A stretch of DNA of 64,000 nucleotides from a virus. The stretch is taken from the IMG/VR virus record IMGVR_UViG_3300020578_000006, positions 1 to 64,000 of that record, one strand, 5' to 3'. Below are positions 1 to 64,000 of the stretch, in pieces. The position numbers were made by a program, and so were the translations under genes. The notes beneath the pieces are model-generated. The model made no database searches. It had not been told where the DNA came from and worked only from the letters and a program-made list of their open reading frames with translations. Numbering within the stretch: position 1 is the first letter of the stretch; the number at the start of each line of letters is the position of its first letter.

Positions 1-38
1 AAATCTGTGTACAGCTTATTCTCTTGTTCTGTTGTCAT
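1..38 (-). CDS. hypothetical protein, N-terminal fragment
   Basis: Leftward reading frame opening with ATG at 36-38 (MTTEQENKLYTD) and running off the left edge. Only 12 residues are visible, so no function can be assigned. It follows the leftward genes at 55-334 in the same direction. The start is a guess. Confidence 0.3.
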   Translation of the reverse strand, partial: MTTEQENKLYTD

Positions 39-54
39 GATCTTAAAGCTTGTT

Positions 55-174
55 TCATTTGTTCTTTTTTATTATGTATGTTAAAAAACCAATAACTCCA
101 AACACCATAAATAAAAGAAATAATATGCTTGGATTGAATTCAGTTCCAATTAATAATTTACAGTTGGGACACAT
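55..174 (-). CDS. small membrane protein with CPxC pair
   Basis: A 39-residue frame starting at ATG 172-174. It begins MCPNC, a CxxC pair of zinc-ribbon type, followed by one hydrophobic segment (about residues 15-33) and a basic tail IIKKNK. It overlaps the end of the 158-334 frame by 17 bases, as is common here. Its role is unknown. The case rests on overlap spacing, the membrane segment and lack of a better frame. Confidence 0.4.
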   Translation of the reverse strand: MCPNCKLLIGTEFNPSILFLLFMVFGVIGFLTYIIKKNK

Positions 175-334
175 TTTTATCTTTAAGAATATAATTTATA
201 TGATCAACAATAATATTTATTTCTTCTTTTTCAATGTATCCACAACTATGCTTGTAGCTATTAAGAGCAAAACGAATGCTTCTTAATTGATCTTCTGTAA
301 ACCAAATGTCAATTAAACTGTTTAATTTGCTCAA
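158..334 (-). CDS. hypothetical protein (58 aa, TTG start)
   Basis: Leftward frame using TTG at 332-334, whose last bases overlap the TGA of the upstream gene (331-792), an ATGA-like coupling. The 58-residue product is soluble and acidic/basic mixed (LSKLNSLIDIW start, ends KNVSQL). I recognise no family. A rightward frame over 50-286 is Phe/Ile-rich and looks like its shadow. Confidence 0.5.
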   Translation of the reverse strand: MSKLNSLIDIWFTEDQLRSIRFALNSYKHSCGYIEKEEINIIVDHINYILKDKNVSQL

Positions 335-792
335 TGTTCCATTCCTTGCTTATCATTTTCATACCAGCTTCTAGTATGCTGCAGGGCAAACTTTAAATCT
401 TTTTCTGGGTATCCTTTGCTACGTAAAAACTCTTCTAAGTTACCATCTTTGGTTTTATCATATACAGCAGGAAACCCATACTGCCAACCGCTAGGAGGGT
501 CAACATAAAACTTACCTTTAACTTCTAGATTGGCAGGAGCAGGAATATCTTTAGTATCTGTATCTGTTAAAGGCCATTCTTCCTTGTCTTCAACATCTTT
601 ATCAATTGGGTAATTGTCTACAAGATCTATATGACCATCAAAGTGAAACCCTGCACCTCTAAGAAAGTCTTCAAACTGCGTACAAACTTCTTCTATAGTA
701 TCAGCTTCAAATTCATGAGTAACCTTAATACCTTTATTGCTCCTATCAAGCTGATCAGGAACAAAGTCAGATGTAAATGTATACTTGCTCAC
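331..792 (-). CDS. hypothetical protein (153 aa)
   Basis: GTG start at 790-792, overlapping the stop of the 789-1040 gene (GTGA), so probably translationally coupled. The product is soluble and acidic, with Trp/Tyr-rich C-terminal motifs (SGWQYGFP, TRSWYENDKQ). No membrane segment or known motif is seen. It is the second gene of a small unit driven by the promoter at 1047-1074. Confidence 0.6.
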   Translation of the reverse strand: MSKYTFTSDFVPDQLDRSNKGIKVTHEFEADTIEEVCTQFEDFLRGAGFHFDGHIDLVDNYPIDKDVEDKEEWPLTDTDTKDIPAPANLEVKGKFYVDPPSGWQYGFPAVYDKTKDGNLEEFLRSKGYPEKDLKFALQHTRSWYENDKQGMEH

Positions 793-1040
793 TTCTTTTT
801 CTTATTCTTCTTCAATGACTCAAGCTTAAATTCATTCTTTACTGCATTCTCAAGAACATGATTAACACCAATGTTACGGTATTGATCTTCCGTAATTACC
901 TCACGGCCGATATCTGCAAATGTTTGTAGCCAGCTATCTGGGCCTTCAATTTGAGCTTCATAATACTTGACAGCTTTAAAAGGACCAACATGAATGGTGT
1001 CGATATCTAGTTTTACATCTAATTTCTTACTTTTACTCAT
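789..1040 (-). CDS. hypothetical early protein (83 aa)
   Basis: The start is placed at ATG 1038-1040 (MSKSKKLDVKL) because a TATAAT -10 ends exactly six bases upstream; a longer frame to 1112 would run through the promoter and a hairpin-rich spacer. The C-terminus is a Lys/Asn run (KKNKKKK). A short W..TF.DI..E pattern recurs in the neighbour at 1172-1402, possibly weak paralogy. Function unknown. Confidence 0.55.
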   Translation of the reverse strand: MSKSKKLDVKLDIDTIHVGPFKAVKYYEAQIEGPDSWLQTFADIGREVITEDQYRNIGVNHVLENAVKNEFKLESLKKNKKKK

Positions 1041-1046
1041 ATTATT

Positions 1047-1074
1047 ATTATACAGAAACTCAAAATAAATCAAG
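1047..1074 (-). promoter_or_regulatory. sigma70-like promoter for 789-1040
   Basis: On the minus strand: -35 CTTGAT (1069-1074), 16-base spacer, -10 TATAAT (1047-1052), then six bases to ATG. The predicted transcript start is at or next to the A of AUG, so the mRNA would be leaderless. Confidence 0.65.
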
Positions 1075-1171
1075 AGCGGAGGAACGATTAGAAACTTAGT
1101 CTCGCTTTCCAAGCTATGTGCTTGGTGCGCTGAGGTCTAACCTATTCAGCCACAGCTATAGTATCTGCCTC

Positions 1172-1402
1172 CTACTCTCGAAGTCTTTTATAGTCTAAAT
1201 TCCATAGACTCATTTTGCGTTGAAAATCTCTTTCCTCATAATCTGCTCGAGCTTTGTAATAATTAGTCAACGCATTCTCTCCTTCAATATCTCGAAATGT
1301 ATCTACCCATCCTAAATCTTCTCCCATCCATGTAGAATATTCATACCTACATTTATTAAGTTTTTTGCCTTTGAACTTCTTCTTTTGATACATTTTAGGC
1401 AT
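1172..1402 (-). CDS. hypothetical protein (76 aa)
   Basis: Starts MPKMYQKKKFKGKKL with a strongly basic N-terminus, then an acidic/aromatic body containing WVDTFRDIEGE. It sits two bases after the 1404-1889 gene in the same direction. No family recognised; the WxxTFxDI pattern resembles that in 789-1040. Confidence 0.55.
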   Translation of the reverse strand: MPKMYQKKKFKGKKLNKCRYEYSTWMGEDLGWVDTFRDIEGENALTNYYKARADYEERDFQRKMSLWNLDYKRLRE

Positions 1403-1403
1403 A

Positions 1404-1889
1404 TTAAATAGGAACTCCTAGCTCTAGCAATCTAATAGCCTGCTCGTCTTTCTTCATATGTCTAATTTGAGCATTACTTAAAGGAAATGCTTTATGATAT
1501 TTTAAATTAAAATTCTCATCATTAATTGAAATTATATTTTCTAAGCTATTAACAGATAATCTCTCGCTTTTCATATCTACAACTTGATACACACCAAAGT
1601 ATTCCCCAGGAAGTGCATTAGGAGTACCGATACCTTTATCCCTATCTGATACAATAATACCATAATTAACCTTAATACCCTTAAAATCGTTACGTGTCTT
1701 AAGCTCTTGCTTAGTTAAAGCATCATAAACTTTACGGTATTCTTTAGAATCATAATCAGGAAGTGCTCTAGGTTTATACCAATATTTAAGATGAAATACT
1801 TTACTACAAATTGATTGTGTAGGGGAAATCTGAATATCCATCCAAGCAAACTTCTTGGGGCTAACTAATTTGTAAATGTATGCGCTCAT
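1404..1889 (-). CDS. hypothetical protein (161 aa)
   Basis: Soluble 161-residue product (MSAYIYKLVSPKKFAWM start). It overlaps the downstream end of the 1886-2098 gene by four bases (ATGA). No catalytic motif or membrane segment is visible. It is in a leftward operon of unknown early genes. Confidence 0.6.
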   Translation of the reverse strand: MSAYIYKLVSPKKFAWMDIQISPTQSICSKVFHLKYWYKPRALPDYDSKEYRKVYDALTKQELKTRNDFKGIKVNYGIIVSDRDKGIGTPNALPGEYFGVYQVVDMKSERLSVNSLENIISINDENFNLKYHKAFPLSNAQIRHMKKDEQAIRLLELGVPI

Positions 1890-2098
1890 CTGTTCCTTTC
1901 TAATGCTTTCTCTACCATTTTAACAAAATATAAATAGTCTTCTTTATCTTTTTTCTCTACATACCCGAGTAACTCGTTAATAATATTAGAGAACTCTGCA
2001 CCAATTTGGATATGCTTGTCAAGATTCTTACGAAGTTGGTCATTGCTTTCTCTAAGGTCCTTTAAAGCCTCTTCAAACATTTTCGTTGCTTCAGACAT
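1886..2098 (-). CDS. hypothetical coiled-coil protein (70 aa)
   Basis: Highly charged helical protein rich in Glu, Lys, Leu and Asn throughout, consistent with a coiled coil. It overlaps the 2091-2363 gene by eight bases and the 1404-1889 gene by four. Function unknown. Confidence 0.6.
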   Translation of the reverse strand: MSEATKMFEEALKDLRESNDQLRKNLDKHIQIGAEFSNIINELLGYVEKKDKEDYLYFVKMVEKALERNR

Positions 2099-2363
2099 TT
2101 TCTAGCTCCGTTAAACTATAATCTTTAAGAATACTTTCCCTTACAGTTGAGTAAGAAAGAAAAGTCTTAGCATCTTGCTTACTATTGAAGATAAATTGCT
2201 GATCTCGCTTACCGCTAGACAAATCTGTGCCCCCTCCAATATTTCGTCCTCCTAATTTATTAGCAAGAACTTCTAGTTTAGTCTCTTGATCGGAATACTT
2301 GTATTTGTTCTTGATAAAAACAAGTAGACTAACCTGTTGTTTAATTTTCGTAACTTTCATCAT
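2091..2363 (-). CDS. hypothetical early protein (90 aa)
   Basis: Two tandem ATGs (MMKVTKIKQQVSLL); the first lies exactly six bases after the CATAAT -10 at 2370-2375. The small basic product contains GGRNIGGGTDLSSG, a glycine-rich turn, followed by a helical C-terminus. No family recognised. First gene of its transcript. Confidence 0.6.
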   Translation of the reverse strand: MMKVTKIKQQVSLLVFIKNKYKYSDQETKLEVLANKLGGRNIGGGTDLSSGKRDQQFIFNSKQDAKTFLSYSTVRESILKDYSLTELENV

Positions 2364-2369
2364 ATCAAT

Positions 2370-2397
2370 ATTATGAATGAACCTAAGGTTTAGTCAA
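2370..2397 (-). promoter_or_regulatory. sigma70-like promoter for 2091-2363
   Basis: -35 TTGACT (2392-2397), 16-base spacer, -10 CATAAT (2370-2375), six bases to ATG. The -35 box overlaps the stop codon of the upstream gene 2390-2599. Predicts a leaderless transcript. Confidence 0.7.
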
Positions 2398-2599
2398 GAT
2401 AAATTACATCAGCCTTGCAACTTCTTATGTCTAAACCAGTTACCTCTTTAATAGCTTTAGCTATCTTGGTATTTAGATTAAACGGACCAACCGGAATATC
2501 TTTACTCCATTCATAATCATCAAAATTTACAATAACTTCTGAAGGCCCGCTTTTGCTTCCCTCATAAACAATACTATAGATCTTCCAATACTTCTTCAT
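2390..2599 (-). CDS. hypothetical protein (69 aa)
   Basis: Small soluble protein (MKKYWKIYSIVYEG start) of likely beta-rich character, ending KADVIYLD. Its start overlaps the stop of the GT32 gene by four bases, so the two are probably co-translated. Unknown function; association with the glycosyltransferase is by context only. Confidence 0.6.
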   Translation of the reverse strand: MKKYWKIYSIVYEGSKSGPSEVIVNFDDYEWSKDIPVGPFNLNTKIAKAIKEVTGLDIRSCKADVIYLD

Positions 2600-3291
2600 T
2601 TAAAAATACTTTTTGTTTCTGCTTCTTCTCTCCAGTGTATCTCATTCATGTGAAGAGCTCTATCAATTTCTGAAACTTTCCATGTACAAAAATCTTCGTA
2701 ATCATAGCCAAAAAACCGTACGCTGTTTTTACCTTTAATATTTGTTATTTTATTAACATCTTCATCTCTATCAAGATAGATATCTACGTCAGCAAAATGT
2801 TTTTTTAACACATTACTAAAAACAACAGGACCTGTTAACTCAACAACGCTGCTAGATGTTTGAAGATAAACATTTTCCAATGCTTTTTTAATTACTGCTT
2901 CTAAAATAGGGTGGTTTGCCTCAAACATTAAGCACCACTGAACAAACAAACCAGGATTTTTTTCTCTAGTTACTATTGCCCTATCTGAATCAACAATAAG
3001 TTCTCTTAATGAACGGTTAATAGATGAATCTATATCTAAATATATACCTCCATTTTTGTATAAAAACATATAACGCCATAAATCAGCTCTTGCTACTCTT
3101 AGTTGAAGGGAATCATATATATCAAATACCTGTTTGCTGTAGTTTTCTTTAACAAAAGAATCTATTTCTTCATCATTAAAAATGATATGCTTGTATTCGG
3201 GGTTTAGCTCTTTCATTTTATCGGTAAAAACTTTAGCAGCTAAAGGAAGCTCTTTAGTTTTCCATGTCTGATATATAAATTTGGGGATCAT
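2596..3291 (-). CDS. GT32-type glycosyltransferase (DXD sugar-binding)
   Basis: 231 residues matching the Gly_transf_sug/GT32 family (mannosyl-, galactosyl- or capsule-type transferases). Hallmarks seen: N-terminal IPKFIYQTW, the RADLWRYMFLYKNGGIYLDID block (about 68-90) with the DXD metal/nucleotide-sugar motif, and a C-terminal His/Trp segment (HMNEIHWREEA). The family transfers a sugar from a nucleotide donor; acceptor and donor cannot be read here. A second member is at 62306-63052. It likely modifies a cell-surface or virion glycan (inference). Confidence 0.85.
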   Translation of the reverse strand: MIPKFIYQTWKTKELPLAAKVFTDKMKELNPEYKHIIFNDEEIDSFVKENYSKQVFDIYDSLQLRVARADLWRYMFLYKNGGIYLDIDSSINRSLRELIVDSDRAIVTREKNPGLFVQWCLMFEANHPILEAVIKKALENVYLQTSSSVVELTGPVVFSNVLKKHFADVDIYLDRDEDVNKITNIKGKNSVRFFGYDYEDFCTWKVSEIDRALHMNEIHWREEAETKSIFK

Positions 3292-3313
3292 GTAAATATA
3301 TTACTTAATATGT

Positions 3314-3667
3314 TTAATATCTCAACAAGTAACTTTTTTGTTTTTCTTGACAAAGCTTAGCATTAGATAAAATATAAGAACTAATATTTTGACTGACACG
3401 ACTAATATAAGTAAGAATCAACAGCAATATAATATGAATATAATACTGCCAATGAAGAAGTGTATAGATTGTTTCATTTTTGGTAGGAAGAGAATTTCTT
3501 ATAAAAATGTACATGGTTATAATAGCCTCATATATTTTAGGAAATTTAAAAAATAAGAATTGAAGAGGGTGAAGAACAAATCGTAGGAATGTATATATTA
3601 TATCATAAAAAAATGACACCACAAAGTTTAGATAATTATTAAAGATCAGCTTTAGTTGATGGTTCAT
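3314..3667 (-). CDS. membrane protein (117 aa)
   Basis: Strongly hydrophobic: at least two candidate membrane segments (about residues 9-32 and 74-92), Phe/Tyr/Ile rich, with a short basic C-terminal tail (QEKQKSYLLRY). Start ATG at 3665-3667 overlaps the end of 3639-3914 by 29 bases. No family recognised. Confidence 0.5.
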   Translation of the reverse strand: MNHQLKLIFNNYLNFVVSFFYDIIYTFLRFVLHPLQFLFFKFPKIYEAIITMYIFIRNSLPTKNETIYTLLHWQYYIHIILLLILTYISRVSQNISSYILSNAKLCQEKQKSYLLRY

Positions 3668-3914
3668 AATTAATATACCTATAAGGCTCTACTTCTTTTG
3701 TAGAATAAGAAAAGTTTACCCCTGGATAATATTTCATATATTTTGTACAATAGTTAGCAGCCGCACGAATAGCAGCGTGTGGGTTAGATGCTTTAAAAAC
3801 TCTTCTATATGACATTTCTGGTTTTATAGAAAAGCTACAATCTGGGTCATTAACCGTAATTTCAACCTTCCAATGCTGAATAGGCTGTCTACGTACAATA
3901 TTAATTTTTGCCAT
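3639..3914 (-). CDS. hypothetical protein (91 aa)
   Basis: Start chosen at ATG 3912-3914 (MAKINIVRRQPIQHW), because the 17 residues upstream lie inside the neighbouring gene. The product has a repeat-like ASNPHAAIRAAANYCTKYM helix, reminiscent of small phage proteins with a beta-alpha layout. Overlaps its upstream neighbour by 14 bases. Function unknown. Confidence 0.55.
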   Translation of the reverse strand: MAKINIVRRQPIQHWKVEITVNDPDCSFSIKPEMSYRRVFKASNPHAAIRAAANYCTKYMKYYPGVNFSYSTKEVEPYRYINYEPSTKADL

Positions 3915-4236
3915 ATGAACAATATATAATCTCAGGTCTAACAACACAAGGAACCCAATCGACAAATTTGTTCCCGTAATTATCTAACCAGATTTGAACC
4001 CCTTTAAATACCCTTGCAGGATCCATTTTTAACATATCTACCTCTAAAGCTGCTAATGTTTCTTTTACTTGATAGTCTCTAATTACATCAGCCTGTGTTT
4101 TAATCTTTACAGGAAGATCAAATTGAGTGAGCAATTCTTCAAATGTATTAGGACCAGAGAATATTTTATTTTCTTGATAAGGAACAGACGTCCAGGCTTT
4201 AAGTGTAGTTTTTAAAAAATTGTAAATGCTTTGCAT
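3901..4236 (-). CDS. hypothetical protein (111 aa)
   Basis: Start chosen at ATG 4234-4236 (MQSIYNFLKTTLKAW), since further upstream the frame overlaps a separate small membrane protein at 4212-4343. The body is soluble with a Pro/Trp-rich end (KFVDWVPCVVRPEIIY). No motif of known function. Confidence 0.55.
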   Translation of the reverse strand: MQSIYNFLKTTLKAWTSVPYQENKIFSGPNTFEELLTQFDLPVKIKTQADVIRDYQVKETLAALEVDMLKMDPARVFKGVQIWLDNYGNKFVDWVPCVVRPEIIYCSYGKN

Positions 4237-4343
4237 AAGATAGAAAATAACACACCCACAACAAAAGCAAAAATAAATAAAGCACCACAAAAGATTATTA
4301 AATCTAGACAAGAATTAAAAGCAGATATAAACCATTGCTTCAT
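4212..4343 (-). CDS. single-pass membrane microprotein (43 aa)
   Basis: Starts at ATG 4341-4343, overlapping the TGA of 4340-4513 (ATGA). Sequence MKQWFISAFNS is followed by a long hydrophobic helix (about residues 12-42) with three Cys and a terminal AFTIF. One of several membrane microproteins in this window. Overlaps the next gene by 25 bases. Role unknown. Confidence 0.5.
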   Translation of the reverse strand: MKQWFISAFNSCLDLIIFCGALFIFAFVVGVLFSILCKAFTIF

Positions 4344-4513
4344 TCTTCAAAGTTAAAATATAATTGACAAAGTTGAATATTTTCTTTATCTTCTTCTTTT
4401 TCTAAAATAATTGACCGAGCTTCCTCTGGAGATGTGGCGGCAACAGTCTTAAACCCTTTAAATATTCTACCTCTAGAACTTACATTATAAATCTCAAACA
4501 AGTACCGGCTCAT
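4340..4513 (-). CDS. hypothetical protein (57 aa)
   Basis: Small frame from ATG 4511-4513 (MSRYLFEIYNVSSRG) with the pattern KTVAATSPEEARSIILEKEE, typical of small phage proteins with a strand-helix fold. It overlaps the end of 4494-4679 by 20 bases. Function unknown. Confidence 0.55.
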   Translation of the reverse strand: MSRYLFEIYNVSSRGRIFKGFKTVAATSPEEARSIILEKEEDKENIQLCQLYFNFEE

Positions 4514-4679
4514 CTTTAACCTCCACTTCTACAACATTTAACATGGCGTGTAATTTTTGTTTATTAATTTTAGTTTTAAATCTACTTTCAACATCTTCCA
4601 CAACGCTATCAAATAAACTTTGATTATTGACTAAAGAGGTCAAAATCATATTTAACGTTAATTTCTGATTTTGCTTCAT
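4494..4679 (-). CDS. hypothetical early protein (61 aa)
   Basis: Starts at ATG 4677-4679, six bases after a TATACT -10. A mostly helical small protein ending in an acidic strand (VEVEVKDEPVLV). First gene of an early leftward unit. No family recognised. Confidence 0.55.
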   Translation of the reverse strand: MKQNQKLTLNMILTSLVNNQSLFDSVVEDVESRFKTKINKQKLHAMLNVVEVEVKDEPVLV

Positions 4680-4685
4680 ATTATG

Positions 4686-4713
4686 AGTATAAAGGAATGT
4701 AGTTTAATTGCAA
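4686..4713 (-). promoter_or_regulatory. sigma70-like promoter for 4494-4679
   Basis: -35 TTGCAA (4708-4713), 16-base spacer, -10 TATACT (4686-4691), six bases to ATG. The -35 lies over the 3' end of the upstream gene. Predicts a leaderless mRNA. Confidence 0.65.
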
Positions 4714-4877
4714 GGGTTTTCTTCACCACAAGATGTTGACTTATTATTAATATGTTCTGTTAAAAATCTTTCTGCTTCCTCATAAGAATCAAACCTCTTT
4801 AAAACTTCTTTATTCTTTGTCACATTAAAAATTGGTAATCTTCCATCATATTCTTCAATAATTTCATAATTATTCAT
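4704..4877 (-). CDS. hypothetical protein (57 aa)
   Basis: Start placed at ATG 4875-4877 (MNNYEIIEEYDGRLP), which overlaps the stop of 4870-5031; the longer frame would lie inside that gene. Pattern FDSYEEAERFLTEHIN suggests a strand-helix microdomain; the C-terminus has two Cys (SCGEENPCN). Function unknown. Confidence 0.5.
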   Translation of the reverse strand: MNNYEIIEEYDGRLPIFNVTKNKEVLKRFDSYEEAERFLTEHINNKSTSCGEENPCN

Positions 4878-5031
4878 TAATACCGGTCCTAAGATCTGTA
4901 GAATCAATAATGGCTTGATTAATGATGGTCTGCTCCTTTGCATCAATAACCTCTAAAGCTTTAAGGCGTCCATCTGGAAGACCTATGTTTAGAACCCAAA
5001 TACAAAAGAATATACTAATAGGATCCCACAT
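4870..5031 (-). CDS. hypothetical protein (53 aa)
   Basis: Starts at ATG 5029-5031 with MWDPISIFFCIWVLNIGLP, a hydrophobic N-terminus that may be a short anchor, then a polar tail with EVIDAKEQTIINQAIID. Overlaps its neighbours by 8 and 17 bases. No family recognised. Confidence 0.45.
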   Translation of the reverse strand: MWDPISIFFCIWVLNIGLPDGRLKALEVIDAKEQTIINQAIIDSTDLRTGINE

Positions 5032-5254
5032 CTTTTTCTTTTTTCTTAGCTTCAGTATAATCTAAATGCTGTGATGAGTCAATAATAAAATCCAAAAATA
5101 GATCATACAAATTATTAAGCTGTTTATTATTACGAATAATATGTTTGGTTGAATCATCCAATCCGGCTAAATACCGATTAAATAATTCGCTATATCTGGA
5201 TATAAAAAGTCTACTTGAAGTGTTTTTTAATTCTTTTGCTAAATCTGAAGTCAT
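5015..5254 (-). CDS. hypothetical helical protein (79 aa)
   Basis: Soluble, helix-rich product (MTSDLAKELKNTSSRLF) ending in a charged tail (TEAKKKEKDVGSY). No known motif. It overlaps the membrane microprotein 5211-5336 by 44 bases, the longest overlap here, so one of the two may start later. Confidence 0.5.
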   Translation of the reverse strand: MTSDLAKELKNTSSRLFISRYSELFNRYLAGLDDSTKHIIRNNKQLNNLYDLFLDFIIDSSQHLDYTEAKKKEKDVGSY

Positions 5255-5336
5255 GATACTTGTTGTATATCTTTAACAAAACCACTAATGGGAGTAATAG
5301 AAATATTGATACTATTATCTCCGCTATCTTCCTCAC
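5211..5336 (-). CDS. single-pass membrane microprotein (41 aa, GTG start)
   Basis: GTG start at 5334-5336, three bases after a late-promoter-like CTAAATAA (5340-5347). One transmembrane helix (about residues 5-22, IIVSIFLLLPLVVLL) followed by a strongly basic tail (FRFSKRIKKHFK), an N-out/C-in type layout. Role unknown; holin-like or membrane-modulating roles are possible but unsupported. Confidence 0.4.
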   Translation of the reverse strand: MRKIAEIIVSIFLLLPLVVLLKIYNKYHDFRFSKRIKKHFK

Positions 5337-5343
5337 ATATTAT

Positions 5344-5724
5344 TTAGAAATTATAATCGTAGAAATAGGTAGCTTGTTCACCTTTCTGATGAAGGCCGAA
5401 CTTACTATAACGGGTCTGCTGCCCTACTTCACACCAGCGCTGGGCTTTACTTCTCCAGCTTAAGATCTTAATCTTGTTACTAGGGTTACTGGAGAGCTTA
5501 TATTCTTGATCATGATTATCTGCAAAATGCCCAGAGAAGCCGCCTGGATGAAAGTCCTTAGGCTTCTTGATACATTCTGCATCAAGCTCACGAATTTTAA
5601 TACGACGGGGGCTGATAATTTCAATGACTTCCCAAGCATCCCTATCAGTGTAATGAAATTCCGTTACATGTTGACCGACAAATGGTTTCACATCTGGTTT
5701 GTTATCTGTCTTTGTTTTCATCAT
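5344..5724 (-). CDS. hypothetical early protein (126 aa)
   Basis: Tandem ATGs, the first six bases after the TATAAT at 5731-5736. The product has a beta-rich look with motifs VTEFHYTDRDAWEVIEI and GQQTRYSKFGLH; similar small proteins with a DAWEVI...R.I.IRE pattern occur in T4-like phages, but I cannot name the family. Soluble, no membrane segment. Single gene on a strong promoter. Confidence 0.65.
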   Translation of the reverse strand: MMKTKTDNKPDVKPFVGQHVTEFHYTDRDAWEVIEIISPRRIKIRELDAECIKKPKDFHPGGFSGHFADNHDQEYKLSSNPSNKIKILSWRSKAQRWCEVGQQTRYSKFGLHQKGEQATYFYDYNF

Positions 5725-5730
5725 ACCTAT

Positions 5731-5758
5731 ATTATAAAAGAAATATTGAATCAGGCAA
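5731..5758 (-). promoter_or_regulatory. sigma70-like promoter for 5344-5724
   Basis: -35 TTGCCT (5753-5758), 16-base spacer, -10 TATAAT (5731-5736), six bases to the first of two ATGs. The -35 overlaps the 3' end of the nuclease gene 5751-6398. Confidence 0.7.
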
Positions 5759-6398
5759 CACTATTTTCTAATTTCTTATCGTTATAAAGGTTTCTATAAT
5801 TCCTAAAACTATCTATCCATTCATCTCTATGGGCAAAAAATATCTGATTTTCACCAGTTTCACAACTAATAAGAATAGTAATATCTTGAATAGGAATACC
5901 TGTTCTATCCTCAAACATATAACTGTAAGCACTAGCTTGCATAAAATAATCCCAAATGTATTCTTTCTTCTTCGGCTTTGAGCTGGTCTTAAAGTCTATA
6001 ATTGATATACATCTATCAAACTCTGCAATACAATCAACCTGTCCGGCTACCTTTAATTCATCTGAATAAAGATGTTGCTCCATACATCTAATGTTCTTAA
6101 TTCTATCTAGGATGGGTTTAAATTGATTAAACATACCACCAACATTGTCTTCTGTATGCTCTTTATTTAGATATGATTCGCAAAGTGTATGGAATTGAGT
6201 ACCTCTTCTAGCTGCAAATTGTTTTATTCTATCCGCCTCTTCATCCCCTACCCGAGCTCTCCACTTAGCTAACTCTTTCTTCTTCCATTCAGATAGTACT
6301 GTTGTAACTGAAGGATATTTGTTTCCCTCAGGAGTAACATAGTGTCTTTCACCAGATTCCTTAGTTACTCTTTGTAACTTAGGCAATTCTATTTTCAT
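5751..6398 (-). CDS. PD-(D/E)XK exonuclease, MGME1-like
   Basis: 215 residues with the RecB/Cas4/MGME1-type nuclease layout: N-terminal YPSVTTVLS, GTQFHTLCESYL (His70, Glu74), AGQVDCIAEFD (Asp122) and ISIIDFKTSS (Asp135, Lys137), then a QASAYSYMFE helix as in RecB-family enzymes. These residues bind metal and cut single-stranded DNA ends in the family, so a role in phage DNA recombination, repair or host DNA degradation is likely. It has its own early promoter. A paralogue is at 46592-47335. Confidence 0.85.
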   Translation of the reverse strand: MKIELPKLQRVTKESGERHYVTPEGNKYPSVTTVLSEWKKKELAKWRARVGDEEADRIKQFAARRGTQFHTLCESYLNKEHTEDNVGGMFNQFKPILDRIKNIRCMEQHLYSDELKVAGQVDCIAEFDRCISIIDFKTSSKPKKKEYIWDYFMQASAYSYMFEDRTGIPIQDITILISCETGENQIFFAHRDEWIDSFRNYRNLYNDKKLENSVA

Positions 6399-6404
6399 GC
6401 CTAT

Positions 6405-6432
6405 ATTATGAATGGATTTGGAAGAATGTCAA
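6405..6432 (-). promoter_or_regulatory. sigma70-like promoter for the nuclease gene
   Basis: -35 TTGACA (6427-6432, consensus), 16-base spacer, -10 CATAAT (6405-6410), six bases to ATG at 6398. Predicts a leaderless nuclease mRNA. Confidence 0.75.
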
Positions 6433-6439
6433 GAAAAAT

Positions 6440-6802
6440 ATACAAAAAAGAAAACATTCTATCTGCCGCATCAATTACACCGGATTCGAATTTTAATGCT
6501 GTAACTACCAGCTAAGTTAAGTGTAATTAGCGTACGTAACTTTGTCCTTCTCAGGACTATGCTCTAAGATGCGTAATACTAGCCTGGAGCTTCGTTCAGT
6601 GAATGAACTTTATATTTTAATATGACTTCTAGTGAATATTATTCACAGTAGACTTATATCTCTTACCGAATGCTACCAATCATATACTCCTTCATATGTA
6701 AATGTATCCATCTACACTCGCCTGTGGGGCACGGCGTTGGACTATTCAGACTGCCTTCAGGGTCCCAACCCTTACTTGCTACAGATAAAATGTCAATGAA
6801 CT
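6440..6802 (-). ncRNA. candidate structured non-coding RNA with tRNA-like 3' element
   Basis: The 438-base gap 6399-6836 has no credible frame but has its own promoter (6809-6836) pointing left. Perfect hairpins are seen at 6632-6646 (6 bp), 6594-6608 (5 bp) and 6544-6557 (5 bp with a four-base loop that reads GAGA on the minus strand, a GNRA loop). Near the 3' end (6471-6530) an 8-bp stem closes a D-arm-like hairpin (TAACT/AGTTA, loop with GG) and a TTCGAAT T-loop-like sequence, but no anticodon arm. A T-rich tract follows (about 6435-6458). Identity unknown; ends are approximate. Confidence 0.5.
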
Positions 6803-6808
6803 GTTATT

Positions 6809-6836
6809 ATTATATGTACTTCTTAAGAAGATGCAA
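6809..6836 (-). promoter_or_regulatory. sigma70-like promoter for the non-coding RNA
   Basis: -35 TTGCAT (6831-6836), 16-base spacer, -10 TATAAT (6809-6814), predicted start near 6802. No ATG follows at the usual six-base distance, unlike the protein-gene promoters, which supports a non-coding product. Confidence 0.65.
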
Positions 6837-7163
6837 CTAGTTTTTTTTATTTTTTTTTAACCAATCATAACCTATTGATGCTCCAGTTTTTAGAGATTCA
6901 ACTTCCGGACTATTTTTGCCTTCCAGTAACATATATTCTGCACTTAAGGACTTTCGTATCGATATAAGCTCATCTCCCTTTATTCCTTTAAGCATTGTAA
7001 TATATCCGCCGGGCCATTTACCATAAAGCTCCTCTAAAGATTCACAGCTAGGTTCACTCCAAACTTCTATAAATTCATTGTAATATCCTGTTGATTCTAA
7101 ATATTTTTCAGTAGGAGTTTTTGCCCACTTAGACCACGATAATTCATTTTGTGAGTTGAACAT
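6837..7163 (-). CDS. hypothetical protein (108 aa)
   Basis: Soluble, aromatic-rich product (MFNSQNELSWSKWAKTPTEKYL) with SLEELYGKWPGGY and a Lys-rich end (WLKKNKKN). No family recognised. It precedes the non-coding RNA promoter and lies left of the tRNA cluster. Confidence 0.55.
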   Translation of the reverse strand: MFNSQNELSWSKWAKTPTEKYLESTGYYNEFIEVWSEPSCESLEELYGKWPGGYITMLKGIKGDELISIRKSLSAEYMLLEGKNSPEVESLKTGASIGYDWLKKNKKN

Positions 7164-7194
7164 AATATATTTAAATTAATAATATCTAAATCAA

Positions 7195-7267
7195 TAGCGA
7201 GTATGGGATTCGAACCCATGTATCGGGAATGAAAGTCCCGAGTCCTAGACCCCTAGACGAACTCGCC
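7195..7267 (-). tRNA. tRNA-Glu (UUC)
   Basis: Full cloverleaf: acceptor GGCGAGT/ACTCGCT, anticodon stem CGGGA/TCCCG with loop CTTTCAT (anticodon TTC), T-loop TTCGAAT. CCA is not encoded. First of a leftward three-tRNA cluster. Confidence 0.93.
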
Positions 7268-7271
7268 GTAT

Positions 7272-7347
7272 TGGTGGGCGTACAAGGATTTGAACCTTGG
7301 ACCAAGGCATTATGAGTGCCCTGCTCTGACCGCTGAGCTATACGCCC
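7272..7347 (-). tRNA. tRNA with CAU anticodon (Met elongator or Ile2)
   Basis: Acceptor GGGCGTA/TACGCCC, anticodon loop CTCATAA (CAT), T-loop TTCAAAT, with an encoded CCA end (7272-7274). It lacks the initiator features seen at 14334-14405, so it is an elongator Met or a lysidine-modified Ile(AUA) tRNA; sequence alone does not decide. Confidence 0.9.
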
Positions 7348-7352
7348 ATCTT

Positions 7353-7425
7353 TGGCTCAGGAGGGACTTGAACCCACACTTGAGCGATTTTAAGTCGCTT
7401 GCCTCTGCCGTTGGGCTACTAAGCC
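7353..7425 (-). tRNA. tRNA-Leu (UAA) with short variable arm
   Basis: Acceptor GGCTTAG/CTGAGCC, anticodon stem AGCGA/TCGCT with loop CTTAAAA (anticodon TAA), T-loop TTCAAGT with one T-stem mismatch. The variable region is only five bases (CAAGT), whereas bacterial tRNA-Leu normally has a long class II arm. Identity by anticodon; charging by LeuRS uncertain. Confidence 0.8.
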
Positions 7426-7469
7426 AACTTGAAATAATAGTATATTGGAATTTAGAATTTAGGCAACTT

Positions 7470-7841
7470 TTAAAAGAATCGTTTTGCTGCCCCGGGCATC
7501 TGGCCGGCCCGTCTCATATGTTCGATATCTTTTTCAGCTAAAATTAATGCTTCAAGAAAAGCTTTTAAAACACCGAACCGCTCGTACATTCTTTTGTAAA
7601 CGAATTCAGGTTCGTTTTGTTTTATTCTTTTAGCCAAATCCTCAAACTTACCTGCTAAATTTTCTTTGATTTGGGCAAGAGTAAAAATACCAACACCCTG
7701 AACCATTACGTGGGAATTTTCTATATTCTCTTTATCCCATTTTGCTATAACTTTAATCTTACTCTTAGGTGCTGGAAGCCCTTGAGTGTTCTTTATAACA
7801 TCTTCATATTGTTCAAAGATTGTATGTGTATCTTTGTTCAT
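7470..7841 (-). CDS. tagged protein, possibly virion-associated (123 aa)
   Basis: N-terminus MNKDTHTIFEQYEDV belongs to a tag shared with the genes at 8086, 17031 and 17430 (M-x-N/K-D-S/T-x-x-IFE-x-Y). In T4, short N-terminal tags target internal proteins to the prohead; that role is inferred here. The rest is helical and basic, ending GQMPGAAKRFF. Preceded by a late-type CTAAATAA four bases before ATG, consistent with late expression. Confidence 0.6.
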   Translation of the reverse strand: MNKDTHTIFEQYEDVIKNTQGLPAPKSKIKVIAKWDKENIENSHVMVQGVGIFTLAQIKENLAGKFEDLAKRIKQNEPEFVYKRMYERFGVLKAFLEALILAEKDIEHMRRAGQMPGAAKRFF

Positions 7842-7845
7842 ATTA

Positions 7846-7853
7846 TTATTTAG
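7846..7853 (-). promoter_or_regulatory. T4-type late promoter (CTAAATAA)
   Basis: Minus-strand CTAAATAA, one base from the T4 late consensus TATAAATA, four bases before the ATG of 7470-7841. No -35 box is seen, as expected for T4 late promoters. Confidence 0.5.
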
Positions 7854-8089
7854 TTACTATGAATATACATATCTGTCCTTATTGCATATTCTTTATAATC
7901 AGCATAGTAAAATCCTCTATCCCCCCCATCTAGTATAATTGTTGGTCTATTCTTTATAAAAAAACACCATTGATCGGTAAACTCTTTACCGTGAAAATTT
8001 AATACATCTTCCTGTAAAACATAATCAGATGTTGTTTCAACTCCACCAATTCCTTTATAGTTTAATGTTCTTTTAGGACAAAATTTCAC
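7850..8089 (-). CDS. hypothetical protein (79 aa)
   Basis: Starts MKFCPKRTLNYKGIGG; aromatic-rich, ends IRTDMYIHSN. It overlaps the stop of 8086-8949 by four bases (ATGA), so it is probably co-translated with that tagged late protein. No family recognised. Confidence 0.55.
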   Translation of the reverse strand: MKFCPKRTLNYKGIGGVETTSDYVLQEDVLNFHGKEFTDQWCFFIKNRPTIILDGGDRGFYYADYKEYAIRTDMYIHSN

Positions 8090-8949
8090 GAGTTTTTAAC
8101 ACAATTATTAACTCTTTTTCCACCCTTAATTTTAGTTCCTTGTTTATGATATCCCTTCCAACATTTAGGGTCTAATCGTCTCTCTTCACTTTCAGCTGAA
8201 GCACGTCTTTGTTCATTATCTGCATCTTTTTTATTCTTTAATTCATTTTTTACGCTAAGAAGATGATTGATATCAATCTTATCTTCAGGCTTTGATGCCC
8301 ATGTCTGATTGTACATTTCGGCAAATTTCTTTAAAACCCAATCTTCATAAAAAGGAGAATGTGTCTCAAAAAACTTTATATAAGGGTCGGAACCTTCTCG
8401 TTTATATTCACTTCTAAAAAACTTGCCCAATATACTCATCCATCTTGATTCATTTTCTTTTCTTCTCTTCACATCACCTGGACTCTCTTCACCTTCGCCT
8501 TTTAACTCCATTTCATGTGCATAGTCTTGTGCAGAATATTCCTCTTTACTATCAGGCATTTGTTCTCTAAATTCATCTTCAACATCAGGGAATCCATGCT
8601 CTTGGTACCAACCATATTGAGACACCACATCCATAGGAAAGTCTTCATCATACATAAATAGATTCATAGCGCGTTTTTCTGGATTTTTATCGTGTTTAAA
8701 GATCCTCTTTACAACTTCATCAAACGCCAATTCCAGCACTTTCCTTTGACCTTCTTTTGTATTTGTATCAATATCTCTAGGAAGAAAAGCGGCTGCTATC
8801 TCGTGAGTATATTTTAATTTCTCTTTTGGCTTATCTTCAGGAAGCTTGGAGGCTGCATGTTTTGAAAGCTTTGCAAATTCTGGATATGGCATACTTTCGG
8901 TTACTACGGTTTTATATGCTTCAAATATAAGATGACTGTCTTTATTCAT
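8086..8949 (-). CDS. tagged late protein with C-terminal Cys motif (287 aa)
   Basis: N-terminal tag MNKDSHLIFEAYKTV (see 7470-7841), then a charged helical body (about 150-250, many Glu/Lys/Arg) and a C-terminal motif with DPKCWKGYHKQGTK and NNCVK. A closely similar Cys-Trp-x-Gly-Tyr...Asn-Cys-Val ending is found on several proteins of marine T4-like phages, mostly unannotated. Preceded by CTAAATAA, so probably late. Likely packaged or assembly-related (inference). Confidence 0.65.
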   Translation of the reverse strand: MNKDSHLIFEAYKTVVTESMPYPEFAKLSKHAASKLPEDKPKEKLKYTHEIAAAFLPRDIDTNTKEGQRKVLELAFDEVVKRIFKHDKNPEKRAMNLFMYDEDFPMDVVSQYGWYQEHGFPDVEDEFREQMPDSKEEYSAQDYAHEMELKGEGEESPGDVKRRKENESRWMSILGKFFRSEYKREGSDPYIKFFETHSPFYEDWVLKKFAEMYNQTWASKPEDKIDINHLLSVKNELKNKKDADNEQRRASAESEERRLDPKCWKGYHKQGTKIKGGKRVNNCVKNS

Positions 8950-8963
8950 CTTATTATTTAGTC

Positions 8964-9509
8964 TTACAAATCAATAGGTTCGTATTTGTCCAATACGTTA
9001 GAAAGGTCCTTTTTAGGCGGAGTAAAGTTTTTAAGTTTAAATTTTCTAAAGTATTCAATATTATTGCCAAGATTATCTCTAGAAACATTAAACGAAACAT
9101 ATTTCTTACCATTTTTATCTATTTTATATTCGGGCGATATTCTATTAATAAAATCAATCATGCTTGCTCTATCATATTCAACCACTACTCCTTCGTCCAT
9201 ATCTACATGCATCATTCTATGATTCTTTTTTCGAGATATTTCATCAGGGTAAACAAATATAAAACCGTTCTTTAAATTGGCTTTCACATCTACACTATAA
9301 TAATTGGCCCAGGTATTCTTTTTAAATTCAAAATCTATGCCGGCAATCTGCTTCTCCTTATCATTCTCATACCATATTACGTCATGGTAAGTACTTTCTA
9401 AATATTCTAGAATTAACTTTTCTGCCCGTAATCCTTTATCAGTATATTCATTATCCCCGTATGCCTCTTTTGTGGTGTTTGTCCATTTCCTTGTAATTCT
9501 CTTACTCAC
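8964..9509 (-). CDS. possible PD-(D/E)XK-like nuclease (181 aa)
   Basis: GTG start at 9507-9509 chosen because it overlaps the stop of the upstream gene; a longer ATG start at 9533 would overlap by 32 bases. The body contains a helix with Glu (KGLRAEKLILEYL), then GIDFEFK and VDVKANL, matching the Asp ... Asp-x-Lys layout of PD-(D/E)XK nucleases of the resolvase/restriction type. The match is short, so function is tentative. Confidence 0.45.
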   Translation of the reverse strand: MSKRITRKWTNTTKEAYGDNEYTDKGLRAEKLILEYLESTYHDVIWYENDKEKQIAGIDFEFKKNTWANYYSVDVKANLKNGFIFVYPDEISRKKNHRMMHVDMDEGVVVEYDRASMIDFINRISPEYKIDKNGKKYVSFNVSRDNLGNNIEYFRKFKLKNFTPPKKDLSNVLDKYEPIDL

Positions 9510-9783
9510 GGTCAAATACCTCAAAACCTTCATCTTCTAGCATATCAGCTGCTGTATCGCTTGCAATATTATAAGCTGTTTCAAATTCACCCTCACGGAG
9601 AAAATCTTGAATTTCATCTACCCCACTTCCGAACGTAGCAGTATCAGGTAAATCAGAACTTGTAAAATAAGATCTAGTATACTTTTTTAAGTAACTATCA
9701 ATTAGTTTTATAGCCACAACTTGTTCCCCGGATTGGTTTATAAGTCTCTTAAGTTTATCTTTTTGTTTTTCGGTTAAATTCAT
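9502..9783 (-). CDS. hypothetical protein (93 aa)
   Basis: Start at ATG 9781-9783 (MNLTEKQKDKLKRL), overlapping the TAA of the lipoprotein gene (TAATG). Helical, acidic C-terminus (DMLEDEGFEVFDRE). Unknown. Probably co-transcribed from the strong promoter at 9984-10011. Confidence 0.6.
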   Translation of the reverse strand: MNLTEKQKDKLKRLINQSGEQVVAIKLIDSYLKKYTRSYFTSSDLPDTATFGSGVDEIQDFLREGEFETAYNIASDTAADMLEDEGFEVFDRE

Positions 9784-9977
9784 TAATATTTTGCTCCCCA
9801 AATTTTTATTCTAGCATTAGGATCGTTGCTTCCATCAGGAGTGTCAAGCATATTATATTTGTTATAATCCCAATCTATACTGTCTTCGGCCATGTTATTC
9901 CTAGTATATGGTCCTTGTTTAACGCTAGTACAAGAACACAAAACAATTCCTGCTAGTAGTAACAATATTAAATTCAT
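9783..9977 (-). CDS. small lipoprotein (64 aa)
   Basis: Signal peptide II pattern: MNLILLLLAGIVLCSC, with a lipobox-like LCSC; mature protein about 48 residues, Asp/Asn/Tyr rich. Phage lipoproteins act in superinfection exclusion or in lysis (o-spanins), but no other spanin partner is visible. It stands first behind a near-perfect sigma70 promoter, so it is probably made early and strongly, favouring an early membrane role over lysis (inference). Confidence 0.7.
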   Translation of the reverse strand: MNLILLLLAGIVLCSCTSVKQGPYTRNNMAEDSIDWDYNKYNMLDTPDGSNDPNARIKIWGAKY

Positions 9978-9983
9978 ACTATT

Positions 9984-10011
9984 ATTATAAAGGTTATTAA
10001 AGTTATGTCAA
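9984..10011 (-). promoter_or_regulatory. consensus sigma70 promoter for the lipoprotein gene
   Basis: -35 TTGACA (10006-10011), 16-base spacer, -10 TATAAT (9984-9989), six bases to ATG. Both boxes match the consensus exactly. Predicts a leaderless mRNA. Confidence 0.85.
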
Positions 10012-10012
10012 G

Positions 10013-10039
10013 AAAAAAAAGCGGTTTCAACGATACCGC
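10013..10039 (-). terminator. rho-independent terminator
   Basis: Minus strand: GCGGT/ACCGC stem with an inner TC/GA pair (10021-10039), followed by eight T (10013-10020). It ends the 10149-10573 unit. The next promoter's -35 begins one base beyond the T-tract. The rest of the 9978-10148 gap holds another 6-bp hairpin (AGGATT/AATCCT) and no gene. Confidence 0.75.
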
Positions 10040-10148
10040 AAAACGTGGATTAGGATTGGTATGGGCTAATCCTACTTTCCTCCATACATCCACCTAATCA
10101 TTTACGTAGGAACTATTATTAGTATAAGATAGAAGAAATAATAATCAA

Positions 10149-10352
10149 CTACCAATGTCGAATTACATTAGCTATAATAAACCCGCATGTAATAAAATTA
10201 ATTAGAACTATGAGAGTACGAATAATTAAGCTAATATTTGCATCTCTTACTTTAAGTGTGGGGATCTCGGGTTTATCGCCATCTGTTAGGCCAATTCTAT
10301 GATCAATAGTTCTAGACCATATTAGCCAGATTTTAGTAAAAGCTTTTTTCAT
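10149..10352 (-). CDS. membrane protein (67 aa)
   Basis: Basic N-terminus (MKKAFTKIWLIW), a polar middle, then a hydrophobic helix at about residues 43-64 (LIIRTLIVLINFITCGFII). One transmembrane segment likely. Its start overlaps the upstream gene's end by four bases. Unknown function. Confidence 0.55.
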   Translation of the reverse strand: MKKAFTKIWLIWSRTIDHRIGLTDGDKPEIPTLKVRDANISLIIRTLIVLINFITCGFIIANVIRHW

Positions 10353-10573
10353 TTTACAGTTTTGTTCAGTCTCTCAACTTCGTCCAAAAATGCTACTAAT
10401 GATTCCGATATTCTATATCTGTCTTGGTTCACAATGCCTTCAATTTTCACATAATCACCATTAACATACCTGTATGCTTGATCTCTACATATTCTACGAA
10501 ACTCTCCAACACATTGTTTAAGCTCAAAAAATTCTTCTTGAGTTAATTTTACATCTCTGAATGTGTACTTCAC
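10349..10573 (-). CDS. hypothetical protein (74 aa, GTG start)
   Basis: GTG at 10571-10573, six bases after a TATAAT (10580-10585) that overlaps the ATG of the divergent gene. Soluble helical protein with Cys at about 21 and 29. The -35 box is weak. Function unknown. Confidence 0.55.
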   Translation of the reverse strand: MKYTFRDVKLTQEEFFELKQCVGEFRRICRDQAYRYVNGDYVKIEGIVNQDRYRISESLVAFLDEVERLNKTVK

Positions 10574-10584
10574 TAAGTAATTAT

Positions 10585-10854
10585 ATGCTCGATAAAATTA
10601 AAAGCCATTTTAACAAAAGCTATAATTTAGTTTTTTGGGTATTGTTTGCCCCTGCTATGATTTGGACATTTTACAGTATACACGAATTATATACGGTATA
10701 TTTTGATCTGCTGACCAAACAAGATCACATGCAATTTTTTCTTAGAATTTTCTTTCCATTATCTGTAGCGTTATATGTTACATCATTAGAACGGGCAGCA
10801 CGAAAGAGACGAGAAAGGCTTAAACAGAATATTGAAAATTATCTAGATACTTAA
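10585..10854 (+). CDS. membrane protein (89 aa)
   Basis: Start chosen at ATG 10585 (MLDKIKSHFNKSYNL); a frame from 10561 lies inside the divergent gene. Two hydrophobic stretches (about 16-35 and 54-72) flank a polar loop, followed by a basic C-terminus (ERAARKRRERLKQ). Probable two-pass inner-membrane protein of unknown role. Confidence 0.5.
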   Translation: MLDKIKSHFNKSYNLVFWVLFAPAMIWTFYSIHELYTVYFDLLTKQDHMQFFLRIFFPLSVALYVTSLERAARKRRERLKQNIENYLDT

Positions 10855-10928
10855 TCTTTAAATCTCTCCCGTAGGTAGAATACATATAACAATACGGCCA
10901 CACATATTAATAAAGATCCAATGCTCAT
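10851..10928 (-). CDS. membrane microprotein (25 aa)
   Basis: ATG at 10926-10928 overlaps the TGA of 10925-11179 (ATGA). The sequence MSIGSLLICVAVLLYVFYL plus RERFKD is one complete transmembrane helix with a basic/charged end. It overlaps the convergent gene by four bases. Too short for homology; supported by coupling and helix character. Confidence 0.4.
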   Translation of the reverse strand: MSIGSLLICVAVLLYVFYLRERFKD

Positions 10929-11179
10929 ATCTTAAATGATTTATTCCACATAATCTCAAATGTCCATCCAGCGTAATCAATTGACAGCTCCCAAAAAGTA
11001 GAGTGAAACACACCATAAAATTTTGGAAACCATCTAAATCTATAAGAGTTTAAAATATAAAAACCTAGACCGTCTTCAAATACTATTTTGTAGTGAGGTT
11101 GGCTCACAAATACGTTTTCACCGAAGTTATGCGGCTTTATATCCTTAGGAGTACCAAATATAATTTTCATTAATCCCAA
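10925..11179 (-). CDS. hypothetical protein (84 aa)
   Basis: Aromatic-rich, beta-type protein (MGLMKIIFGTPKDIKPHNFG; ends FEIMWNKSFKI). Overlaps the end of 11170-11709. No membrane segment. Unknown. Confidence 0.55.
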   Translation of the reverse strand: MGLMKIIFGTPKDIKPHNFGENVFVSQPHYKIVFEDGLGFYILNSYRFRWFPKFYGVFHSTFWELSIDYAGWTFEIMWNKSFKI

Positions 11180-11709
11180 AGGTTCATATAATAAATGGAA
11201 AATAGCTTTAATCCACGTCTGTGTCTTTTATAATAATTATTATATTTCTCTTCATTAAACTCTGTTCTTTTATCTTCATCTAATGTAAATTGAAATGCAA
11301 AAATAATATCATCAAGTACGGCGCGCCACTCATCCTCTGTAAGCGATGTAGGTGGGTCTTGTGCAAATGCCTCATCACGAGTAAGTTCAATTATTTCTCC
11401 AAATCTATCCTCTATATGCCACCTGACACTGGTACCGTGAAATTGATTTCTCATTGCTTTTAAAACTGGAATAGATTTTCTAGCAATGTACCAAGCTGCA
11501 TTCCATTTATCTAAATCATCATACCCGCGAATATGGCGTTGAATAAAATATTTTATTTTAAAGTAAAGCCCAGAGGTTAGAGTATATTTCCATCTTGAAA
11601 CCCATATACAAAACTCTTCTATTAATCTATGTCTTGAGTATACTGGCTCTCCATCACCCCACAAAGATTTTATCTCAGCCAATCTTTTATTAATTTCGTT
11701 ATTTGACAC
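11170..11709 (-). CDS. hypothetical protein (179 aa, GTG start)
   Basis: GTG at 11707-11709. Helical, with RHIRGYDDLDKWNAAWYIARKS and repeated Trp/Tyr/Arg patterns; the RGYDDxDxWN motif occurs in phage proteins of unknown function. Co-directional with 11711-11860 one base upstream. No catalytic motif is obvious. Confidence 0.6.
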   Translation of the reverse strand: MSNNEINKRLAEIKSLWGDGEPVYSRHRLIEEFCIWVSRWKYTLTSGLYFKIKYFIQRHIRGYDDLDKWNAAWYIARKSIPVLKAMRNQFHGTSVRWHIEDRFGEIIELTRDEAFAQDPPTSLTEDEWRAVLDDIIFAFQFTLDEDKRTEFNEEKYNNYYKRHRRGLKLFSIYYMNLWD

Positions 11710-11710
11710 A

Positions 11711-11860
11711 CTAAACCTTCTTTAAAGTCCAGCTGTTATCTTTGTTGTCTTGCCATTCAATTTTATCACCAACAGACCACCCTAGATTAGCCAACAAATC
11801 ATCAGGAAGCTCAATATACAACTCGTCTGTTTTAAGGTCTTTTTTAATTTCTATTTTCAC
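11711..11860 (-). CDS. AbrB/MazE-like small protein (49 aa)
   Basis: GTG at 11858-11860 overlaps the TGA of 11857-12546 (GTGA). The segment IELPDDLLANLGWSVGDKIEW matches the swapped-hairpin pattern of AbrB/SpoVT/MazE proteins (leu-pro ... leu-gly-trp/leu ... gly-asp). In that family it binds DNA or acts as antitoxin; here it may be a phage transcription modulator (inference). Confidence 0.55.
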   Translation of the reverse strand: MKIEIKKDLKTDELYIELPDDLLANLGWSVGDKIEWQDNKDNSWTLKKV

Positions 11861-12546
11861 ACACCTGTCCAACGATAAGTCAGATTAGAAATTTTATGGC
11901 AAATCTTTTGAATTAGTTTAGAAGAGAAGAATACAAAAGGATTATAAATTTCCTTTACAATTGGATAATACCATTTTGCTCTAAAAACATTTCGCTTTGC
12001 AATTGATGTAGAGAGCTTTTGTTCAAATTCTTCGTTTTGCTTCTTTCTTGCTTTAGCAGTTTTCTCTGATTCAATCTCGGCTTTAATAAGATTTATCTTT
12101 TTTACCTTACCCTCAACAGCAATAACATTAAACTCAATATCTAGATATCTACCTCCTACTTCCTCATAGGTGTAAATACCAAAAGTACTAGTAGTCTTTA
12201 CTTTAACCTTAACTGGCTTCCTTTCATCTACAGTCTTTAGAGTAGGATGCTTTTTATTAATTTGTCTTTGAATAAATTTAAAATACAAACGCTCTAAAAA
12301 AGACCTATTATCTGTCCAACCGGAAAAAGGAGGGGTATAGGGTATCTTCTTACCGGTCGGTCTATACTCTGTAACAGATATTTGACCGGAAGAATCAATT
12401 GTAAAGGAAGATAATGTATTATCTAAATCTTTTGTCTGGAACTCGGAGGGTACTTGCTTATTATTATTCTTCAAAAAAGAAGATACTTCTTTTGGAAGAG
12501 AAGGAAGCTTTAAGTTTTCTATAACTACTGTGTCGAACATACCCAT
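11857..12546 (-). CDS. hypothetical protein (229 aa)
   Basis: Start at ATG 12544-12546 (MGMFDTVVIENLKLP); the frame extends upstream but through a TATAAT-like promoter region. MGMFDT openings are common on small phage structural or regulatory proteins of unknown function. A charged helix lies at about 165-190. No known domain recognised. Confidence 0.6.
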   Translation of the reverse strand: MGMFDTVVIENLKLPSLPKEVSSFLKNNNKQVPSEFQTKDLDNTLSSFTIDSSGQISVTEYRPTGKKIPYTPPFSGWTDNRSFLERLYFKFIQRQINKKHPTLKTVDERKPVKVKVKTTSTFGIYTYEEVGGRYLDIEFNVIAVEGKVKKINLIKAEIESEKTAKARKKQNEEFEQKLSTSIAKRNVFRAKWYYPIVKEIYNPFVFFSSKLIQKICHKISNLTYRWTGV

Positions 12547-12601
12547 AATATATATTATAAGAAATATGTGGAATATCAATAACATTTTATAAATTATTGA
12601 T

Positions 12602-12883
12602 ATGAAAGTGACCTTTACTCAGCCTGACAAAAGAGATAATAAAATACCTTTTTCCGAATTAAAGGTAGGAGATGTTTTCACCATAGCTGACCCAAAAATG
12701 TCTAAGGTCACATGCTATATGAAGACGAAGGTTAGCAAATATTATACAGCTTCTAATCTAGATTGTATTAACCTAGAAACTGGAGAGATATCTATATTTT
12801 CAGATACTAAAAAAGAAGTTATATCTGTAGATCAGTTATTTGTTTACAAAGTAAATGCTGAGATTAATGTAAAGGTTGATTAA
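12602..12883 (+). CDS. hypothetical protein (93 aa)
   Basis: Beta-rich soluble protein with a SELKVGDVFTIADP segment, typical of small phage SH3-like barrels. Divergent from 11857-12546 and overlapping the convergent prepilin-like gene by four bases. A TATAAAT-like element lies just upstream. Unknown function. Confidence 0.6.
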   Translation: MKVTFTQPDKRDNKIPFSELKVGDVFTIADPKMSKVTCYMKTKVSKYYTASNLDCINLETGEISIFSDTKKEVISVDQLFVYKVNAEINVKVD

Positions 12884-13614
12884 GGTTCTAAGGGATACCA
12901 TTTCTTAGAATCGGTTAGTTCGTGATATTCTAGAATACTAACACTACCGTTTAAGAACGCAACAATAGCATTATCGTTATATCTGGCTGAAATATAGCCC
13001 GTACTCTTTGGGTTACTTCTTGGATCATATTTGGATTTACTTTTAGGTATATCAACATAATAAAACCCTTCAAACCTCTCCCCCACGGCCATACTTCTTG
13101 ATGAAACAAACGCTATCGTTTGAGAAGGCTTTGTAACCTGGACTAATGATGAAGCAATTCTATTCTGATATTGCTTACCTTCATAATCATTTCCACCTAG
13201 ATAGATATTAAGACCAAAAGAAGGAAGCACACTTACAAGGTATGTCTGTGTTAAGCCTCCTTGTTTTTTGATATATCTGGCCGCCTCATTCACTAAAGTA
13301 CATCCATAAAAATCGTAGTTAAAGTAAGGAGCAAGTCTCCAAGGCCATCGGTGTGATTCATGACTCTCTTCACCGCCAATTTGCTTACCATTTATATCAA
13401 ACGCGGTACCATTAAGATCATAACTCTTCATTAGTAAATTATTATTATCACTACTATAAAGATTGTATGCGGTTATTAAATTTTTTATAGCACTAACCTC
13501 TTTTGCCTTTTTACCGGTATCATGCGCTTTACTCAAAACTGGAAGCCCAACACCTAGTAATATACCTATTACGCAAACTACTACCAAGCTCTCAACAAGC
13601 GTGAAAGCTTTCAT
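12880..13614 (-). CDS. prepilin-like protein with N-terminal methylation motif and C-terminal box resembling H-X9-DG
   Basis: 244 residues. The start MKAFTLVESLVVVCVIGILLG is a type IV prepilin/pseudopilin signal in which phenylalanine follows an Ala instead of the usual Gly cleavage residue, with the key Glu at +5. The C-terminal AIVAFLNGSVSIL resembles the box of prepilin-type proteins from Planctomycetota, Verrucomicrobiota and Lentisphaerota. Its ATG is coupled (ATGA) to the PEP-CTERM gene upstream. A bacterial-surface type protein carried by a phage; probably host-derived. Confidence 0.8.
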   Translation of the reverse strand: MKAFTLVESLVVVCVIGILLGVGLPVLSKAHDTGKKAKEVSAIKNLITAYNLYSSDNNNLLMKSYDLNGTAFDINGKQIGGEESHESHRWPWRLAPYFNYDFYGCTLVNEAARYIKKQGGLTQTYLVSVLPSFGLNIYLGGNDYEGKQYQNRIASSLVQVTKPSQTIAFVSSRSMAVGERFEGFYYVDIPKSKSKYDPRSNPKSTGYISARYNDNAIVAFLNGSVSILEYHELTDSKKWYPLEP

Positions 13615-14327
13615 TTTCTATTTAAAAACCATGTAATAAAAACAACCCCCATAGCGGCTATTAAAAATTCAAATGTAGATGGCTCAGGTATAATTGATAC
13701 ATTAGGGTGAAGAATTGGATCAGAATATTCTAATGAATAAAATTGTGCCGTTGTACCTTCAACGCTAGAATATGTTCCAATAAGCCCTATACCAAAATTA
13801 GTAAGAGGATCTATTTTCCATTGATTAAGAGCCTGGGTAATATTAAAGGATATCTCTCCAGATTGAATAAAAGTTACACTATCTAGAGTAGGTCTGTTTA
13901 AGAGATTAGTATTATACCAACTAAGAGGATCAGAAGCAAATTCTATATTTGAAAAACTATCTCCTAAGGCCACAGCCTTAATTGTAAAGGTCACTCCCGA
14001 AGTCAAATAAGAATATGTTGGGGGGCCTTGATAACCTGGTACCACAGTTCCAGGTACTCTGAATCTTTGAAGATTGAGTTTAAGTAGACCGGTACTGCCT
14101 AGCTCATAATTTGTAATATCATTAACCTCAACACCTCCCACATTGAAATGATATTGATAAGGGCTGCCAGCCTGTTGATTGTTAACACCTACAAAGAGAG
14201 GGGTTCTGGTTGAATTAAATGTTCCGTAATAAAGATAGTAATCAGCATCAGTAGATACGGCCAAGTTAACAGCATGACAGGCTGCACTAAGAAGCAGTGA
14301 TAATATAATTGTAATTAGTTTGTTCAT
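13611..14327 (-). CDS. secreted protein with PEP-CTERM sorting signal
   Basis: 238 residues. Signal peptide at 1-19 (MNKLITIILSLLLSAACHA), a beta-rich body, and a C-terminal PEP-CTERM tripartite signal: PEPSTFEF, a hydrophobic helix (LIAAMGVVFITWF) and basic LNRK. PEP-CTERM proteins are processed by exosortase in EPS-producing bacteria, so a host exosortase is implied. Body function unknown. Forms an operon with the prepilin-like gene and lies seven bases after the initiator-like tRNA. Confidence 0.85.
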   Translation of the reverse strand: MNKLITIILSLLLSAACHAVNLAVSTDADYYLYYGTFNSTRTPLFVGVNNQQAGSPYQYHFNVGGVEVNDITNYELGSTGLLKLNLQRFRVPGTVVPGYQGPPTYSYLTSGVTFTIKAVALGDSFSNIEFASDPLSWYNTNLLNRPTLDSVTFIQSGEISFNITQALNQWKIDPLTNFGIGLIGTYSSVEGTTAQFYSLEYSDPILHPNVSIIPEPSTFEFLIAAMGVVFITWFLNRK

Positions 14328-14333
14328 AAGATT

Positions 14334-14405
14334 TCGCGGGGGTCGGATTTGAACCGACGATCTCCTGGTTATGAGCCAGACGAGTTACCACTTCTCCACC
14401 CCACA
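14334..14405 (-). tRNA. initiator-like tRNA-fMet (CAU)
   Basis: Anticodon loop CTCATAA; acceptor TGTGGGG/CCCCGCG with a weak T-G first pair; T-arm GTCGG-TTCAAAT-CCGAC. Much of the body (GGGGTGGAG, CTCGTC, GGCTCATAACC, TCGTCGGTTCAAATCCG) matches bacterial initiator tRNA nearly base for base. The anticodon stem has two of the three initiator G-C pairs (T-A replaces one). CCA is not encoded. Confidence 0.85.
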
Positions 14406-14436
14406 ATATATATATTAATATATATTAAATAATACA

Positions 14437-14904
14437 ATGAAAAGAATAGAAGATGTTATTTTGGAAGCATCTACAGAGACAAAAGCTAAGTTGTATGTAC
14501 CGGCAAAGAAAGCTTTCGAAGCCCCAGATACAGGAGTAACAATCAATAAGCCAGCCGCATATAGAGTAATTAAAGATTGTGCTGAAACAACATTGCTCTT
14601 TTTACCTATAGAAATCTTTCTTAAATTTAAATCTCCAACTCAAGCGTTAAAGGGAAAATTTTCTAGAGAGCAAGTAATTGATCTCTATAACAGAACAACA
14701 ACAGATTCTGTTGCTAAGATTCTCTTTCAAACAATACTAGATACTTGCCCTAAAGCTCCCCCGCAATTAACCCCTACAAAAGCTGCTATAATAACAGATG
14801 TTGATATAGATGATCCTTACGACACATATGGAGACAATACACCCGCTCAAAGTGCTGAGACATCTAAATCGTTAGTTGATATAATTGTTTCGGCTTACTC
14901 TTAA
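14437..14904 (+). CDS. hypothetical protein (155 aa)
   Basis: N-terminus MKRIEDVILEASTETK loosely resembles the short tags on other late proteins. The middle is helical; the C-terminus is Asp/Pro/Thr rich (DVDIDDPYDTYGDN). Preceded by TTAAATAA, a late-type element. Ends convergently with the GT2-like gene (4-base overlap). Unknown; a virion role is possible. Confidence 0.55.
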   Translation: MKRIEDVILEASTETKAKLYVPAKKAFEAPDTGVTINKPAAYRVIKDCAETTLLFLPIEIFLKFKSPTQALKGKFSREQVIDLYNRTTTDSVAKILFQTILDTCPKAPPQLTPTKAAIITDVDIDDPYDTYGDNTPAQSAETSKSLVDIIVSAYS

Positions 14905-15590
14905 AGAGTAAAAGATGCTATCTGTGTATTAGTAGAGGAATTCACTGAAGGCCATCCAGCGGCTTTTCTTTCGTTAAATAATTTTCCATCTTCTTTCTCT
15001 GTTCTTCTACCTTCCTTATAAACGTTATCATCTCTTTCTTGCCCATAAAAGTAGGCGTGATTATGAAATAAGATTGCCCAAGCATCTTTATAATAAACCT
15101 TATCTTCTATTGCTCTAGTACATAGCTCAGCATCACCAAAATTATGTTTATACCAAACTGGCCATCCCCCATATTTTGCTAATAAGTTTCTATGTATTAA
15201 TGAATGGCAGGAGTTTTCAAAACCATGACTATCACCGTTAAAACCAACCATACCAAAATTATTTCTTCCTATTTGTTTATCATATGCAATAAGACCTCTT
15301 CTCAACCAATCCTTTCCTGCAAGAATATCATTAGATAAATTTGCCAATATAGGAATATCCGTAAATGTATCTGTTGCATATTGTAATGCTTCCCAATAGG
15401 AGAGCTTAGGCTTATTACTTACAAGAGGGGTAGCTCCTAATTTTTCTGTAGAAAGTACTATATCTCTATCTTCTTGTCCTGAAACTGTTACCAATTTATA
15501 AGGAACGCTAGCTGTATAGTTTAGCCTTTTTACACATTCTAAAGTAATTTCCTTTCGTCCTCTACAAGGCATTATAGCTAATACTAACAT
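14901..15590 (-). CDS. GT2-like glycosyltransferase
   Basis: 229 residues in GT-A style: MLVLAIMPCRGRKEITLECVKRL start, a possible acidic NLSNDILAGKDW motif at about 90-101 in place of a clean DXD, MVGFNGDSHGF, and a C-terminal FGDAELCTRAIE followed by HNHAYFYGQERDD. Similar short glycosyltransferases are common in marine phages. Donor and acceptor cannot be inferred. Catalytic Asp assignment is tentative. Confidence 0.65.
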   Translation of the reverse strand: MLVLAIMPCRGRKEITLECVKRLNYTASVPYKLVTVSGQEDRDIVLSTEKLGATPLVSNKPKLSYWEALQYATDTFTDIPILANLSNDILAGKDWLRRGLIAYDKQIGRNNFGMVGFNGDSHGFENSCHSLIHRNLLAKYGGWPVWYKHNFGDAELCTRAIEDKVYYKDAWAILFHNHAYFYGQERDDNVYKEGRRTEKEDGKLFNERKAAGWPSVNSSTNTQIASFTL

Positions 15591-15623
15591 ATTGATTATG
15601 TTATAATATTAATAATAAAAAGC

Positions 15624-15631
15624 AATAAATA
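15624..15631 (+). promoter_or_regulatory. T4-type late promoter (AATAAATA)
   Basis: AATAAATA, one mismatch to TATAAATA, four bases before the ATG at 15636. No -35 is visible. Confidence 0.5.
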
Positions 15632-15635
15632 ATTA

Positions 15636-16286
15636 ATGGTTTCTTACAGACAGTTTATTAAAGAGGCTAATTTCAATGTTAATACAGGACGGGGAATTGT
15701 AGGGCCTGGAACAAAGAGAGGTACAAATCAGCAGCAACCGTATTACCCAGTACAAACATCATCACAAATACAAAGAACACAGCAACCACGTGCTTACTCA
15801 CCTACACAACAAGTTGCTCCGTCAGTGACTCAGCGTAATATAGCAACGACATCTTATCCTGTTCAAACTACCGCACCAACACAGCCTCAACAAACCGCTA
15901 CTGGGAAGAATGGACAGCTAACACAAAAGGAATTAAAACTTGTAGGCAAGTATAACGCTGGTCCATCTGGTAAGAGGCAATGGTATACTAATAATGCATT
16001 TTTAAGTCCGAGAGCTGCAGATGCTTTTCTTGCCGCGCAACAAGCCTACGGAAGACCGTTTCCAATTAATAGTGCTTATAGAAATTTAGAACATCAAAGA
16101 GGTCTATCTGGTGAGGGGCATAAAGTAGTAGGAAGAGCTGGAACCTCTAGACATGGTTTAGGAATGGCAATAGATATTCAGCCTAATACACCTCATTATA
16201 ACTGGTTCAAACAGAATGGGCCGCAATTTGGATGGCATTTTGCCTCTATACCTGGTGATCCTTATCATTTTGAGTTTAGAGGTTGA
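15636..16286 (+). CDS. M15-family peptidase (VanY-like) with N-terminal tag
   Basis: 216 residues: N-terminus MVSYRQFIKEANF resembles the T4 capsid-targeting tag; a Gln/Thr/Pro-rich linker (about 25-95); then a D-Ala-D-Ala carboxypeptidase-type M15 domain with SAYRN, TSRHGLGMAIDI (His and Asp zinc ligands) and the terminal HFEFRG (His ligand). The family cuts peptide bridges in peptidoglycan. The tag and late promoter favour a virion-carried or late lytic enzyme (inference). Confidence 0.85.
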   Translation: MVSYRQFIKEANFNVNTGRGIVGPGTKRGTNQQQPYYPVQTSSQIQRTQQPRAYSPTQQVAPSVTQRNIATTSYPVQTTAPTQPQQTATGKNGQLTQKELKLVGKYNAGPSGKRQWYTNNAFLSPRAADAFLAAQQAYGRPFPINSAYRNLEHQRGLSGEGHKVVGRAGTSRHGLGMAIDIQPNTPHYNWFKQNGPQFGWHFASIPGDPYHFEFRG

Positions 16287-16304
16287 TTTTTTTATAGCTT
16301 CCTG

Positions 16305-16312
16305 TATAAATA
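16305..16312 (+). promoter_or_regulatory. T4-type late promoter (TATAAATA)
   Basis: Exact TATAAATA followed by GTGA and the ATG of 16317-16622. Classic T4 late-promoter sequence. Confidence 0.65.
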
Positions 16313-16316
16313 GTGA

Positions 16317-16622
16317 ATGAATAAACTACTTGCCTCACTTGTAGTTGGCCTTGCGCTAACTACTATCGCGTTGGCCGATTCTGGTACCTGTACTCCCTGT
16401 GATGACAGTGATTGGACAGTCGCGCGTGGCTTTGCCGCAGTGGGCGACCTTCTGGTAGTTAGACCTCTGGGAACCGCCGCGACAATAGGTGGTTTTGGTC
16501 TATTTGCAGTTGCGTCCCCATTTGCTGCTATGGCTGATGCAACAGATGAAGTATTTGATACGCTCGTTCAAGAGCCTGGCGAATATACGTTTGTTCGCGA
16601 TCTTGGCGATTTCAGTCGCTAA
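16317..16622 (+). CDS. exported protein, unusually GC-rich (101 aa)
   Basis: Signal peptide MNKLLASLVVGLALTTIALA with an ALA cleavage site, a CTPCDD Cys pair, then RPLGTAA, a hydrophobic stretch (GFGLFAVASPFAAMA) and EPGEYTFVRDLGDF. This architecture, with VRPLG-A-T and (E/D)-YTF-R-LG, is familiar from uncharacterised exported proteins of Proteobacteria. Base composition is clearly richer in G+C than the neighbours, suggesting recent transfer. Late promoter directly upstream. Function unknown. Confidence 0.7.
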   Translation: MNKLLASLVVGLALTTIALADSGTCTPCDDSDWTVARGFAAVGDLLVVRPLGTAATIGGFGLFAVASPFAAMADATDEVFDTLVQEPGEYTFVRDLGDFSR

Positions 16623-16626
16623 TAAT

Positions 16627-16663
16627 AATAGACTAAGGGTTCTATTCCTTTAGTCTATTTTAC
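16627..16663. terminator. bidirectional terminator hairpin
   Basis: Near-perfect inverted repeat AATAGACTAAGG/CCTTTAGTCTATT (one bulge) lies between the convergent ends of 16317-16622 and 16650-16850, followed by TTTTA on the plus strand. It overlaps the stop codon of the leftward gene. Confidence 0.65.
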
Positions 16664-16850
16664 CATATACTGTTTTATTAATCGCTTTATCGGTTCTTTT
16701 TACTAAGCGAAACGTACATTGATCACAAGTTTTTTCACTAACTGCAAGCGTTTCAATTGCTTCATCTAATGTATGTGATTCGCCTAGCACTACCCAATCT
16801 TCCCATTGTTCGTTGATTAATTTTTCCACAACGTAATAGGTTATACTCAT
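16650..16850 (-). CDS. hypothetical protein (66 aa)
   Basis: Small strand-helix protein (MSITYYVVEKLINEQWEDW; TLDEAIETLAVSEKTCDQC), with a CxxC-like CDQC pair. Preceded by CTAAATAA, late-type. Unknown. Confidence 0.55.
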   Translation of the reverse strand: MSITYYVVEKLINEQWEDWVVLGESHTLDEAIETLAVSEKTCDQCTFRLVKRTDKAINKTVYGKID

Positions 16851-16854
16851 ACTA

Positions 16855-17034
16855 TTATTTAGTCTGATTTTGTAAAGATAATAATTCTTTTAAAGCATCT
16901 TCCAAGCTAACTTCTTTTAAATTATCCTTAATTTCTGGTTTAGGAGGTTCCACTATTTGACATAACTGCTGAAGCACTGAAGCTTCTAGGTTTTTAATTG
17001 TATTATCTTTTGTTATTGTAACGCCGGCTATCAC
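16855..17034 (-). CDS. hypothetical protein (59 aa, GTG start)
   Basis: GTG at 17032-17034 overlaps the TGA of 17031-17426. Helical product (MIAGVTITKDNTIKNLEASV; EDALKELLSLQNQ). The late-type element for the next gene sits over its stop. Unknown, probably co-expressed with the tagged late protein upstream. Confidence 0.5.
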   Translation of the reverse strand: MIAGVTITKDNTIKNLEASVLQQLCQIVEPPKPEIKDNLKEVSLEDALKELLSLQNQTK

Positions 17035-17426
17035 ACACCGGCTACTGAAGGTACAATAGATTCAGCATTTTCATTACGACCGCGAGCGGAAAGATGGGTA
17101 TCTAATGCTTTACGGAGAATTTGTTCACACTCTTCAGTAGAATAAGATCTGTTTAAATCTCCTAGAAGCTTATTTGAAGCAACATCAATTCTTGTACCGC
17201 GAGCTTTTGATTCTTCTTGCTCGCTTTGCTGCTTCTTAGCAATTGCATCTGTTACTTTTCTATTTAAATTGGCTAGATATCTATCAGATGGTGTTCCTTT
17301 TTTACCATCGCGATCGATATCTTCTTTAGGGTTAGTAGACCTAGATCTCTTCTTCTCTTCTACTACTTCTGAGGAAGGTCTGCTCTTAACAAAATTTTCA
17401 AATATTAAGCGGCTATCGTTGTCCAT
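17031..17426 (-). CDS. tagged late protein (131 aa)
   Basis: N-terminal tag MDNDSRLIFENFV is shared with 7470, 8086 and 17430. It is followed by an EF-hand-like NPKEDIDRDGKKGTPSDRYL segment, seen in several T4-like phage proteins, and a basic helical C-terminus. AATAAATA (17431-17438) stands four bases before ATG. Likely virion-associated or scaffold-like (inference). Confidence 0.6.
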   Translation of the reverse strand: MDNDSRLIFENFVKSRPSSEVVEEKKRSRSTNPKEDIDRDGKKGTPSDRYLANLNRKVTDAIAKKQQSEQEESKARGTRIDVASNKLLGDLNRSYSTEECEQILRKALDTHLSARGRNENAESIVPSVAGV

Positions 17427-17429
17427 ATA

Positions 17430-18284
17430 TTATTTATTTGCCGATGGCTTATTTATTTGATAAGCCCCGGGGGTTCCTTTTGTGGTCAATCTAGGGCCTT
17501 TTGTTGTCATAACATAGTATGGGCCTTCGGATGGAGCCGGTGTTCCATCTGGTAGTGTTGCTTTTCTTACTGGCTCTTCTTTTGTTGGATCAACTCCCGG
17601 CGCAACAGTCTCGTCACCTGTAGCTGGGGCTGCTGGTGCAACAGTATCATCTTGAACTGGAGCACCCTTAATTGTAGCTCCATCCCCTGTATCAGATACC
17701 GCGCCTGTAACTGATGCCCCAGCAGGCGCAGCATCTGAGGTTTTGGGTATTGCTAATCTAGCTGGGGTATTGGGTATTGCTATTCTAGAATTGGTATCTG
17801 CAACCCCTCCTATAATACTAGCCGGGGTTTGTTCACCTCCACCAGAGGGGCCTAGATTTTTAATTACATTATTAACCATAGAAGCAATTTGTGGTGCTAA
17901 AGATAATGATTTAGATAGCATACTCAATTGTTGTGTTGTTGGTGATGCTAGTGAAATAATATTCAAAATGTAAGAAGGAAGGTTTTGTATTCCTGACTGT
18001 AAGGCTTGCAGCGAACCAGGTACATTATTTTTTTGTAAAATATCAGCTGTATCTTTAGCTTTAGTAAATGAATCGGAAATATTTTTTAATATTTTTTTTA
18101 CATCATCAATAGACAGACTCACGTTTTGTGGTGTTGTGACACCCGCAGCACCAGGCACTGCTTGAGGTAGAGGGGTACTAGATGTTGTAACGCTCTTATT
18201 AGGGCTTACAACAGCACCTGTCTCGTTAGCTTCTTTACAAACCTTTCTGTAGGCTTCAAATATTAAGCCAATATCATTTCTCAC
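17430..18284 (-). CDS. tagged Pro/Ala/Thr-rich late protein (284 aa)
   Basis: GTG start; tag MRNDIGLIFEAYRKV at the N-terminus, a helical region (about 55-145), then a low-complexity Ala/Pro/Thr/Val/Gly region (about 145-240). Four bases before GTG is an exact TATAAATA. The tag plus late promoter suggests packaging with the capsid; function unknown. Confidence 0.6.
   Translation of the reverse strand: MRNDIGLIFEAYRKVCKEANETGAVVSPNKSVTTSSTPLPQAVPGAAGVTTPQNVSLSIDDVKKILKNISDSFTKAKDTADILQKNNVPGSLQALQSGIQNLPSYILNIISLASPTTQQLSMLSKSLSLAPQIASMVNNVIKNLGPSGGGEQTPASIIGGVADTNSRIAIPNTPARLAIPKTSDAAPAGASVTGAVSDTGDGATIKGAPVQDDTVAPAAPATGDETVAPGVDPTKEEPVRKATLPDGTPAPSEGPYYVMTTKGPRLTTKGTPGAYQINKPSANK
17431..17438 (-). 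promoter_or_regulatory. T4-type late promoter (AATAAATA)
   Basis: Minus-strand AATAAATA four bases before the ATG of 17031-17426, inside the 3' end of the upstream gene. Confidence 0.5.
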
Positions 18285-18288
18285 CTAT

Positions 18289-18296
18289 TATTTATA
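18289..18296 (-). promoter_or_regulatory. T4-type late promoter (TATAAATA)
   Basis: Exact minus-strand TATAAATA, four bases (ATAG) before the GTG of 17430-18284. Confidence 0.65.
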
Positions 18297-18306
18297 GGCA
18301 AAAAAG

Positions 18307-18471
18307 TTATTTTTGAATTACAGCATCCTTTGGAAGATAAGCATTTAACTCTAGTTTAGAACCAATATACCCTGTTTGTACAAGGTTCTTAGACTTAATA
18401 TCAATAGTATAAACAGCATATCCACCACACGGGAGAGGCTTAACAATAGGTTTGTCTTTAGATTCGCTCAT
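18307..18471 (-). CDS. hypothetical protein (54 aa)
   Basis: ATG at 18469-18471, six bases after a TATAAT (18478-18483). Small beta-rich protein (KPIVKPLPCGGYAVYTIDI ... GYIGSKLELNAYLP). No family recognised. Confidence 0.55.
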   Translation of the reverse strand: MSESKDKPIVKPLPCGGYAVYTIDIKSKNLVQTGYIGSKLELNAYLPKDAVIQK

Positions 18472-18477
18472 TGATCT

Positions 18478-18483
18478 ATTATA
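18478..18483 (-). promoter_or_regulatory. -10 box (TATAAT) for 18307-18471
   Basis: Perfect minus-strand TATAAT six bases before ATG; no good -35 at 16-17 bases. It shares the spacing of the other early promoters. Confidence 0.45.
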
Positions 18484-18523
18484 TTGTTGACAACAAATAA
18501 TCTACAGAAGACTAAATAATAAT

Positions 18524-18847
18524 ATGAAGTCATTGAAACTAAGAGTTTCATCGTCTGACATCAAAAACGGAGAGAGATCTAACCCACAAAACTGCGCCAT
18601 TGCTCGTACACTTAAGAGAAATAATAGTATAAAAAAGCTTAAGAGTGTGAGTGTATTCCATAACGTTTGCATTATTAAAAAAGAAGAAAAAGGTAAAATT
18701 CAAAACTATCGTGCTGAAGTACCTTATGAAGCACAAAACTTCATAAGAAATTTCGATCATGGTGTTGCGGTTGTTCCTTTTAATCTATCTCTTAATTTTG
18801 AGAAGGTCAGCAACAGAACCGCCTTCCATAATCTCTACAACAGCTAA
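18524..18847 (+). CDS. hypothetical phage protein (107 aa)
   Basis: Pattern SSSDIKNGERSNPQNCAIARTLKRN and, near the end, NFIRNFDHGVAVVPFNLSLNF matches a small family frequent in phages (xxxDIxxGxRxxxxxCPIAxAxxR ... FIxxFDxGxxVxPFxF), of unknown function. Basic, soluble. Preceded by CTAAATAA, so probably late. Confidence 0.65.
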   Translation: MKSLKLRVSSSDIKNGERSNPQNCAIARTLKRNNSIKKLKSVSVFHNVCIIKKEEKGKIQNYRAEVPYEAQNFIRNFDHGVAVVPFNLSLNFEKVSNRTAFHNLYNS

Positions 18848-18862
18848 ATGTTGTAGGGGGGT
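18835..18862 (+). terminator. candidate terminator after 18524-18847
   Basis: Stem CTACAAC/GTTGTAG (18835-18856) spans the stop codon and is followed by a G-run and a T-rich stretch (GTTGTTTTG). Moderately convincing. Confidence 0.4.
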
Positions 18863-18900
18863 TGTTTTGTTATATTAAAGACCCTAGCCGTATGTAAACA

Positions 18901-18934
18901 CAAAAATAGGGCAAGGTTTTACCCTTACCCTATT
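18901..18934 (-). terminator. rho-independent terminator of 18954-19259
   Basis: Minus strand: stem AATAGGG/CCCTATT plus inner AAGG/CCTT (18905-18934), followed by a T-run (18902-18906 complement). It lies just downstream of the leftward gene. Confidence 0.7.
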
Positions 18935-18953
18935 TAAGGTACAGCAAGCAATA

Positions 18954-19259
18954 TTACTCAGAACGATGCTTGCCGTTCAAAGCGATGGCTCGCTTCAGCA
19001 CATCAGCGTTAATGGGCTTGTTATAGTCCGTAACGTTGAGGGCTTTGCGGGTCTCTTCCACCGACTGACCAGCACGCAGGAGCTTGAGAGCGCCGCGGCT
19101 GATGTAGTGGCTGAGATAAGCCTCGACGGAACCAGCGTTGATGGACTTACGTTCCAAATACGCACGATTCGTCAGACGGCTCTTGCCTGTGATCAAGCAA
19201 GTCAACCGAGGGGTCACCTCGCGCTCGCTCGACGTCCTAACCGTAGTAGCAGTAGTCAT
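18954..19259 (-). CDS. hypothetical protein with strong Shine-Dalgarno (101 aa)
   Basis: Start at ATG 19257-19259 because an AGGAGG (19267-19272 complement) lies seven bases upstream, the only strong Shine-Dalgarno I noticed here. The product has CLITGKSRLTNRAYLERK and YISRGALKLLRAGQSVEE, resembling small phage proteins with a (C/T)-x-(V/I)-TG-x-SR-x-(S/T)N motif. G+C is higher than the neighbours. It has its own promoter with a real leader, plus a terminator: a self-contained, perhaps recently acquired, highly expressed unit. Confidence 0.65.
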   Translation of the reverse strand: MTTATTVRTSSEREVTPRLTCLITGKSRLTNRAYLERKSINAGSVEAYLSHYISRGALKLLRAGQSVEETRKALNVTDYNKPINADVLKRAIALNGKHRSE

Positions 19260-19266
19260 TATATTA

Positions 19267-19272
19267 CCTCCT
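19267..19272 (-). promoter_or_regulatory. strong Shine-Dalgarno (AGGAGG)
   Basis: Minus-strand AAAGGAGGT upstream of ATG 19259. Notable because most genes in the window have no such site. It decides the start codon over an in-frame ATG further upstream. Confidence 0.75.
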
Positions 19273-19288
19273 TTCATCTTATTCATAT

Positions 19289-19316
19289 ATTCTATAGGAA
19301 GCTCAGTTCTAGTCAA
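19289..19316 (-). promoter_or_regulatory. sigma70-like promoter for 18954-19259
   Basis: -35 TTGACT (19311-19316), 16-base spacer, -10 TAGAAT (19289-19294). Unlike the others, about 29 bases separate the -10 from ATG, giving room for the Shine-Dalgarno. Confidence 0.65.
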
Positions 19317-19332
19317 GTAAAAATTAGTCAAT

Positions 19333-20169
19333 TTATTTAGTTGATTCTGAAGCGGTCAGCGACTCCATCTGTTTAAACTTGGAAAGGAGGTCCAGATCTT
19401 TATTAGAATTCTTCGGAGGAATAACTTTAATAAGATCGGTAATATGTGTTACTTCTTGAACCTCAGGCTTTTCCTCCTTAGTCCATTCATACCCCTTTTT
19501 ACCAATACTAATAATCATCTCCTTATCAGCTGGTCCGAACCTATTCTTACTCCAAGTAAATACCCTTAATGTATTATCTTCTTCATCTACATTAAGATTA
19601 ATACAAGCATCTACCCCGTGCAATACGGCCGTAGAGCCTTTGTACACACCTGCTTTAGTAAGATGACATAAAGCAATAACAGTACACTTTGTATCCTTAG
19701 CCCGAGCACAAAGACGTGCAATACAATGTTGTTCTTTTTTTCTCGGGGTCATCTGCTTTTTGGTAGATAGAGTTTGAAAGCTGTCAATTACGATAAATTC
19801 AAACTCTGACATCTTCTCACAAATAGCATCAATATCGGATTGAACTGCAATAGGAACATCTTTAACATTAAGACGCTTACAAGCAAATGCGAGTTGCTCG
19901 ATAGATTCCTCTCCAGAAGCATGAGCAACCTTTACACCTTTATCGTGAAGAGCCTGCGCAAGCTGAAGACAGAAAGTACTTTTACCAGTACCTGCACCTG
20001 CGGCTAATAGATAAACGCCCCCTCTAAGAAATCCACCAGTCTCGCTTTCAGCACCACCGAGAAACTCATCTACCTCAACAAGACCCGTCTTAAGCCTGTT
20101 AAAATAAATATCTGGAATTTTGACCTTATTTGCAGGTACAAAGTCCGTACTCTTTAATATCATTTTCAT
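19333..20169 (-). CDS. RadA/Sms-like recombination ATPase
   Basis: 278 residues of the RecA-fold: TGLVEVDEFLGG, Walker A GAGTGKST (58-65), VAHASGEES (RadA-type SGEES), Walker B EFIVIDS, and the RadA-specific KNRFG motif near residue 210. RadA drives branch migration in recombination. It lacks the N-terminal zinc finger and the C-terminal Lon-like domain of bacterial RadA (about 450 aa), so it is a minimal core. Alternative: a divergent DnaB/UvsX-like ATPase, but SGEES and KNRFG favour RadA. Own early promoter. Confidence 0.8.
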   Translation of the reverse strand: MKMILKSTDFVPANKVKIPDIYFNRLKTGLVEVDEFLGGAESETGGFLRGGVYLLAAGAGTGKSTFCLQLAQALHDKGVKVAHASGEESIEQLAFACKRLNVKDVPIAVQSDIDAICEKMSEFEFIVIDSFQTLSTKKQMTPRKKEQHCIARLCARAKDTKCTVIALCHLTKAGVYKGSTAVLHGVDACINLNVDEEDNTLRVFTWSKNRFGPADKEMIISIGKKGYEWTKEEKPEVQEVTHITDLIKVIPPKNSNKDLDLLSKFKQMESLTASESTK

Positions 20170-20176
20170 TACCTAT

Positions 20177-20204
20177 ATTATGTATGAAATCGAGACTTAG
20201 TCAA
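20177..20204 (-). promoter_or_regulatory. sigma70-like promoter for the RadA-like gene
   Basis: -35 TTGACT (20199-20204), 16-base spacer, -10 CATAAT (20177-20182), seven bases to ATG. Back-to-back with the rightward promoter at 20219-20247. Confidence 0.7.
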
Positions 20205-20218
20205 GATAAAAAATAATA

Positions 20219-20247
20219 TTGACATTCATAATCAGATATATTAAAAT
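20219..20247 (+). promoter_or_regulatory. sigma70-like promoter for 20254-20475
   Basis: -35 TTGACA (20219-20224), 17-base spacer, -10 TAAAAT (20242-20247), six bases to ATG. Divergent from the RadA promoter. Confidence 0.7.
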
Positions 20248-20253
20248 TGTATA

Positions 20254-20475
20254 ATGAACATTAAAAATAGTCCACCTTTTCCTATTAGTATGGTTAAACC
20301 TAAATTAAACCTGCCTCCAGAAAAAATGCGTAACCGTTATGGACGAATGGTTTATGGGCACAAAACCGCTGGTGCGATTGAGGTTATGACTAAAGAATGT
20401 TGGGATAGTAATAAGAAGTACTTCATTCCCAACGGTGCACGAAGTTGTGTTAAGAACTTTTCTAAAGTTACTTAG
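20254..20475 (+). CDS. hypothetical early protein (73 aa)
   Basis: Basic protein (MNIKNSPPFPISMVKPKLNLP) with PEKMRNRYGRMVYGH and a C-terminal IPNGARSCVKNF. Unknown. First gene of a rightward series from a divergent early promoter. Confidence 0.6.
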   Translation: MNIKNSPPFPISMVKPKLNLPPEKMRNRYGRMVYGHKTAGAIEVMTKECWDSNKKYFIPNGARSCVKNFSKVT

Positions 20476-20483
20476 AATAAATA
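20476..20483 (+). promoter_or_regulatory. T4-type late promoter (AATAAATA)
   Basis: AATAAATA followed by ATAG and the ATG of 20488-20772; overlaps the end of the previous gene. Confidence 0.5.
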
Positions 20484-20487
20484 ATAG

Positions 20488-20772
20488 ATGTTCGAACAAG
20501 TTTATGTTCAATTATTAACTGAAGAAATCTTGGAAGAAAAAAAAGGTTCTCGCTGTACTAAAGTTACAGGTCAACAATCTTCTACAAGATCAGATAAAAA
20601 GTATATGAGATGTACCCGCGTTGGGGGGAAGTTAAAACGTGTTCATTATGGAGATCCCAAAAGAAGAATTAAAAAATCTAATCCAAAAAAGCGCGCCTCG
20701 TTTAGGGCTAGACATAAATGTTCATCGGCAAAGCCTGGTACTGCTAAATACTTTAGCTGTAAGAACTGGTAA
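20488..20772 (+). CDS. basic Cys-containing late protein, probably virion-associated (94 aa)
   Basis: Acidic N-terminus (MFEQVYVQLLTEEILEE), then a very basic body: SRCTK, MRCTRVGG, HYGDPKRRIKKSNPKKR, FRARHKCSSAKPGTAKYFSCKNW. The HYGD(P)-x-R-I-K-K-S-x-P-x-R-x-SF-x-ARH-x-C motif recurs in proteins of marine T4-like phages, some virion-associated. The acidic head may be a removable tag. Late promoter upstream. Confidence 0.65.
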   Translation: MFEQVYVQLLTEEILEEKKGSRCTKVTGQQSSTRSDKKYMRCTRVGGKLKRVHYGDPKRRIKKSNPKKRASFRARHKCSSAKPGTAKYFSCKNW

Positions 20773-20781
20773 TAATAAATC

Positions 20782-20810
20782 TTGATATATATTAAAAATA
20801 CATCTATAAT
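20782..20810 (+). promoter_or_regulatory. sigma70-like promoter for 20817-21098
   Basis: -35 TTGATA (20782-20787), 17-base spacer, -10 TATAAT (20805-20810), six bases to ATG. Confidence 0.7.
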
Positions 20811-20816
20811 AGATGT

Positions 20817-21098
20817 ATGACTAAGAGAAAAGAGTATGATGCTGTTCTCAATAAAATTGTTAATACCTCTAAAGTGGTGTCTAGAGGACAAAGGGTACCA
20901 GTTATAGAACTTACTTTTAAGCCAGATGGTTATAGAAAAGATGGACACTTGGTTTATGTAGATTATAGGTGTGCTAAAGAGCTTATTGAGAAATTAAACG
21001 ATCAAGTAAGAGAGATAGAAACAACCTATTATCCCTATGAGCTGTTTAATAGAATAAATAATAGAGTCCATGAAGGACTCAAAGATCAAGAAGGGTAG
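20817..21098 (+). CDS. hypothetical early protein (93 aa)
   Basis: Soluble, charged product (MTKRKEYDAVLNKIVNTSKV). No family recognised. First gene behind its promoter; overlaps 21070-21288 by 29 bases. Confidence 0.6.
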   Translation: MTKRKEYDAVLNKIVNTSKVVSRGQRVPVIELTFKPDGYRKDGHLVYVDYRCAKELIEKLNDQVREIETTYYPYELFNRINNRVHEGLKDQEG

Positions 21099-21288
21099 CC
21101 TTGAAGAGCTATTCTATTTAATCTACGATAAAGAACCAGAACTATCGTCTGAGAGTAGTATTGCTTGTGAGAAGTTTAAGTCTACTATGGAGTTGGTTAA
21201 TTTTAATACTGATCTGTATGATGCACTTCATGGAAAGGATGGTTGGCATTATAACCTTTTGACTGGTAAATTAGAAAGAAGAGTTTAA
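21070..21288 (+). CDS. hypothetical protein (72 aa)
   Basis: Small soluble protein (MKDSKIKKGSLEELFYLIYD), ending GWHYNLLTGKLERRV. The 29-base overlap with its upstream gene may be shorter if translation starts later. Unknown. Confidence 0.5.
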   Translation: MKDSKIKKGSLEELFYLIYDKEPELSSESSIACEKFKSTMELVNFNTDLYDALHGKDGWHYNLLTGKLERRV

Positions 21289-21300
21289 CCTTAATCTGTT

Positions 21301-21374
21301 GCACCTGTAGCTCAGTTGGATAGAGCAGCAGATTTCTAATCTGCGGGTCACAGGTTCGAACCCTGTCAGGTGCG
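21301..21374 (+). tRNA. tRNA-Arg (UCU)
   Basis: Acceptor GCACCTG/CAGGTGC, anticodon stem GCAGA/TCTGC with loop TTTCTAA (TCT), T-loop TTCGAAC, discriminator G. Reads AGA, a frequent codon in AT-rich phage genes. Confidence 0.95.
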
Positions 21375-21382
21375 AATAATTT

Positions 21383-21661
21383 ATGAAAGTAAAATATAAC
21401 AACAAAGATGTTGAATTTACCCCGCTATTACAAGTGTTGCAGGTAAAAAAAGATTTATTATTTGCAGTAGAACCTTTAAAGAAAAAGATTAGCGTCGACC
21501 CAACTACTACTGCTGCAATAATGTTTAATGTATTAGGGTTTTATGTTCAGTTATTACAAGATAATGAACAAATAGAATTTGTTGCAGATGTACAGAGGGA
21601 ATTAAAAGAAATGATTGAAACAGGTTTTGATAGATTTGATAGAGGTGAGAAGATAAAATAA
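21383..21661 (+). CDS. hypothetical protein (92 aa)
   Basis: Helical protein (MKVKYNNKDVEFTPLLQVLQ) with an amphipathic middle and a charged C-terminus (ETGFDRFDRGEKIK). Lies between tRNA genes. Unknown. Confidence 0.6.
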   Translation: MKVKYNNKDVEFTPLLQVLQVKKDLLFAVEPLKKKISVDPTTTAAIMFNVLGFYVQLLQDNEQIEFVADVQRELKEMIETGFDRFDRGEKIK

Positions 21662-21663
21662 CA

Positions 21664-21738
21664 TGCTGGGTAGACCTTTTAGTGCTTTCGAGTCTTTGGG
21701 ATAATTAAAGGAAAAGTACGTCAAATTATCCACCAGCA
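21664..21738 (+). other. small structured RNA candidate between tRNAs
   Basis: Outer stem TGCTGG (21664-21669)/CCAGCA (21733-21738) and inner 8-bp stem GGATAATT (21699-21706)/AATTATCC (21724-21731). tRNA-sized with acceptor-like ends, but no U33, anticodon or T-arm can be drawn convincingly. It sits exactly in a tRNA array. Either a decayed tRNA or a distinct small RNA. Confidence 0.4.
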
Positions 21739-21742
21739 TTAT

Positions 21743-21823
21743 GCCGGGGTGCCAGAGTGGTCAAATGGACCTGATTTGTAATCAGGCGCGAAAGCTACGC
21801 AGGTTCAAATCCTGTCCCCGGCC
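21743..21823 (+). tRNA. tRNA with UGU (Thr) anticodon on a class II body
   Basis: Acceptor GCCGGGG/CCCCGGC, D-arm CCA/TGG, anticodon stem CCTGA/TCAGG with loop TTTGTAA (TGT), a 12-base variable region (CGCGAAAGCTAC), T-arm GCAGG-TTCAAAT-CCTGT. Bacterial tRNA-Thr is class I, while long variable arms mark Ser, Leu and Tyr tRNAs. So amino-acid identity is open: Thr by anticodon, Ser-like by body. Confidence 0.8.
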
Positions 21824-21827
21824 CATT

Positions 21828-21900
21828 TGCCAGGTGGTGCAATTGGTAGCACAGCAGACTTTGGATCTGCATGTTCTAGGTTCGAGTCCTAGCCTGGCAG
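21828..21900 (+). tRNA. tRNA-Gln (UUG)
   Basis: Acceptor TGCCAGG/CCTGGCA, anticodon stem GCAGA/TCTGC with loop CTTTGGA (TTG), T-loop TTCGAGT, discriminator G. Four bases after the preceding tRNA. Confidence 0.93.
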
Positions 21901-21976
21901 TGCTATATGGCTCATTTATTATTTTTAGCAATAAATTACTTTAGAATTATTATATACTATTGACATAAATAATATT

Positions 21977-22195
21977 ATGCCCGTAACAGTCACAAAAGTA
22001 GACACATTTCAAGCAAAATTAAATAGTGCTTTATTCAATCTAACTCAAGCAGATCCAACAACATATCCTGCAGTAACGTCTATGAGAATTGATGGTCCAG
22101 ATACTTCTAATGCATTTACAGGTACAACATTTGAATCGATCACGGCTTACTATATCTTTGATCAGTACGCATTAAGAACTAGAAATTCTCCGTAA
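21977..22195 (+). CDS. hypothetical protein (72 aa)
   Basis: Small soluble protein (MPVTVTKVDTFQAKLNSALF), Thr/Ala/Pro-rich, with FTGTTFESITAYYIFDQY. Unknown. A TTGACA stands close upstream but without a spaced -10. Confidence 0.55.
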   Translation: MPVTVTKVDTFQAKLNSALFNLTQADPTTYPAVTSMRIDGPDTSNAFTGTTFESITAYYIFDQYALRTRNSP

Positions 22196-22223
22196 CGCCA
22201 TTTAAAAACGACTAAATATTCTT

Positions 22224-22895
22224 ATGTTTTCAATAGCCGACTTATGGGCTAATACAGAGACTACAAACCATATTGTAGCGTTAGCAATTGCTTTTATTAC
22301 GGGTGTATTAAGCCCGATTATAGCCTCCTGGGCTAAGGCAAGATTTTCTTTTAAGAAGGTAGAAATAGAAGAAGAAGAAACAGATGAGATTTTAAAAATG
22401 TTAAACGCAAATGAATTAGTAGATGAAAGAATAGAAAATATAAGAGCAGATTATGATTTCGATAGAGTGTGGATTGCACAATTTCACAACGGTGGTTCTT
22501 TTTATCCTTCAGATAAAGTTTTAAATAAATTTCAAAAGTTTAGCTTAACTTATGAGGCATGTAAAAATAATATTTCAAGTGAGTTAAGTACAGTGCAAAA
22601 TGTACCGGTAACTGTCTTTACCTCTATATTAAGAAAAGTTAAAGAAGATGGCTATTTTGGAATTGATAATGTATCTGATGCAGTAGATACGAGTATGTCA
22701 TTAAAGCCGTTTTGGTGTGAACGGGGTGTGAAGAGTTTTGTGATAGTTGCAATAAAAAGTTTAGATAAGAAGTTTTTAGGAATTATGGTCGTAGATATGG
22801 TAACACAGGTTAGACCGTTTTCTGAAGAAATTATTAAAAATCTTATTGTCGAATCCAAAATACTTGGAGGATACTTGGTACGAGAAAATACGTAG
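22224..22895 (+). CDS. membrane-anchored GAF-like protein
   Basis: 223 residues: one transmembrane helix at about 15-37 (IVALAIAFITGVLSPIIASW), a charged coiled segment (45-70), then a GAF-like sensor domain with DRVWIAQFHNGGSFYP and LTYEAC, a pattern of small phage membrane proteins (x-R-(V/I)-x-(I/L)-x-x-FHNG). Ligand unknown. Preceded by CTAAATAT, so late-type expression is possible; could relate to lysis timing or membrane sensing (inference). Confidence 0.65.
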   Translation: MFSIADLWANTETTNHIVALAIAFITGVLSPIIASWAKARFSFKKVEIEEEETDEILKMLNANELVDERIENIRADYDFDRVWIAQFHNGGSFYPSDKVLNKFQKFSLTYEACKNNISSELSTVQNVPVTVFTSILRKVKEDGYFGIDNVSDAVDTSMSLKPFWCERGVKSFVIVAIKSLDKKFLGIMVVDMVTQVRPFSEEIIKNLIVESKILGGYLVRENT

Positions 22896-22915
22896 ATATA
22901 GTTTATAATAAAAGA

Positions 22916-23104
22916 ATGAGGCGTCGTAATTATTTTTACCGAACGCATGAAGAGGATTATAATTCATTGGCCCGGGATGCAGCCGAGCTTTATGTTTTTA
23001 GAAAAAGTTTACTTGAAGCACAATTATGTTCTAAGAGATTAATTTTATTTCTTGTAACCAGTGGGCTAATTAGTATCTCACTTCTACTTACATTAATGTT
23101 TTAA
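22916..23104 (+). CDS. membrane protein (62 aa)
   Basis: Basic/aromatic N-terminus (MRRRNYFYRTHEEDY), amphipathic middle, one C-terminal transmembrane helix (about 41-61). Overlaps the next gene's start by one base. A single-pass, tail-anchored microprotein of unknown role. Confidence 0.5.
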   Translation: MRRRNYFYRTHEEDYNSLARDAAELYVFRKSLLEAQLCSKRLILFLVTSGLISISLLLTLMF

Positions 23105-23373
23105 TGCATGTTTTACTTCGTCTAAAAATTGAGGAGAAAAGTAACAATTGCCCCTATACTCCTCAATCGGTGAGTGATATCACTGAATCTATTAAAGAGG
23201 CCGTATTAAGACTTAAGATTAAAAACCCTCTTTTTGAGACGCTAGTCAAATTAGAAAAAAATAAAGTCACATATTGTCAGTTTAAAATGTCACCGACTGT
23301 GTGGAGATTTTTTCTCGCAGCCTTCGGTTCAGTTGAGACTATTGAAAGAGACTACGAAATATATTTAGTTTAA
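23104..23373 (+). CDS. hypothetical protein (89 aa)
   Basis: Starts directly at the stop of the membrane protein upstream. Soluble, mixed alpha/beta (MHVLLRLKIEEKSNN), with PTVWRFFLAAFGSVETIE. Unknown. Confidence 0.55.
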   Translation: MHVLLRLKIEEKSNNCPYTPQSVSDITESIKEAVLRLKIKNPLFETLVKLEKNKVTYCQFKMSPTVWRFFLAAFGSVETIERDYEIYLV

Positions 23374-23410
23374 CCTTGCTTTTTCGTTTCATAACTTATA
23401 ATATAACCAG

Positions 23411-23569
23411 ATGAGAGAGCTAATTGTACAAATCTTTTTTCTTGGAATTGCGATTGGTTTTTCTTTATATTTTTATTATGCTTGGCAAATTTCTAAAAAA
23501 GACGATCTTTCTTCTACCCGTAGTAGGAAAAGTGGTGGAGGCGCTAAAAAGCGTTCCAACAAAAAGTGA
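23411..23569 (+). CDS. membrane microprotein with basic tail (52 aa)
   Basis: ATG 23411, in a frame different from the longer frame at 23424-23732 that runs into a tRNA. One transmembrane helix (about 5-26, IVQIFFLGIAIGFSLYFYY) and a basic Ser/Lys/Arg tail. TATAAT lies eight bases upstream with a TTGCTT-like -35. Role unknown. Confidence 0.5.
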   Translation: MRELIVQIFFLGIAIGFSLYFYYAWQISKKDDLSSTRSRKSGGGAKKRSNKK

Positions 23570-23640
23570 GGTTTGGGGTTATCCTTTTTTCTTTTATGAA
23601 AGAAAACCCCGCTTATTTTCGAATATGATACCGGGCATTT

Positions 23641-23731
23641 GGCCCGGTAGTTTAATGGTAAAACAGCAGACTTATACTCTGTATTATCGCCAGATTAGCG
23701 TAAAATGTAGGTTCGACTCCTACCCGGGCTA
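23641..23731 (+). tRNA. tRNA with UAU (Ile) anticodon and 24-base variable arm
   Basis: Acceptor GGCCCGG/CCGGGCT, D-arm GTTT/AAAC, anticodon stem GCAGA/TCTGT with loop CTTATAC (TAT), T-arm GTAGG-TTCGACT-CCTAC. The variable region is 24 bases and can form a stem (TTA-CGC/GCG-TAA). Ile tRNAs are normally class I with 4-5 base variable loops, and AUA is usually read by CAU-lysidine tRNAs. So both anticodon and body are unusual. Confidence 0.75.
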
Positions 23732-23735
23732 GTGT

Positions 23736-24530
23736 ATGATTATAGATTGCTTTACATACAATAATGAAGAGGAGATGCTCAATTTTAGACTTCATGAATT
23801 AAATCACGTAGTAGACAAATTTGTTTTATTGGAAAGCCCTTACTACCATCAAGGCGGTTTAAAACAGAATACCTTTGAAAAGCATAAAGTGAAGTTTATA
23901 CAATTTAAAAATAAGATTGTACATATCGTTCATACTGCCAAGCCTCATCCCAATCCCTGGATTAATGAAAAGAATTTAAGAAATGTTGCTACAACCGGTT
24001 TAAAGTATATTAAACCGAGTTCTACTGATTATGTAGGTATATCAGATATTGATGAGATACCTGACCCTCTTGCTCTTGAAAAGTTAAAAGAGATAAAGCC
24101 TAAGATTTTACTTGGTTTTATGCATAATTTTTATTACTATAATATTAATTGTAGGAAGAGAAATAAGTGGTTTGGTTCTGTATTTGGAGATTTAGATAGT
24201 ATATATTACCATTTTAATAATGATTTTAATGAGCTAAGACATGCATTAAAACGGGGAGATTCAAATTTAAAAGTGGCGGGGCTCAAAACATTTTCTGCAG
24301 GGGGTTGGCATTTTTCTTATTTTGGTACTTTAGATAAAATAATAGAGAAATTAGAAAGCTTTACTCATTCTGAATATAATAAATCTGAGTATAAGAACAA
24401 AGACAATATTATAAAGGCTATTAGAGAAGGTAAAGATTTGTTTAACCGGGGTGGAAATGAAGATTTGAATATAATAACAGAAACTTACCTTCCAAAGTAC
24501 ACTAATTTGTTGCCAAATATATTTGTATAA
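23736..24530 (+). CDS. GT17-like glycosyltransferase
   Basis: 264 residues matching the GT17 family (beta-1,4-N-acetylglucosaminyltransferase type): MIIDCFTYNNEEEMLNFRLHEL, KFVLLESPYYHQG, DYVGISDIDEIPD (acidic DXD-like), and the C-terminal GGWHFSYFGTLDKIIEKLESFTH. In eukaryotes the family adds bisecting GlcNAc; bacterial and viral members act on unknown acceptors. Starts five bases after the tRNA. Likely glycan modification. Confidence 0.85.
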   Translation: MIIDCFTYNNEEEMLNFRLHELNHVVDKFVLLESPYYHQGGLKQNTFEKHKVKFIQFKNKIVHIVHTAKPHPNPWINEKNLRNVATTGLKYIKPSSTDYVGISDIDEIPDPLALEKLKEIKPKILLGFMHNFYYYNINCRKRNKWFGSVFGDLDSIYYHFNNDFNELRHALKRGDSNLKVAGLKTFSAGGWHFSYFGTLDKIIEKLESFTHSEYNKSEYKNKDNIIKAIREGKDLFNRGGNEDLNIITETYLPKYTNLLPNIFV

Positions 24531-24533
24531 ACA

Positions 24534-24561
24534 GTTGATAACTGAATTTTTATTATAAAAT
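24534..24561 (+). promoter_or_regulatory. sigma70-like promoter for 24568-24714
   Basis: -35 GTTGAT (24534-24539), 16-base spacer, -10 TAAAAT (24556-24561), six bases to ATG 24568. Confidence 0.55.
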
Positions 24562-24567
24562 TAAACT

Positions 24568-24714
24568 ATGGCCGGTAAAGGAAGTAAGCCAAGAAATTGT
24601 TTTAGCAAGGAGTTTAAAAGAAACTTCGACGATATAAACTGGGTAACTAAAGAAGGTAAAGAGATTAGAAACTATAAAGAAAAGAAAGGGAAGAAAATTT
24701 ACAAATACCCATGA
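24568..24714 (+). CDS. basic microprotein (48 aa)
   Basis: ATG 24568, stop overlapping the next ATG (ATGA at 24711-24714). Very basic product (MAGKGSKPRNCFSKEFKRNF ... EKKGKKIYKYP). May bind nucleic acid, but no family is recognised. Confidence 0.55.
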   Translation: MAGKGSKPRNCFSKEFKRNFDDINWVTKEGKEIRNYKEKKGKKIYKYP

Positions 24715-25001
24715 AATTTGACGTTGAAGAGCTTATTGGAAAATTGGAGGTGTTAAATAATACCTACCTTTGGTCAATTCAAGAGGCTAAAAAAATTGTT
24801 GAGGAGACGGAGAAGCTTATTAGCTCTAAAGACCCTAACAGATTTTCTAAAATAGATAAGCTTAGAAATAAATTTTTAGAGCTTCAAACCCGTCATATTA
24901 ACGATAAAACATATTACAATAAGCTTATAGCACAATCTCGGTCTTACTTCCTGAAGAAGTATAATACTGACATAATTAAACTACTAGGAGATGAGGAATG
25001 A
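24711..25001 (+). CDS. coiled-coil protein (96 aa)
   Basis: Charged helical sequence through most of its length (KFDVEELIGKLEVLNN; EAKKIVEETEKLI). Coupled on both sides by four-base overlaps. Unknown. Confidence 0.6.
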   Translation: MKFDVEELIGKLEVLNNTYLWSIQEAKKIVEETEKLISSKDPNRFSKIDKLRNKFLELQTRHINDKTYYNKLIAQSRSYFLKKYNTDIIKLLGDEE

Positions 25002-25180
25002 GAAAGCTGAGTAAAAAAGAAATTAGAAGATTAGAAGAAGAAGGTAGATTGCGTGATTTAGTAGAGATTTGGGTTGACCGTCACAATCATAAACTCGAAC
25101 TTCTTCGTACTTTTACCAGTCTTGTTGCAGCTATAGCATCTTCTGTTGTCCTATTAAAATTACTTCATATTATAAATTGA
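24998..25180 (+). CDS. membrane microprotein (60 aa)
   Basis: Charged N-terminal helix (MRKLSKKEIRRLEEEGRLRD) followed by a hydrophobic C-terminal helix (about 37-58). Four-base overlaps to both neighbours (ATGA / TTGA). Tail-anchored, unknown role. Confidence 0.55.
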   Translation: MRKLSKKEIRRLEEEGRLRDLVEIWVDRHNHKLELLRTFTSLVAAIASSVVLLKLLHIIN

Positions 25181-25578
25181 AAGTCTTCAATAAGATTAAA
25201 GAAGTAAGTTATGCTCTTTTAAATGAGCATCCTAGTTCTCATAGATGTCGTCATTTTAGTTTTATATTGGATGGTAATAAGATACTAAAAATAGGGTTTA
25301 ATAGAAGCAAAACCCATCCTAGGAACCTTCTTTATAATTATAAAAATAGACGAGGTGAATTTATGGCCGATCAAATTGGTATACATAGTGAGATGGATGC
25401 GGTTATTAAGTTAGGGGCGACTGATTGTTCTGGATTATCAATTGTTAATACTAGAATTAATAGAAATAATGAGCTAGATATGAGCAAACCTTGTAGCGGT
25501 TGTTTACATATGTTAAGAAGTTTAAATTTTAACAATATCTATTATTTTGATTATAGTAAGCTTTTCAAAAAACTTTAA
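25177..25578 (+). CDS. cytidine/deoxycytidylate deaminase-like protein
   Basis: TTG start overlapping the upstream stop (TTGA). 133 residues with the zinc-deaminase signatures H-x-E (His70, Glu72 in IHSEMDAV) and PCSGC (Cys106, Cys109). These bind the catalytic zinc and activate water in cytidine, dCMP or other deaminases. Shorter than typical dCMP deaminases and without clear dCMP loops, so the substrate is uncertain. A second, more canonical deaminase is at 47316-47750. Confidence 0.75.
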   Translation: MKVFNKIKEVSYALLNEHPSSHRCRHFSFILDGNKILKIGFNRSKTHPRNLLYNYKNRRGEFMADQIGIHSEMDAVIKLGATDCSGLSIVNTRINRNNELDMSKPCSGCLHMLRSLNFNNIYYFDYSKLFKKL

Positions 25579-25581
25579 TAG

Positions 25582-26052
25582 TTAATCTTCGCCAGTAATT
25601 AAAGGTGCCGGCTTTACATTTGGATCTATGGGTGCGGCTGTTTTATGTGATAATGATTCGTCACTGTTTTCTTGTGCTCCTGTTACTGATGTTTCTTGCA
25701 AGTCCCATTTAAGTGTATTAGAGTTCCATGAATAATGACTAACGTCATCTGGTATAGGTAATATATGTTCCCACTTACATGTTTCTTTATTTAAAACTAA
25801 ATCTCGATGAGGTTTAGGAGGTATAAATGCATCCAAAGATTCATCATATGAATCTCCAATAGCAGCAAATTTTTTTCTAATAATATTATTATAGCTAGTT
25901 TTAATCCATTTTTCCCCGCCAAAATTATCTCTACAGAATTTTTTACCTATTTCTTCATTTTCTTTATTTGTATTATCTATAGTATCTTTATCGGCTATAG
26001 CCAAAACTCTAACTACAATATTTTCTTTATTAATTTCTGCGTAGTGTGCCAT
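25582..26052 (-). CDS. tail-fibre-associated conserved protein (156 aa)
   Basis: Resembles a protein widespread in marine T4-like phages near tail fibres: starts MAHYAEINKENIVVRVLAI, then RDNFGGEKWIKTSYNN, KFAAIGDSYDESLDAFIPPKPH and LNKETCKWEHILPIP. Its exact role is unknown; often annotated as a tail or fibre-related protein. It follows the large adhesin gene by one base, fitting a chaperone or small fibre component (inference). Confidence 0.75.
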   Translation of the reverse strand: MAHYAEINKENIVVRVLAIADKDTIDNTNKENEEIGKKFCRDNFGGEKWIKTSYNNIIRKKFAAIGDSYDESLDAFIPPKPHRDLVLNKETCKWEHILPIPDDVSHYSWNSNTLKWDLQETSVTGAQENSDESLSHKTAAPIDPNVKPAPLITGED

Positions 26053-26053
26053 A

Positions 26054-29000
26054 TTATCTCACAAATATATTTACAAATTGTATAGCATGACATTCAGTGC
26101 CTGCCTGAAACCCGGGGCCACATATAGATGCACCAGTACTAAACCCTGTCCAACCTTGATGACCACTCCAATTCCACGTAAACATTCTGTTTGAGTCATT
26201 ACTTAATCCGTTAGTTTGGGTATCTGGCCAAAGTGCATTATTATAGGTATAGATTGGCGATCCACCTGCCCATAAATTTGGGTATCTAGAATATGTTAGT
26301 GGTAAGATAGCTATTGTTGTTGAGTCTGGAGCACGACCAACTGGATTATTAAAACTAAATCCACAGTTATTTGGATTGTTTAGTACAGATTGATCTTTTT
26401 CCGATAAAATTGGACAAAAATCAGCCCATCCAAATACGTATCTACTCCCCGGACTTCTTAGATAAAAACTATCATTAAGCTGTACTCGGTTAATAATCAT
26501 TTCCATATTATTCCAAGTATCTTCACCTTTAATACCGTGAATTACACCCGAAGGTAAATAACGAGGAACAAAATTACTAGTTACAGCAGCAAGGTTGGCT
26601 TGTCTCAAGCCTTCTTTATAGTTTCCGCCCCCAGCATTTGCAAACCATTGTGTGTGCCATTTTACTGTAACGCTGCTCCCGGCGCCCTCTCTTCCAACAG
26701 CAACTAACACCCATCCACCTCCAAAACTTGTCATGTCACAATAAATTGACGTGGGCTCTCCGTCAACCCATAAGAAATAATCTCCACTTGGAGCCCCTGG
26801 TCTAGCTGCTAAAATTTCCCTTGCATTATTTGCAGGATTTTCAATAGTACCAAGAAGTCCTCTGCTCTTATTATTAGTATACTTATACCTTACAATCACT
26901 ATACCCTTTCCACCGTTTCCACCCGTACTATAAGCGTGCGTCCCTCCACCGCCACCACCGCCTGTATTTGCTGCACCATTTCCCCCCCGTATACTAGATC
27001 CACTGTACCCGGCCTCACCAGAACTATCCCACATCCACCTCCAGTTAGAGTTAGGGCTTGAGTAATTTATCTGACTGCTTCCGCTTTGTCCACCTGCTCC
27101 ACCCTGGCTACCATAACTATCATCATACCTACTCCCTCCACCGCCTCCGCCCATTCCTGCAGGCCCAGATCCCGGTCCAGTATAGTTTGCCGCTCCTCCT
27201 CCACCTCCAAAACATTTCTCAATTCCTAGAATATAAGAATAATACCCATCCCCCCCTATACCAGACTGAATACTCGCTCGACCATTTGCAAGTGAATTTC
27301 CATCAGTGGTAGGAGAATTAAAAGATGCTCCCCCACCAGAACCTCCATAATAATCTACTGTACCTGCAGAAGCCCCTCCAGAAGTACCCTGACCGGCAAT
27401 ATTTTTACCCCCATATCTTATACCCACTACATTATGGGTGGCAGAGGCCCCTCCCCCGGAACCACCTCTAGTTGGATTTGGACCAATATATCTTTCCCCG
27501 CTTGTCCCGGTAGATCTATAATGCCCGCTTTGAGCGCCGCCACCCCCTCTTGCCTGTATAATTTGTTGATTAGAATTTATAAATTGCCATGTACCAGGGG
27601 TTAGAAACTCGTGAATTGTATATTGAACACCCCCTATAACTCTTTGATATATCCTATCACCACCGTGTGCACGCTGTACACCCTGATATCTCACTACAAC
27701 AATACCAGAACCACCAAATCCTCCTCTATTATTTGAGTTATAATGTGCACTTCCTCCACCACCACCTCCGGTGTTTTCCCCTGCATCACCTCCGGGTGTA
27801 TTACCACCATCTCCCCCACCTGGACTACCAACATTATATGCAGAGCCACCACCCTGGCCGCGCAAACCGCCCCCAGAGCCCCCACCTCCTCCGCCTATAC
27901 CACCGTTTCCTGATTCTCTTGAATGTCCAGCGCCGCCTCCTCCTCCGGCCCAATAATAATTATCACCTGTTATGTTATTTAAGATGCCAGGGCCCCCATC
28001 TGATCTAGCTGTGGAATCAACGCCTTGACCGCCTGCACCTCCTCCTCCACCAGAATAATACTGAGGTCCACCACGACCACCTCTAAATCCTTGACCTGCG
28101 GTCCCAGCGCCTCCATCTCTAAAAGAAGCACTACCATCACTGTACCCAGAAGCCCCTCCACCAGATCCTCCGGCACATCCTGCTGGGCCAGGATTATACT
28201 GGTAATATGAACTACCTCCCCGGCCACCCCCTATAGCAGTAAAAGTAGCAAATTGTGAGTTGCCCCCGTTACCAGCGGCAATATTAAACTGATGGGTAGA
28301 ACTTTGTTGGAATGTACCGCCTGCAGGTGCACCAGCACCCCCTGCTCCTACTACAACAGTATACGATTGACCAGCTATAATCGGTAATGTACCAGATAAT
28401 ACTCCACCGCCTCCGCCTCCACCACCCATATCCATACCTCCACCGCCACCACCTGCTACAACCAGATAGTCTACGCTAGTTACATTAGTTTGACCAGCAG
28501 ACAGAGGGGTTGTAAGATAGAGAAAAGAATCACCCCCAACACTACCTGTAGGAGGAGGGCCGTTATAAGGGCCAGGTGAACCGGCTCCACCGGCTCCTAC
28601 AACTACTGTACAATTACCTGTTAAAACAGTAGCACATTGATTTTCAATAACTCCACCGCCTCCGCCTCCACCACCCATATCCATACCTCCACCACCTCCA
28701 CCTGCTACCACTGTATACCAAATTTTATTTCCTCTAGAAGGATCAGTACCTAATTGTGTGATATTAAAAGTACCTGAATTTTCAAATACATGTACTCTAT
28801 TATCTCCAATATCATATATAACATCACCCCCGGTGGCAATCATTCCTTGAGGGAAAGTAATTCCTGATGTTATTGTCAATCTACTTCTATTAGGTAGTTC
28901 TTCTACTGTACACTCCCCTTGAATGGTTCTATTTCTAGCTGTTGCTCCATCTAAATTATCTCCATAACCATTTACCCACCAATTAGTTGTCATAAATTGA

Positions 29001-29566
29001 TGTTGATTACTACCACCATACCTTCTCGCCTGAAGACCTATTCTACCATTTGTAGTTCCCCAGCTTGGTACTATTCTTTCAAAATGCCAGGTTTTTTCAT
29101 CATACAAATCAGAGTTTGAAAACTTACAAATTTCAGTATTATTAGCATAAAATATCCAATGAGAGATAGTATGGGAGTTATAATAACCGTGTCCTATTTT
29201 TGCAGTAAATCTTAAATAACTATTCACAGAGGTAGGTGTAAAATCTACATACGCACCTGCAAACCAATCAAAACTATTTGTTAGATAGTAAGCACCGCCT
29301 GTATAATAAGAAATGACTCTATTATTACAGAAATTTAAATCTTCAGAGATGGCCAAGCTTCCAGTACTATCATAAATTAAAGGTCTGATATTGCCTTGTG
29401 TATCTAAATTTTGTACTGATTGTGGGTTAATACTTAAATTTGCAAATTTACTATTTGTTAGCGCTTTGTCCGCAATTTTTAACCCAGTAACAGATAGATT
29501 AGTAAATGCATTATTTGCAATAGCATTCACATCAACATTAGAATTTACTATTTTTGTTAATGGCAT
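26054..29566 (-). CDS. large Gly-rich tail adhesin with fibrinogen-like C-terminus
   Basis: 1170 residues. N-terminal ~220-residue fibre module is paralogous to the proteins at 29568 and 30224. Residues about 270-900 hold Gly-rich domains with repeated VVAGGGGGGMDMGGGG and VVVGAGGAG motifs, as in polyglycine-helix adhesins of T-even-like phages. The last ~250 residues look like a fibrinogen-C/intelectin-type domain (GDYFLWVDGEPTSIYCDMTS, FGGGWVLVAVG). Gly-rich tips and fibrinogen-like folds bind glycans, so this is the best receptor-binding candidate. Late-type CTAAATAA precedes ATG. Confidence 0.85.
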   Translation of the reverse strand: MPLTKIVNSNVDVNAIANNAFTNLSVTGLKIADKALTNSKFANLSINPQSVQNLDTQGNIRPLIYDSTGSLAISEDLNFCNNRVISYYTGGAYYLTNSFDWFAGAYVDFTPTSVNSYLRFTAKIGHGYYNSHTISHWIFYANNTEICKFSNSDLYDEKTWHFERIVPSWGTTNGRIGLQARRYGGSNQHQFMTTNWWVNGYGDNLDGATARNRTIQGECTVEELPNRSRLTITSGITFPQGMIATGGDVIYDIGDNRVHVFENSGTFNITQLGTDPSRGNKIWYTVVAGGGGGGMDMGGGGGGGGVIENQCATVLTGNCTVVVGAGGAGSPGPYNGPPPTGSVGGDSFLYLTTPLSAGQTNVTSVDYLVVAGGGGGGMDMGGGGGGGGVLSGTLPIIAGQSYTVVVGAGGAGAPAGGTFQQSSTHQFNIAAGNGGNSQFATFTAIGGGRGGSSYYQYNPGPAGCAGGSGGGASGYSDGSASFRDGGAGTAGQGFRGGRGGPQYYSGGGGGAGGQGVDSTARSDGGPGILNNITGDNYYWAGGGGGAGHSRESGNGGIGGGGGGSGGGLRGQGGGSAYNVGSPGGGDGGNTPGGDAGENTGGGGGGSAHYNSNNRGGFGGSGIVVVRYQGVQRAHGGDRIYQRVIGGVQYTIHEFLTPGTWQFINSNQQIIQARGGGGAQSGHYRSTGTSGERYIGPNPTRGGSGGGASATHNVVGIRYGGKNIAGQGTSGGASAGTVDYYGGSGGGASFNSPTTDGNSLANGRASIQSGIGGDGYYSYILGIEKCFGGGGGAANYTGPGSGPAGMGGGGGGSRYDDSYGSQGGAGGQSGSSQINYSSPNSNWRWMWDSSGEAGYSGSSIRGGNGAANTGGGGGGGTHAYSTGGNGGKGIVIVRYKYTNNKSRGLLGTIENPANNAREILAARPGAPSGDYFLWVDGEPTSIYCDMTSFGGGWVLVAVGREGAGSSVTVKWHTQWFANAGGGNYKEGLRQANLAAVTSNFVPRYLPSGVIHGIKGEDTWNNMEMIINRVQLNDSFYLRSPGSRYVFGWADFCPILSEKDQSVLNNPNNCGFSFNNPVGRAPDSTTIAILPLTYSRYPNLWAGGSPIYTYNNALWPDTQTNGLSNDSNRMFTWNWSGHQGWTGFSTGASICGPGFQAGTECHAIQFVNIFVR

Positions 29567-29567
29567 A

Positions 29568-30224
29568 TTAGTTATTTAGAAACTCCTCTAACACTAATTG
29601 TGTTACAGTGTTTCCTGAAGTCCCTCCATCGCCATTCCAATATCTAGTCCCGTGAAACGCTCCATAATAATTTCCAGAATAATATCTGCACTGAATACCT
29701 ATTCTTCCTGATGTAGTTCCCCAGCTCGGATACATACGTTCATAATGAAGTCTTTTTTCTCCATATTGCGCCCCAAGTGTCCATTGATCTCTTAATTGAT
29801 TATTCCAATAAAATAGTTGATGTTGAATTCCGTAACTACCATCATTCCAATACCAACTATAATTTGCTGCCCACCTAATTATACTATCCGCTCTAAGGGG
29901 GGTATAATCAATAAATAAACCAGGTACCCAGGTAAAAGAAGCAGGGGCCCCAAACGGTATATTATAGGTTTGTATGACTCTATTAATACAGTAGGCCTTA
30001 TTATTGCTATACTGAAGAGTTCCTGTAGAACTAAATACTAATTGCTGAAAAGAAGATGTAGAGGATAATATCTTTCCTAATGTTAGAGTATTATCTGCGA
30101 TTAAATTACCAGTAATACTATTAAGAGATAGCTTACTTGTAGTTATCGATAAATTATTAACCTGACTATCGTTAAAAGTATTTGCAGTTATTAACGAGGG
30201 GGATGATATTCTAGTTAATGCCAT
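29568..30224 (-). CDS. tail fibre protein, paralogue 2 (218 aa)
   Basis: Stand-alone copy of the ~220-residue module at the N-terminus of the large adhesin: MALTRISSPSLI start, N-x-(C)-INRVIQ, WVPGLFIDYTPL, HYERMYPSWGTTSGRIGIQ, ending QLVLEEFLN. Probably a shorter fibre or spike subunit. Ends one base before the adhesin's start region. Confidence 0.75.
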   Translation of the reverse strand: MALTRISSPSLITANTFNDSQVNNLSITTSKLSLNSITGNLIADNTLTLGKILSSTSSFQQLVFSSTGTLQYSNNKAYCINRVIQTYNIPFGAPASFTWVPGLFIDYTPLRADSIIRWAANYSWYWNDGSYGIQHQLFYWNNQLRDQWTLGAQYGEKRLHYERMYPSWGTTSGRIGIQCRYYSGNYYGAFHGTRYWNGDGGTSGNTVTQLVLEEFLNN

Positions 30225-30907
30225 TAGCTTGATAACTCCTCTATTACTAATTGAGGTCTAACAAAGTAATTTCCGCCCCCTCCATTCCAATAATAAGTAC
30301 TATGGACTGCAAGGCGATATCTATTAGAAGAATAATCTCTATATTGCATACCTATTCTTGAGCGAAATCTTCCCCAAGAATTTACAAAAAATTGAAAGTA
30401 ATTCATGGATTCTGGATAATAACCAGAGTCATTATACCTGCAAGTATCTACATTATTTGCAAAGAAAATGTAGTGACTAATTTGATGGGCATTTCCGGTC
30501 CACCCTGTACCCCAACTACAAGAAAATTTTAATTTGCTACTTGATGATAAAGGGGTATAATCGTAATACAAACCTGGTACCCAATTATAGGTACTATTAG
30601 ATGTTGCAATATATCTACCTGCTTGAGAATTAACATCGGAATTACCTCCTAGGTAGTTATATACAACTCTATTAATACAGTGATTAAAATTAACTGCAGT
30701 AGTAGGAGTACCATTAATATCTGTATATATACTTCTATTTGGTGTACTAGTTGCAAACGTACAAAGCGGTATTGTATTAGATGTTATTTGACCGGTACCA
30801 ATACTAAGGTCACTTATCTTATTAGTAGAAACTGTTTTATTAGTTATAAATGACGAAGTTACGGTAGAATCATTAAACAACCCAGATTTAATACGAGTTA
30901 AAGGCAT
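30224..30907 (-). CDS. tail fibre protein, paralogue 3 (227 aa)
   Basis: Third copy of the module: MPLTRIKSGLFNDST, CINRVVYNY, WVPGLYYDYTPL, FFVNSWGRFRSRIGMQ, ending QLVIEEL. Same order of motifs as its neighbours, diverged in loops. Its stop overlaps the start of the next copy by one base. Divergent from the C1q-like genes. Confidence 0.75.
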   Translation of the reverse strand: MPLTRIKSGLFNDSTVTSSFITNKTVSTNKISDLSIGTGQITSNTIPLCTFATSTPNRSIYTDINGTPTTAVNFNHCINRVVYNYLGGNSDVNSQAGRYIATSNSTYNWVPGLYYDYTPLSSSSKLKFSCSWGTGWTGNAHQISHYIFFANNVDTCRYNDSGYYPESMNYFQFFVNSWGRFRSRIGMQYRDYSSNRYRLAVHSTYYWNGGGGNYFVRPQLVIEELSS

Positions 30908-30926
30908 ACATATTATTTAATGTTTT

Positions 30927-30934
30927 TATAAATA
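30927..30934 (+). promoter_or_regulatory. T4-type late promoter (TATAAATA)
   Basis: Exact TATAAATA, five bases before ATG 30940. The leftward gene 30224-30907 has a TTAAATAA within the same 32-base gap, making a divergent late promoter pair. Confidence 0.65.
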
Positions 30935-30939
30935 ATAGT

Positions 30940-31458
30940 ATGCCTATTTTCGGTATTAATAACAATAATATATATGCAGACAATACATCTCAAGAGTTTA
31001 GAATATCTGTAAACAATGTAGATGCATGGCGTTATAATATTAATAACAGTACTATACGGCAAATTTATCGTCCGATTTTACAGATAAATAGTACACTTGC
31101 AGGCGATACAAACCCTGGTCAGAATTATTTACACACTTGGACGCCACAAAGTTATCAAGGACCTGCTTCAACTGTAGCAACAGCTAATTACTTTACTGCA
31201 CCTCAAACCGGGATATATAAAGCAAATATTACAGCATTATGTCGGCACAATCATCATCATTGGATTATGAGAAATGGATCTGCACCAGCTAGTTTTTCAC
31301 ATTATGTCTATCAAGGGACCGGTAACTATATGTCTATTGGCGCAAGTATGATTTTTTCTTTAAATGCAGGAGATACAATATCGTTTGGTGGTAATAGAAA
31401 TGATGGTAATATTTGGGGAGGTGGATGGACAATAGGCTCAATAGAAAGGATGGGATAA
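30940..31458 (+). CDS. C1q-like tail protein 1 (172 aa)
   Basis: Jelly-roll signature of C1q/TNF-like domains: NYFTAPQTGIYKANITAL, HHHHWIMRNG-like loop, SMIFSLNAGDTISFGG. The N-terminus (MPIFGINNNNIYADN) is short. C1q-like trimers form receptor-binding heads of phage fibres and bacterial surface proteins. First of three tandem relatives. Confidence 0.75.
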   Translation: MPIFGINNNNIYADNTSQEFRISVNNVDAWRYNINNSTIRQIYRPILQINSTLAGDTNPGQNYLHTWTPQSYQGPASTVATANYFTAPQTGIYKANITALCRHNHHHWIMRNGSAPASFSHYVYQGTGNYMSIGASMIFSLNAGDTISFGGNRNDGNIWGGGWTIGSIERMG

Positions 31459-31459
31459 T

Positions 31460-32122
31460 ATGGGGGTAAATTTTAGATTTGGTACTACCGGTAACACAAT
31501 AGAATTGGCTTCTGGTGTAGATGACTGTTTTATTGGAAGAGATTTTGCTAATTTTACTACTTTACCGGATGGTCTAGACGCCGTACAAAGACAACCTGTA
31601 TTAAGACTTAATAATACAACTACTGGTCAAGAATTATATAGATGGTCTAATAATTCCTTAGTAGCAGGACCGGGAGTTAACAGGATAACACCAAGCCTAT
31701 TTGTTGGTAAAAACGCAAATGAAGCCAACGGAAATCAAAACCCTGTTCCTTTTGGCTTAGTACTTAGAGATACAGCTGGGGGGTGGGTAGCAGCTAGCAA
31801 TCGGTATGTAATTCCTGTTGCTGGATGGTATAGGGTGAGTGTCACAGGATTAATTAGAAACAATGCGGTTTTAAATCCAAGGGTAAACGGGAGTCGTTGG
31901 TTTAACGGTGTACATACAGTACAGAGCTGCTACACAACATGCACTGTAGAATTTGTAAGAAACTGTGTGGCGGGAGACTTTATAGATGTCGAATCATGGA
32001 ATGGAGGAAATGTAGATGGAGGTACAGATTTAGGCCCTTCAGATAGAAATGAAGCACAATATTCCCCTTTAGGGGTAACCGGTATACCATGGACTTACAT
32101 GTGTATTGATTATATTTCATAA
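31460..32122 (+). CDS. C1q-like tail protein 2 (220 aa)
   Basis: ATG two bases after the previous stop. Motifs ASNRYVIPVAGWYRVSVTGL and TVEFVRNCVAGDFIDVESW follow the C1q-like order. N-terminal half (MGVNFRFGTTGNTIELASG) differs from copy 1. Likely fibre tip or capsid/tail decoration. Confidence 0.7.
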   Translation: MGVNFRFGTTGNTIELASGVDDCFIGRDFANFTTLPDGLDAVQRQPVLRLNNTTTGQELYRWSNNSLVAGPGVNRITPSLFVGKNANEANGNQNPVPFGLVLRDTAGGWVAASNRYVIPVAGWYRVSVTGLIRNNAVLNPRVNGSRWFNGVHTVQSCYTTCTVEFVRNCVAGDFIDVESWNGGNVDGGTDLGPSDRNEAQYSPLGVTGIPWTYMCIDYIS

Positions 32123-32126
32123 TTTT

Positions 32127-32696
32127 ATGGCTATTTCATTTTCTAACGGTATGTCAATAAATACTTCTTTATCGGAAGTATTTTTTAATAATAATGCAAA
32201 TCAAGAGATTTCAAGAATTGGAATAACAGGTACTTCACAACCTCAATTGCCTTTTGCTTCTGTTCGCTATAACGCATCAACTACTTCAATGTCATATTAT
32301 CCACAAAATAACTATCCCAACTCTCCTTTTGGTCAATCCTATTTTCCAGTACAGGTACCTGCTAATGAACCTTACTATTGGAATCCGAGATATTTTAATA
32401 GAAGAACCAGTGAATTTGTGTGCCCGGTATATGGAAAATATAGAATGACAATGAATGTTTTGACTACAGGTAATAGCTATAATAGAGATGGGATGCAGTG
32501 TTACCCGGTAAGGAACGGTATCTCTATCGGGGTAAATGGTGCAATAGTACTTGGTGGTGCAAGCTACGCCACCGTACAAAGTGTGGTTGTAGTGGTTGCA
32601 AATGGAGGGGATAGACTGTGTTGGTATGCAAATGAAGGAATGAGAAGAGGTTATAGTGATACTTGGTCAACATTTACATATTGTTTATTAGCATAA
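32127..32696 (+). CDS. C1q-like tail protein 3 (189 aa)
   Basis: Start chosen at ATG 32127 (MAISFSNGMSINTSL), five bases after the previous stop. Motifs TSEFVCPVYGKYRMTMNVL and a late YATVQSVVVVVANGGDRLCWY match the jelly-roll layout of copies 1 and 2. Confidence 0.7.
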   Translation: MAISFSNGMSINTSLSEVFFNNNANQEISRIGITGTSQPQLPFASVRYNASTTSMSYYPQNNYPNSPFGQSYFPVQVPANEPYYWNPRYFNRRTSEFVCPVYGKYRMTMNVLTTGNSYNRDGMQCYPVRNGISIGVNGAIVLGGASYATVQSVVVVVANGGDRLCWYANEGMRRGYSDTWSTFTYCLLA

Positions 32697-32712
32697 TTAA
32701 AATAAATATATT

Positions 32713-32985
32713 ATGGCAAAAACATTTAAAGTCGAAATTTCTGATTTAAGCGATAAAATTCTAAGATGGGGAGAATGTGATCCACAGAAATGGTTTGAAA
32801 TTGTAGTAAAAAATAGGGCTAATGCTGCTATTGAGGAGCTTTACGCATTAGAGTTAAGAAAAGCAATAAAAAATAAAACTAATATAAGCGGGGATAAGAA
32901 AAAAGTAGTTTTAGAAAGTACAGAATTAAACGCAAAAGAAAGACATTTAAAGGTAAGCAATGAGCTTCCATCAACTAGTATATAA
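32713..32985 (+). CDS. small tail-module protein A (90 aa)
   Basis: Helical charged protein: MAKTFKVEISDLSDKILRW, DPQKWFEIVVKNRANAAIEEL, LESTELNAKERH. Shares layout and the ESTEL motif with the next gene, so the two are paralogues. Small proteins with EIS-x-x-D/E-x-x-A-L openings often lie in phage tail-fibre modules; role unknown. Confidence 0.65.
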   Translation: MAKTFKVEISDLSDKILRWGECDPQKWFEIVVKNRANAAIEELYALELRKAIKNKTNISGDKKKVVLESTELNAKERHLKVSNELPSTSI

Positions 32986-32996
32986 AGGGTAACCAC

Positions 32997-33287
32997 ATGG
33001 CTGAATATTATGTAACTTTAGACGACGCTGAAATAAAAGCAATGGAATATGTTGCTGCTGATGTTCAAGACTGGATAGATAATTTAATTAATTTTAAGAT
33101 TCAGACATGTACAGATGAGTTTCTCAAGAGATATATAGAAATTCAGCAAGCTAAAAACGAAGAAATTATAACTAACACTGATTTATTAATTCAAGAAAGT
33201 ACAGAATTGCCTGCGTCACAGAGAATGGAAGAAAAAAATTATAAGATATTTCCTGACGATCCGTTTAATCCTTCTCTGATACCTTAG
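32997..33287 (+). CDS. small tail-module protein B (96 aa)
   Basis: MAEYYVTLDDAEIKAMEYV, VQDWIDNLINFKIQTCTDEFL, IQESTELPASQRM: the same plan as 32713-32985. Ends convergently inside the next leftward gene (23-base overlap). Unknown role. Confidence 0.65.
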   Translation: MAEYYVTLDDAEIKAMEYVAADVQDWIDNLINFKIQTCTDEFLKRYIEIQQAKNEEIITNTDLLIQESTELPASQRMEEKNYKIFPDDPFNPSLIP

Positions 33288-35964
33288 GAACTTCTGCCGG
33301 GTCTACTTCTATTAACGCAAACTTGTATGTTTTCTTTCTTTTATTATTTATAATATATAGATTATCTTCACCTTCAACAATAGTATAATCACCTATTGAA
33401 TTGCTCAGATGTAAATCTTGTGTAAAGATATTTCTCCATCTTAACGCAGGGCTTCCTAGATCCCACGTATTATTAGCCCGAGGAAAGATGTTATTACTGC
33501 TTATATTGCCGGCTATTGTAACATTTGAAGCTATATCCCAAGAAGGAGCCCCTGTAGAAAGCTTTATTGGAGTAACATTACCATCAGCAATTTTTACTGT
33601 TGTTACAGAATTACTGGTTAGCTTATTAGCCCCTATAGTATTATCATCAACCGATACAATTGTATTTCTAATGGGTAAAGGTGAAGCGTTCACATATTGC
33701 ACTTCTAAAACATCAGTCCCTGCTGGTACCGCTTCCGACATTAATAATGTAAATGGAGAAGGGAGAGAATAAGCAGATTTATTTTGATAGACACCGGAAA
33801 CAAATACCATTATTTCATTGGGTGAGTACGCGGCACTTACCAACGTAAATGTTGTTGTTGTTCCTGTTGAATTGAACGATTGACTATGATAAACATATCG
33901 TACCCCTTCAATACCATCGTACGCGGTAATAGGTTTTGTAGCGAGTAATCTATCTACAAAAATATTATTAGCAGTAAGAGAGGGAACTGATAGAGATTTA
34001 GTAATAGTAACATCACCGAAGAATAAAGTTCCTGCTGCTGTAGTTATATTTCCAATAGTAAGATTACCTATAATATTAACATCCTTAATAAAAGTAGCAT
34101 TTTCTCTAAATAAACTAGAATTTACAGCTGTAAACGCTGCTACTCTCGTATCGCTTGCACTAAGTGTACCATCAATTTTTATGTCTCCAAAAAATACACT
34201 TTCTAAATATCTATAATTTGGAGACCCCAATATAAATTGTTGATTTCTTGTTGCTTGAGCTTCTCGACCTACTAATATAGTATTATCAAGTGTTGTTAAT
34301 GAACCTAAAGTATTATTTACACTGGTACCGATATGAATATTATAGCTTCCTGCTTGTACAAGTCCGCCTGCATCAGTTCCAATAGAAATATTAAAACTAC
34401 CAAAATTATAATTATCACCTGCACTATGACCTACAGCTACATTACCAACTCCATCACCTTGTAGAGTTAATGCTCTAAAACCAACTACAACGTTGGAATT
34501 AGCATTACTAAAATTTGTACCAGCATTAGAACCAATAAAAACATTTTCGCTTCCGTCAACAATATCTCTACCTGCCCTATAACCTATTTGCACAGAATCT
34601 ATACTAAAACCTATATTTGTTGCAACTTCTTCCCCAATAAGTACATTGCTAAATCCACCAATTTTGCCTAATGTAGGTACATTTCTACCTATAACAACAC
34701 TGCTTCTTTCACCAAATATAATTAAATCATTATAGGTGCTAGTTGTACTAAGTGTACCAGCAATAGTTAAAGTTCTATTTGGTATCCCGGTTCTAATTCC
34801 AATAACCCCTTGGGGTTGGGTACCATCAGTATTTTGAGCATTACCTATTAGAAGAACAGGATTATCGAACTCTGCATCATAAAATTCAGCTAATACTTGA
34901 CCGGTACCTCCCTGTCTTAAGTAAAGTGCAGGTCCTTTATCTTCATTAATAACGCTAAGTGCACTAGTAGTTGTAATAATAGTATTTGCTAGGAATGAAC
35001 TACCTGAGGCAAATAAATTACCAAAAATTCGAACATCCCCTCTAAAAGTTGCACCTGATAAGATAAAATTAGAACTAGATAAATCTGCTTTGGTTGCATA
35101 TTGACTGCTTGTAGAGAACCATGAACTGTACACTGACTCCCAGCTGGCACTATTAGCAGTCATTGTTGCATATGTTGACTGAAGAATAGGGGGTATAGCT
35201 TCGTAAATAACGTAATCTAGCGTTTTATTACCACTAAAATATTGTGTAGTTACATATAAATTTCCTGTAGCGCTAATAGAGCCTGCTACTGTTAATTCAT
35301 GGTTAGGGTATTCTGTATTAATACCAATAATACCGGTGTTCATTCCTGGAACCCAAGGTGTAATGTTTCCTATATGTAAAGCAACGCCTCCTTCAGTATC
35401 AACAAATTGTGCTATATCGTCAAAACCGGTTTGCTCTACATAGAGAGCAGGTCCTTGACCTATATTAACAATTCTTAATGCAGTTGTTTCAACAACCTTT
35501 GTATCTGTAGTAGCTATACCTCCAAGAGCTGAAAGTACTCCGACAACTACAAGATCGCCTTCAACGCGTACATCACCAAAAATAGAGCCACCGGTTAACT
35601 TAAAGAACAATGCGCTAGCAGAAGGTTCTGTTAGCCAGGTTGCACTATTAAGTCTTAATGTTGTATAAGTAGAATTCCAATTACCGCTATTTGCCCTTAC
35701 CCCGACATAAGTATTTTGCCAAAATGCACTATTAGCAACAAATTGATTTCTAACTGCATCATAATTTACAGTAGAAGCAAAACTCCTTACCCCGGCTGGT
35801 GTTGATACTAAGACGAATGCTGCACTAAGAGCTGGCGATAAACCGATAGGTGCACCTAAATTGGGCTCTGCATCTTTAAGAGTAAAAAATTCGTAACGTT
35901 CAGGATTAGGGTTAGTTGGTGGTGTTGGATGTTCTTTACCACTTATTAAAAAAGGTGTGTTCAT
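33265..35964 (-). CDS. long tail fibre with YadA-like head repeats (899 aa)
   Basis: N-terminal region with coiled/short repeats, two copies of a GPALYV-(E/R)QTG..-(I/L)A(Q/E)F block with GVIGI-T-PN-LT-AG (about 165-235 and 330-410), then YadA-like left-handed beta-roll repeats (NVFIGSNAG, NVVVGFRA, NVAVGHSAG, NISIGTDAG; about 430-560). The C-terminal NTWDLGSPALRWRNIFTQDL and GDYTIVEGEDNLYIINNK closely match fibres of marine T4-like phages. Trimeric receptor or structural fibre. Confidence 0.85.
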   Translation of the reverse strand: MNTPFLISGKEHPTPPTNPNPERYEFFTLKDAEPNLGAPIGLSPALSAAFVLVSTPAGVRSFASTVNYDAVRNQFVANSAFWQNTYVGVRANSGNWNSTYTTLRLNSATWLTEPSASALFFKLTGGSIFGDVRVEGDLVVVGVLSALGGIATTDTKVVETTALRIVNIGQGPALYVEQTGFDDIAQFVDTEGGVALHIGNITPWVPGMNTGIIGINTEYPNHELTVAGSISATGNLYVTTQYFSGNKTLDYVIYEAIPPILQSTYATMTANSASWESVYSSWFSTSSQYATKADLSSSNFILSGATFRGDVRIFGNLFASGSSFLANTIITTTSALSVINEDKGPALYLRQGGTGQVLAEFYDAEFDNPVLLIGNAQNTDGTQPQGVIGIRTGIPNRTLTIAGTLSTTSTYNDLIIFGERSSVVIGRNVPTLGKIGGFSNVLIGEEVATNIGFSIDSVQIGYRAGRDIVDGSENVFIGSNAGTNFSNANSNVVVGFRALTLQGDGVGNVAVGHSAGDNYNFGSFNISIGTDAGGLVQAGSYNIHIGTSVNNTLGSLTTLDNTILVGREAQATRNQQFILGSPNYRYLESVFFGDIKIDGTLSASDTRVAAFTAVNSSLFRENATFIKDVNIIGNLTIGNITTAAGTLFFGDVTITKSLSVPSLTANNIFVDRLLATKPITAYDGIEGVRYVYHSQSFNSTGTTTTFTLVSAAYSPNEIMVFVSGVYQNKSAYSLPSPFTLLMSEAVPAGTDVLEVQYVNASPLPIRNTIVSVDDNTIGANKLTSNSVTTVKIADGNVTPIKLSTGAPSWDIASNVTIAGNISSNNIFPRANNTWDLGSPALRWRNIFTQDLHLSNSIGDYTIVEGEDNLYIINNKRKKTYKFALIEVDPAEVPKVSEKD

Positions 35965-36323
35965 TATGTATCATTGAATGCTTCTAGAAGTGAAAATGAG
36001 ACGTGTACACCGCTTGCTGTATCTGTATCAGTATAAGCGAGAATTGCGTCTCCGTCTATTATTAATACTTTACCTAAAATTACATTTGCTGAATCGTTTC
36101 TTGGTACCGTAAATCCAGATACTAGGTAATATAAAGTTTTATCGGCTGCGCTAGATATACCTACAGATACCGTAGCTGTTTTGTTAGTCATGTTTGCTGC
36201 TTGAACTGTAAGAATAATTGTAGCTCGTTGAGAGGGACAGATATAGAAAGGAGTAAAATCAGTATTTATATCGGTTAGCAATCTAAACCGTCTAACAAAT
36301 TTATTTAAAGGAATCTGAGCCAT
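35964..36323 (-). CDS. virion structural protein candidate (119 aa)
   Basis: Beta-rich (MAQIPLNKFVRRFRLLTDI; ATIILTVQAANMTNKTATVSVG; YYLVSGFTVPRNDSANVILG). Such small beta-sandwich proteins recur in tail-fibre modules of marine T4-likes. Overlaps the long fibre gene by one base. Exact position in the virion unknown. Confidence 0.65.
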   Translation of the reverse strand: MAQIPLNKFVRRFRLLTDINTDFTPFYICPSQRATIILTVQAANMTNKTATVSVGISSAADKTLYYLVSGFTVPRNDSANVILGKVLIIDGDAILAYTDTDTASGVHVSFSLLEAFNDT

Positions 36324-36332
36324 ATATTTTAT

Positions 36333-37820
36333 TTATTCCAAAGATAGTACAAATGGAGTTATAAGTGAGAATATTGATCTATTAAAGGTTCTTCCTTCAA
36401 TAGTACCTGTGGCTTGTCTAATAGTAAAGTCAGACCCTACTTTAAAATCACCTTTCTCATTGGTTAAAGTTACAAATATTCTTGCACCGTCGGTTGCTCT
36501 GACCTCGTTTTCCGGCTTGGCTACACCACCTAAAACAGGCAAAGCAGTCGCCAAAGTAGACCCAGCACCAACATATTCCATAGTATATGCACTAGCTAAA
36601 ATTTGACTTCTGAAGTACAAGTACACAGCATTCTCCGTTCCATCTTCATTTGGATCAGGAATAAGTGGGCCGCTAGAAATATAGGACTGAACTGTATCTT
36701 CAGCAATTAATTCATATGTATAAGCAGGGTACCCATTACCACCGACACTAAGAGCAGATACTAATGTATGTAATGTTTTTTGTTGCTCCCCTGCGCAGTC
36801 AAATACCATTAATTCTGCAGGATATCTTGCCAATAATGTGGGAAATATATCTTTAACTAAAAAGCTACCTTCACCTGCAGAAACGTCTCTTATTAAAGTA
36901 CCAGTCAACATTGGTGCGTTAGATTTTCCAAAAGCAACAAGACCAGATAAACCAAATGATGCATTAGAGGTATTAATATCGCATTGACCCCCTGCACTCA
37001 CCATAACAGCCGTTGTACCGCCAATAGTGAAGATACTAACAAGCTGCGCATAACCATTGTTCAGTATTATAATACCATCTCCACCCTCATTAAACTGGGT
37101 ATAGGAATCAAGAACCATACTTCTCAAGAATCCTCCTACTCTGTCCCCGTCGATTCTCATACCGGCTCCGGCATCATCTCTACCCGGGGCAGTTGATTGT
37201 GTAATAGAACTACACCCCTGTACATAAGGACTAGTAAAGATATAAAGGGGATGTCCAGGAACGTGTTTGTTACCGGTAGGTGGAGACACAATATAGCCTG
37301 GAGTTTGAAAGGCTACTTGGTAGTCTTGTTCAGCAGTGTTTAAGTGAGGAAACGCTATAGCTGCCCCCGGGCGTTTATGACCTCTGAATGTAAATCCCCA
37401 GATATAATCTGCATTAGTAACCCAAAATAAATCTAATGCAGAGTTTCTAGGAAATACACTTGTACGTCTTAAATTATCACCAATAATGGAAGTGCGTTGT
37501 GGTACAAACACTGGGTTTAATTCATGATATTCACCGGTCTTTACAAAAATAGTCCATTGCCTTTGGGGGTTTTGTGCCGCAAACTGACAAGCTCTTTTAA
37601 TAGTTTTAAAAGGATAATTTTCTGCTGTACCTACATTACCATCAGATCCACTTACTGTTACATACAAAACATTTGGTGTGCTCCATAACCCACCACTAAG
37701 AAGATTAGATATAGCGTAAAAATCTACTTGAAACTCACCTTGAAACGGTCTGTAACCTACTAGATAATCTGAAGGAAGCGGACTAGTCCGTGAAAAATCG
37801 GCAAATGAACGGTAGGCCAT
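36333..37820 (-). CDS. right-handed beta-helix tail spike-like protein (495 aa)
   Basis: Contains a pectin-lyase-like start (LYVTVSGSDGNVGTAENYPFKTIKRACQ, i.e. Gly-x-Asp-Gly ... PF-T-I--A), followed by repeating short strands (GNNRR-like, MVLDSYTQFNEGGDGIII, AMVSAGGQCDINTS). Conserved in marine T4-like phages as a tail or baseplate spike; depolymerase activity cannot be confirmed. Late-type CTAAATAA upstream. Confidence 0.8.
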   Translation of the reverse strand: MAYRSFADFSRTSPLPSDYLVGYRPFQGEFQVDFYAISNLLSGGLWSTPNVLYVTVSGSDGNVGTAENYPFKTIKRACQFAAQNPQRQWTIFVKTGEYHELNPVFVPQRTSIIGDNLRRTSVFPRNSALDLFWVTNADYIWGFTFRGHKRPGAAIAFPHLNTAEQDYQVAFQTPGYIVSPPTGNKHVPGHPLYIFTSPYVQGCSSITQSTAPGRDDAGAGMRIDGDRVGGFLRSMVLDSYTQFNEGGDGIIILNNGYAQLVSIFTIGGTTAVMVSAGGQCDINTSNASFGLSGLVAFGKSNAPMLTGTLIRDVSAGEGSFLVKDIFPTLLARYPAELMVFDCAGEQQKTLHTLVSALSVGGNGYPAYTYELIAEDTVQSYISSGPLIPDPNEDGTENAVYLYFRSQILASAYTMEYVGAGSTLATALPVLGGVAKPENEVRATDGARIFVTLTNEKGDFKVGSDFTIRQATGTIEGRTFNRSIFSLITPFVLSLE

Positions 37821-37877
37821 AGAATTATTTAGTTTATTTTACCGTAAAAGAAGGTATTAAACTAAATAATTCTTTAA

Positions 37878-38069
37878 TTACGACTCTGAAGAATTATTTT
37901 CAACCGCTTCATTAGGAACAATATCAACACGGCTGAGAATACGTGTACCACTAATTAATGTTACAGGTACTAAGGCGGCCTTGTATTGATTAAGAAGCTC
38001 TTCAATTTTGCTCTTAGCTTCTACTAGTTCCTTTTCACGCGGAGTCAAATTTTTGTTAGTATCTGTCAT
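37878..38069 (-). CDS. hypothetical protein (63 aa)
   Basis: Charged helix at the N-terminus (LTPREKELVEAKSKIEELLNQY) followed by a short beta-rich half. In the tail module, so probably structural or assembly. Unknown. Confidence 0.5.
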   Translation of the reverse strand: MTDTNKNLTPREKELVEAKSKIEELLNQYKAALVPVTLISGTRILSRVDIVPNEAVENNSSES

Positions 38070-38107
38070 ACTACTACTTATATATCTACAAGTTTATTTC
38101 CACTATT

Positions 38108-38455
38108 TTATTCTACTATTTCTATATAGTCAAATCTTTTTGCCTCAGATGCTTTTTGGTAACCTGCATCATTTGCAAAGATAATTTCTAATTTCTGCGG
38201 TGTATAAAAAGTAGGAAGCGTAAAAGACATAGCATTATTAGTATGTGTTACATAATCAAAAATAGGATAAGCACTAAAAGGCGGATTACCTGCACTTGTA
38301 CTTTTTACCCCGGTATAAAAATTATATGATTTTTGCTTACCATCAAATTTATTAGAACTTAAATATAAGCCAGCATCAGTTTTGTAGCTAAACATATCAC
38401 CATAAAGATAGATTTGTTTTCCAGAGGTACCTACTTTTACTGTAATATTAGGCAT
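38108..38455 (-). CDS. hypothetical structural protein (115 aa)
   Basis: Beta-rich (MPNITVKVGTSGKQIYLYG; MSFTLPTFYTPQKLEIIFAND). One-base overlap with the gp15-like gene upstream. Probably a virion component by context. Confidence 0.6.
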   Translation of the reverse strand: MPNITVKVGTSGKQIYLYGDMFSYKTDAGLYLSSNKFDGKQKSYNFYTGVKSTSAGNPPFSAYPIFDYVTHTNNAMSFTLPTFYTPQKLEIIFANDAGYQKASEAKRFDYIEIVE

Positions 38456-39282
38456 TATGGTTCTCCCAGAGGGGTATATAACTTTACTTCTGATATTTGA
38501 GGTCGCCCTGAAACTGTAACAGTTTCTGTATTAGAAAATGCAGAAAGTGCAGGGTCAGTATTGGATATAACTTGTGTCCTAAGAAATGTGTAGCTACCAT
38601 AATCAAGAGATACCCCAGTGCTAACAGCTGTAAGCTGGGTATCAATTTTAAATATATTTTTGACCGGGGCCTGAGGATCAGGAAACATCCAGCCTTTAAT
38701 AGTAAATGCAGTATCTGCAATTATTTGAGCTTTTTGATTACCATTAATATCAGTAGGGTAATTTAAGTTTATAGATCCATTCCATAAAACTTCGCTGCGA
38801 ATTTCTTGAGTATATGGAAGATTAAATTCTTTTGGAACTGTCCAGCTTAATATAATATAAGGATTATTAAAAGGAACAAAATTACTTAAAATTTGATCCA
38901 TGTCTGATTGATATCTAGTAATAATACTCATCTTTACATCAATGTTAATTGGGACAGGGGCCTTATAGAAAAACGTTACATTCCCCGGACTATCTTCAAC
39001 TGGATTGCTTGGAGCAAAGAACCCGGCATTTTTGTTAAAAACTCTATTATTATCTCGGGAAATACTACCTATTGTTACACTAACGACAGGTAGAGATAAA
39101 TTTTGACCAGGGTTAATTAAATCGTGAAGTACTCTCTGTTTTGGTGCATAAATGTATCTTACCTGTTGAGAGGCCTCAGCCACTCTATTCTTATTATATC
39201 TTTTAATAACAACATCATCAAATGCTGCTAAAAACTGAATTAATAGATCCTTGATCTCAAAATAATGAGTAGGAAGCTTCAT
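38455..39282 (-). CDS. 15: tail sheath stabiliser/completion protein, T4 gp15-like
   Basis: 275 residues, close to T4 gp15 (272). Matching blocks in order: VVIKRYN, RYIYAPKQRVLHDL, PVVSVTIGSISRDNNR, FFYKAPVPINIDVKMSIITRYQSDMDQILSNFVPF (the TRYxxDMxQIxxxxxPxF core of gp15) and FTIKGWMFP. gp15 caps the tail tube/sheath and joins tail to neck. Late-type CTAAATAAG precedes ATG. Confidence 0.7.
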   Translation of the reverse strand: MKLPTHYFEIKDLLIQFLAAFDDVVIKRYNKNRVAEASQQVRYIYAPKQRVLHDLINPGQNLSLPVVSVTIGSISRDNNRVFNKNAGFFAPSNPVEDSPGNVTFFYKAPVPINIDVKMSIITRYQSDMDQILSNFVPFNNPYIILSWTVPKEFNLPYTQEIRSEVLWNGSINLNYPTDINGNQKAQIIADTAFTIKGWMFPDPQAPVKNIFKIDTQLTAVSTGVSLDYGSYTFLRTQVISNTDPALSAFSNTETVTVSGRPQISEVKLYTPLGEP

Positions 39283-39316
39283 ATATCTTATTTAGTAGTG
39301 AATCCGACCAACTACT

Positions 39317-39520
39317 TCAATAATACTTCCACTTATTATGACTAATCTTTGATGCTAACTTTCTTTTGGCTGATGGTTTTAAATAAGATCTTAAAAGCTT
39401 TACTTCTTCAAGAATACCACATCTTTTTACGGCATTACTAAACTGTTTTAGTTTTTTGTCAAAATATAACTTATTGGAAGACTTCTTCTTATCGAGAACG
39501 ACTTCACAGTTAATGATCAT
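39317..39520 (-). CDS. rpsU: ribosomal protein bS21, phage-encoded
   Basis: 67 residues with the bS21 pattern: FDKKLKQFSNAVKRCGILEEVKLLRSYLKPSAKRKLASK aligns with the bacterial (F-x-x-A-L-x-x-F-K-R-x-x-E-x-(A/S)-G-x-L-x-E-x-R-...-Y-x-K-P-x-x-x-R-x-x-K) core. bS21 sits on the 30S platform near the anti-Shine-Dalgarno and affects initiation. It is the ribosomal protein most often reported in phages. Located in a late structural region. Confidence 0.85.
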   Translation of the reverse strand: MIINCEVVLDKKKSSNKLYFDKKLKQFSNAVKRCGILEEVKLLRSYLKPSAKRKLASKISHNKWKYY

Positions 39521-39534
39521 AATCTATTTACTTA

Positions 39535-39882
39535 TTAAATCTGATCTTCAACTACTACTATCTCTGCTTTAGTATTAAAGTATTTTCCAGGCTTTTTGGG
39601 TATAAGAAACTTTGCATACTCTAAAATTTTTCTATCTTCATTACACAAGCTGTCAACAGAATAATCAAAAATTATTTTTTTTGTACCTATACAAAAATTG
39701 TATGGATAAGGAACTTCAAAAACTTTCTTAGTTTGATTAACCATTATGGTAAAAATTAAGTAAAAGTCTTTTATACAAAAAAGTATAAGTCTACCAGTCT
39801 TTATAGATTTACCGTTTACAGAAAAAGATATCTTCTGTTGTAACAAAGTGTTGATGCTTTTCTCTAATTTCTCTACGTACAT
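39535..39882 (-). CDS. hypothetical protein (115 aa)
   Basis: Start at ATG 39880-39882 (MYVEKLEKSINTLLQ) immediately after the upstream stop. Mixed strand/helix, basic; RKILEYAKFLIPKKPGKYF near the end. Unknown. Confidence 0.55.
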   Translation of the reverse strand: MYVEKLEKSINTLLQQKISFSVNGKSIKTGRLILFCIKDFYLIFTIMVNQTKKVFEVPYPYNFCIGTKKIIFDYSVDSLCNEDRKILEYAKFLIPKKPGKYFNTKAEIVVVEDQI

Positions 39883-39883
39883 A

Positions 39884-40261
39884 TTAAGAATCCATATAAG
39901 CAATCTTTTGAGGAGTTGTCATTCTTGCTAAATTTTCTCTAAAGTATTTCCAAAATGCTGGACCTGCAGGTATACTGGTAATTAAATCACAACTATCGCA
40001 ATTTACACACCTATAATCCTGCATAAAAAGATCCCACACAATGACAAGATTTTTCTGATCTGGACTATATCTTGTACCTTTAACTGCAGGTTTATAATTA
40101 AGAGTTACTCTTCCATCTACACTGTTAAGAACAGCCTGTGCATTAGTACATAACATTCTTCTTGTCATAGGTTTACCAGGCCGGGGGCGCCTGCGGGCAA
40201 ACTTTATCTCACAGACGTTGTTTTGAAGTACGCTTTTCAGGCTTGCTAGAGATACTAACAT
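39884..40261 (-). CDS. DUF2693-like SH3-barrel protein
   Basis: Start at ATG 40259-40261 (MLVSLASLKSVLQNN) preferred over one at 40303, which overlaps the upstream gene by 95 bases. Pattern CEIKFARRRPRPGKPMTRRMLCTN and NLVIVWDLFMQDYRCVN, then KYFRENLARMTTPQKIAYMDS, matches a protein common in T4-like marine phages with an SH3-like barrel (K-x-x-G-x-x-R-x-M-x-CT). Function unknown, possibly nucleic-acid binding. Confidence 0.6.
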   Translation of the reverse strand: MLVSLASLKSVLQNNVCEIKFARRRPRPGKPMTRRMLCTNAQAVLNSVDGRVTLNYKPAVKGTRYSPDQKNLVIVWDLFMQDYRCVNCDSCDLITSIPAGPAFWKYFRENLARMTTPQKIAYMDS

Positions 40262-40664
40262 CTTCTTTTCTGGGTTGTACGACACCGAATATTCTTTGTT
40301 CATTAAGAAATATCCCGTGGCTTAGTTTTCCATAATTTACTACTTCAATATTAGCAATAGGAACTCCCATATTATTGGGAAAACATACATAATCACCTTC
40401 CTTTACTAACTTACAACTATCACCCCTCAATATAACCTTACCAATGCGCCAGGCATTTGTATCTGCATTAACAGGAACAACTATACCATTTCTTACAATA
40501 GTGTTCGATGTACCGCCTTCATCAACAAATTCTACTAGTAAAATATCATCTAGTAGTTTTGAAAGATTATAACCTACGAAAACACTATTAAGTGAATTTC
40601 TTGAATGTGAGCTAAGATCTATTAAACTTTTCTGTACTGGTCCAAGTTGATCTACGTTTGCCAT
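40209..40664 (-). CDS. possible GroES-like co-chaperonin (gp31-like), 151 aa
   Basis: The middle reads DDILLVEFVDEGG, GIVVPVN, WRIGKVILRGDSCKLVKEGDYVCFPNN, resembling the GroES beta-barrel (valine/leucine-rich start, mobile loop, GEV-x-x-xG, KxGDxVxF). T4 gp31 replaces GroES for capsid folding. The match is by pattern only; a different beta-barrel is possible. Preceded by a CATAAGTG-like element. Confidence 0.4.
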   Translation of the reverse strand: MANVDQLGPVQKSLIDLSSHSRNSLNSVFVGYNLSKLLDDILLVEFVDEGGTSNTIVRNGIVVPVNADTNAWRIGKVILRGDSCKLVKEGDYVCFPNNMGVPIANIEVVNYGKLSHGIFLNEQRIFGVVQPRKEDVSISSKPEKRTSKQRL

Positions 40665-40696
40665 ATATAGTCACTTATGTACAAACTACCTTAAAA

Positions 40697-40978
40697 TCAA
40701 GAGTCTTTAATTGTTTTTGGCTTTTTTATATAGTTAATTCTCTGCCTTTTAAATCTCGGCAAAACATTAACCAAGAGTTTGTATTGATCTTGTACCGTTG
40801 TAAACTGTCTTAAATTTCTATTGGATGTTAAATTTACTACTTTAGCCGCAAGCGGGTCAAGCATAGATAACCACCGATTGACAAGATATAGTGAAAACTC
40901 TTTTTCTGATTCTGGAGAATCTATTAAATTATTTTTTTTACTAAAAGCGATGCCATCAATAATATCAAATATATTCAT
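40697..40978 (-). CDS. 62: DNA polymerase clamp-loader small subunit, T4 gp62-like
   Basis: 93 residues: IDGIAFSKKNNLIDS, SEKEFSLYLVNRWLSML, RQFTTVQDQYKLLVNVLPRFKRQRINYIKKPK. This matches the compact phage clamp-A family (E-x-x-F-x-x-F-x-x-N-x-x-L ... Q-Y-x-x-L-x-x-x-x-x-x-K-R). gp62 partners gp44 to load the sliding clamp. Overlaps the FkbM gene by four bases. Its partner is outside this window. Confidence 0.65.
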   Translation of the reverse strand: MNIFDIIDGIAFSKKNNLIDSPESEKEFSLYLVNRWLSMLDPLAAKVVNLTSNRNLRQFTTVQDQYKLLVNVLPRFKRQRINYIKKPKTIKDS

Positions 40979-41583
40979 GCGTTATTATGCTTATACAGTA
41001 AATGGGAATCAGTAAATTTATGAAATAAAGTATAATTCCGTATTGTAAAAAAATTAATATAGTTTTCACTGTAATACTTACCGGTACCATCATGATTATT
41101 GCCCCAGTGTTCTTCAAATAAAATATATTTTGGACTATAACGATTAAAGTCTAAACCTTTAAGAACTTCTATTTCAAACCCTTCTACATCAAGAGAGAAA
41201 AAATCGATTTCATTAATATTATGTTTTTTCAAAAGAGAAGTCAAAGTCTTTGCTGGTACCTCAATAGTTGTGTTGTGTGATTCTGTACAACCACCGGATG
41301 GGTCATCATTAAAAAAACTACCTTTAATTGTGGCTTCCTTATAATCAAAAGAAACTAAGGCGCACTCTTCAATAATAGAACCCGGTCTTGTTAATTTAAG
41401 ATTATCTCTAAAAATAGGATTTGGTTCAACTAATAACCCTTTCCATCCTTTTTGTTCTAGGGGGTAGGTATTACTTTGAAATACACCGTTATGGGCACCG
41501 GCCTCAATAAAAAAACCTACTCTATCTTTATAGATATCTAAGATAAATCTATCTTGACCATATTGTGACGTATGGTCAGACAT
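40975..41583 (-). CDS. FkbM-family methyltransferase
   Basis: 202 residues: SQYGQDRFILDIYK, GFFIEAGAHNGVFQSNTY (SAM-binding G-x-(H/N)-x-G), GLLVEPNP, DFFSLDVEGFEIEVLKGL (D-x-E-G motif). FkbM-type enzymes O-methylate sugars or small molecules using SAM. Target unknown, possibly a glycan. Adjacent two bases to the DUF366 gene and coupled to gp62. Confidence 0.85.
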   Translation of the reverse strand: MSDHTSQYGQDRFILDIYKDRVGFFIEAGAHNGVFQSNTYPLEQKGWKGLLVEPNPIFRDNLKLTRPGSIIEECALVSFDYKEATIKGSFFNDDPSGGCTESHNTTIEVPAKTLTSLLKKHNINEIDFFSLDVEGFEIEVLKGLDFNRYSPKYILFEEHWGNNHDGTGKYYSENYINFFTIRNYTLFHKFTDSHLLYKHNNA

Positions 41584-41584
41584 A

Positions 41585-42175
41585 TTAATGTGAAATAATC
41601 TTTGTAGATGCTATAAAAATATCGTCGTTGGTTTGGTAAAAGAAATTAACTACATCCTTCATAAAGGATACAGCCTGGTCATTATCAAGATTAGTACTAA
41701 ACGCAAATGCAGGTGCGCGTTTACCAGCAACCACATTGATACCAGTATGACCGAGCGCGGCCCCATCTTTTACGTGTACAATACTAACACTACATTTACC
41801 CTTTTGTTGAGTGACACCACCCTGGGTAAACTCCTTCGTGACCATAAGATCATCCCCATCTACTTCAATTGGTGCTTGAATATACTTGTAGAGTATATTT
41901 GCAATATTTGCATTAAACATTCTCTGATAACAAATGGCACCAAAACTTTCTGTAATTAGAGGTATCTCATACAAAAAATGAATCATGTCTTCGCTGTAGA
42001 TAAAGTCTTTATTTAAGGAATCTTCTTGATCTATTAATCCTTCTGTCTCCACATTGGCAGGAGCTCTAAAAGCAATTATATTACCAATTGGAAGGCACTT
42101 ATCTCTAAAATACCGGTAAGCAAATCTCTTATGTAATAACACCCCATCGTAAACTTTAATATCATTTAAAATCAT
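41585..42175 (-). CDS. DUF366-family protein
   Basis: 196 residues: VYDGVLLHKRFAYRYFRDKCL, GNIIAFRAPANVE, DQEDSLNKDFIYSEDMIHFLYEIP, and C-terminal KCSVSIVHVKDG-(G)-HTGINV. These match the DUF366 family, of unknown function, known in archaea and some phages. Starts six bases after a TATAAT -10, so early expression. Confidence 0.65.
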   Translation of the reverse strand: MILNDIKVYDGVLLHKRFAYRYFRDKCLPIGNIIAFRAPANVETEGLIDQEDSLNKDFIYSEDMIHFLYEIPLITESFGAICYQRMFNANIANILYKYIQAPIEVDGDDLMVTKEFTQGGVTQQKGKCSVSIVHVKDGAALGHTGINVVAGKRAPAFAFSTNLDNDQAVSFMKDVVNFFYQTNDDIFIASTKIISH

Positions 42176-42181
42176 AGAACA

Positions 42182-42209
42182 ATTATAATATGTATTATAG
42201 ATTAGTCCA
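42182..42209 (-). promoter_or_regulatory. sigma70-like promoter for the DUF366 gene
   Basis: -35 TGGACT (42204-42209), 16-base spacer, -10 TATAAT (42182-42187), six bases to ATG 42175. It lies over the 3' end of the upstream gene. Confidence 0.6.
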
Positions 42210-42383
42210 CACTATGTTCACACCAAAGCCAAGAATAGAAATTTGAAAGATATAACCGTAATCGTATCTGCTATAAAAAATACCGGTATCTAATTTGGTA
42301 ATAAAAGGACCGCACTCTATACCATCATCAGTTTTGCGATGAAATAGTATATGAGGATATATAAATCTAATTATTGGTATCAT
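42195..42383 (-). CDS. hypothetical protein (62 aa)
   Basis: Start at ATG 42381-42383 (MIPIIRFIYPHILFH); the frame upstream reads through the (GC)5 palindrome and is not used. Aromatic and beta-rich, with FITKLDTGIFYSRYDYGY. Unknown. Confidence 0.5.
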   Translation of the reverse strand: MIPIIRFIYPHILFHRKTDDGIECGPFITKLDTGIFYSRYDYGYIFQISILGFGVNIVWTNL

Positions 42384-42395
42384 AATATTGTAACG

Positions 42396-42411
42396 TTTGC
42401 GCGCGCGCAAA
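42396..42411. repeat. perfect palindrome TTT(GC)5AAA
   Basis: A 16-base perfect palindrome with an alternating G-C core, unique in this AT-rich sequence. It lies between the leftward 42195-42383 gene and the rightward portal. Could be a bidirectional terminator, a restriction/modification target cluster or a protein site. The remainder of the 42384-42651 gap holds A/T runs and the late promoter, no gene. Confidence 0.7.
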
Positions 42412-42632
42412 AAGATAAGGTACTAGTAAATTGATGATTCTCATATCCTATATAAAAGACAAAGTCATTAGATGGGGATAAACAATTTTCAAAACGCGTG
42501 AGCAAAAAAAGCTTTTTCCCGGAATTTTTTTCTTTCATATTAAAGGGTTTGTCTTAATAACCCACAATACATTTTATAGCGTATAAACACAAAAATCAAC
42601 TGGTAAATTTCATTTGAATATATTTTTTAACG

Positions 42633-42640
42633 TATAAATA
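42633..42640 (+). promoter_or_regulatory. T4-type late promoter of the portal gene
   Basis: Exact TATAAATA, 11 bases before ATG 42652. No Shine-Dalgarno between. Confidence 0.7.
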
Positions 42641-42651
42641 AGATATCTATT

Positions 42652-44466
42652 ATGCCTGAGTACGGAAATTCTGATTCTGGACGTGAATCGACATTTGGTC
42701 GTTCGTTAATGAGTTATATTAACTCTAAGCTTCCTTATCAGAGCTATACATCTATTGATACTATAAGTAAACTAAATCCCAAATTTAAAGTATTTCAAGA
42801 TACAGGCAGTAAGAGAACAGAAGCACTAGCCAGACAAAGCATTAGCAGTAATACTGAATATAATAGCTTAGACCCATCCGGCATTATTGGTCTAGATAAC
42901 AATTTCACCCAATACATGTATGCAAATGTGCAACATGACAAAGTATCTAGATTAAGAGACTACAGAACAATGGCATCTTTTTCTGAAGTAGCCGATGCGC
43001 TAGATGAAATATGTGATGATGCAATAAACAAAGATTCAAAAGGCAAAGTAGTTCATGCTAAGTTTCTAGATCTAGATTTAAATGACAAAGACACTACAGT
43101 TCTAGAAGAAGAGTTTCAAAAATATATTCAACATTTTGATTTGTCCCATAAAGGGTGGGAATATTTTAGAACACTACTAGTTGATGGTGAGTTATACTTT
43201 GAACATATTATCCACAAGCAATACGAGGATGAAGGAATATTAGGAGTTATAACTGTACCTAACGAATTTGTTGATCCTATTTTTGGCAATGTACAGAATA
43301 TGATGATTAAGGGCTTCTTGTTAAGAAAGCCAGTTTTTGACAAAAACAACCCTACCAAGATATTGGAATATAAGCTTGTTCCAATGGACAAAAATCAAAT
43401 AACTTATATTAACTCTGGTATATGGAATGAGAACAAGACAATAAGACTTCCGTTCATAGAGAACGCAAGAAGAGCATATAGGCAGATTAGTCTATTAGAA
43501 GATGCGGTCGTAATTTATAGGTTGGCACGAGCACCTGCGCGTTTAATCTTCAATGTAGATGTTGGCAATATGCCTGCACCAAAAGCAGAAGCGTATATGC
43601 GTAAATTAATGAACCAATATTGGTCATCTAAGAGTTTTGATGCGCAGCAAGGCGGAGGGGCTCTTAAAAAATATAACCCACAAAGTATTTTAGATAATTT
43701 CTGGTTTGCAAAGCGCGCTGGTTCTGAAGGTACAGATGTAAGACAATTAGAAGGTGCAAATCAAGCTTGGGGGCTAGAGGAAATGAACTATTTCTTAAAG
43801 AAACTTTATAAGAGCTTAAAGGTACCAGTATCCAGACTTAATGCTGAAACTGGCTACAAAGATGATATGAACATTCTTCGTGAGGAATTAAAATTTGCTA
43901 AATTTATTGTTAGAATGCAGCAGCAATTTGCTGAAGGCTTAAAGAATGGTTTTGTAACGCATTTAAAGCTTAGAAAGCTTTGGGAAAAATTTGATCTTAA
44001 GGAAACTAACATTGATATTGAGTTTAATGTACCAATTAACTTCTTTGAGATGAGAGAGGCACAAAAACAGGAGATCAAATCAAAGACATTCGGTGACATA
44101 ATTCAATCAGCTGATAATATTAGTAAGACATATGCATTAAAGAAATACATGGATTGGACAGATGTAGAAATTCTTGCAAATAGAGAATTTATGAGAAAAG
44201 ATATGGCATTTAGCTGGGAATTAGAGCAAATTAAAGCTGGAGGCCCTAATTGGAAAGAAAATGCTTTAGCGGGTGTTGCTCCAGCAGAAGGTGGTGAAGT
44301 TGGTGGTGCAAGTGTTGGTGGTGGAGCCGCAAGTACATTACCGCCTGCTTTTGGACCTACCCCGGCTGGTGGACCAGAAGGTGGAGTTCCTGCTGAAGGC
44401 GGGCCTGCTCCAGCAGAGGGTGCACCGGGCCCTGCGGCCGGTGGGGCACCACCCCCTACCGGTTAA
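42652..44466 (+). CDS. 20: portal vertex protein, T4 gp20-like
   Basis: 604 residues, comparable to T4 gp20 (524) plus a C-terminal Gly/Pro/Ala-rich tail (about 535-604). Portal hallmarks: YRTMASFSEVADALDEICDDA, EYFRTLLVDGELYFEHI, VPNEFVDP, RAPARLIFNVDVGNMP, RKLMNQYW, FWFAKRAGSEGTDVRQLEG and VSRLNAETG. It forms the dodecameric DNA gate and assembly initiator. The low-complexity tail is unusual; it may be a disordered internal extension. Late promoter upstream. Confidence 0.95.
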   Translation: MPEYGNSDSGRESTFGRSLMSYINSKLPYQSYTSIDTISKLNPKFKVFQDTGSKRTEALARQSISSNTEYNSLDPSGIIGLDNNFTQYMYANVQHDKVSRLRDYRTMASFSEVADALDEICDDAINKDSKGKVVHAKFLDLDLNDKDTTVLEEEFQKYIQHFDLSHKGWEYFRTLLVDGELYFEHIIHKQYEDEGILGVITVPNEFVDPIFGNVQNMMIKGFLLRKPVFDKNNPTKILEYKLVPMDKNQITYINSGIWNENKTIRLPFIENARRAYRQISLLEDAVVIYRLARAPARLIFNVDVGNMPAPKAEAYMRKLMNQYWSSKSFDAQQGGGALKKYNPQSILDNFWFAKRAGSEGTDVRQLEGANQAWGLEEMNYFLKKLYKSLKVPVSRLNAETGYKDDMNILREELKFAKFIVRMQQQFAEGLKNGFVTHLKLRKLWEKFDLKETNIDIEFNVPINFFEMREAQKQEIKSKTFGDIIQSADNISKTYALKKYMDWTDVEILANREFMRKDMAFSWELEQIKAGGPNWKENALAGVAPAEGGEVGGASVGGGAASTLPPAFGPTPAGGPEGGVPAEGGPAPAEGAPGPAAGGAPPPTG

Positions 44467-44893
44467 GTTTTTTTAACCGTTTAACAACAAAATCTAATTT
44501 TTGAATTTCGTATCTACGAGCATCTATTTCTTCTGGCGCATACCAATATTTGTCTGATACATTGATCATATCTTTATATGAATATTCAAAACTAACTGGC
44601 TTGTGTTGAATTTTATATTGGATAAAATGTCTTAATTCATGCAGTAAGTTTCTTATCATTCTTCTAACTCTTAGTTTTTTATTAAAAGACTTACAGTCTA
44701 TTCCAATGTTAATTTCGTTCCTGCTTATATCAAAATCACTGTACCCTTTACTTCTAATATGAATGTGAAGGGTCTTGTTAGAGGGATAGCCTTCCTTGTA
44801 GCATAGATAGGAAACTACATCTTTAAGTGATCTGTAACAAATATTAAAACGCTTTAACCACTTATGGGAATTTCTTGAAAAAATAATTTTCAT
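44456..44893 (-). CDS. HExxH metallopeptidase-like protein (145 aa)
   Basis: Start at ATG 44891-44893, overlapping the TGA of the flavoprotein gene (ATGA). Contains LLHELRHFIQYKIQ, a HExxH zinc motif, with a downstream APEEIDAR that could supply the third ligand, as in SprT/ImmA-type zincins. Convergent end overlaps the portal stop. Substrate unknown. Confidence 0.65.
   Translation of the reverse strand: MKIIFSRNSHKWLKRFNICYRSLKDVVSYLCYKEGYPSNKTLHIHIRSKGYSDFDISRNEINIGIDCKSFNKKLRVRRMIRNLLHELRHFIQYKIQHKPVSFEYSYKDMINVSDKYWYAPEEIDARRYEIQKLDFVVKRLKKLNR
44460..44479. terminator. hairpin at convergent ends of portal and peptidase
   Basis: Perfect stem CGGTTAA/TTAACCG with a GTTTTT loop, containing the portal stop codon. 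May terminate both transcripts; the following T-run is short. Confidence 0.45.
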
Positions 44894-45492
44894 TTCAACC
44901 AAACAGTTGTCGGGTCGAATGCGGTTGTATTCAAGAAATCCCAGACTTCATAATCTGGTTTTATTTCTATTGTTGCAGCTTTTAATAGGTTTGCTAACAA
45001 CGATTCTAAATCTTGAATATGCCACACATCATCTAAAAGTCTTCTACCGGATGTACGTGTTTTATGGGCAACGTGATCGGCATAGGAATATGCAAAACCT
45101 GCAAAAGGGGGAATCATACAACCCAAACTAACTAAATTTCCTAGAATTCTTGAACAAACTTCTTTACCACCAACGGAGTGCATTGTAACTATTGCACAAG
45201 CCGGTTTACCGACAAGATATTTAGATCCTTCTAATACAGTCATCTTTTCAAATAATTGCTGCATACTTGACCCCCAACTATCCCAATATGTACCTGTTGA
45301 AAAAATTAATGCGTCTGCTTTTTTAATAGCACGTTTAACGCTATTCCAACAAAATGAAGGAGATAAATGAATAATTCTAACACGAACAGAATCATTTTTT
45401 TTGAGAAGCATTCGCTTAATTTTTCTTAACAACATTGAAGTATTGCCAGTTCGCCCACCTATGGCACCATTGATTATTAGGACGTTCTTCAT
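44890..45492 (-). CDS. NADPH-dependent FMN reductase / flavodoxin-like protein
   Basis: 200 residues: MKNVLIINGAIGGRTGNTSML (FMN phosphate loop G-x-x-R-x-G-N-(T/S)), ADALIFSTGTYWDSWGSSMQQLFEKM (flavin-binding, family block), and KPACAIVTMHSVGGKEVC. The family reduces flavins or quinones, or moves electrons. Its role in a phage is unknown; it could feed radical-SAM enzymes nearby, but this is speculation. Own early promoter. Confidence 0.8.
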   Translation of the reverse strand: MKNVLIINGAIGGRTGNTSMLLRKIKRMLLKKNDSVRVRIIHLSPSFCWNSVKRAIKKADALIFSTGTYWDSWGSSMQQLFEKMTVLEGSKYLVGKPACAIVTMHSVGGKEVCSRILGNLVSLGCMIPPFAGFAYSYADHVAHKTRTSGRRLLDDVWHIQDLESLLANLLKAATIEIKPDYEVWDFLNTTAFDPTTVWLK

Positions 45493-45498
45493 TTATAG

Positions 45499-45527
45499 AG
45501 TATAAAAGAAAATATATGTAAAATCAA
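45499..45527 (-). promoter_or_regulatory. sigma70-like promoter for the flavoprotein gene
   Basis: -35 TTGATT (45522-45527), 17-base spacer, -10 TATACT (45499-45504), six bases to ATG 45492. Divergent from the promoter at 45538-45565, 10 bases apart. Confidence 0.6.
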
Positions 45528-45537
45528 ATTATTTATA

Positions 45538-45565
45538 TTGATTTTTTTAGAATACCTCTTATTAT
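45538..45565 (+). promoter_or_regulatory. sigma70-like promoter for 45572-45775
   Basis: -35 TTGATT (45538-45543), 16-base spacer, -10 TATTAT (45560-45565), six bases to ATG 45572. Confidence 0.6.
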
Positions 45566-45571
45566 ATGGAT

Positions 45572-45775
45572 ATGGAAAAGTTTACAGTAGTTATTAAAAA
45601 CGTATATAGTTCAGATAAAAGCAGATCTGTAACTATTAAAGCGGAAGACAGTTGGTTGGCCCATAAAGAGGCAAATAACTATTATAATCAGCTTAGGGAA
45701 GATGTTGTCTCCATTAAAGACAGCAAAAACAATGAAGTCTACAATCTAGAAAAAGGCTTTATTTTTGAATCCTAA
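45572..45775 (+). CDS. hypothetical early protein (67 aa)
   Basis: Two ATGs in frame (45566 and 45572). The first follows the -10 directly and would lie upstream of the transcript start, so the second (MEKFTVVIKNVYSS) is chosen. Strand-helix protein (SVTIKAEDSWLAHKEANNYY) of unknown function. Confidence 0.6.
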   Translation: MEKFTVVIKNVYSSDKSRSVTIKAEDSWLAHKEANNYYNQLREDVVSIKDSKNNEVYNLEKGFIFES

Positions 45776-46094
45776 TTTAGAAACTTTTAAGAAATATAAC
45801 CAGCTTGGGGTTAGACGCAGCTACAAGCCCACTAAAAACCGGATAGAAAAATTTAAATATAATAGCGAATGGGAATCTGATCCTGACCAAAATGTATTTA
45901 CACTTAGAGACTATAAATGTTGTTATATAACAATAATGAAAAATAAGCAAGGCAAATACCGCCCAACAGTTAATGGTGCCTTCCTCTGTGACCATTTAGA
46001 TGTCATTGAATTACCAAAAGAATATGATACTTTAGAAGATGCCCAAAATAATGCATTTCTATTTGTAGACACAGTAACTGGAAAGAATAAATAA
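45765..46094 (+). CDS. hypothetical protein (109 aa, TTG start)
   Basis: TTG at 45765 overlaps the previous stop by 11 bases. Basic, with RRSYKPTKNRIEKFKYN and CCYITIMKNKQGKYRPTVNG. Unknown. Start uncertain. Confidence 0.55.
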   Translation: MNPNLETFKKYNQLGVRRSYKPTKNRIEKFKYNSEWESDPDQNVFTLRDYKCCYITIMKNKQGKYRPTVNGAFLCDHLDVIELPKEYDTLEDAQNNAFLFVDTVTGKNK

Positions 46095-46114
46095 TAAATA
46101 CATGAGCGTGATTA

Positions 46115-46348
46115 ATGAATAGTTTTCATCTACAAGTTGTAGATCAAAGCGCCAGCGGATCACTTCATGTAAAGTTGATTATAGACTCTAAAGAGTCTGG
46201 CATTCTTTATTTGTCTCAAGAACAGTTAGATGCTATCAGTAGCGGTCTCAAATCATATTGCTATGAAAATGACCTTTCTTTTTCTACAGAAAATCCTTTC
46301 GATATTTCTTCCCTCGACGATCTTGAGGACGACGACGAACTAGAATAA
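46115..46348 (+). CDS. hypothetical acidic protein (77 aa)
   Basis: MNSFHLQVVDQSASGS start, beta-rich, with an acidic tail (SSLDDLEDDDELE). Unknown. AATAAATA occurs 20-30 bases upstream. Confidence 0.5.
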   Translation: MNSFHLQVVDQSASGSLHVKLIIDSKESGILYLSQEQLDAISSGLKSYCYENDLSFSTENPFDISSLDDLEDDDELE

Positions 46349-46356
46349 ATATATGT

Positions 46357-46563
46357 GTGAAAAAAACACATTCATCTGTTCGAGGATTCTGTGAAGAATT
46401 TTCTTCACACGTATACGAAGACACGGCCCATCATAGCATTCTTGTGAATGTAGAGCATGATTGGTTTAGTATTATGGATGGTGGGTTAAAAAAGCTCGGA
46501 TATAAATTAGTTCACATGACGGAAATGCCAAAAACACTTACCTGTGTGTATTATAAGGCTTGA
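46357..46563 (+). CDS. hypothetical protein (68 aa, GTG start)
   Basis: GTG at 46357, nine bases after the previous stop. Small mixed protein (KKTHSSVRGFCEEFSSHVY; HDWFSIMDGGLKKLGYK). Unknown. Confidence 0.5.
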   Translation: MKKTHSSVRGFCEEFSSHVYEDTAHHSILVNVEHDWFSIMDGGLKKLGYKLVHMTEMPKTLTCVYYKA

Positions 46564-46591
46564 TATTTCTTTTTTTTGTTTATAATTAGTT

Positions 46592-47335
46592 GTGCCTAAA
46601 ATACTGCTAGCGGACAAACCTGTTTTTGATGCAAAAGAACATACATATACTGACCCTAAGGATAAATTTCAGTATACTAGTGTAACAAGATGGGTAGAAA
46701 AATTCAAATATCCTTTTGATGAAATGGATATTGCTTATAGGGTAGCCAGAAGTCAAGATGTAACAGTTCAAACCGTTTTAGATCTATGGAAGAGGAAGAG
46801 GGATGATAGTGCAAATTTTGGAACAAAAGTACATAAAGTTTTAGAGGTATTTCTTAGTAAAAACAAAATTATTGACTCTCATTACAAGGAAATAATTAAC
46901 GGTTTTAAAGCGTTAAATATTTCCCTTGATACAAAGAGAAGTATGTTTGAAAACTTGGTATATAACAGGAAGTATGGTATTGCTGGAACCTCTGATATTA
47001 TTGTTCAAAACAAAGATAAAAAAACGTTTAATGTCTATGATTTTAAAACCAACAAGCAATTTAGATATACTTCTCCGTTTGGGCATCGAATGTTAAAGCC
47101 GCTAGAGCATTTTCCGTGCTCAGAGTACCATACATACTCCTTACAGCTAAGCATGTACGCATTTCTCTATAAGCTAATGTCTGGTCTAGAACCGTTAAGA
47201 TTAAAGATTTTTTGGTATGAACGCAAGGAGCCAGAAAATTATGAAAAAGTAGCCGGAAAATGGCATATTATCAATATTCCTTACATGGAAGAAGAAATAT
47301 TAAAATGCTTACACCATGAAGATGCTGAAGAATAG
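46592..47335 (+). CDS. PD-(D/E)XK exonuclease, second MGME1-like copy
   Basis: GTG start five bases after TATAAT (46581-46586). 247 residues with YTSVTRWVEKFK, FGTKVHKVLEVFL (His81), AGTSDIIVQN (Asp135) and FNVYDFKTNK (Asp150, Lys152), then a Leu/Tyr helix (YSLQLSMYAFLYK). Same layout as 5751-6398 with low identity, so an old duplication or independent gain. Nuclease for DNA ends (family knowledge). Confidence 0.8.
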   Translation: MPKILLADKPVFDAKEHTYTDPKDKFQYTSVTRWVEKFKYPFDEMDIAYRVARSQDVTVQTVLDLWKRKRDDSANFGTKVHKVLEVFLSKNKIIDSHYKEIINGFKALNISLDTKRSMFENLVYNRKYGIAGTSDIIVQNKDKKTFNVYDFKTNKQFRYTSPFGHRMLKPLEHFPCSEYHTYSLQLSMYAFLYKLMSGLEPLRLKIFWYERKEPENYEKVAGKWHIINIPYMEEEILKCLHHEDAEE

Positions 47336-47750
47336 AATTTCGTGGGAAGAGTATGCATTATTGTTAGCTCGTGAGGCTTCTAAGAGAAGTGAAGATCCTT
47401 TTAAAAAAGTTGGTGCATGTGCCCTTGGCTATAATAATAGGGTTTTAGGTATTGCTTATAATGGTCTTGTATCCGGTAAAAAAGTAAGCAATTCCTTTTG
47501 GCGCAATAGAGATAAAAGGCTACCTTATATTATTCATGCTGAACAGAATCTATTGAGTTTATTTAAAAGAGGCGAGGCAAGAATGATAGCTTGTACATTA
47601 TTACCGTGCTCTGATTGTGCACGACTAATATGTAGTTGGGAAATACCATTAGTATGTTATTTGGACGATTATAATAGAGATAGTGGTGCTATTGAAATAT
47701 TTAAATTTTACAATACGAGACTAAAAAAACTTAGTTTAACTGGAAAATAG
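47316..47750 (+). CDS. dCMP deaminase-like enzyme
   Basis: 144 residues: WEEYALLLAREASKRSEDPFKKVGACAL, HAEQN (His74, Glu76), TLLPCSDCARL (Cys98, Cys101). This is the zinc-deaminase fold of deoxycytidylate deaminases, which make dUMP for thymidylate synthesis. T4 gene cd is the counterpart in nucleotide metabolism. Overlaps the nuclease gene by 20 bases. Confidence 0.85.
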   Translation: MKMLKNRISWEEYALLLAREASKRSEDPFKKVGACALGYNNRVLGIAYNGLVSGKKVSNSFWRNRDKRLPYIIHAEQNLLSLFKRGEARMIACTLLPCSDCARLICSWEIPLVCYLDDYNRDSGAIEIFKFYNTRLKKLSLTGK

Positions 47751-47773
47751 TTTTCTAGACATAAATATGGTAT

Positions 47774-48517
47774 ATGGCCGTAGCAACAATTTCTGTTAAT
47801 TTCGCAACTTTATCTGACGCACGCGCTGGTACTAGTACAGTAACAAGTATCAATCCCAAGCAGTTAAAAGATTTATTTAATAGCGCCAATAACATGTACG
47901 ATATTAGCGTTAAGAGCATTACAACAAACGGTAACGTTACAATTAATGGCACGGTAAATGCCTCTGCAGGATATGCAGGTAATTTTGTTGCTTCTGGAAC
48001 AATATCAGGCACAGGCTGGGCTGGTAATCTTGGAGTTACCGGTAATATTTCTGCTACTCAAGGGTGGAACGGTAATTTAACGGTCACAGGTAGTATTTTT
48101 GCTTCTAACGGATATGCTGGTACCCTCTCGGTAACAGGTAATATTCAAGCCACCCAAGATATCATTGCATATTATTCTGATAAAAGATTAAAAAACATTA
48201 GCGGTAATATTTCTGGTGCTCTAGAAAAAGTAAACAAGCTAAACGGCATATATTATACTAATAATGATGTGGCAAACTCTTTTGGCTATAATGATACAGA
48301 AAACAAAGTCGGTTTAATAGCTCAAGAGGTGAAAGAAGTTTTACCAGAATCCGTAAAACTAGCTCCGTTTGATTCAGACGGAAATAGTAAGAGTATTTCC
48401 GGTCAAAATTATTTAACTGTTCAGTATGATAAGATTGTTCCTTTACTTGTTGAAGCAATAAAAGAGCTTACAGCAAAAGTTAAAGATTTAGAAGCATCTA
48501 AGACGTTGGAGAAGTAA
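47774..48517 (+). CDS. tail fibre with S74 intramolecular chaperone
   Basis: 247 residues: N-terminal repeats NG-(Y/W)-(A/N)-G-(N/T)-L-(S/T)-VTG-(N/S)-I, then the S74 (endosialidase CIMCD) domain: YYSDKRLKNIS at 134-143 with the Ser-Lys catalytic pair, YYTNNDVANSFGY, VGLIAQEVKEVLPE and a coiled C-terminus. The chaperone trims itself after fibre trimerisation. A CATAAATA late-type element precedes ATG. Confidence 0.9.
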   Translation: MAVATISVNFATLSDARAGTSTVTSINPKQLKDLFNSANNMYDISVKSITTNGNVTINGTVNASAGYAGNFVASGTISGTGWAGNLGVTGNISATQGWNGNLTVTGSIFASNGYAGTLSVTGNIQATQDIIAYYSDKRLKNISGNISGALEKVNKLNGIYYTNNDVANSFGYNDTENKVGLIAQEVKEVLPESVKLAPFDSDGNSKSISGQNYLTVQYDKIVPLLVEAIKELTAKVKDLEASKTLEK

Positions 48518-48518
48518 C

Positions 48519-49280
48519 ATGCCGACAACCGGCAATAATCTGTCATTAAATCAGCTAGCAGCTGCTACAGGGCAAGCGGTTAAAGGTCTTTCTAATGCCG
48601 CTGGTGGAACAGGCCCAAATATAAATATATCACATTTTACGATCACCGGTGTTACAACCCCTACCTGGAATGTAGCTACTGTAGCTTATGGCGGCAATTT
48701 TACCGCGTCCGGTAATTTTTCAGGAGCAGGATCAAGATTTGGTAGAATAAGTTCAAGAGATGCAAATTTTACCTGGGGAACTACACCTGCAGGATCATCA
48801 GTGGTTTCAACAGCAGGCTTTCAAAGAACGTTTAACAACGCTTATAACCCAGGCGGCACATCATGTTCTTCCTCAGCGGTAAGAACTGTTACATTAAGAT
48901 TTAATGATGGGTTTAATGATGATGCAACAAATTATAATGCTACATTAGTAACCGGTAACATAACACTTTATTCGCCCCCAGCACCTTCTTTCTCTGTTAC
49001 AGGGAAAACACAACCCCCTCGACCTTGTAACACAGGCGGCGGTTGTGGAGGCTTATGTCGAGGAGCATCTATTTCTGTTAGTAGTACAGCAGGTAATTGG
49101 CAAGGTGTTGCCGGTGGTTCTGTAAACTACTATATTAATGGTGGGTTTGCCGGGTCTAACGGAGGAGGTGGGTTCACCTATACCAATCTTTGCGGTAACA
49201 CGTTATATTCGCTGTACGTGCAAAACTCTTATAGCTGTAATAGCAGTACACAAAACGTCACCACCCCAGCATACATTTAA
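48519..49280 (+). CDS. fibre-associated Gly/Ser/Thr-rich protein (253 aa)
   Basis: Two bases after the S74 fibre stop. Low-complexity beta-rich protein (NGGGFTYTNLCGN; NTGGGCGGLCRG), with paired Cys. Probably a fibre-tip or adhesin partner of the S74 fibre by position. Confidence 0.6.
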   Translation: MPTTGNNLSLNQLAAATGQAVKGLSNAAGGTGPNINISHFTITGVTTPTWNVATVAYGGNFTASGNFSGAGSRFGRISSRDANFTWGTTPAGSSVVSTAGFQRTFNNAYNPGGTSCSSSAVRTVTLRFNDGFNDDATNYNATLVTGNITLYSPPAPSFSVTGKTQPPRPCNTGGGCGGLCRGASISVSSTAGNWQGVAGGSVNYYINGGFAGSNGGGGFTYTNLCGNTLYSLYVQNSYSCNSSTQNVTTPAYI

Positions 49281-49314
49281 TCTGGATTATTTTGTTATTA
49301 AGCTAATATAATAT

Positions 49315-50253
49315 ATGAGCGTAGACTTAACCTTTTTTAAGTCAAATCCAAACAATATCTTAAGAGTCAAAAGAACAGGTTCATCAAGATCGCATGTAAT
49401 TATTGACTTTGTTAAGAATAACAAAAGCCTTCTTTCCGGAAAAGAATACAACGTTAAAGATTATGAAAGTATAATGTGTTATAGTGTAAGCCCTAATATA
49501 GATGAATTAAAATATTATTTAAAAAATAAAAAAAAGAACGACTATCTCGAACTTAATGATAAGCTCGATCACTTTTATATTGCACGTGCATTAAAACTAC
49601 CAATAGCAAAAATCTTGGAAAAAGATAAGGATAAAATAGTAAAAAGCTTTTATAAAATATACATTTCGTTTTTGAAGCAGTATTATGTAGAAGAGCAAGA
49701 TTTAAAGAGAATTAAAAAGACTGTTAGTAATATTAGTGATTTTTCCATATTACTTCAATATCTTCCGTATGACAGTGAATATAAGAATGGTAAGAAAAGA
49801 GTTATTGTATTAGACAGAATTCGCAAATGGCTTTATTCCTATTTTTACCCCGGTTGTCTTCCTTTTATTGAATTATATGATAAAGAGCTTATATGGGCGC
49901 AAAATATTATGCAAACACTTTTACCTTTAAATTTAGAGTATGCCTATCTTAATATAGGTAGTGGTATTAAATTTGATGAGGCTAAAGATATATGGAGAGG
50001 TCTTATTAGAAGCAAATACGAAACAGCTATTAAGCTTTTATCTGAAGAGGAAGCAGAAGCCAAGGAAATTGACGACCAGGAAACGATTTTAGAAATAAAT
50101 TTATTAAGAGAGAAGCTTAAGACTGTTGTTGAGGCTTTAAGGTTTGATTCAGTAAAAAGTATTCAAGAATTAATTATGTTTTGGCCAGAAGAGCTTTCAC
50201 CCGGGCCTCAAATTACTATTGACCCAGTTGGCCGGTCTTTAGTCTTTAGATAA
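49315..50253 (+). CDS. conserved phage protein, family member 1 (312 aa)
   Basis: Helical/charged; C-terminal block DIWRGLIRSKYETAIKLL ... SIQELIMFWPEELSPGPQITID resembles the C-terminus of 61444-62313 (IW-x-x-LI ... SIxExIxxWPxxLxPxP). Proteins ending in a similar WP-x-x-L-x-P-x-P motif occur in marine T4-like phages. Function unknown. Confidence 0.6.
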   Translation: MSVDLTFFKSNPNNILRVKRTGSSRSHVIIDFVKNNKSLLSGKEYNVKDYESIMCYSVSPNIDELKYYLKNKKKNDYLELNDKLDHFYIARALKLPIAKILEKDKDKIVKSFYKIYISFLKQYYVEEQDLKRIKKTVSNISDFSILLQYLPYDSEYKNGKKRVIVLDRIRKWLYSYFYPGCLPFIELYDKELIWAQNIMQTLLPLNLEYAYLNIGSGIKFDEAKDIWRGLIRSKYETAIKLLSEEEAEAKEIDDQETILEINLLREKLKTVVEALRFDSVKSIQELIMFWPEELSPGPQITIDPVGRSLVFR

Positions 50254-51618
50254 ATAGCCCTTAATTATATTAATTAATCCTTCCAGCATAGTTTTATAAG
50301 GCTCAGGGTAAAACAATAAACACTTTAAATATTCGATAATTTTCTTTAATTCTTGCTTTGATAATGTTTCTATACAAAACTCAGGTATGAGTACATCATT
50401 AGTATGATTAATTTTTTCCATTGATAGACCATTCCATACATATTCTTCTTTACCGTTTTCATGAATCCCTTTAATTCGACTCCCCAGGGGGCCATGTACA
50501 GTATTAATATATAAACGTAATTTGTTTTTAACACAAAAATCGACTATTCTATGGGTTTCATAAATATTTTGAATTAGCGGGCAAAACAGAAGCGAATATA
50601 ATCTATTAAGCGAAAGCAATTTTTCTATATTTTTTTGTACCATGTTAAAATTACCATTTTTTCTAATAAAATTATAATTAGATTCTGTTAAAGAATCTAT
50701 AGATAGCAATATACCCATATTGGGAAGTTTTGCAAATAAATCTTCTATTCTTTTGTTTAAAATAGAACCATTTGTAGTTACAAGAACAGATATATTTGGA
50801 TTAATTTCTGCTATACTATCCCATATTTTATAATATAAAGGTGTTAAAAACGGCTCACCGCCTAGAAAATTTGTCGTTGTTAAATGAGGTATAAATTCTT
50901 TAAGTTGATTGACAAAAGCATCATCATAGGGTGATATTAGTTGTGGTAGTTTTTCCCTATTTTTTCTTATAGAAGATGACCACTTTCCACCACACATAAT
51001 GCATTCGTAATTACAAACTGTTCCAAATTCAAAATCCATATTTACCGGCATATCATTGTATATACTAGAACGCCATGAATTAAACTTCTTAATTAATATA
51101 TTTTTGTTTAATGCAAGAATGCCTTTATAACACAAATCACAGCCTTTTGTAAAATCTAACTTAGATAATGCAGCTATTAAATCTTTTCTCTCTGTGCTAT
51201 TCCACATTTCTTTTATAGTTTTGTTGGGGTAGCTACCTAAGACATGCTGTCTATTATAACAGCATACATTGACATTTCCTGTAGAATCAAAATTAAGCGA
51301 TGTATATGGTGCACAGCAAATAGGAGGCTCTCTATGTATAATGTTTTCTTCTTTTAACACTTGTATGTTGGTTAGTAGTTTTTCCCTTTCAGATTCTCTA
51401 TAGAGATTATCTATTGCTGTATCTACAAACTCCTTATAGCCATAAGTGTCACACAACCACACAACAGTCTCAATAGGATTATCCACCTCATCAAGACTAC
51501 CGTCGTGCGGGTTAATTCTTACCGACATTGCTTTAAATTGCTCTGTAGAAAAAGGTGCTTGTCTTTCTTGTTTTATTGCTAAAAACAAATCAATTATTTT
51601 TTCTGGAAATTTAGACAT
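50239..51618 (-). CDS. radical SAM protein 1 with N-terminal SPASM/twitch region
   Basis: 459 residues. An unusual N-terminal auxiliary-cluster region (CC at 101-102, CC at 119-120, C160, C163; APYTSLNFDSTGNVNVCCYNRQ) precedes the radical-SAM core: CNYECIMC (C202, C206, C209) then FLGGEPFLTP. The core binds a 4Fe-4S cluster to cleave SAM. Such phage proteins ('twitch' type) are of unknown substrate. Paired with the GT8 gene, 8-base overlap. Confidence 0.85.
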   Translation of the reverse strand: MSKFPEKIIDLFLAIKQERQAPFSTEQFKAMSVRINPHDGSLDEVDNPIETVVWLCDTYGYKEFVDTAIDNLYRESEREKLLTNIQVLKEENIIHREPPICCAPYTSLNFDSTGNVNVCCYNRQHVLGSYPNKTIKEMWNSTERKDLIAALSKLDFTKGCDLCYKGILALNKNILIKKFNSWRSSIYNDMPVNMDFEFGTVCNYECIMCGGKWSSSIRKNREKLPQLISPYDDAFVNQLKEFIPHLTTTNFLGGEPFLTPLYYKIWDSIAEINPNISVLVTTNGSILNKRIEDLFAKLPNMGILLSIDSLTESNYNFIRKNGNFNMVQKNIEKLLSLNRLYSLLFCPLIQNIYETHRIVDFCVKNKLRLYINTVHGPLGSRIKGIHENGKEEYVWNGLSMEKINHTNDVLIPEFCIETLSKQELKKIIEYLKCLLFYPEPYKTMLEGLINIIKGYLSKD

Positions 51619-52432
51619 ATATCTTACTTTTTTCTACGTAACTATCAAAAATGTATTTTAGCTTGTTAATTATTAGTTTACTAGATGTTGCATTTTTTGT
51701 TATTTCATCCTTTACAAATTCTTCAAAACACTCTTCTGCTTTATCTGAATGCCACGGCTTAACAAAACCATGATATTGAATAATATGTGCATCTTTTAAG
51801 GATTGTACAGAGGCTATAGATGAAACCACATTATATTTTTGCGGAAGGTAGAATACATCACCGGCGAAACACACATTAAATACAGGCTGATCACTCGACC
51901 ATGATTTTTCGGATGCTAATTTTATTAAAGATTGCTTGTACTTAGGCTTTAAGAATTTTTTAGAAAATGACATTAAACCACAATTAAATCTTTTGCGATT
52001 TTGTTCTATTGGGCTGTTTGGCTCAATCTCAGGAATGCCTAAATATTTTTCACACGCAGAAAACAAATGTTTATCTTCCCATAGCTCCTTAATATCATTA
52101 AGAAATACCATATCACTATCAAATATAATAATACGATCATACCCTAAATTCCCCATCTCAAATACATCAAATCTGTAGTATAAATTATATCCCCATTTTT
52201 GGGTAGTAGGTAGGCACCCACTATAATCATTATTCTTAGCATTAATAACAATAATGTTTTTATAAATTTTTTTAAGTGTTAAAATATTTTTTTCTGATAA
52301 ACTACCATCTGATAACAATATTATATCACCATCGAACCATGGATTACTTTCTTTTAAACTAATCAAAAAAACTTTCATACTAAGCACAAAACTATCGTTA
52401 AGAGCCAATAACATAGCAATCTTTTTATTCAT
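51611..52432 (-). CDS. GT8-family glycosyltransferase 1
   Basis: 273 residues: AMLLALNDSFVLSMKVFLISL, RFDVFEMGNLGYDRIIIFDSDMVFLNDI (DSD metal motif), FNCGLMSFSKKF, SDQPVFNVCF and YHGFVKPWH. These are GT8 hallmarks (LgtC/glycogenin group; retaining galactosyl- or glucosyltransferases). A relative is at 63039-63839. Confidence 0.9.
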   Translation of the reverse strand: MNKKIAMLLALNDSFVLSMKVFLISLKESNPWFDGDIILLSDGSLSEKNILTLKKIYKNIIVINAKNNDYSGCLPTTQKWGYNLYYRFDVFEMGNLGYDRIIIFDSDMVFLNDIKELWEDKHLFSACEKYLGIPEIEPNSPIEQNRKRFNCGLMSFSKKFLKPKYKQSLIKLASEKSWSSDQPVFNVCFAGDVFYLPQKYNVVSSIASVQSLKDAHIIQYHGFVKPWHSDKAEECFEEFVKDEITKNATSSKLIINKLKYIFDSYVEKSKIYV

Positions 52433-52471
52433 TAATAAATAATTTAGTCAAAAACAATTTTATTTCAATGT

Positions 52472-53356
52472 ATGCCTAAAATATCTATAGTAATGCCAGT
52501 TCGCAATAACGAACAGTATTTAGATGAATCAATACAGAGTATTCTAAATCAGACAGAAAAGGACTATGAATTTTTAATATTTGCCGATAGATGTAATGAA
52601 GTAACACTATTTAAACTCTCTCAATACAAAGACAGTAGAGTTAAAATCATTTCTAACCCTAGCATAAAGGGCATTACAGACTCGTTAAACTTTCTTATAT
52701 CTAATGCATCGTCTAATATAATAGCCAGACAGGATGCAGATGACATTTCTTCTTTAGATAGACTAAAAATATTTTTTGACGAAAATCAAAAAACTCATCT
52801 TACTACTAGTAATTTTTTTATTAAAGTAGACAATCAATTAACTTTACAAAAAAAATCTAATCTTCACGTTGTAAATTTGTTTAATTTTTTATTTTTCTAT
52901 AATTTTGGAGCCCATGGGCAGTTATTCTTTAATAAACAGTTTTATAATTCACAATTTAAATATTGTCAAGATTATGAACTCTGTAGTAGTATTTTAAGAG
53001 AGAATTTTAAAGATTTTTATTTGATTGAAAAACCGATCTATACGTATAGAAAGCATAACAATTCTATTTTTAATAATCACCGGTCAAAACAAGTTTATTT
53101 CTCTCTTTTAACATCTCAAGAAAATATTAGGCATTTTTTAGGCCTTAATCCACCTCTCTGTAAAGTAAAAGATATGCGTAACTTTTTCTTAGAACATAAG
53201 AAGCCTGTACATACTAGCGAGACACTCTTTTTATCGATGACAAAGACTATACTTGAAAGATTTAAAAGTCTTTTTTGTTCTTCTGATATAGAGAAAAATG
53301 CAGTAGACGAAACATATTACAAAGCCTATAATTCTACTTTTATTAAATCACAATAA
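52472..53356 (+). CDS. GT2-family glycosyltransferase
   Basis: 294 residues: KISIVMPVRNNEQYLDESIQSILNQ, YEFLIFADRC, RQDADDIS (D-x-D), HGQLFFNKQFY, YCQDYELCSSIL. Classic GT-A inverting fold. Nucleotide-sugar unknown. Confidence 0.9.
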   Translation: MPKISIVMPVRNNEQYLDESIQSILNQTEKDYEFLIFADRCNEVTLFKLSQYKDSRVKIISNPSIKGITDSLNFLISNASSNIIARQDADDISSLDRLKIFFDENQKTHLTTSNFFIKVDNQLTLQKKSNLHVVNLFNFLFFYNFGAHGQLFFNKQFYNSQFKYCQDYELCSSILRENFKDFYLIEKPIYTYRKHNNSIFNNHRSKQVYFSLLTSQENIRHFLGLNPPLCKVKDMRNFFLEHKKPVHTSETLFLSMTKTILERFKSLFCSSDIEKNAVDETYYKAYNSTFIKSQ

Positions 53357-54015
53357 ATCTTTTGCAATTTTGAAAATATAAATTCTTTATCTCTTTCGGA
53401 AAAAACTACAGTCTTATGTTTTAAATTGATGCTAACTAACCATTTTCTAACCGTAGACTGAATATTTAGATCTGCAGGAAGATCGACCTCAAATACATTC
53501 TTCTGTCTGGTTTTTGTAATTATTTTATATTTTGCTATAGCAAGCAGTTTACCCTCTTCATTTAATATTGTTAACTCTTTATCAAATATAAGATTATAAT
53601 GGGAATAAAAATTATAATGATTGTTATTAAATTTATAATTTCTTATAATTTTATTTGCATATATGGAGGGAATATAATCTAGATTATTAGTTAGAAAACC
53701 TCTTTCGTAACTTCTTATTATCTTAAAGAACTTTCCACTATTTTCCAAGCAGTCTTTGTGTGACTTACCGCACGTTATATAAATTTTATTATTTTTATTA
53801 AATCTTATAGCAGCACACTTGATGTAAATTTTTTCATTATTCATTTTTTCATAATCTGGATCTGAAAAGTTTGGCATTAGAATAATGCCGTGCTTGGTTT
53901 TATAGGGTTCGTCCCATATTTTGGTCGAACGTAAAGGCTTAGGGTCTATACTATTGAGTAATTCATAGTAATCACCACTCTTTATTGCGTTTTGTCTTTT
54001 AATTAATAAATTCAT
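53326..54015 (-). CDS. hypothetical protein in glycan/rSAM island (229 aa)
   Basis: MNLLIKRQNAIKSGDYYELL start; contains YIKCAAIRFNKNNKIYITCGKSHKDC and many strands. No family recognised. Convergent overlap (31 bases) with the GT2 gene. Divergent from GT31 two bases away. Confidence 0.55.
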   Translation of the reverse strand: MNLLIKRQNAIKSGDYYELLNSIDPKPLRSTKIWDEPYKTKHGIILMPNFSDPDYEKMNNEKIYIKCAAIRFNKNNKIYITCGKSHKDCLENSGKFFKIIRSYERGFLTNNLDYIPSIYANKIIRNYKFNNNHYNFYSHYNLIFDKELTILNEEGKLLAIAKYKIITKTRQKNVFEVDLPADLNIQSTVRKWLVSINLKHKTVVFSERDKEFIFSKLQKIYCDLIKVEL

Positions 54016-54016
54016 T

Positions 54017-54772
54017 ATGAGACCGCTAGTATTGATATTTACCTGTAAAAAATATATTTATAGGTGTAAAGATATACAAGAAACTTGGGGCCATGACCTT
54101 AAAAAAAATAATATAGATTACTTTTTTGTTAGTGGTGACAATCTCGATATAGAGCCATATCTAAATATAGATTTTAAAGAAAGCTATGAACAACTTCCAC
54201 AAAAAACATATATTACTTTTAATAGAGTAAAAGATTTAAATTATACCCACTTTATTAAGACAGATGACGATACATTTTTTAACGTTATTTCGTTTTTAAA
54301 AGAGCTAAACAGCTTATCAAATTTTGACTACATAGGTAAGTTTAACAAGCAAACTTCAGCTTCTTCAAAAATTCATTATTTTAAATGTAATGATTCTTTT
54401 AAAATTCCCAAACGTATATCTAAATTTTCTTATGCAGAGGGGGGTTTTTATATTTTAAGCAAAAAAGCACTAAACTATATTTGTGCTCAAAAAGAAAGTA
54501 CATTCGTCAATAAACCTACATCCTATAAGGGGGAGGATGTTTTAGTGGGTAGCATACTAAAGAATAAAGTAAAATCATTAGACATTAAAAATAACAACTC
54601 AGAAAAATTTAATATGGATCTAACTTTGTTCTCTCTTCACCCTGTAGATACTAGCATATTCAAACAGCTATACAAAAAAACCTTTAATTCTCAATTAAAA
54701 ATCTTACAACAAAATCAACTTCTAAACGAATATAATATTAGAGATAAATTCTTGGCAAATCTTAAACCTTGA
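54017..54772 (+). CDS. GT31-like glycosyltransferase (galactosyltransferase type)
   Basis: 251 residues: PLVLIFTCKKYIYRCKDIQETW, FIKTDDDTFFNV (DDD metal motif), FSYAEGGFYILSKKALNYI, YKGEDVLVGSIL (ED-x-x-x-G). These are signatures of beta-1,3-galactosyl/GlcNAc transferases (GT31), best known from eukaryotes and uncommon in bacteria. Compact compared with eukaryotic members. Acceptor unknown. Confidence 0.8.
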   Translation: MRPLVLIFTCKKYIYRCKDIQETWGHDLKKNNIDYFFVSGDNLDIEPYLNIDFKESYEQLPQKTYITFNRVKDLNYTHFIKTDDDTFFNVISFLKELNSLSNFDYIGKFNKQTSASSKIHYFKCNDSFKIPKRISKFSYAEGGFYILSKKALNYICAQKESTFVNKPTSYKGEDVLVGSILKNKVKSLDIKNNNSEKFNMDLTLFSLHPVDTSIFKQLYKKTFNSQLKILQQNQLLNEYNIRDKFLANLKP

Positions 54773-56150
54773 AAAAATCTTCCGGTAGCTTCTTACAAAA
54801 GCCTACTTTTTCATAAATTTCTTTACCCGCCGTATCCACGTCCACAAAAGGAAATTGCCGCTCTAACATATATTGTCTTTGAGGCTCTTTAAAATTATTG
54901 TATTTTGATTTATCTAGCCAAAGCGTTTCCTGCCATAACTTTTTATCGAGATAGGGATATCTTACCTCTATACCATGGACTCCACAGCAATACTCACAAG
55001 AATAAGGATTATTATCATCATAATCTATAACACCATTAATATCCTTAAGCCTTTTAAATAGCTTATTAATACCCTTAAAGCCAATGGCATCTCCACCTAA
55101 GCCGGATAAACAAATCTTATATCCTTCTTTTTTTGCTTTTAAAAAAATAAGACCGGCCCCTATAAACCCATAAGTCTCTCTACATACATATCCTACAAAT
55201 TTATTTTTATAAAAATCAAAGTGAGTATAGGCATAGTCCTCGACATTTTTAAAAATTTCATCTCGAGTAATCTCATGCATACTATCTGTAGGGTCGATAA
55301 GCTCTTTATTGACAATATTAGGTATTAAAATCTGTTTTCCTTCTATGATAGGTGGATTTTTAGTACTCAATCCATGGCGCCATAATAAAACATTAGACGG
55401 CTTTTCTAATACATTGACGGAATAAGCTTTAAAAGGAAGGTTATACTTTAACAGGGCGCTGCAAATAGCTCCGCTATCATACCCCTCACTAACACCCATA
55501 AAAATTTTTTTAGAAGCAGCAACAGTTCTTTTCAATATACTTTCATCAAACGCCATTTTCCAATCATCTAAATTAACTTTGTGTTCATTATCTAAATCAA
55601 AAGCTGTTATTTTATTTAATTTTATATTATCATTGCTTATATCGTATGTGTAATAATAATTTCCATATACGTGAAAAATTTCTTTATACCCTAATACAGA
55701 CAGTGCGCTCTTATATGAAGCTATACCTATTGTATTATTATGAATACTAAAAAATATAGGCTTAGTACCGAAAGTGTCAGAGCCAAAAATTAATTTCTTT
55801 TTTTTCTTATCTAACAAAACGATAGTAAATTCACCATCAAGATATTTAAAAAATTCTGCTCCATACTCTTCATATGCTTTGATTATACTTTCTCCATCTG
55901 ATAGACTATCAGGGGTAATGTCTTTATAATTATATATTTCACCATTGAAAACCATTATGATGTCACCACATTTAGAAATAAGTGGTTGAGGGGTCAAGTC
56001 TCCGGTAATACTTAGTAAATTATGTATAAAGTGAAAGCCGCTTTCGTTTTTATAAGAAGTTAAATCTGGTCCTCTAAATTTTTGATAGAAATTGGCGGCA
56101 TTTAAAACTTCTTCGGATGTATCTTTATTTGTGACCAAAAAACTACACAT
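54762..56150 (-). CDS. asparagine synthetase-like amidotransferase (AsnB family)
   Basis: 462 residues: Cys2 nucleophile (MCSFLV), FNGEIYNY, DTFGTKPIFF (class II glutaminase), then the synthetase half with an altered P-loop VSEGYDSGAI instead of SGGLDSS, and LSGLGGDAIGF. AsnB-type enzymes amidate carboxylates; members in secondary metabolism modify other acids. Shorter than E. coli AsnB (554 aa). The altered loop suggests another substrate or reduced activity. Confidence 0.85.
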   Translation of the reverse strand: MCSFLVTNKDTSEEVLNAANFYQKFRGPDLTSYKNESGFHFIHNLLSITGDLTPQPLISKCGDIIMVFNGEIYNYKDITPDSLSDGESIIKAYEEYGAEFFKYLDGEFTIVLLDKKKKKLIFGSDTFGTKPIFFSIHNNTIGIASYKSALSVLGYKEIFHVYGNYYYTYDISNDNIKLNKITAFDLDNEHKVNLDDWKMAFDESILKRTVAASKKIFMGVSEGYDSGAICSALLKYNLPFKAYSVNVLEKPSNVLLWRHGLSTKNPPIIEGKQILIPNIVNKELIDPTDSMHEITRDEIFKNVEDYAYTHFDFYKNKFVGYVCRETYGFIGAGLIFLKAKKEGYKICLSGLGGDAIGFKGINKLFKRLKDINGVIDYDDNNPYSCEYCCGVHGIEVRYPYLDKKLWQETLWLDKSKYNNFKEPQRQYMLERQFPFVDVDTAGKEIYEKVGFCKKLPEDFFKV

Positions 56151-56200
56151 AAAATATTTATACAGTAGTATAAAAAATAAAAACTACAGGTAAATAAAGC

Positions 56201-57355
56201 ATGCTTGATAAAAATTTATGTATTTTGCCATGGATTTCGCTTTATATAAGAGCGGACGGCAATATTTATCCCTGTGAAAGTGTAGCCTGGCAAGGAGACG
56301 ACTACTTACTTGGTAATCTAAACACAACAACACTAGAGGAAGCTTGGAACCACGATATGATGAAGAAGCTTCGGCTTAAAGTTATTACCAATTCTACATG
56401 CGAACTGTCTAATGAAGAGAAAAATTCTTGCATGTACCTTATAAATCATTCTCTTTATGAAGACGTATATAAAAATTACAAAAACGAAACAAAGTCAGAC
56501 GGAAGTTATAAAGTTGATATAAAAGCATTATTTTTAGAAAGATCCAATCTTTGTAATCTTCAATGTTTATATTGTTGTGATGTTAGTAGCTCTAGCTGGG
56601 AGCGAAAAAATAAAACCAATATAATGAAAATTAGTGATACTGTTTATGATTTAAAAGTGCTACCTATAACAAACAATCTTAGAGAATTATTTTTATCTGG
56701 CGGTGAACCGGTTATTAACAAATACAATAAAAAACTCTTACAACATTTAATTAACCATAATCCAAATATAGAATTAGGAATGGCAACGAATTTAACTTAT
56801 AATTTTGAACTATATGAAGAGTTTTTTAGTTTATTAGAAAAATTTAATAATACTAAAGTTTTTTGTAGTGTAGACAGCTCAGAAACTCGACACGATTTTA
56901 TTAGAATCAACTCAAATTGGAATACCGTAAAAACCAATTTAAATAAACTTAAAAACTATAAAGTAAGAATATATTTTAATAGTGTTATATCTTTATTAAG
57001 TGCTTTCTACTTAAAAGAATTTCACGAAACTTTAATTAATATGAAGATAATAGGCATTGACGGTATTCGATATATTAATTTGACTGGTCCAGAAGAACTT
57101 TGTATACAGTCGCTTTCGTTTAATAAGAAAAAAGAACTTAAAGAGTATCTTATTAGCTACATTAATTTTTTAAAAGAAAATGAAAATTTATCTAATAATA
57201 TAGATTTATATCCAAACAATAACAAGCCTTCTCAGGCTGCAGACAATATAATAAAATTTTTATTTAAAAAACTAGGTAATAATAATTATATAGACAATTT
57301 GTCTAAATTTGTATCTATAGATACTATTAAAAAACACTTTGACAGATTACTCTAA
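56201..57355 (+). CDS. radical SAM protein 2 with N-terminal SPASM/twitch region
   Basis: 384 residues. N-terminal CILPWISLYIRADGNIYPC (C7, C25), LGNLNTTTLEEAWN, C67, C77; radical-SAM core CNLQCLYC (C118, C122, C125) then LFLSGGEPVIN. Same inverted order as radical SAM protein 1. Late-type GTAAATAA precedes ATG. Substrate unknown. Confidence 0.85.
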   Translation: MLDKNLCILPWISLYIRADGNIYPCESVAWQGDDYLLGNLNTTTLEEAWNHDMMKKLRLKVITNSTCELSNEEKNSCMYLINHSLYEDVYKNYKNETKSDGSYKVDIKALFLERSNLCNLQCLYCCDVSSSSWERKNKTNIMKISDTVYDLKVLPITNNLRELFLSGGEPVINKYNKKLLQHLINHNPNIELGMATNLTYNFELYEEFFSLLEKFNNTKVFCSVDSSETRHDFIRINSNWNTVKTNLNKLKNYKVRIYFNSVISLLSAFYLKEFHETLINMKIIGIDGIRYINLTGPEELCIQSLSFNKKKELKEYLISYINFLKENENLSNNIDLYPNNNKPSQAADNIIKFLFKKLGNNNYIDNLSKFVSIDTIKKHFDRLL

Positions 57356-57592
57356 AATATCGCCATAATTTTTGGAATAAGAAAAAATACTTCCAAAAAA
57401 CTTTTTTTGATTAAAATTATAATAGGCTATAAATTCTTTATCTTCAGTGGTGTAATTAATTGCAAAGATATTTTTACCTAGAACACTTTTGTAGAAATTG
57501 CCGCTAATTTTTTGTTTTGTGCTTATTTGTTCGGCTAAAAAAGTACCATTATCATTTAAATTTATTATCTCATCTCTTGTCTTAAATACCAT
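57347..57592 (-). CDS. hypothetical protein (81 aa)
   Basis: MVFKTRDEIINLNDNGTFLA start, beta-rich, ends SIFSYSKNYGDILE. Nine-base convergent overlap with radical SAM protein 2. A CTAAATA-like late element precedes it. It may be a small partner or substrate of the radical SAM protein (speculative). Confidence 0.45.
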   Translation of the reverse strand: MVFKTRDEIINLNDNGTFLAEQISTKQKISGNFYKSVLGKNIFAINYTTEDKEFIAYYNFNQKKFFGSIFSYSKNYGDILE

Positions 57593-57614
57593 AAACGTAT
57601 TTAGATGTATATCA

Positions 57615-57642
57615 TTGATTACAACTAGGTTTATATTATAAT
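57615..57642 (+). promoter_or_regulatory. sigma70-like promoter for the PIG-L gene
   Basis: -35 TTGATT (57615-57620), 16-base spacer, -10 TATAAT (57637-57642), six bases to ATG 57649. Confidence 0.7.
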
Positions 57643-57648
57643 TAATTT

Positions 57649-58317
57649 ATGGTCAAAACTATGGTTATAGTTCCTCATGGAGATGATGAAATATTAGGCT
57701 TTTATGGGGCTATAAAAAGAAATTTAGAGCAGAACAATCATGTTAGTGTTGCGTTTATTATGGGGCCTAAGAACCTAACTAACGAAAGGAACACTCATCA
57801 ATTTCACACTATAGAAAAAGTTAAAGATAAGTTAGGTTATAACGAGGTGTTTTATCTAGATATTTTTAACGAACACAATATTCATTCAAATAAGCTCGAG
57901 CTCATCACAAGAATAGAAGAACTTGTATCTAATAATCATATAGATATCGTTTACACCACCCACTGGGGTGACAACCATCAAACACATAAATTATGCTATG
58001 AAGCGGTTGTTGCAGCCATAAGACCTATAGGGCCATGTAAAGCATCGAGACTAATTACAGGGGAGATTATATCCTCTACAGATCAAGCCCCGCAAACAGA
58101 AGCACATAGCTTTATCCCTAATATATTTTTGGAATTGTCCGAACAAGAAATAGAGGAAAAGATTAATCTTTTGAAAATGTATGAATATGAATATATGCAA
58201 ACCCCTCACCCTAGATCTGAGTGGGGGCTAAAAGCGGTAGCTAGCTTTAGAGGTATACAAGCAGGTGTTAAATACGCTGAAGGATATTTTTGTGCAAGAG
58301 AAATCATTAAAAAATAA
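57649..58317 (+). CDS. PIG-L/LmbE family deacetylase
   Basis: 222 residues: IVPHGDDEILGFYG (zinc motif H-x-D-D, 10-13), YNEVFYLDIF, THWGDNHQTHKL (the H-x-D-H-x-x-T/H block) and SSTDQAP. The family removes acetyl groups from N-acetylglucosamine-like sugars or mycothiol-type precursors. Own early promoter, unlike the neighbours. Confidence 0.85.
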   Translation: MVKTMVIVPHGDDEILGFYGAIKRNLEQNNHVSVAFIMGPKNLTNERNTHQFHTIEKVKDKLGYNEVFYLDIFNEHNIHSNKLELITRIEELVSNNHIDIVYTTHWGDNHQTHKLCYEAVVAAIRPIGPCKASRLITGEIISSTDQAPQTEAHSFIPNIFLELSEQEIEEKINLLKMYEYEYMQTPHPRSEWGLKAVASFRGIQAGVKYAEGYFCAREIIKK

Positions 58318-59527
58318 CATAGAACAAATTGTAAATCAAAAGCATTTTTGTATTTTACCGTGGGTACATTTATATCATTTTACTGATAAAAAAGTATATC
58401 CATGCCCTGTTATGGGTGCATGGGGAGTCAACTCATTAGGCAACACTTCTGATGATATAGAAAAATTATGGAATAGTGAGCATCTTAAAGAGATAAGACG
58501 CAAGATGCTTAACAACGAAGCAATACCTTTTTGTAATAGAAACTGTAATGATTCTATAAACTCGTGCAAAAGACATTTTGGATTAGAGCTCATAGACAAG
58601 GCATCCTCAGCCATTCTAAATACCAAGCCTGATGGAAGTGTCGACCCTATAAACTTTATTGCGTGGAATATTATAGAATCAAACAAATGCAATTTTAAAT
58701 GTAGTTATTGCAATGTAAAATACTCTAATCGATTTGGTGAAAAATTAGAGACGTTCTCAGATACAGAGGCCATGAAGGATAAGATATTTCCATATCTTGA
58801 TAATATAGAAGAACTTTGGCTAGCATCTGGGGAGTCAGCCATACAAGACAGCTATTATGATATTCTAGAAGAACTTATTACAAGAAACCGTACAGATATA
58901 AGATTGTTTTTTATCACTAATATGAGTGTTGTAAATTATAAAGGTAGAAATATTTTTGAAATACTGAGCAAATTTAAAAATGCAGTAATATTTGGAAGTA
59001 TAGATGATAGGGAATCTAGACTTGAATACATAAGGTTTGGAAGTTCTTACAGTAAGATATTAGAAAATAGAATAGAGCTTTTAAAATATCCTAGTATTAA
59101 GTTTTACTTGCAACCTGTAATTAGTATATTTAATATTTTCTCTTTTCCAGATTTTCATAGAGATTGGTATAATCGAGGTCTTATAGGGGCTGACGAAGTA
59201 AGATATTATGTATTAGATTCTCCTTCATATCTTCAAGCCAACATTTTGCCTTTAAAATATAAAAACAAACTTTTAGAAAAATGGCGCGGCTATCAACAAT
59301 GGATAAAGGACAACTTAACTGATAAGGTAGATACATACCCTAACAGATGTAACCCCGTTAACTTTATTGACACACTTATAAACCATATAAGCGTACCAAA
59401 AGATAATTTAGAGCTACAGCATTTTTTTACTTTTATAGATGAAAATGATAAAAAGACCGGGCTTGCTTTTAATAATGTTTTTAATGAATATGGAGATATC
59501 AAATGCATTTCAAAGAAATATTTTTAA
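58292..59527 (+). CDS. radical SAM protein 3 with N-terminal SPASM/twitch region
   Basis: Start set at GTG 58292 (a longer frame from 58265 overlaps the PIG-L gene by 53 bases). 411 residues: CILPWVHLYHFTDKKVYPC (C20, C38), LGNTSDDIEKLWN, C81, C85, C92, core CNFKCSYC (C133, C137, C140), LWLASGESAIQ. Closest to radical SAM protein 2 in layout. It follows the deacetylase and leads directly into 59503-60345. Confidence 0.85.
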   Translation: MQEKSLKNNIEQIVNQKHFCILPWVHLYHFTDKKVYPCPVMGAWGVNSLGNTSDDIEKLWNSEHLKEIRRKMLNNEAIPFCNRNCNDSINSCKRHFGLELIDKASSAILNTKPDGSVDPINFIAWNIIESNKCNFKCSYCNVKYSNRFGEKLETFSDTEAMKDKIFPYLDNIEELWLASGESAIQDSYYDILEELITRNRTDIRLFFITNMSVVNYKGRNIFEILSKFKNAVIFGSIDDRESRLEYIRFGSSYSKILENRIELLKYPSIKFYLQPVISIFNIFSFPDFHRDWYNRGLIGADEVRYYVLDSPSYLQANILPLKYKNKLLEKWRGYQQWIKDNLTDKVDTYPNRCNPVNFIDTLINHISVPKDNLELQHFFTFIDENDKKTGLAFNNVFNEYGDIKCISKKYF

Positions 59528-60345
59528 ATTTTTATAATTCTTTACCCATACAAAAGTTTATTAAGAATATTAATAATATTGGTAGGGGGGTTAAAGATAT
59601 TAATCAAACAGGGTTTCCCTCTAAGCTTTCTACACTAATATCTTTTAACTTTAAAGAAAATAAATTACTAAATTTTAAGATCTATTGTGAAATATTTAGA
59701 AAATTTAAAAAGTACGAAATCTTAAAGTTCTTACCAACAGACAAAGACTTTAACTACTATTTTAGTTATTGGGACAACACCCTTTCATCTAGCCTTTGCT
59801 TTGGTATAAAAGTAGACAAAGACCATCTACCCACTCAATATTTTCATATTAAATTAAACCGTGTAATAAAAGAATTTACAGAGTGTAAAATTTATAAGGA
59901 AAGGCCAACTTTTAAGAGAACGGGCATTTCATTTGAGTATACTGGTTCTTCTGTTAAAAAGAAATACTATTTTTACTTTACGGAAAGTGATGACATAGAG
60001 TATTTTAAGCAAAAATATAATCTAACATTAGACGGGGGGTGTATTGATCATATAGAATTTACAGAATTTGATAACGGTGATCAAAAAATAATAGTAGTAT
60101 ATTCATATAAAAACGAGGCTGCTTACTCTAATATTCAAAAAACTTTTTTTCATCATACTTTAATTAAAGACTGTGTAGAATACTTTACCCAAGACCACGA
60201 CCTCTTACCTTGTTACTTCGGTGTCTATAAAAACAATACAATTGCACTGTATTGGAGCGTTACAGAAAAAGAATTAAAAAATGTAGTAAATATAGATCCG
60301 CTAGCCTTTAAAAATAAATTAGAAAAATTACTCGATAAAGTATGA
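59503..60345 (+). CDS. hypothetical protein (280 aa)
   Basis: Overlaps the end of radical SAM protein 3 by 25 bases and the amidinotransferase start by four, so part of one operon. Alternating strands and aromatic residues (FSYWDNTLSSSLCFGIKVDKD; FYFTESDDIEYF; CVEYFTQDHDLLP). No family recognised; may be a transferase or binding protein. Confidence 0.55.
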   Translation: MHFKEIFLNFYNSLPIQKFIKNINNIGRGVKDINQTGFPSKLSTLISFNFKENKLLNFKIYCEIFRKFKKYEILKFLPTDKDFNYYFSYWDNTLSSSLCFGIKVDKDHLPTQYFHIKLNRVIKEFTECKIYKERPTFKRTGISFEYTGSSVKKKYYFYFTESDDIEYFKQKYNLTLDGGCIDHIEFTEFDNGDQKIIVVYSYKNEAAYSNIQKTFFHHTLIKDCVEYFTQDHDLLPCYFGVYKNNTIALYWSVTEKELKNVVNIDPLAFKNKLEKLLDKV

Positions 60346-61436
60346 AATGTGTTAATAGCTATAATGAATGGGATCCTTTAGAGGAGATTATTGTTGGTAA
60401 TGGATTTCCAGCAGATCTTCCTTCAGATGATCTGGGGTTTAAATTCTTTTTTCATGATAATCTTTTAGGACCAGATGGCGCATTATATGCAGGAAGATGG
60501 TATTTAGAAAAGAGATATATTGAAGAATTAAGAGAGGATTTAGAGTCATTTGTCAATATTTTAAAACAAAGAAATATTACTGTAAGAAGGCCTAAGGAAC
60601 CTGCAGGACCTCATGAAGTGAAAACGCTTTGTTGGTCATCAAGCAACTATCCTGCTCTCAATGTTCGAGATCTTACACTAGTAGTAGGTAATGAAATAAT
60701 AGAAACATCTGTATTGGCACGGTGGCGTCAATTTGAAAACGATTATCTTAAGCATTTATTCTTAGACTACTTTAAGAGAGGGGCTAAATGGACGGCTGCC
60801 CCAAGGCCCTTAAGTACTGATAAGTCTATAGATTATTCTAGAGTAGAGCAAACACCAGAAATAAAAAAGTATTATGATACTCTTAAACAACAAGAACATA
60901 GTAATCTAGATTGTGGGGTAGAGATAATGTTTGATGCAGCAAATTGTATTAGAATGGGCAACACAATAATGTTTAACGCGCCAACTGAACATGAGAGATT
61001 GGGCGCAGAGTGGCTACAGAGACATCTAGGTAAAAAATATAAAGTATGGACCGTTAATATATTTGATAACCATATAGATTCTTTATTTCTTCCTATTCGC
61101 CCGGGGTTAGCAATCTTAACCCTCCCCATAAAGCACAAATTGCCTGAGCCACTAAGAAAATGGGATATTGTCTATGTTCCTTCTTTACTAGAGCCGCACA
61201 AAACCCCTGATTATATGCCTATTGCATCAGAGAAAATATTTTGTAACCTGCTCTCTCTTTCACCGAACGAAGTCATATGTCAGCCAGAATATTATGATAT
61301 TTTATCTAAAAGGCTAAAACCATTTAAAGTAGAGGTAACACCAAACAGATTAAGACATAGTCGATTATTTGGTGGAGGACATCATTGTCTCACACTGGAT
61401 ATAAGAAGAAAGGGCAAATTAGAAAATTATTTCTAA
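60342..61436 (+). CDS. glycine/inosamine amidinotransferase-like enzyme
   Basis: 364 residues: EWDPLEEIIVGNG, ALNVRDLTLVVGNEIIET, IMFDAANCIRMG (Asp198), DNHIDSLFLPIRPGL (His244), RLFGGGHHCLTLDIRR (Cys349). The Asp-His-Cys triad and spacing match L-arginine:glycine amidinotransferase, which moves the amidino group of arginine to an amine. Substrate may be glycine, inosamine or another amine. Shares an operon with radical SAM protein 3. Confidence 0.9.
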   Translation: MKCVNSYNEWDPLEEIIVGNGFPADLPSDDLGFKFFFHDNLLGPDGALYAGRWYLEKRYIEELREDLESFVNILKQRNITVRRPKEPAGPHEVKTLCWSSSNYPALNVRDLTLVVGNEIIETSVLARWRQFENDYLKHLFLDYFKRGAKWTAAPRPLSTDKSIDYSRVEQTPEIKKYYDTLKQQEHSNLDCGVEIMFDAANCIRMGNTIMFNAPTEHERLGAEWLQRHLGKKYKVWTVNIFDNHIDSLFLPIRPGLAILTLPIKHKLPEPLRKWDIVYVPSLLEPHKTPDYMPIASEKIFCNLLSLSPNEVICQPEYYDILSKRLKPFKVEVTPNRLRHSRLFGGGHHCLTLDIRRKGKLENYF

Positions 61437-61443
61437 TTAATAT

Positions 61444-62313
61444 ATGCTCTACAAGTTGGCACAAAAACTATCCTTAAGGGGAATTATTATAAAAATTAGT
61501 TTTATTAATAATGGTATTGCTATCTTTAGAACTGTTTGTAATAGTAAGCATGCAGACTTATTTGGGTTGAAAGGTTCAGATTCTGAATTTACAGATATTA
61601 TTACAGAGCAGCCCGTAGAGTTCGATGAAAACTCTGTTACATGTCTAGAGTATCTTTATGTTCCTAAGCATATTTTTTTAGATGATTTTGAAAAAAATAC
61701 CGAATATACAAATTTATTTGGGGAAGATTTTCTTATAAAGAGTAAACATTATATCGAAACTACAACTAAAAAAATTCAAGAAGAGCGGGCCAGATTTATA
61801 ATGTACTCTTCCGAACAACTAGAACCTTGCAACCGATTTTCTAATGATTTGCTAGATGATTATTATTATATGAAGTTTTACCCTGAAAAGCGAGATAATA
61901 TTTCAAGAGAAATTGTTTATGATAAAATTAAAGAAGATATTATTAAAAAGTACTTTCTTATTAAGGATTCTGATAATAGAAAAATAAAAGGAGCTTTTAG
62001 AAGGCTTGGTATTACAAACGCTGCAGAGCAAATAAACGATCCAGATTATATTAATGCGTTTAAGAATATATGGTATAGCCTTATAGAAGAACAAAAAGAA
62101 GAGCAACTCTTACAGTTGGATACGGCCAAACAAAATATTCTAAAAGCCGAGGGTGTTGATAAAGAGGATTTTTTACAGCAATGTGATATACTTGAATTAA
62201 TGATCAAACAAATAGATAAAACTGTTCTATTAGGTTGTAATTCTATCAGTGAAATTATTAAAACCTGGCCCAGCTATCTTCAACCTGAACCATATTACAT
62301 AGACAATGAGTGA
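61444..62313 (+). CDS. conserved phage protein, family member 2 (289 aa)
   Basis: Helical, charged. C-terminal block NIWYSLIEEQKEEQLL ... SISEIIKTWPSYLQPEPYYID resembles 49315-50253. Overlaps the GT32 gene by eight bases. Unknown; the paired copies flank the island. Confidence 0.6.
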   Translation: MLYKLAQKLSLRGIIIKISFINNGIAIFRTVCNSKHADLFGLKGSDSEFTDIITEQPVEFDENSVTCLEYLYVPKHIFLDDFEKNTEYTNLFGEDFLIKSKHYIETTTKKIQEERARFIMYSSEQLEPCNRFSNDLLDDYYYMKFYPEKRDNISREIVYDKIKEDIIKKYFLIKDSDNRKIKGAFRRLGITNAAEQINDPDYINAFKNIWYSLIEEQKEEQLLQLDTAKQNILKAEGVDKEDFLQQCDILELMIKQIDKTVLLGCNSISEIIKTWPSYLQPEPYYIDNE

Positions 62314-63052
62314 AACAATTAACTTCTTCTGGTTAGGAGACAAGCTTGGATTATTAGAGCAGCTATCATTGAAGTCATTTTTAGACCATGGACATAAAAC
62401 AATTCTATGGGCTTACAATATCAAATGCCACGGGGTGCCTTCAGGTGTCATTGTTAATAATGCTAATGAAATACTTTCCGAAGATCGAATATTTAAATAT
62501 ACCGGTAACGGCGATTGTCGTGTAAATAGTATCGGTGGGTTTTCTGACTTATTTAGATATTATCTTTTGAATAAAGTTGGCGGGTGGTATTGTGATATGG
62601 ATGTTACCTGTCTAGCCCCTTTCAATAATATTAATCAGGAGTATGTTATAAGACCTCATAAAAATACTAAAATTGTTGGTAATATCCTTAAGACCCCTAA
62701 CAATAATAGTTTTCTAGAAGATTGTATAGCTGAAACCGAAAGACTTGTCGATAAGGATAACGATAGATGGATTAAACCATTAGAGATATTAAGAGATTGC
62801 GTATACAAGCACGGTATTGATAAGTTTATTGTTCAAAAAGATTGGTTTGGTAATGATGATATTGAGGAGATAAGAAAAATGTTAAACATAGGAGTATTCA
62901 CCAAATATATTAATTTACCTAAGTATGCTATTCATTGGTGTAATGAGGCAATTTCTACTGGTCGCTGGGACTATTCTATAAAGCGAGATTTTAATAAACC
63001 ATTGCCTACTACTCTATTTTATAACCTATTAAAAAAACATGAACTCTTGTAA
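62306..63052 (+). CDS. GT32-type glycosyltransferase
   Basis: 248 residues: TINFFWLGDKLGLLEQLSL, SIGGFSDLFRYYLLNKVGGWYCDMDVTC (D-x-D), VIRPHKN, and YAIHWCNEAIS. Matches the Gly_transf_sug/GT32 fold like 2596-3291 but without its Q-x-W start. Substrates unknown. Confidence 0.85.
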   Translation: MSETINFFWLGDKLGLLEQLSLKSFLDHGHKTILWAYNIKCHGVPSGVIVNNANEILSEDRIFKYTGNGDCRVNSIGGFSDLFRYYLLNKVGGWYCDMDVTCLAPFNNINQEYVIRPHKNTKIVGNILKTPNNNSFLEDCIAETERLVDKDNDRWIKPLEILRDCVYKHGIDKFIVQKDWFGNDDIEEIRKMLNIGVFTKYINLPKYAIHWCNEAISTGRWDYSIKRDFNKPLPTTLFYNLLKKHELL

Positions 63053-63839
63053 TATAGCGTTTGTAACTACGTTAAGCGATGATTTTTTGCCTGGAGCGGT
63101 TGCAGCAATTAAAAGCCTCATTAAAAATACCCCTACATTTAGCTACCCTATAATAATCTTAGAGTGGGGAGGCTTATCTGATTATAATAAAAGCTTACTT
63201 AAGAAAATATATAAAAATATTTCTTTTAAACATGTAGACTCTAATAACTACCCTGAGTATCAATCCGGTGAAAATAGAGTTTGGAATTATAATTTTAACT
63301 ATAGATATGATATATTTTTACTCGATAAATTTGATAGGATAATTTTCTTTGATTCTGATATAATTTTTAATATAGATATATCCAAATTGGCTAAGATAAA
63401 ATGTAATTTTGGTGCTGTTCCAAGGTCTAGAGGGACTAATGTTCAGATAGGAAAAAGACCGGGGTTTAATGCCGGCTTAATGATTATTGGGAAGAAGTTT
63501 TTAAATAAAGAAACCCGGGATAGTTTAATAAAGCTTTCTAAGCAGCCAGCTATTTTGGATATCCGTGTAAAAAAACAATTATGGATAGGAAATGAGCCCA
63601 TTCTAAACAATTTCTTTAAAACATTTACCAAATTACCAAAAAAATATAACTTGTGTATAGATGATATAAAGCCAAAAATTAATTTACTAGACTATAATAT
63701 ACATTATATTGGTAAACGTAAGCCGTGGAATAATTCTATAGATAGTTACGCCACTAACAAATTAGCATCAAAATACGGACAGTTCTTTGCAGTTCTTACG
63801 TCTAAAAAGCTTGTTAATTTATATAAAAAGTATACTTAA
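63039..63839 (+). CDS. GT8-family glycosyltransferase 2
   Basis: 266 residues: IAFVTTLSDDFLPGAVAAIKSL, RYDIFLLDKFDRIIFFDSDIIFNIDI (DSD), GFNAGLMIIGKKFL, NEPILNNFF and YNIHYIGKRKPW. Same plan as 51611-52432, lower identity. Overlaps the GT32 gene by 14 bases. Confidence 0.9.
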   Translation: MNSCNIAFVTTLSDDFLPGAVAAIKSLIKNTPTFSYPIIILEWGGLSDYNKSLLKKIYKNISFKHVDSNNYPEYQSGENRVWNYNFNYRYDIFLLDKFDRIIFFDSDIIFNIDISKLAKIKCNFGAVPRSRGTNVQIGKRPGFNAGLMIIGKKFLNKETRDSLIKLSKQPAILDIRVKKQLWIGNEPILNNFFKTFTKLPKKYNLCIDDIKPKINLLDYNIHYIGKRKPWNNSIDSYATNKLASKYGQFFAVLTSKKLVNLYKKYT

Positions 63840-63842
63840 TAT

Positions 63843-64000
63843 ATGGAACTAGATGATATATTAGCGTTTTTTAATGAAGATGCTTTATGCCCAGAAAACA
63901 TTAAAAATTGTAGATCTCTTAGAGATGCTTACTTTAAAGAGTACAATGGCCTTTTAAACAAAAAATGTGAACATTGTACTTTAGTATCCTTGAGAGACAA
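63843..64000 (+). CDS. hypothetical protein with CEHC motif, partial
   Basis: ATG 63843, running off the right edge. 52 residues visible (MELDDILAFFNEDALCPENI ... NKKCEHCTLVSLRD). A CxxC knuckle and another Cys pair suggest a small metal-binding protein. Unknown. Confidence 0.5.
   Translation, partial: MELDDILAFFNEDALCPENIKNCRSLRDAYFKEYNGLLNKKCEHCTLVSLRD

Follow-up and report, generated by a model that had tools for sequence, protein, structure and literature searches.

We read the DNA between positions 50239 and 63839 in the 229.7-kb record of an uncultured T4-like giant (jumbo) phage as a modular, late-expressed glycan-tailoring island in the tail-fibre (host-recognition) region, a reading drawn from gene families and their arrangement to which we give an even chance. 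Its enzymes probably equip the fibre or the host surface with an unusual glycan, which may bear guanidine groups. Coordinates refer to the window, the whole 64,000-nucleotide stretch that was analysed. Comparison with related phages shows that tailoring genes come and go around a glycosyltransferase/PIG-L core.

The genome was assigned to a T4-like myovirus by its tail tube genes together with a portal gp20 homologue (42652–44466) whose matches span 2,524 phage records, the best-scoring ones being annotated as T4-like portal proteins. The island is flanked by a portal/exonuclease/dCMP-deaminase region on one side and by nrdA/nrdB-like genes on the other. A megablast search of the region against phage records gave zero matches.

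Gene content and layout of the island

The island is anchored by the tip of a long tail fibre with a C-terminal S74 (endosialidase-type) intramolecular chaperone (47774–48517, + strand; Pfam PF13884, E = 7e-12; many PHROG tail-fibre families, best E = 1e-28), whose gene has a CATAAATA box 6 bp before the start. The next gene on the same strand (48519–49280) encodes a Gly/Ser/Thr/Asn-rich protein without a family match, called adhesin-like for its position and composition, which may be an acceptor or a receptor-binding tip. It is followed by the first copy of the c17 family (49315–50253, +); the second copy (289 amino acids; 61444–62313, +), recognized by family alignment, lies inside the island. 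A helical hairpin and a WPxxLxPxP motif are conserved at the c17 C terminus, and only residues ~217–300 are modelled confidently. No match to c17 was found in families, the PDB or cultured phages, and its low-confidence model has no significant structural match; identification as a known tail-fibre chaperone was consequently dropped, and what suggests a role is the position and the WPxxLxPxP tail.

All the enzyme families that the original prediction had named from the open reading frames were recovered by profile or phmmer searches with their catalytic motifs intact. In the left part of the island (50239–57592) the strands alternate (− − + − + − + −), as had been described. This part encodes the twitch/SPASM radical SAM protein rSAM1 (50239–51618, −; PF04055, 6e-14; PF13186, 7e-7; NF033640, 7e-45, below the cutoff of that model), the glycosyltransferase GT8a (51611–52432, −; PF01501, 1.5e-18; DxD), a GT2 glycosyltransferase (52472–53356, +; PF00535, 3e-17), a 229-residue protein without a family match that has a homologue in the related locus L199 (53326–54015, −), a GT31/Fringe-like glycosyltransferase (54017–54772, +; PF01762, 3e-13; PF02434, 9e-7), an AsnB-like glutamine amidotransferase/ligase (54762–56150, −; PF13537, 4e-20; TIGR01536, 6e-35, below cutoff) that keeps Cys1 in an MC N terminus and an SEGYDS PP-loop, the twitch radical SAM protein rSAM2 (56201–57355, +; PF04055, 2e-13; NF033640, 3e-58, above cutoff), and an 81-residue ORF (57347–57592, −) seen in copies of this phage only. 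The alternation does not extend to 57649–63839, where seven genes, most of them overlapping, follow one another on the + strand: a PIG-L family N-deacetylase (57649–58317; PF02585, 1e-13) in which HxDDE and H113 do not vary across 13 phage relatives, the twitch radical SAM protein rSAM3 (58265–59527; NF033640, 2e-71, above cutoff), the listed start of which overlaps PIG-L, a 280-residue protein (59503–60345), an AGAT/StrB1-type amidinotransferase (60342–61436), c17 copy 2, a GT32-type glycosyltransferase (62306–63052; PF04488, 1e-9) and a second GT8 enzyme, GT8b (63039–63839; PF01501, 3e-20).

The CxxxCxxC motif is intact in all three radical SAM proteins, which carry SPASM/twitch regions assigned as N-terminal, and DxD/DDD motifs are kept in the glycosyltransferases. 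These families are nearly confined to the island: it holds all three over-cutoff radical SAM genes and both GT8 genes of the 229.7-kb record, as well as its sole PIG-L, AsnB, GT31 and AGAT genes. An extra GT32-like gene lies outside (2596–3291), and a UDP-glucose-dehydrogenase-like gene is found directly past the island (record positions 64024–64797). All intergenic gaps are ≤56 bp. No strongly hydrophobic, flippase-like protein is encoded in the island, and a search of this phage genome turned up no DegT-type sugar aminotransferase.

The proposal that the genes have their own promoters held in part. Late-promoter-like boxes are found 4–5 bp before the start of the AsnB-like gene (TATAAATA, 56155–56162, −, 4 bp before the ATG), the 81-residue ORF (TCTAAATA, 5 bp) and PIG-L (TATAATTA, 4 bp), and TATAAATA occurs 39 bp upstream of the gene for the 229-residue protein. 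A TATAAATA-like box stands 4–6 bp before the start in 45 of the 277 ORFs of the genome; box-bearing ORFs include those of the portal (box at 11 bp), tail tube, S74 fibre, AsnB-like and PIG-L proteins. Boxes were also seen in relatives, at the S74 fibre gene (L018), the 280-residue protein and GT32 genes (L199) and the AsnB-like gene (L200). If TATAAATA signifies late expression, as it does in T4, the enzymes of the island are apparently produced late, together with the virion.

Conservation, gain and loss among related phages

At 19 distinct close phage loci centred on the amidinotransferase gene, glycosyltransferases and c17 are present in every case, radical SAM genes in 18, PIG-L in 17 (the two loci that lack it are incomplete contigs) and DegT in 14. 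Centring the comparison on PIG-L gave 43 distinct loci, with glycosyltransferases in 38, c17 and radical SAM genes in 31 each and the amidinotransferase in 22, whereas a comparison set of 25 distant phage PIG-L loci contained one with a glycosyltransferase and none with c17, radical SAM or amidinotransferase genes. Recurrence in the 19 related loci and absence of the set from the distant ones argue that the combination is not due to chance, and the genes thus do not behave as unrelated insertions.

The core kept in relatives comprises the tail fibre, c17, GT8/GT32/GT31, PIG-L and often the UDP-glucose-dehydrogenase-like gene, and adjacency of the island to the tail fibre recurs. The amidinotransferase, AsnB-like, DegT aminotransferase, ABBA-like, Trp halogenase and radical SAM genes are gained, lost, moved or flipped, and this gene-by-gene variation bears out the suggestion that they were added singly. 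The island persists without the amidinotransferase in the records of two relatives, L199 and L200; Trp halogenase and PhyH hydroxylase genes are found in L021/L022; and an epimerase–PIG-L–DegT–RmlD–AGAT block recurs in many relatives. Among bacteria, the neighbourhoods of the 80 closest amidinotransferase genes examined did not show the combination found in the island, gene calling being imperfect in high-GC genomes. As the nearest bacterial enzymes are ≤37% identical to the phage one and the loci examined lack the companion genes, a bacterial origin of the complete set by transfer was rejected.

The amidinotransferase and the predicted ABBA barrel

The amidinotransferase is a pentein of a family to which Pfam is blind; phmmer detects whole-length homology to StrB1 (1bwd, E = 4e-47) and human AGAT (1jdw, E = 2e-45). 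It keeps the catalytic Asp-His-Cys residues of known members, and D198, H244, D246 and C349 are invariant. The phage enzymes differ from known members in forming a clade of their own, with 45–63% identity inside it and ≤37% to bacterial proteins. Four relatives from actinomycetes belong to another kind of cluster, which resembles those for natural products, and the point at which they join the tree may be an artefact of long branches. Since the StrB1 and glycine AGAT scores are about equal, a few bits apart, they do not discriminate between a sugar amine and glycine, lysine or another small amine as the acceptor.

The gene upstream, which overlaps that of the amidinotransferase by 4 bp, encodes a 280-residue protein whose structure model (pLDDT 60.7, a moderate confidence; pTM 0.65) suggests an ABBA (prenyltransferase-type) barrel. 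All of the top 15 Foldseek matches were ABBA prenyltransferases, led by the cyanobactin peptide prenyltransferases PirF (6pgm, E = 1.6e-6, probability 1.00) and LimF. The protein would share with PirF, LimF, PatF and AutF a ten-stranded barrel and a Lys/Tyr strand pattern: K59, Y61, K103, H115, K117, Y156, Y158, K195 and Y250 are invariant in eight divergent relatives, and the Lys, His and Tyr residues alternate on the strands of the predicted barrel. At the sequence level the assignment failed, as there was no NCBIfam match to TIGR04445 (LynF/TruF/PatF), hhalign against six members of that family came back empty, and no similarity to PDB chains was detectable.

Cyanobactin AutF/AgcF, enzymes of the same fold, can prenylate guanidines; the substrates of AutF include arginine and homoarginine (PMC9609003). 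Considering this activity and the 4-bp gene overlap, the receptor-binding fibres or their glycan could carry a guanidino group that is then prenylated by the phage protein, a decidedly unlikely scenario. The pair is not obligatory, as the ABBA-like gene stands without the amidinotransferase in L199 and L200. If true, the virion would bear a glycan or protein that is both lipidated and guanidinylated, and the enzyme would apparently be the first phage member of the ABBA prenyltransferases.

Possible products, targets and known parallels

The favoured glycan-tailoring model would proceed as follows. The GT31, GT32, GT8 and GT2 enzymes may assemble a short glycan, from which PIG-L would strip an acetyl group to leave a free amino sugar. 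The amidinotransferase could transfer the amidino group of arginine to an amine, made by PIG-L or, in relatives, by the DegT aminotransferase, and so generate a guanidino sugar. The UDP-glucose-dehydrogenase-like gene might supply a uronate for the AsnB-like enzyme to amidate, and the twitch radical SAM proteins and the ABBA-fold protein may put on further marks. We rate at just under even the chance that the acceptor is a cytosolic phage protein, the neighbouring tail fibre or adhesin. Promoter class and constant companions offer testable pointers to the virion as the target.

The main alternative acceptor is the host envelope: the island might alter host lipopolysaccharide or capsule and thereby block adsorption of competing phages or released progeny. 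GT8 enzymes are characteristic of lipopolysaccharide-core synthesis, the UDP-sugar dehydrogenase, epimerase and aminotransferase genes of relatives are classic O-antigen genes, and for islands of this kind in pelagimyophages such a role has been put forward (PMC7029224). However, the late-type promoter boxes, the tail fibre and c17 as fixed companions and the lack of a flippase, a bactoprenol transferase or any strongly hydrophobic protein all speak against this target, and we regard host-surface modification as distinctly the less probable. Lipopolysaccharide-core glycosyltransferases likewise have no membrane spans, a point against the fibre-glycan reading. A gtr seroconversion cassette was rejected, as the island has no GtrA/GtrB-type family match and no strongly hydrophobic protein.

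It is unlikely that glycosylation is just one mark among several side-chain modifications made to the fibre or a ribosomal peptide by the radical SAM, AsnB-like, ABBA-fold and (L021/L022) Trp halogenase/PhyH proteins. SPASM/twitch radical SAM, AsnB-like and ABBA classes are common in peptide tailoring, L022 has both a halogenase and PhyH, the best fold matches are the peptide prenyltransferases PirF and LimF, and AutF acts on arginine/homoarginine guanidine (PMC9609003). A conserved short precursor gene is absent, however, for the gaps are ≤56 bp and the 81-residue ORF is limited to this phage, having no counterpart in L018, L020–L022, L199 or L200; a RiPP cluster was rejected on these grounds. 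Twitch radical SAM enzymes, moreover, can also have aminocyclitol sugars as substrates, as BtrN does.

The decorated glycan had originally been offered side by side with a free small molecule. That the genes make a diffusible guanidino or amidated compound or serve auxiliary metabolism (e.g. guanidinoacetate), with the glycosyltransferases nearby by coincidence, is quite improbable, even though AGAT homologues make such compounds elsewhere and Timms et al. suggested that CP220 gains a metabolic advantage (PMC2853527). A glycan fits better because glycosyltransferases and tail-fibre genes are the stable companions, whereas the amidinotransferase can be missing from an island that otherwise persists. 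Phage DNA-hypermodification pathways also include glycosyltransferases and radical SAM enzymes, but a cassette of this kind is hardly credible here: the island adjoins fibre and not replication genes, and a 5-hydroxymethyl-pyrimidine-based pathway was rejected because both the 229.7-kb record and the 217-kb L022 record lack a PF00303 thymidylate-synthase/hydroxymethylase homologue.

One close known system is the host recognition cluster of pelagimyophages (Zaragoza-Solas et al. 2020, PMC7029224), the site of which is defined by VrlC on one side and gp14 on the other, two genes that were not recognized in the present phage. Both are large, non-syntenic, variable islands of T4-like phages with tail fibres, GT8, UDP-glucose 6-dehydrogenase and radical SAM cassettes that are gained and lost; the text of that paper names no amidinotransferase or asparagine synthase, whereas AGAT, PIG-L, AsnB-like, DegT/RmlD and ABBA-fold genes recur here. 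Campylobacter phages CP220 and CPt10 likewise combine several radical SAM genes, an amidinotransferase and nucleotide-sugar transferase-like genes in a cluster that closely related phages exchange (Timms et al. 2010, PMC2853527), but the CP220 AGAT is only 30% identical, the genes are collinear, and homologues of PIG-L, the AsnB-like protein and the 280-residue protein were not found there. The Synechococcus phage S-SCSM2R cluster shares AGAT, radical SAM, several glycosyltransferases and an adjoining half-length DegT, and differs in its family members, its many 2OG oxygenases and its distant AGAT.

Several T4-like lineages cluster tailoring genes beside phage adhesins; these genes may mark the virion, the host or another target. 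Small, compact enzymes for the tailoring of sugars and peptides could also be drawn from the island. If the virion is indeed the target, these phages would diversify their binding surface, beyond fibre mutation, by swapping enzymes that add unusual groups, guanidino and possibly prenyl.

Composition of the island and its recurrence in relatives

The window covers the first 64 kb of an IMG/VR record of 229,717 bases. The record is that of a T4-like myovirus, with a portal gp20 homologue at 42652-44466 and two tail-tube genes downstream of it. The tail-fibre tip with its S74 chaperone (47774-48517) is followed by two fibre-adjacent genes and then by the island, which extends to record position 63839; a UDP-glucose-dehydrogenase-like gene (64024-64797) lies directly after it. 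Every enzyme named in the original prediction was confirmed by family and homology searches. The amidinotransferase (AGAT; 60342-61436, + strand) gave no match in Pfam or NCBIfam, but StrB1 (E 4e-47) and human AGAT (E 2e-45) both align with it over the full length, and the Asp-His-Cys residues are conserved. The three radical SAM proteins combine CxxxCxxC with an N-terminal SPASM/twitch region (two exceed the NF033640 cutoff, the third falls below it), PIG-L keeps its zinc ligands, and the AsnB-like protein retains Cys1 and has an unusual SEGYDS loop. A piecewise scan of the whole 229,717-base record for the island enzyme families placed GT8, PIG-L, GT31, AsnB-like, AGAT and the over-cutoff radical SAM genes exclusively in the island. 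A second GT32-like gene lies far from it (2596-3291, − strand).

The original prediction described the set as if its genes had been added singly, and comparison with related phages supports gain and loss of individual genes, although the island genes also recur together. The 19 distinct close loci found by scanning with AGAT all contain glycosyltransferases (GTs) and c17, a tail-fibre-adjacent family; 18 contain radical SAM, 17 PIG-L (the other two are truncated contigs) and 14 a DegT-type sugar aminotransferase. Many share a block of epimerase, PIG-L, DegT, RmlD-like reductase and AGAT. The reciprocal PIG-L scan gave 43 distinct loci (GT in 38, c17 and radical SAM in 31 each, AGAT in 22), compared with one GT and no c17, radical SAM or AGAT in 25 distant PIG-L loci. 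The association thus holds whichever of the two genes is used as the anchor.

The set is nevertheless a mosaic. Loci L207-L216 mostly carry c17, GT32, GT8 and PIG-L together without AGAT, and most also have UDP-glucose-dehydrogenase and DegT genes. Most of the window set is common to L199 and L200, in whose examined records AGAT was not found. Loci L021 and L022 additionally carry, at 12507-14701 within the same kind of island, a tryptophan-halogenase-like FAD enzyme and a PhyH oxygenase. Gene orientation ranges from full collinearity in L020-L022 to alternation in the window and L199. Single phage records can be rich in radical SAM matches (19 in L073, 256 kb; 11 in L062, 340 kb). A half-length (~206 aa) DegT/StrS-like protein that keeps the Lys region (L033:8585-9208 and 30 homologues) is often encoded near phage amidinotransferases.

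The AsnB-like relatives at L199:12407-13705 and L200:8541-9941 begin MSS/MSG, and have thus lost the glutaminase cysteine; the amine that they join may be one other than ammonia. The L200 gene is directly coupled to the gene for the predicted ABBA-fold (prenyltransferase-type barrel) protein.

The amidinotransferase and its predicted ABBA-fold neighbour

A tree of 142 amidinotransferases places the window AGAT in a clade of 18 members, all from phages, that has 98% support, and bacterial enzymes are at most 37% identical to it. The search for the same combination in bacteria, suggested with the original prediction, was negative: the set was not seen beside the 80 nearest bacterial genes, in a check where gene prediction on high-GC contigs was incomplete. 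A cluster conserved among actinomycetes (Streptomyces, Kitasatospora and Peterkaempfera, around 5000-14800 of L097-L100) includes an amidinotransferase relative and resembles natural-product clusters; inspection by eye also picked out a second pentein-like protein there, together with a TauD-like oxygenase.

The gene directly before AGAT (59503-60345, + strand), which overlaps it by 4 bp, encodes a 280-aa protein. Its AlphaFold2 model (pLDDT 60.7, pTM 0.65) is a ten-stranded barrel in ABBA order, and in a Foldseek search of the PDB, ABBA prenyltransferases take all of the first 15 places, led by PirF (E 1.6e-6, probability 1.00). No sequence-level match to TIGR04445 proteins or PDB chains was found. 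Eight divergent members were compared (identity to the window protein 20-28% for four, 43% for L199, 30% for L200). K59, Y61, K103, H115, K117, S143, E145, Y156, Y158, E185, K195 and Y250 are invariant and alternate along the predicted strands, as the lumen of a diphosphate-binding barrel would need if these residues face inward. Because AutF, a cyanobactin enzyme of the same fold, prenylates guanidines (PMC9609003), the adjacency to AGAT is suggestive. The pairing is nevertheless not obligatory. Every PIG-L locus that also has AGAT contains exactly one of two further genes, DegT (in 17) or the 280-aa gene (in 5), a split that tracks two clades and may reflect one event. A search of open-access papers turned up none on phage ABBA prenyltransferases.

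Promoter-like boxes and a proposed pathway

Of the 277 ORFs in the whole record, 45 have a TATAAATA-like box (at least 7/8 matches) 4-6 bp upstream of the start codon, over a background of about one ORF per position at other distances; examples are 42633-42640 (+), 56155-56162 (−) and 30927-30934 (+). The exact box is found at tail-tube genes, among others, and also at the portal gene, there 11 bp from the start. Inside the island, AsnB (exact), PIG-L and an 81-aa ORF have the box in front of them, as does the S74 fibre gene just outside. Among relatives, L018 has the box before the S74 fibre gene, L199 before the 280-aa gene and GT32, and L200 before AsnB and radical SAM genes. The box is also enriched in L026-L035; enrichment is absent from L038-L060, CP220 and S-SCSM2R. 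Such placement resembles a leaderless late-promoter signature; among the papers listed by our literature search, none brought TATAAATA and leaderless transcripts together.

With the genes, motifs, context, gain and loss, and boxes established, we propose the following pathway. GTs would assemble a glycan on which PIG-L exposes an amine (in relatives DegT may install it instead), to which AGAT would transfer an amidino group. The dehydrogenase would form a uronate for amidation by the AsnB-like enzyme, and the radical SAM and ABBA-fold proteins may put on further marks. The acceptor would be the neighbouring fibre or adhesin. By simple hydropathy the island encodes no clearly membrane-spanning protein, which argues for a cytosolic acceptor, although this result is also compatible with the LPS core as acceptor. 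If the box is a T4-type late box, the island is expressed together with virion genes, and such timing would favour, without proving, virion decoration over early superinfection exclusion.

The island is the same kind of system as the host recognition clusters of pelagimyophages (PMC7029224) and the radical-SAM/amidinotransferase clusters that are swapped between the Campylobacter phages CP220 and CPt10 (PMC2853527). Three elements are new: a tailoring set of AGAT, PIG-L, AsnB and DegT that recurs in association with c17 and the fibre, a candidate ABBA-fold protein, and evidence pointing to late promoters.

Follow-up and report, generated by a model that had tools for sequence, protein, structure and literature searches.

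A phage carries, in the 64,000-nucleotide stretch of DNA analysed here (the window), a gene for what is, by predicted fold and residues, a full-length L-arginine-type amidinotransferase (AMT), with activity predicted. The gene belongs to a cassette that is swappable between phages and that most likely edits or builds a glycan. The best explanation, which we hold with moderate confidence, is that the AMT of this cassette transfers a guanidine to the amine of a sugar in a glycan of the virion or the host surface. The computations themselves establish the family, the fold, the catalytic residues, purifying selection, the shortened flap and the gene neighbourhood; we infer the sugar amine as acceptor, the order of the steps, the prenylation considered below and the final target. 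The gene lies at:

60342..61436, plus strand: AMT, 364 amino acids, ATG start, stop included; shortened 300-flap at residues 241-243

The original prediction had called this frame an amidinotransferase with an intact catalytic triad in a phage, a view borne out by the fold, the residues and the T4-type record in which the gene sits, and Asp198, His244 and Cys349 lie exactly at the positions it gave. In alignments they correspond to Asp254/His303/Cys407 of human arginine:glycine amidinotransferase (AGAT; numbering from PMC3684758) and to the triad of StrB1. Their spacing had been described as that of AGAT; the positions do match AGAT, but the spacing is common to the whole family and StrB1 is marginally closer by Z score. 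Full-length phmmer matches linked the AMT to StrB1 (E 3.6e-47) and AGAT (E about 1e-45), and no Pfam or NCBIfam family matched it at E <= 0.01. Structure alignment of its AlphaFold2 model (pLDDT 89, pTM 0.91) returned Z scores of 41.6 for StrB1 (1BWD), 40.1 for HsvA (5WPI), 39.8 for AGAT (1JDW) and 39.5 for SxtG, the comparison with SxtG and HsvA being one of names and scores in the PDB results only, while arginine deiminases scored 26.8 and below, a gap of about 13. Because these scores stand far above those of the deiminases and the triad matches, we assign the AMT to the amidinotransferases on fold and residues. Placement among arginine deiminases or inactive families, the outcome named beforehand as speaking against the assignment, is not what we found, as Z to deiminases is at least 13 lower and the residues are conserved. 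Of the 88 viral relatives, 87 have both His244 and Cys349 and the last is a truncated sequence, and both residues occur in 80 of 80 bacterial relatives; the position of Asp198 is D in 82 of the viral relatives and E in 6. D110, R129, H244, D246, S296 (nearly), C349, D353 and R356 are kept in viral and bacterial sequences as well as in AGAT and StrB1. The gene is also under purifying selection, with dN/dS of 0.03 for the pair L008/L009 and 0.07 for L014/L015, and of 0.14-0.18 in more distant pairs, which have high dS.

A pattern scan with an eight-member alignment retrieved AMT relatives on at least 551 viral contigs in IMG/VR and at least 527 bacterial contigs; that such genes are common in phages had been missed at first. 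In a tree of 116 sequences a single viral clade was rejected (p-AU 9.6e-8), and by sequence there are at least two separate viral AMT lineages. Clade A (100*) holds the window AMT, L005-L022, L024, the enzyme of Campylobacter phage CP220 and four bacterial sequences (L090-L093); the phylogeny against bacterial enzymes proposed with the original prediction thus sets the AMT in a distinct clade together with these four. Clade B unites about 37 viral sequences with StrB-like and Luminiphilus-type bacterial enzymes. Grouping of the window AMT with StrB was not found in the tree, StrB lying in another clade, and the AGAT sequence likewise falls in a clade different from that of the window AMT. One phage carries two adjoining, diverged amidinotransferase genes (L013:6893-7993 and 8001-9119).

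In human AGAT the 300-flap (Asp298-Pro-Asn300-Pro-Met302) controls acceptor binding, and changes in this flap shift specificity in CyrA and AmtA (PMC4887976). Counted from the conserved LG..W up to HID, the flap segment has 29 residues in the window AMT and 28-30 across clade A. Wild-type AGAT-type sequences have 32 residues there, and StrB1 and most clade-B phages have 31; the 31 residues of the 2JDX row are those of the deltaM302 mutant of AGAT. The window AMT reads D-N-H against D-P-N-P-M-H in AGAT, with about three residues gone, including the equivalents of Asn300 and Met302, and the feature of AGAT proper, a 300-flap whose Asn300 and Met302 belong to the glycine pocket, was not found in it. 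The shortening suggests a more open pocket in the window AMT and does not name the acceptor; the lost Asn300 and Met302 equivalents in the clade-A flap would disfavour glycine and favour a bulkier amine. Production of guanidinoacetate, the other option originally raised, finds no support here, as this subfamily has a shorter form of the flap segment that carries Asn300 and Met302 in AGAT. The residue aligned with Arg322 of AGAT, which we take to bind the donor carboxylate, is Ile in the window AMT, in a loop where the alignment is uncertain, and donor recognition may therefore differ; we infer arginine as the amidino donor.

The source record is a 229,717-bp large T4-like phage with a T4-type portal (phrog_213), to which the portals of the nearest isolates are about 30% identical. 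The cassette spans about 50 kb to 64.8 kb of the record and, as the portal gene is nearby, sits in a phage structural region. The portal gene and the remaining features of the cassette are:

42652..44466, plus strand: T4-like portal protein (gp20 family, phrog_213)
50239..51618, minus strand: N-twitch-like protein, the third of the radical SAM type (154 bits against a family cut-off of 170, thus under it)
51611..52432, minus strand: GT8-like protein, paralogue of 63039-63839 (35% identity)
54017..54772, plus strand: glycosyltransferase (Galactosyl_T / Fringe, GT31-like)
54762..56150, minus strand: asparagine-synthetase-like glutamine amidotransferase
56201..57355, plus strand: second N-twitch radical SAM protein (NF033640, E 3e-58, 198 bits against a cut-off of 170)
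57649..58317, plus strand: PIG-L/LmbE-type N-deacetylase (PF02585, 52.4 bits against a cut-off of 28.2)
58265..59527, plus strand: rSAM2, N-terminal twitch/SPASM radical SAM protein (N_Twi_rSAM; NF033640, E 2e-71, 241 bits against a cut-off of 170), GTG start overlapping PIG-L
59503..60345, plus strand: ORF280, predicted PT-barrel (ABBA) fold, stop overlapping the AMT start (ATGA)
61444..62313, plus strand: ORF289, no assigned family, 7 bp after AMT
62306..63052, plus strand: glycosyltransferase with DXD sugar-binding region (Gly_transf_sug; GT32)
63039..63839, plus strand: glycosyltransferase family 8
L170:24-797, just outside the window: nucleotide-sugar dehydrogenase-like gene, at the cassette end

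From PIG-L onwards the genes are tightly packed, with overlaps of 53 bp (PIG-L/rSAM2), 25 bp (rSAM2/ORF280) and 4 bp (ORF280/AMT, ATGA), a gap of 7 bp between AMT and ORF289, and overlaps of 8 bp (ORF289/GT32) and 14 bp (GT32/GT8). These overlaps support the predicted coupling of AMT to a radical SAM gene and a 280-residue gene, and make its co-transcription with rSAM2 and ORF280, which had been stated outright, a reasonable reading whose basis is the 25-bp and 4-bp overlaps. Scans of the cassette for promoters and terminators performed no better than on shuffles. The HxDD/H metal site of PIG-L is well kept among its relatives, with H10, D12 and D13 in 14 of 14 and H113 in 13 of 14, and the Asn-synthetase-like protein matches a lasso-peptide cyclase model weakly and in part. 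Elsewhere in the window there are eight tRNA genes, including Ile-tat and Arg-tct, at 7195-7426, 14333-14406 and 21300-23732.

The 280-residue protein, at first described as unknown, is coupled to AMT by its 4-bp overlap, and its predicted structure resembles a prenyltransferase barrel. Neither Pfam nor NCBIfam has a match for ORF280; its model, from a 7-sequence alignment, is of middling confidence (pLDDT 69, pTM 0.74) and consists of five beta hairpins flanked by helices. A Foldseek search returned nothing significant (best E 0.026), and in VIA-align the best 40 rows were all PT-barrel (ABBA) prenyltransferases, aligned over nearly the whole chain with Z 8.3-5.5, the next row scoring 4.1. 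The arginine prenyltransferase DciF took the top place, which carries no weight by itself because rows within 1 Z tie. All of the invariant residues (19/19) fall on predicted strands (p 2e-10). Lys and Tyr abound among them, which would be expected of an active site in the barrel lumen. Identification of ORF280 by sequence as a cyanobactin-type prenyltransferase found no support, the profile-profile comparison with 15 cyanobacterial prenyltransferases (TIGR04445) being negative (hhalign probability 0.4%). Provisionally, the model makes a PT-barrel fold likely and a prenyltransferase-like function plausible. The PT-barrel enzymes AutF and AgcF prenylate arginine guanidines (PMC9609003), which suggests, by analogy, that ORF280 may act on the group made by AMT. 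Relatives of ORF280 also occur beside rSAM, Asn-synthetase-like and glycosyltransferase genes with no adjacent AMT.

Among 38 AMT-bearing virus records, PIG-L was found in all 11 clade-A IMG/VR records, 0.9-7.9 kb from AMT, and in none of the 24 clade-B IMG/VR records; in CP220 and CPt10 it lies about 70 kb from AMT. Its proximity to AMT in clade-A phages yielded a combined p of 1e-5 in a test that treats related phages as independent. As a control for this pairing we used 21 close phage contigs chosen by portal similarity, 4 of which have PIG-L, none of these with AMT, ruling out PIG-L as an exclusive AMT partner; PIG-L therefore belongs to the swappable region and not to AMT alone. Since PIG-L occurs without AMT and clade-B AMTs occur without PIG-L, the pairing may partly reflect shared ancestry. 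The sole AMT contig in the portal control (L228, portal 77% identical) has a different, distant AMT beside a class-III-aminotransferase-looking ORF (L228:1162-2283 and 45-1175), which hints at repeated independent swaps. The earlier idea of a sugar amine exposed by PIG-L fits the surroundings, with PIG-L within 8 kb in 11/11 clade-A records and glycosyltransferases, NDP-sugar enzymes and DegT in relatives.

DegT/StrS-type aminotransferases were present in 26 of 54 viral loci, at a median of 835 bp from AMT. The viral DegT is a short form of about 205-240 amino acids, where a full one has about 370, and lacks the middle part of the profile (for example, L015:14485-15096 and L011:9293-9880), but the PLP Lys and Asp are kept in 26/26. 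Other genes recurring near viral AMTs encode UDP-sugar dehydrogenase, epimerase/RmlD, GT8, 2OG oxygenase, B12-radical SAM, carbamoyltransferase and rSAM families. N-twitch radical SAM matches occurred in 36 of the 38 AMT-bearing records, 23 of them over the family cut-off. The large phages G011, G016-G018, G022, G023, G033 and G034 (records of L027, L042, L044, L045, L052, L053, L083 and L087) have 11-17 such matches each. A PhyH oxygenase and a tryptophan halogenase are further members of the cluster in one of the relatives; a related phage cassette has a tryptophan halogenase (L008:11283-12701, PF04820, E 7e-82) two genes downstream of PIG-L. In the nearest bacterial kin, three N-twitch rSAM-type genes and a B12-rSAM surround the AMT of a member of the Bdellovibrionales (L092), and two N-twitch rSAM-type genes, a full-length DegT and a carbamoyltransferase lie near that of a member of the Bacteriovoracaceae (L093). 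AMT also occurs with rSAM genes in Campylobacter phages CP220/CPt10 and in cyanophage S-SCSM2R, and in CP220 and S-SCSM2R this set also includes glycosyltransferase-type genes.

We propose that the glycosyltransferases would build a glycan borne by the virion or by the surface of the infected cell, with a virion protein and host lipopolysaccharide among the candidate carriers, and that the PIG-L deacetylase would uncover a sugar amine, which DegT aminotransferases may also supply in relatives. Cys349 of the AMT, with His244 and Asp198 as partners, would attack the guanidino carbon of arginine, ornithine would leave, and the amine acceptor would resolve the amidino-cysteine to yield a guanidino sugar. 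The radical SAM enzymes, the Asn-synthetase-like protein and ORF280 could alter this product further, and the contribution of ORF280 to the pathway may be a prenyl group, perhaps placed onto the guanidine. A prenylated guanidine made by AMT and the coupled ORF280, on a sugar or a side-chain amine, would give virions or infected cells a cationic-lipidic surface; we consider this extension quite unlikely, and we know of no prenylated guanidino decoration reported for any virus.

One point against a sugar is that rSAM/SPASM, Asn-synthetase-like and PT-barrel enzymes serve in peptide tailoring as much as in sugar chemistry. The cassette could instead tailor a peptide or virion protein, with the rSAMs, the PT-barrel protein and AMT working on side chains (a lysine or ornithine amine becoming an arginine-like guanidine) and the glycosyltransferases glycosylating the protein. 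Both rSAM/SPASM and cyanobactin-type PT-barrel enzymes work on peptides, the arginine-guanidine prenyltransferases AutF and AgcF are known (PMC9609003) and DciF is the top structural row for ORF280; the partial, weak match of the Asn-synthetase-like protein to a lasso-peptide cyclase and the tryptophan halogenase in a relative's cluster point the same way. However, the neighbours are more often sugar enzymes (PIG-L, DegT, epimerases, UDP-sugar dehydrogenases), and no precursor peptide was identified short of a systematic search, so that we regard peptide tailoring as unlikely, if by no means far-fetched. Guanidinylation of a free polyamine, as reported for HsvA (title of PDB 5wpi), is suggested by the closeness of the folds (Z 40.1), but the neighbourhood is glycan-type with no polyamine genes recognised nearby, and we consider it very unlikely.

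A glycine amidinotransferase making guanidinoacetate, for the creatine pathway or as a guanidino metabolite, is suggested by the fold and triad shared with AGAT and by the name used in the CP220 annotation (PMC2853527) and the viral K00613 assignments (PMC8226683); creatine biosynthesis is also listed as virus-enriched (PMC11360552), via the methyltransferase step. The flap about three residues shorter, without Asn300 and Met302 of AGAT, the place of AGAT in another clade and recognised neighbours that are sugar and radical SAM genes nonetheless make this extremely unlikely. Hardly more can be said for modification of phage DNA, such as the aminomethyl group of dPreQ1: the phage encodes QueF, with DpdA-like and formyltransferase genes recognised by eye at 78.7-80.1 kb of the record, but QueF occurs in 5 of 11 clade-A records, 22-108 kb from AMT, none of the clade-B records reaches the cut-off, and a thymidylate-synthase-fold gene is absent from the record, and we judge such a role most improbable. 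The region concerned (L170:14733-18957, record 78.7-83.0 kb) resembles a 7-deazaguanine DNA-modification set, with QueF by PF14489, a DpdA-like protein by eye (without Pfam match), a Formyl_trans_N protein (DpdN-like guess) and a GuaB-like protein by eye. As for a hydrolase of the arginine deiminase type or a pentein without activity, pentein folds are common across these groups, but the Z gap of about 13, the full residue conservation and the purifying selection leave it a next to negligible probability.

This class of enzyme was known, as were copies of it in phages. What is new is the clade-A subfamily with its shortened lid and its linkage to N-twitch radical SAM genes, seen both in phages, where PIG-L is linked to it too, and in Bdellovibrionota; the existence of at least two separate viral lineages is new as well, and so is the probable prenyltransferase fold of ORF280, the coupled gene. 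A literature search for phage amidinotransferases with glycosyltransferase or radical SAM genes returned nothing relevant. Widespread phage amidinotransferases (at least 551 IMG/VR contigs) have been named after glycine or creatine metabolism, and viral K00613 (PMC8226683) or 'glycine amidinotransferase' labels probably need more evidence behind them before they are taken to mean creatine metabolism. Our evidence points to a decoration chemistry resembling that of aminoglycoside antibiotics (deacetylase/aminotransferase, radical SAM, amidinotransferase and glycosyltransferase), in cassettes swapped by phages near structural genes. If guanidinylation of a sugar amine is correct, guanidino sugars are among the products of viruses and form a class of phage surface modification that is still unexplored and that is likely to affect adsorption, defence or the use of receptors. 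There would then also be a testable pathway for the many N-twitch radical SAM genes of large phages, of which a single record has up to 17 matches.

Several known systems bear comparison with the cassette. HsvA (5WPI) shares the fold of the window AMT (Z 40.1) at 29% identity, and the cyanobactin enzymes AutF, AgcF and DciF have the PT-barrel fold in common with the ORF280 model, with sequence-profile similarity undetectable. Human AGAT (1JDW) is like the window AMT in fold, in triad and in the equivalents of Asp170, Asp305 and Ser355, but differs in that the window flap is without Asn300/Met302 equivalents, the Arg322 position is Ile and the context is not that of a creatine pathway. Campylobacter phages CP220 and CPt10 carry five radical SAM genes together with a putative glycine amidinotransferase as an interchangeable cluster, a module for which a host metabolic benefit was proposed (Timms 2010, PMC2853527). 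The CP220 enzyme, within this swappable radical SAM cluster, belongs to the same wider clade as the window AMT (identity about 30%, and 22-25% for CPt10), but there PIG-L is not adjacent (about 70 kb off) and ORF280 was not found. The best match is StrB1 (L-arginine:inosamine-phosphate amidinotransferase, 1BWD; E 4e-47, Z 41.6, 34% identity), which has the same catalytic residues, whereas the window AMT has a flap 2 residues shorter, a phage origin and a place in another clade. StrB1 acts on an aminocyclitol, and its pathway also uses StrS/DegT-type aminotransferases.
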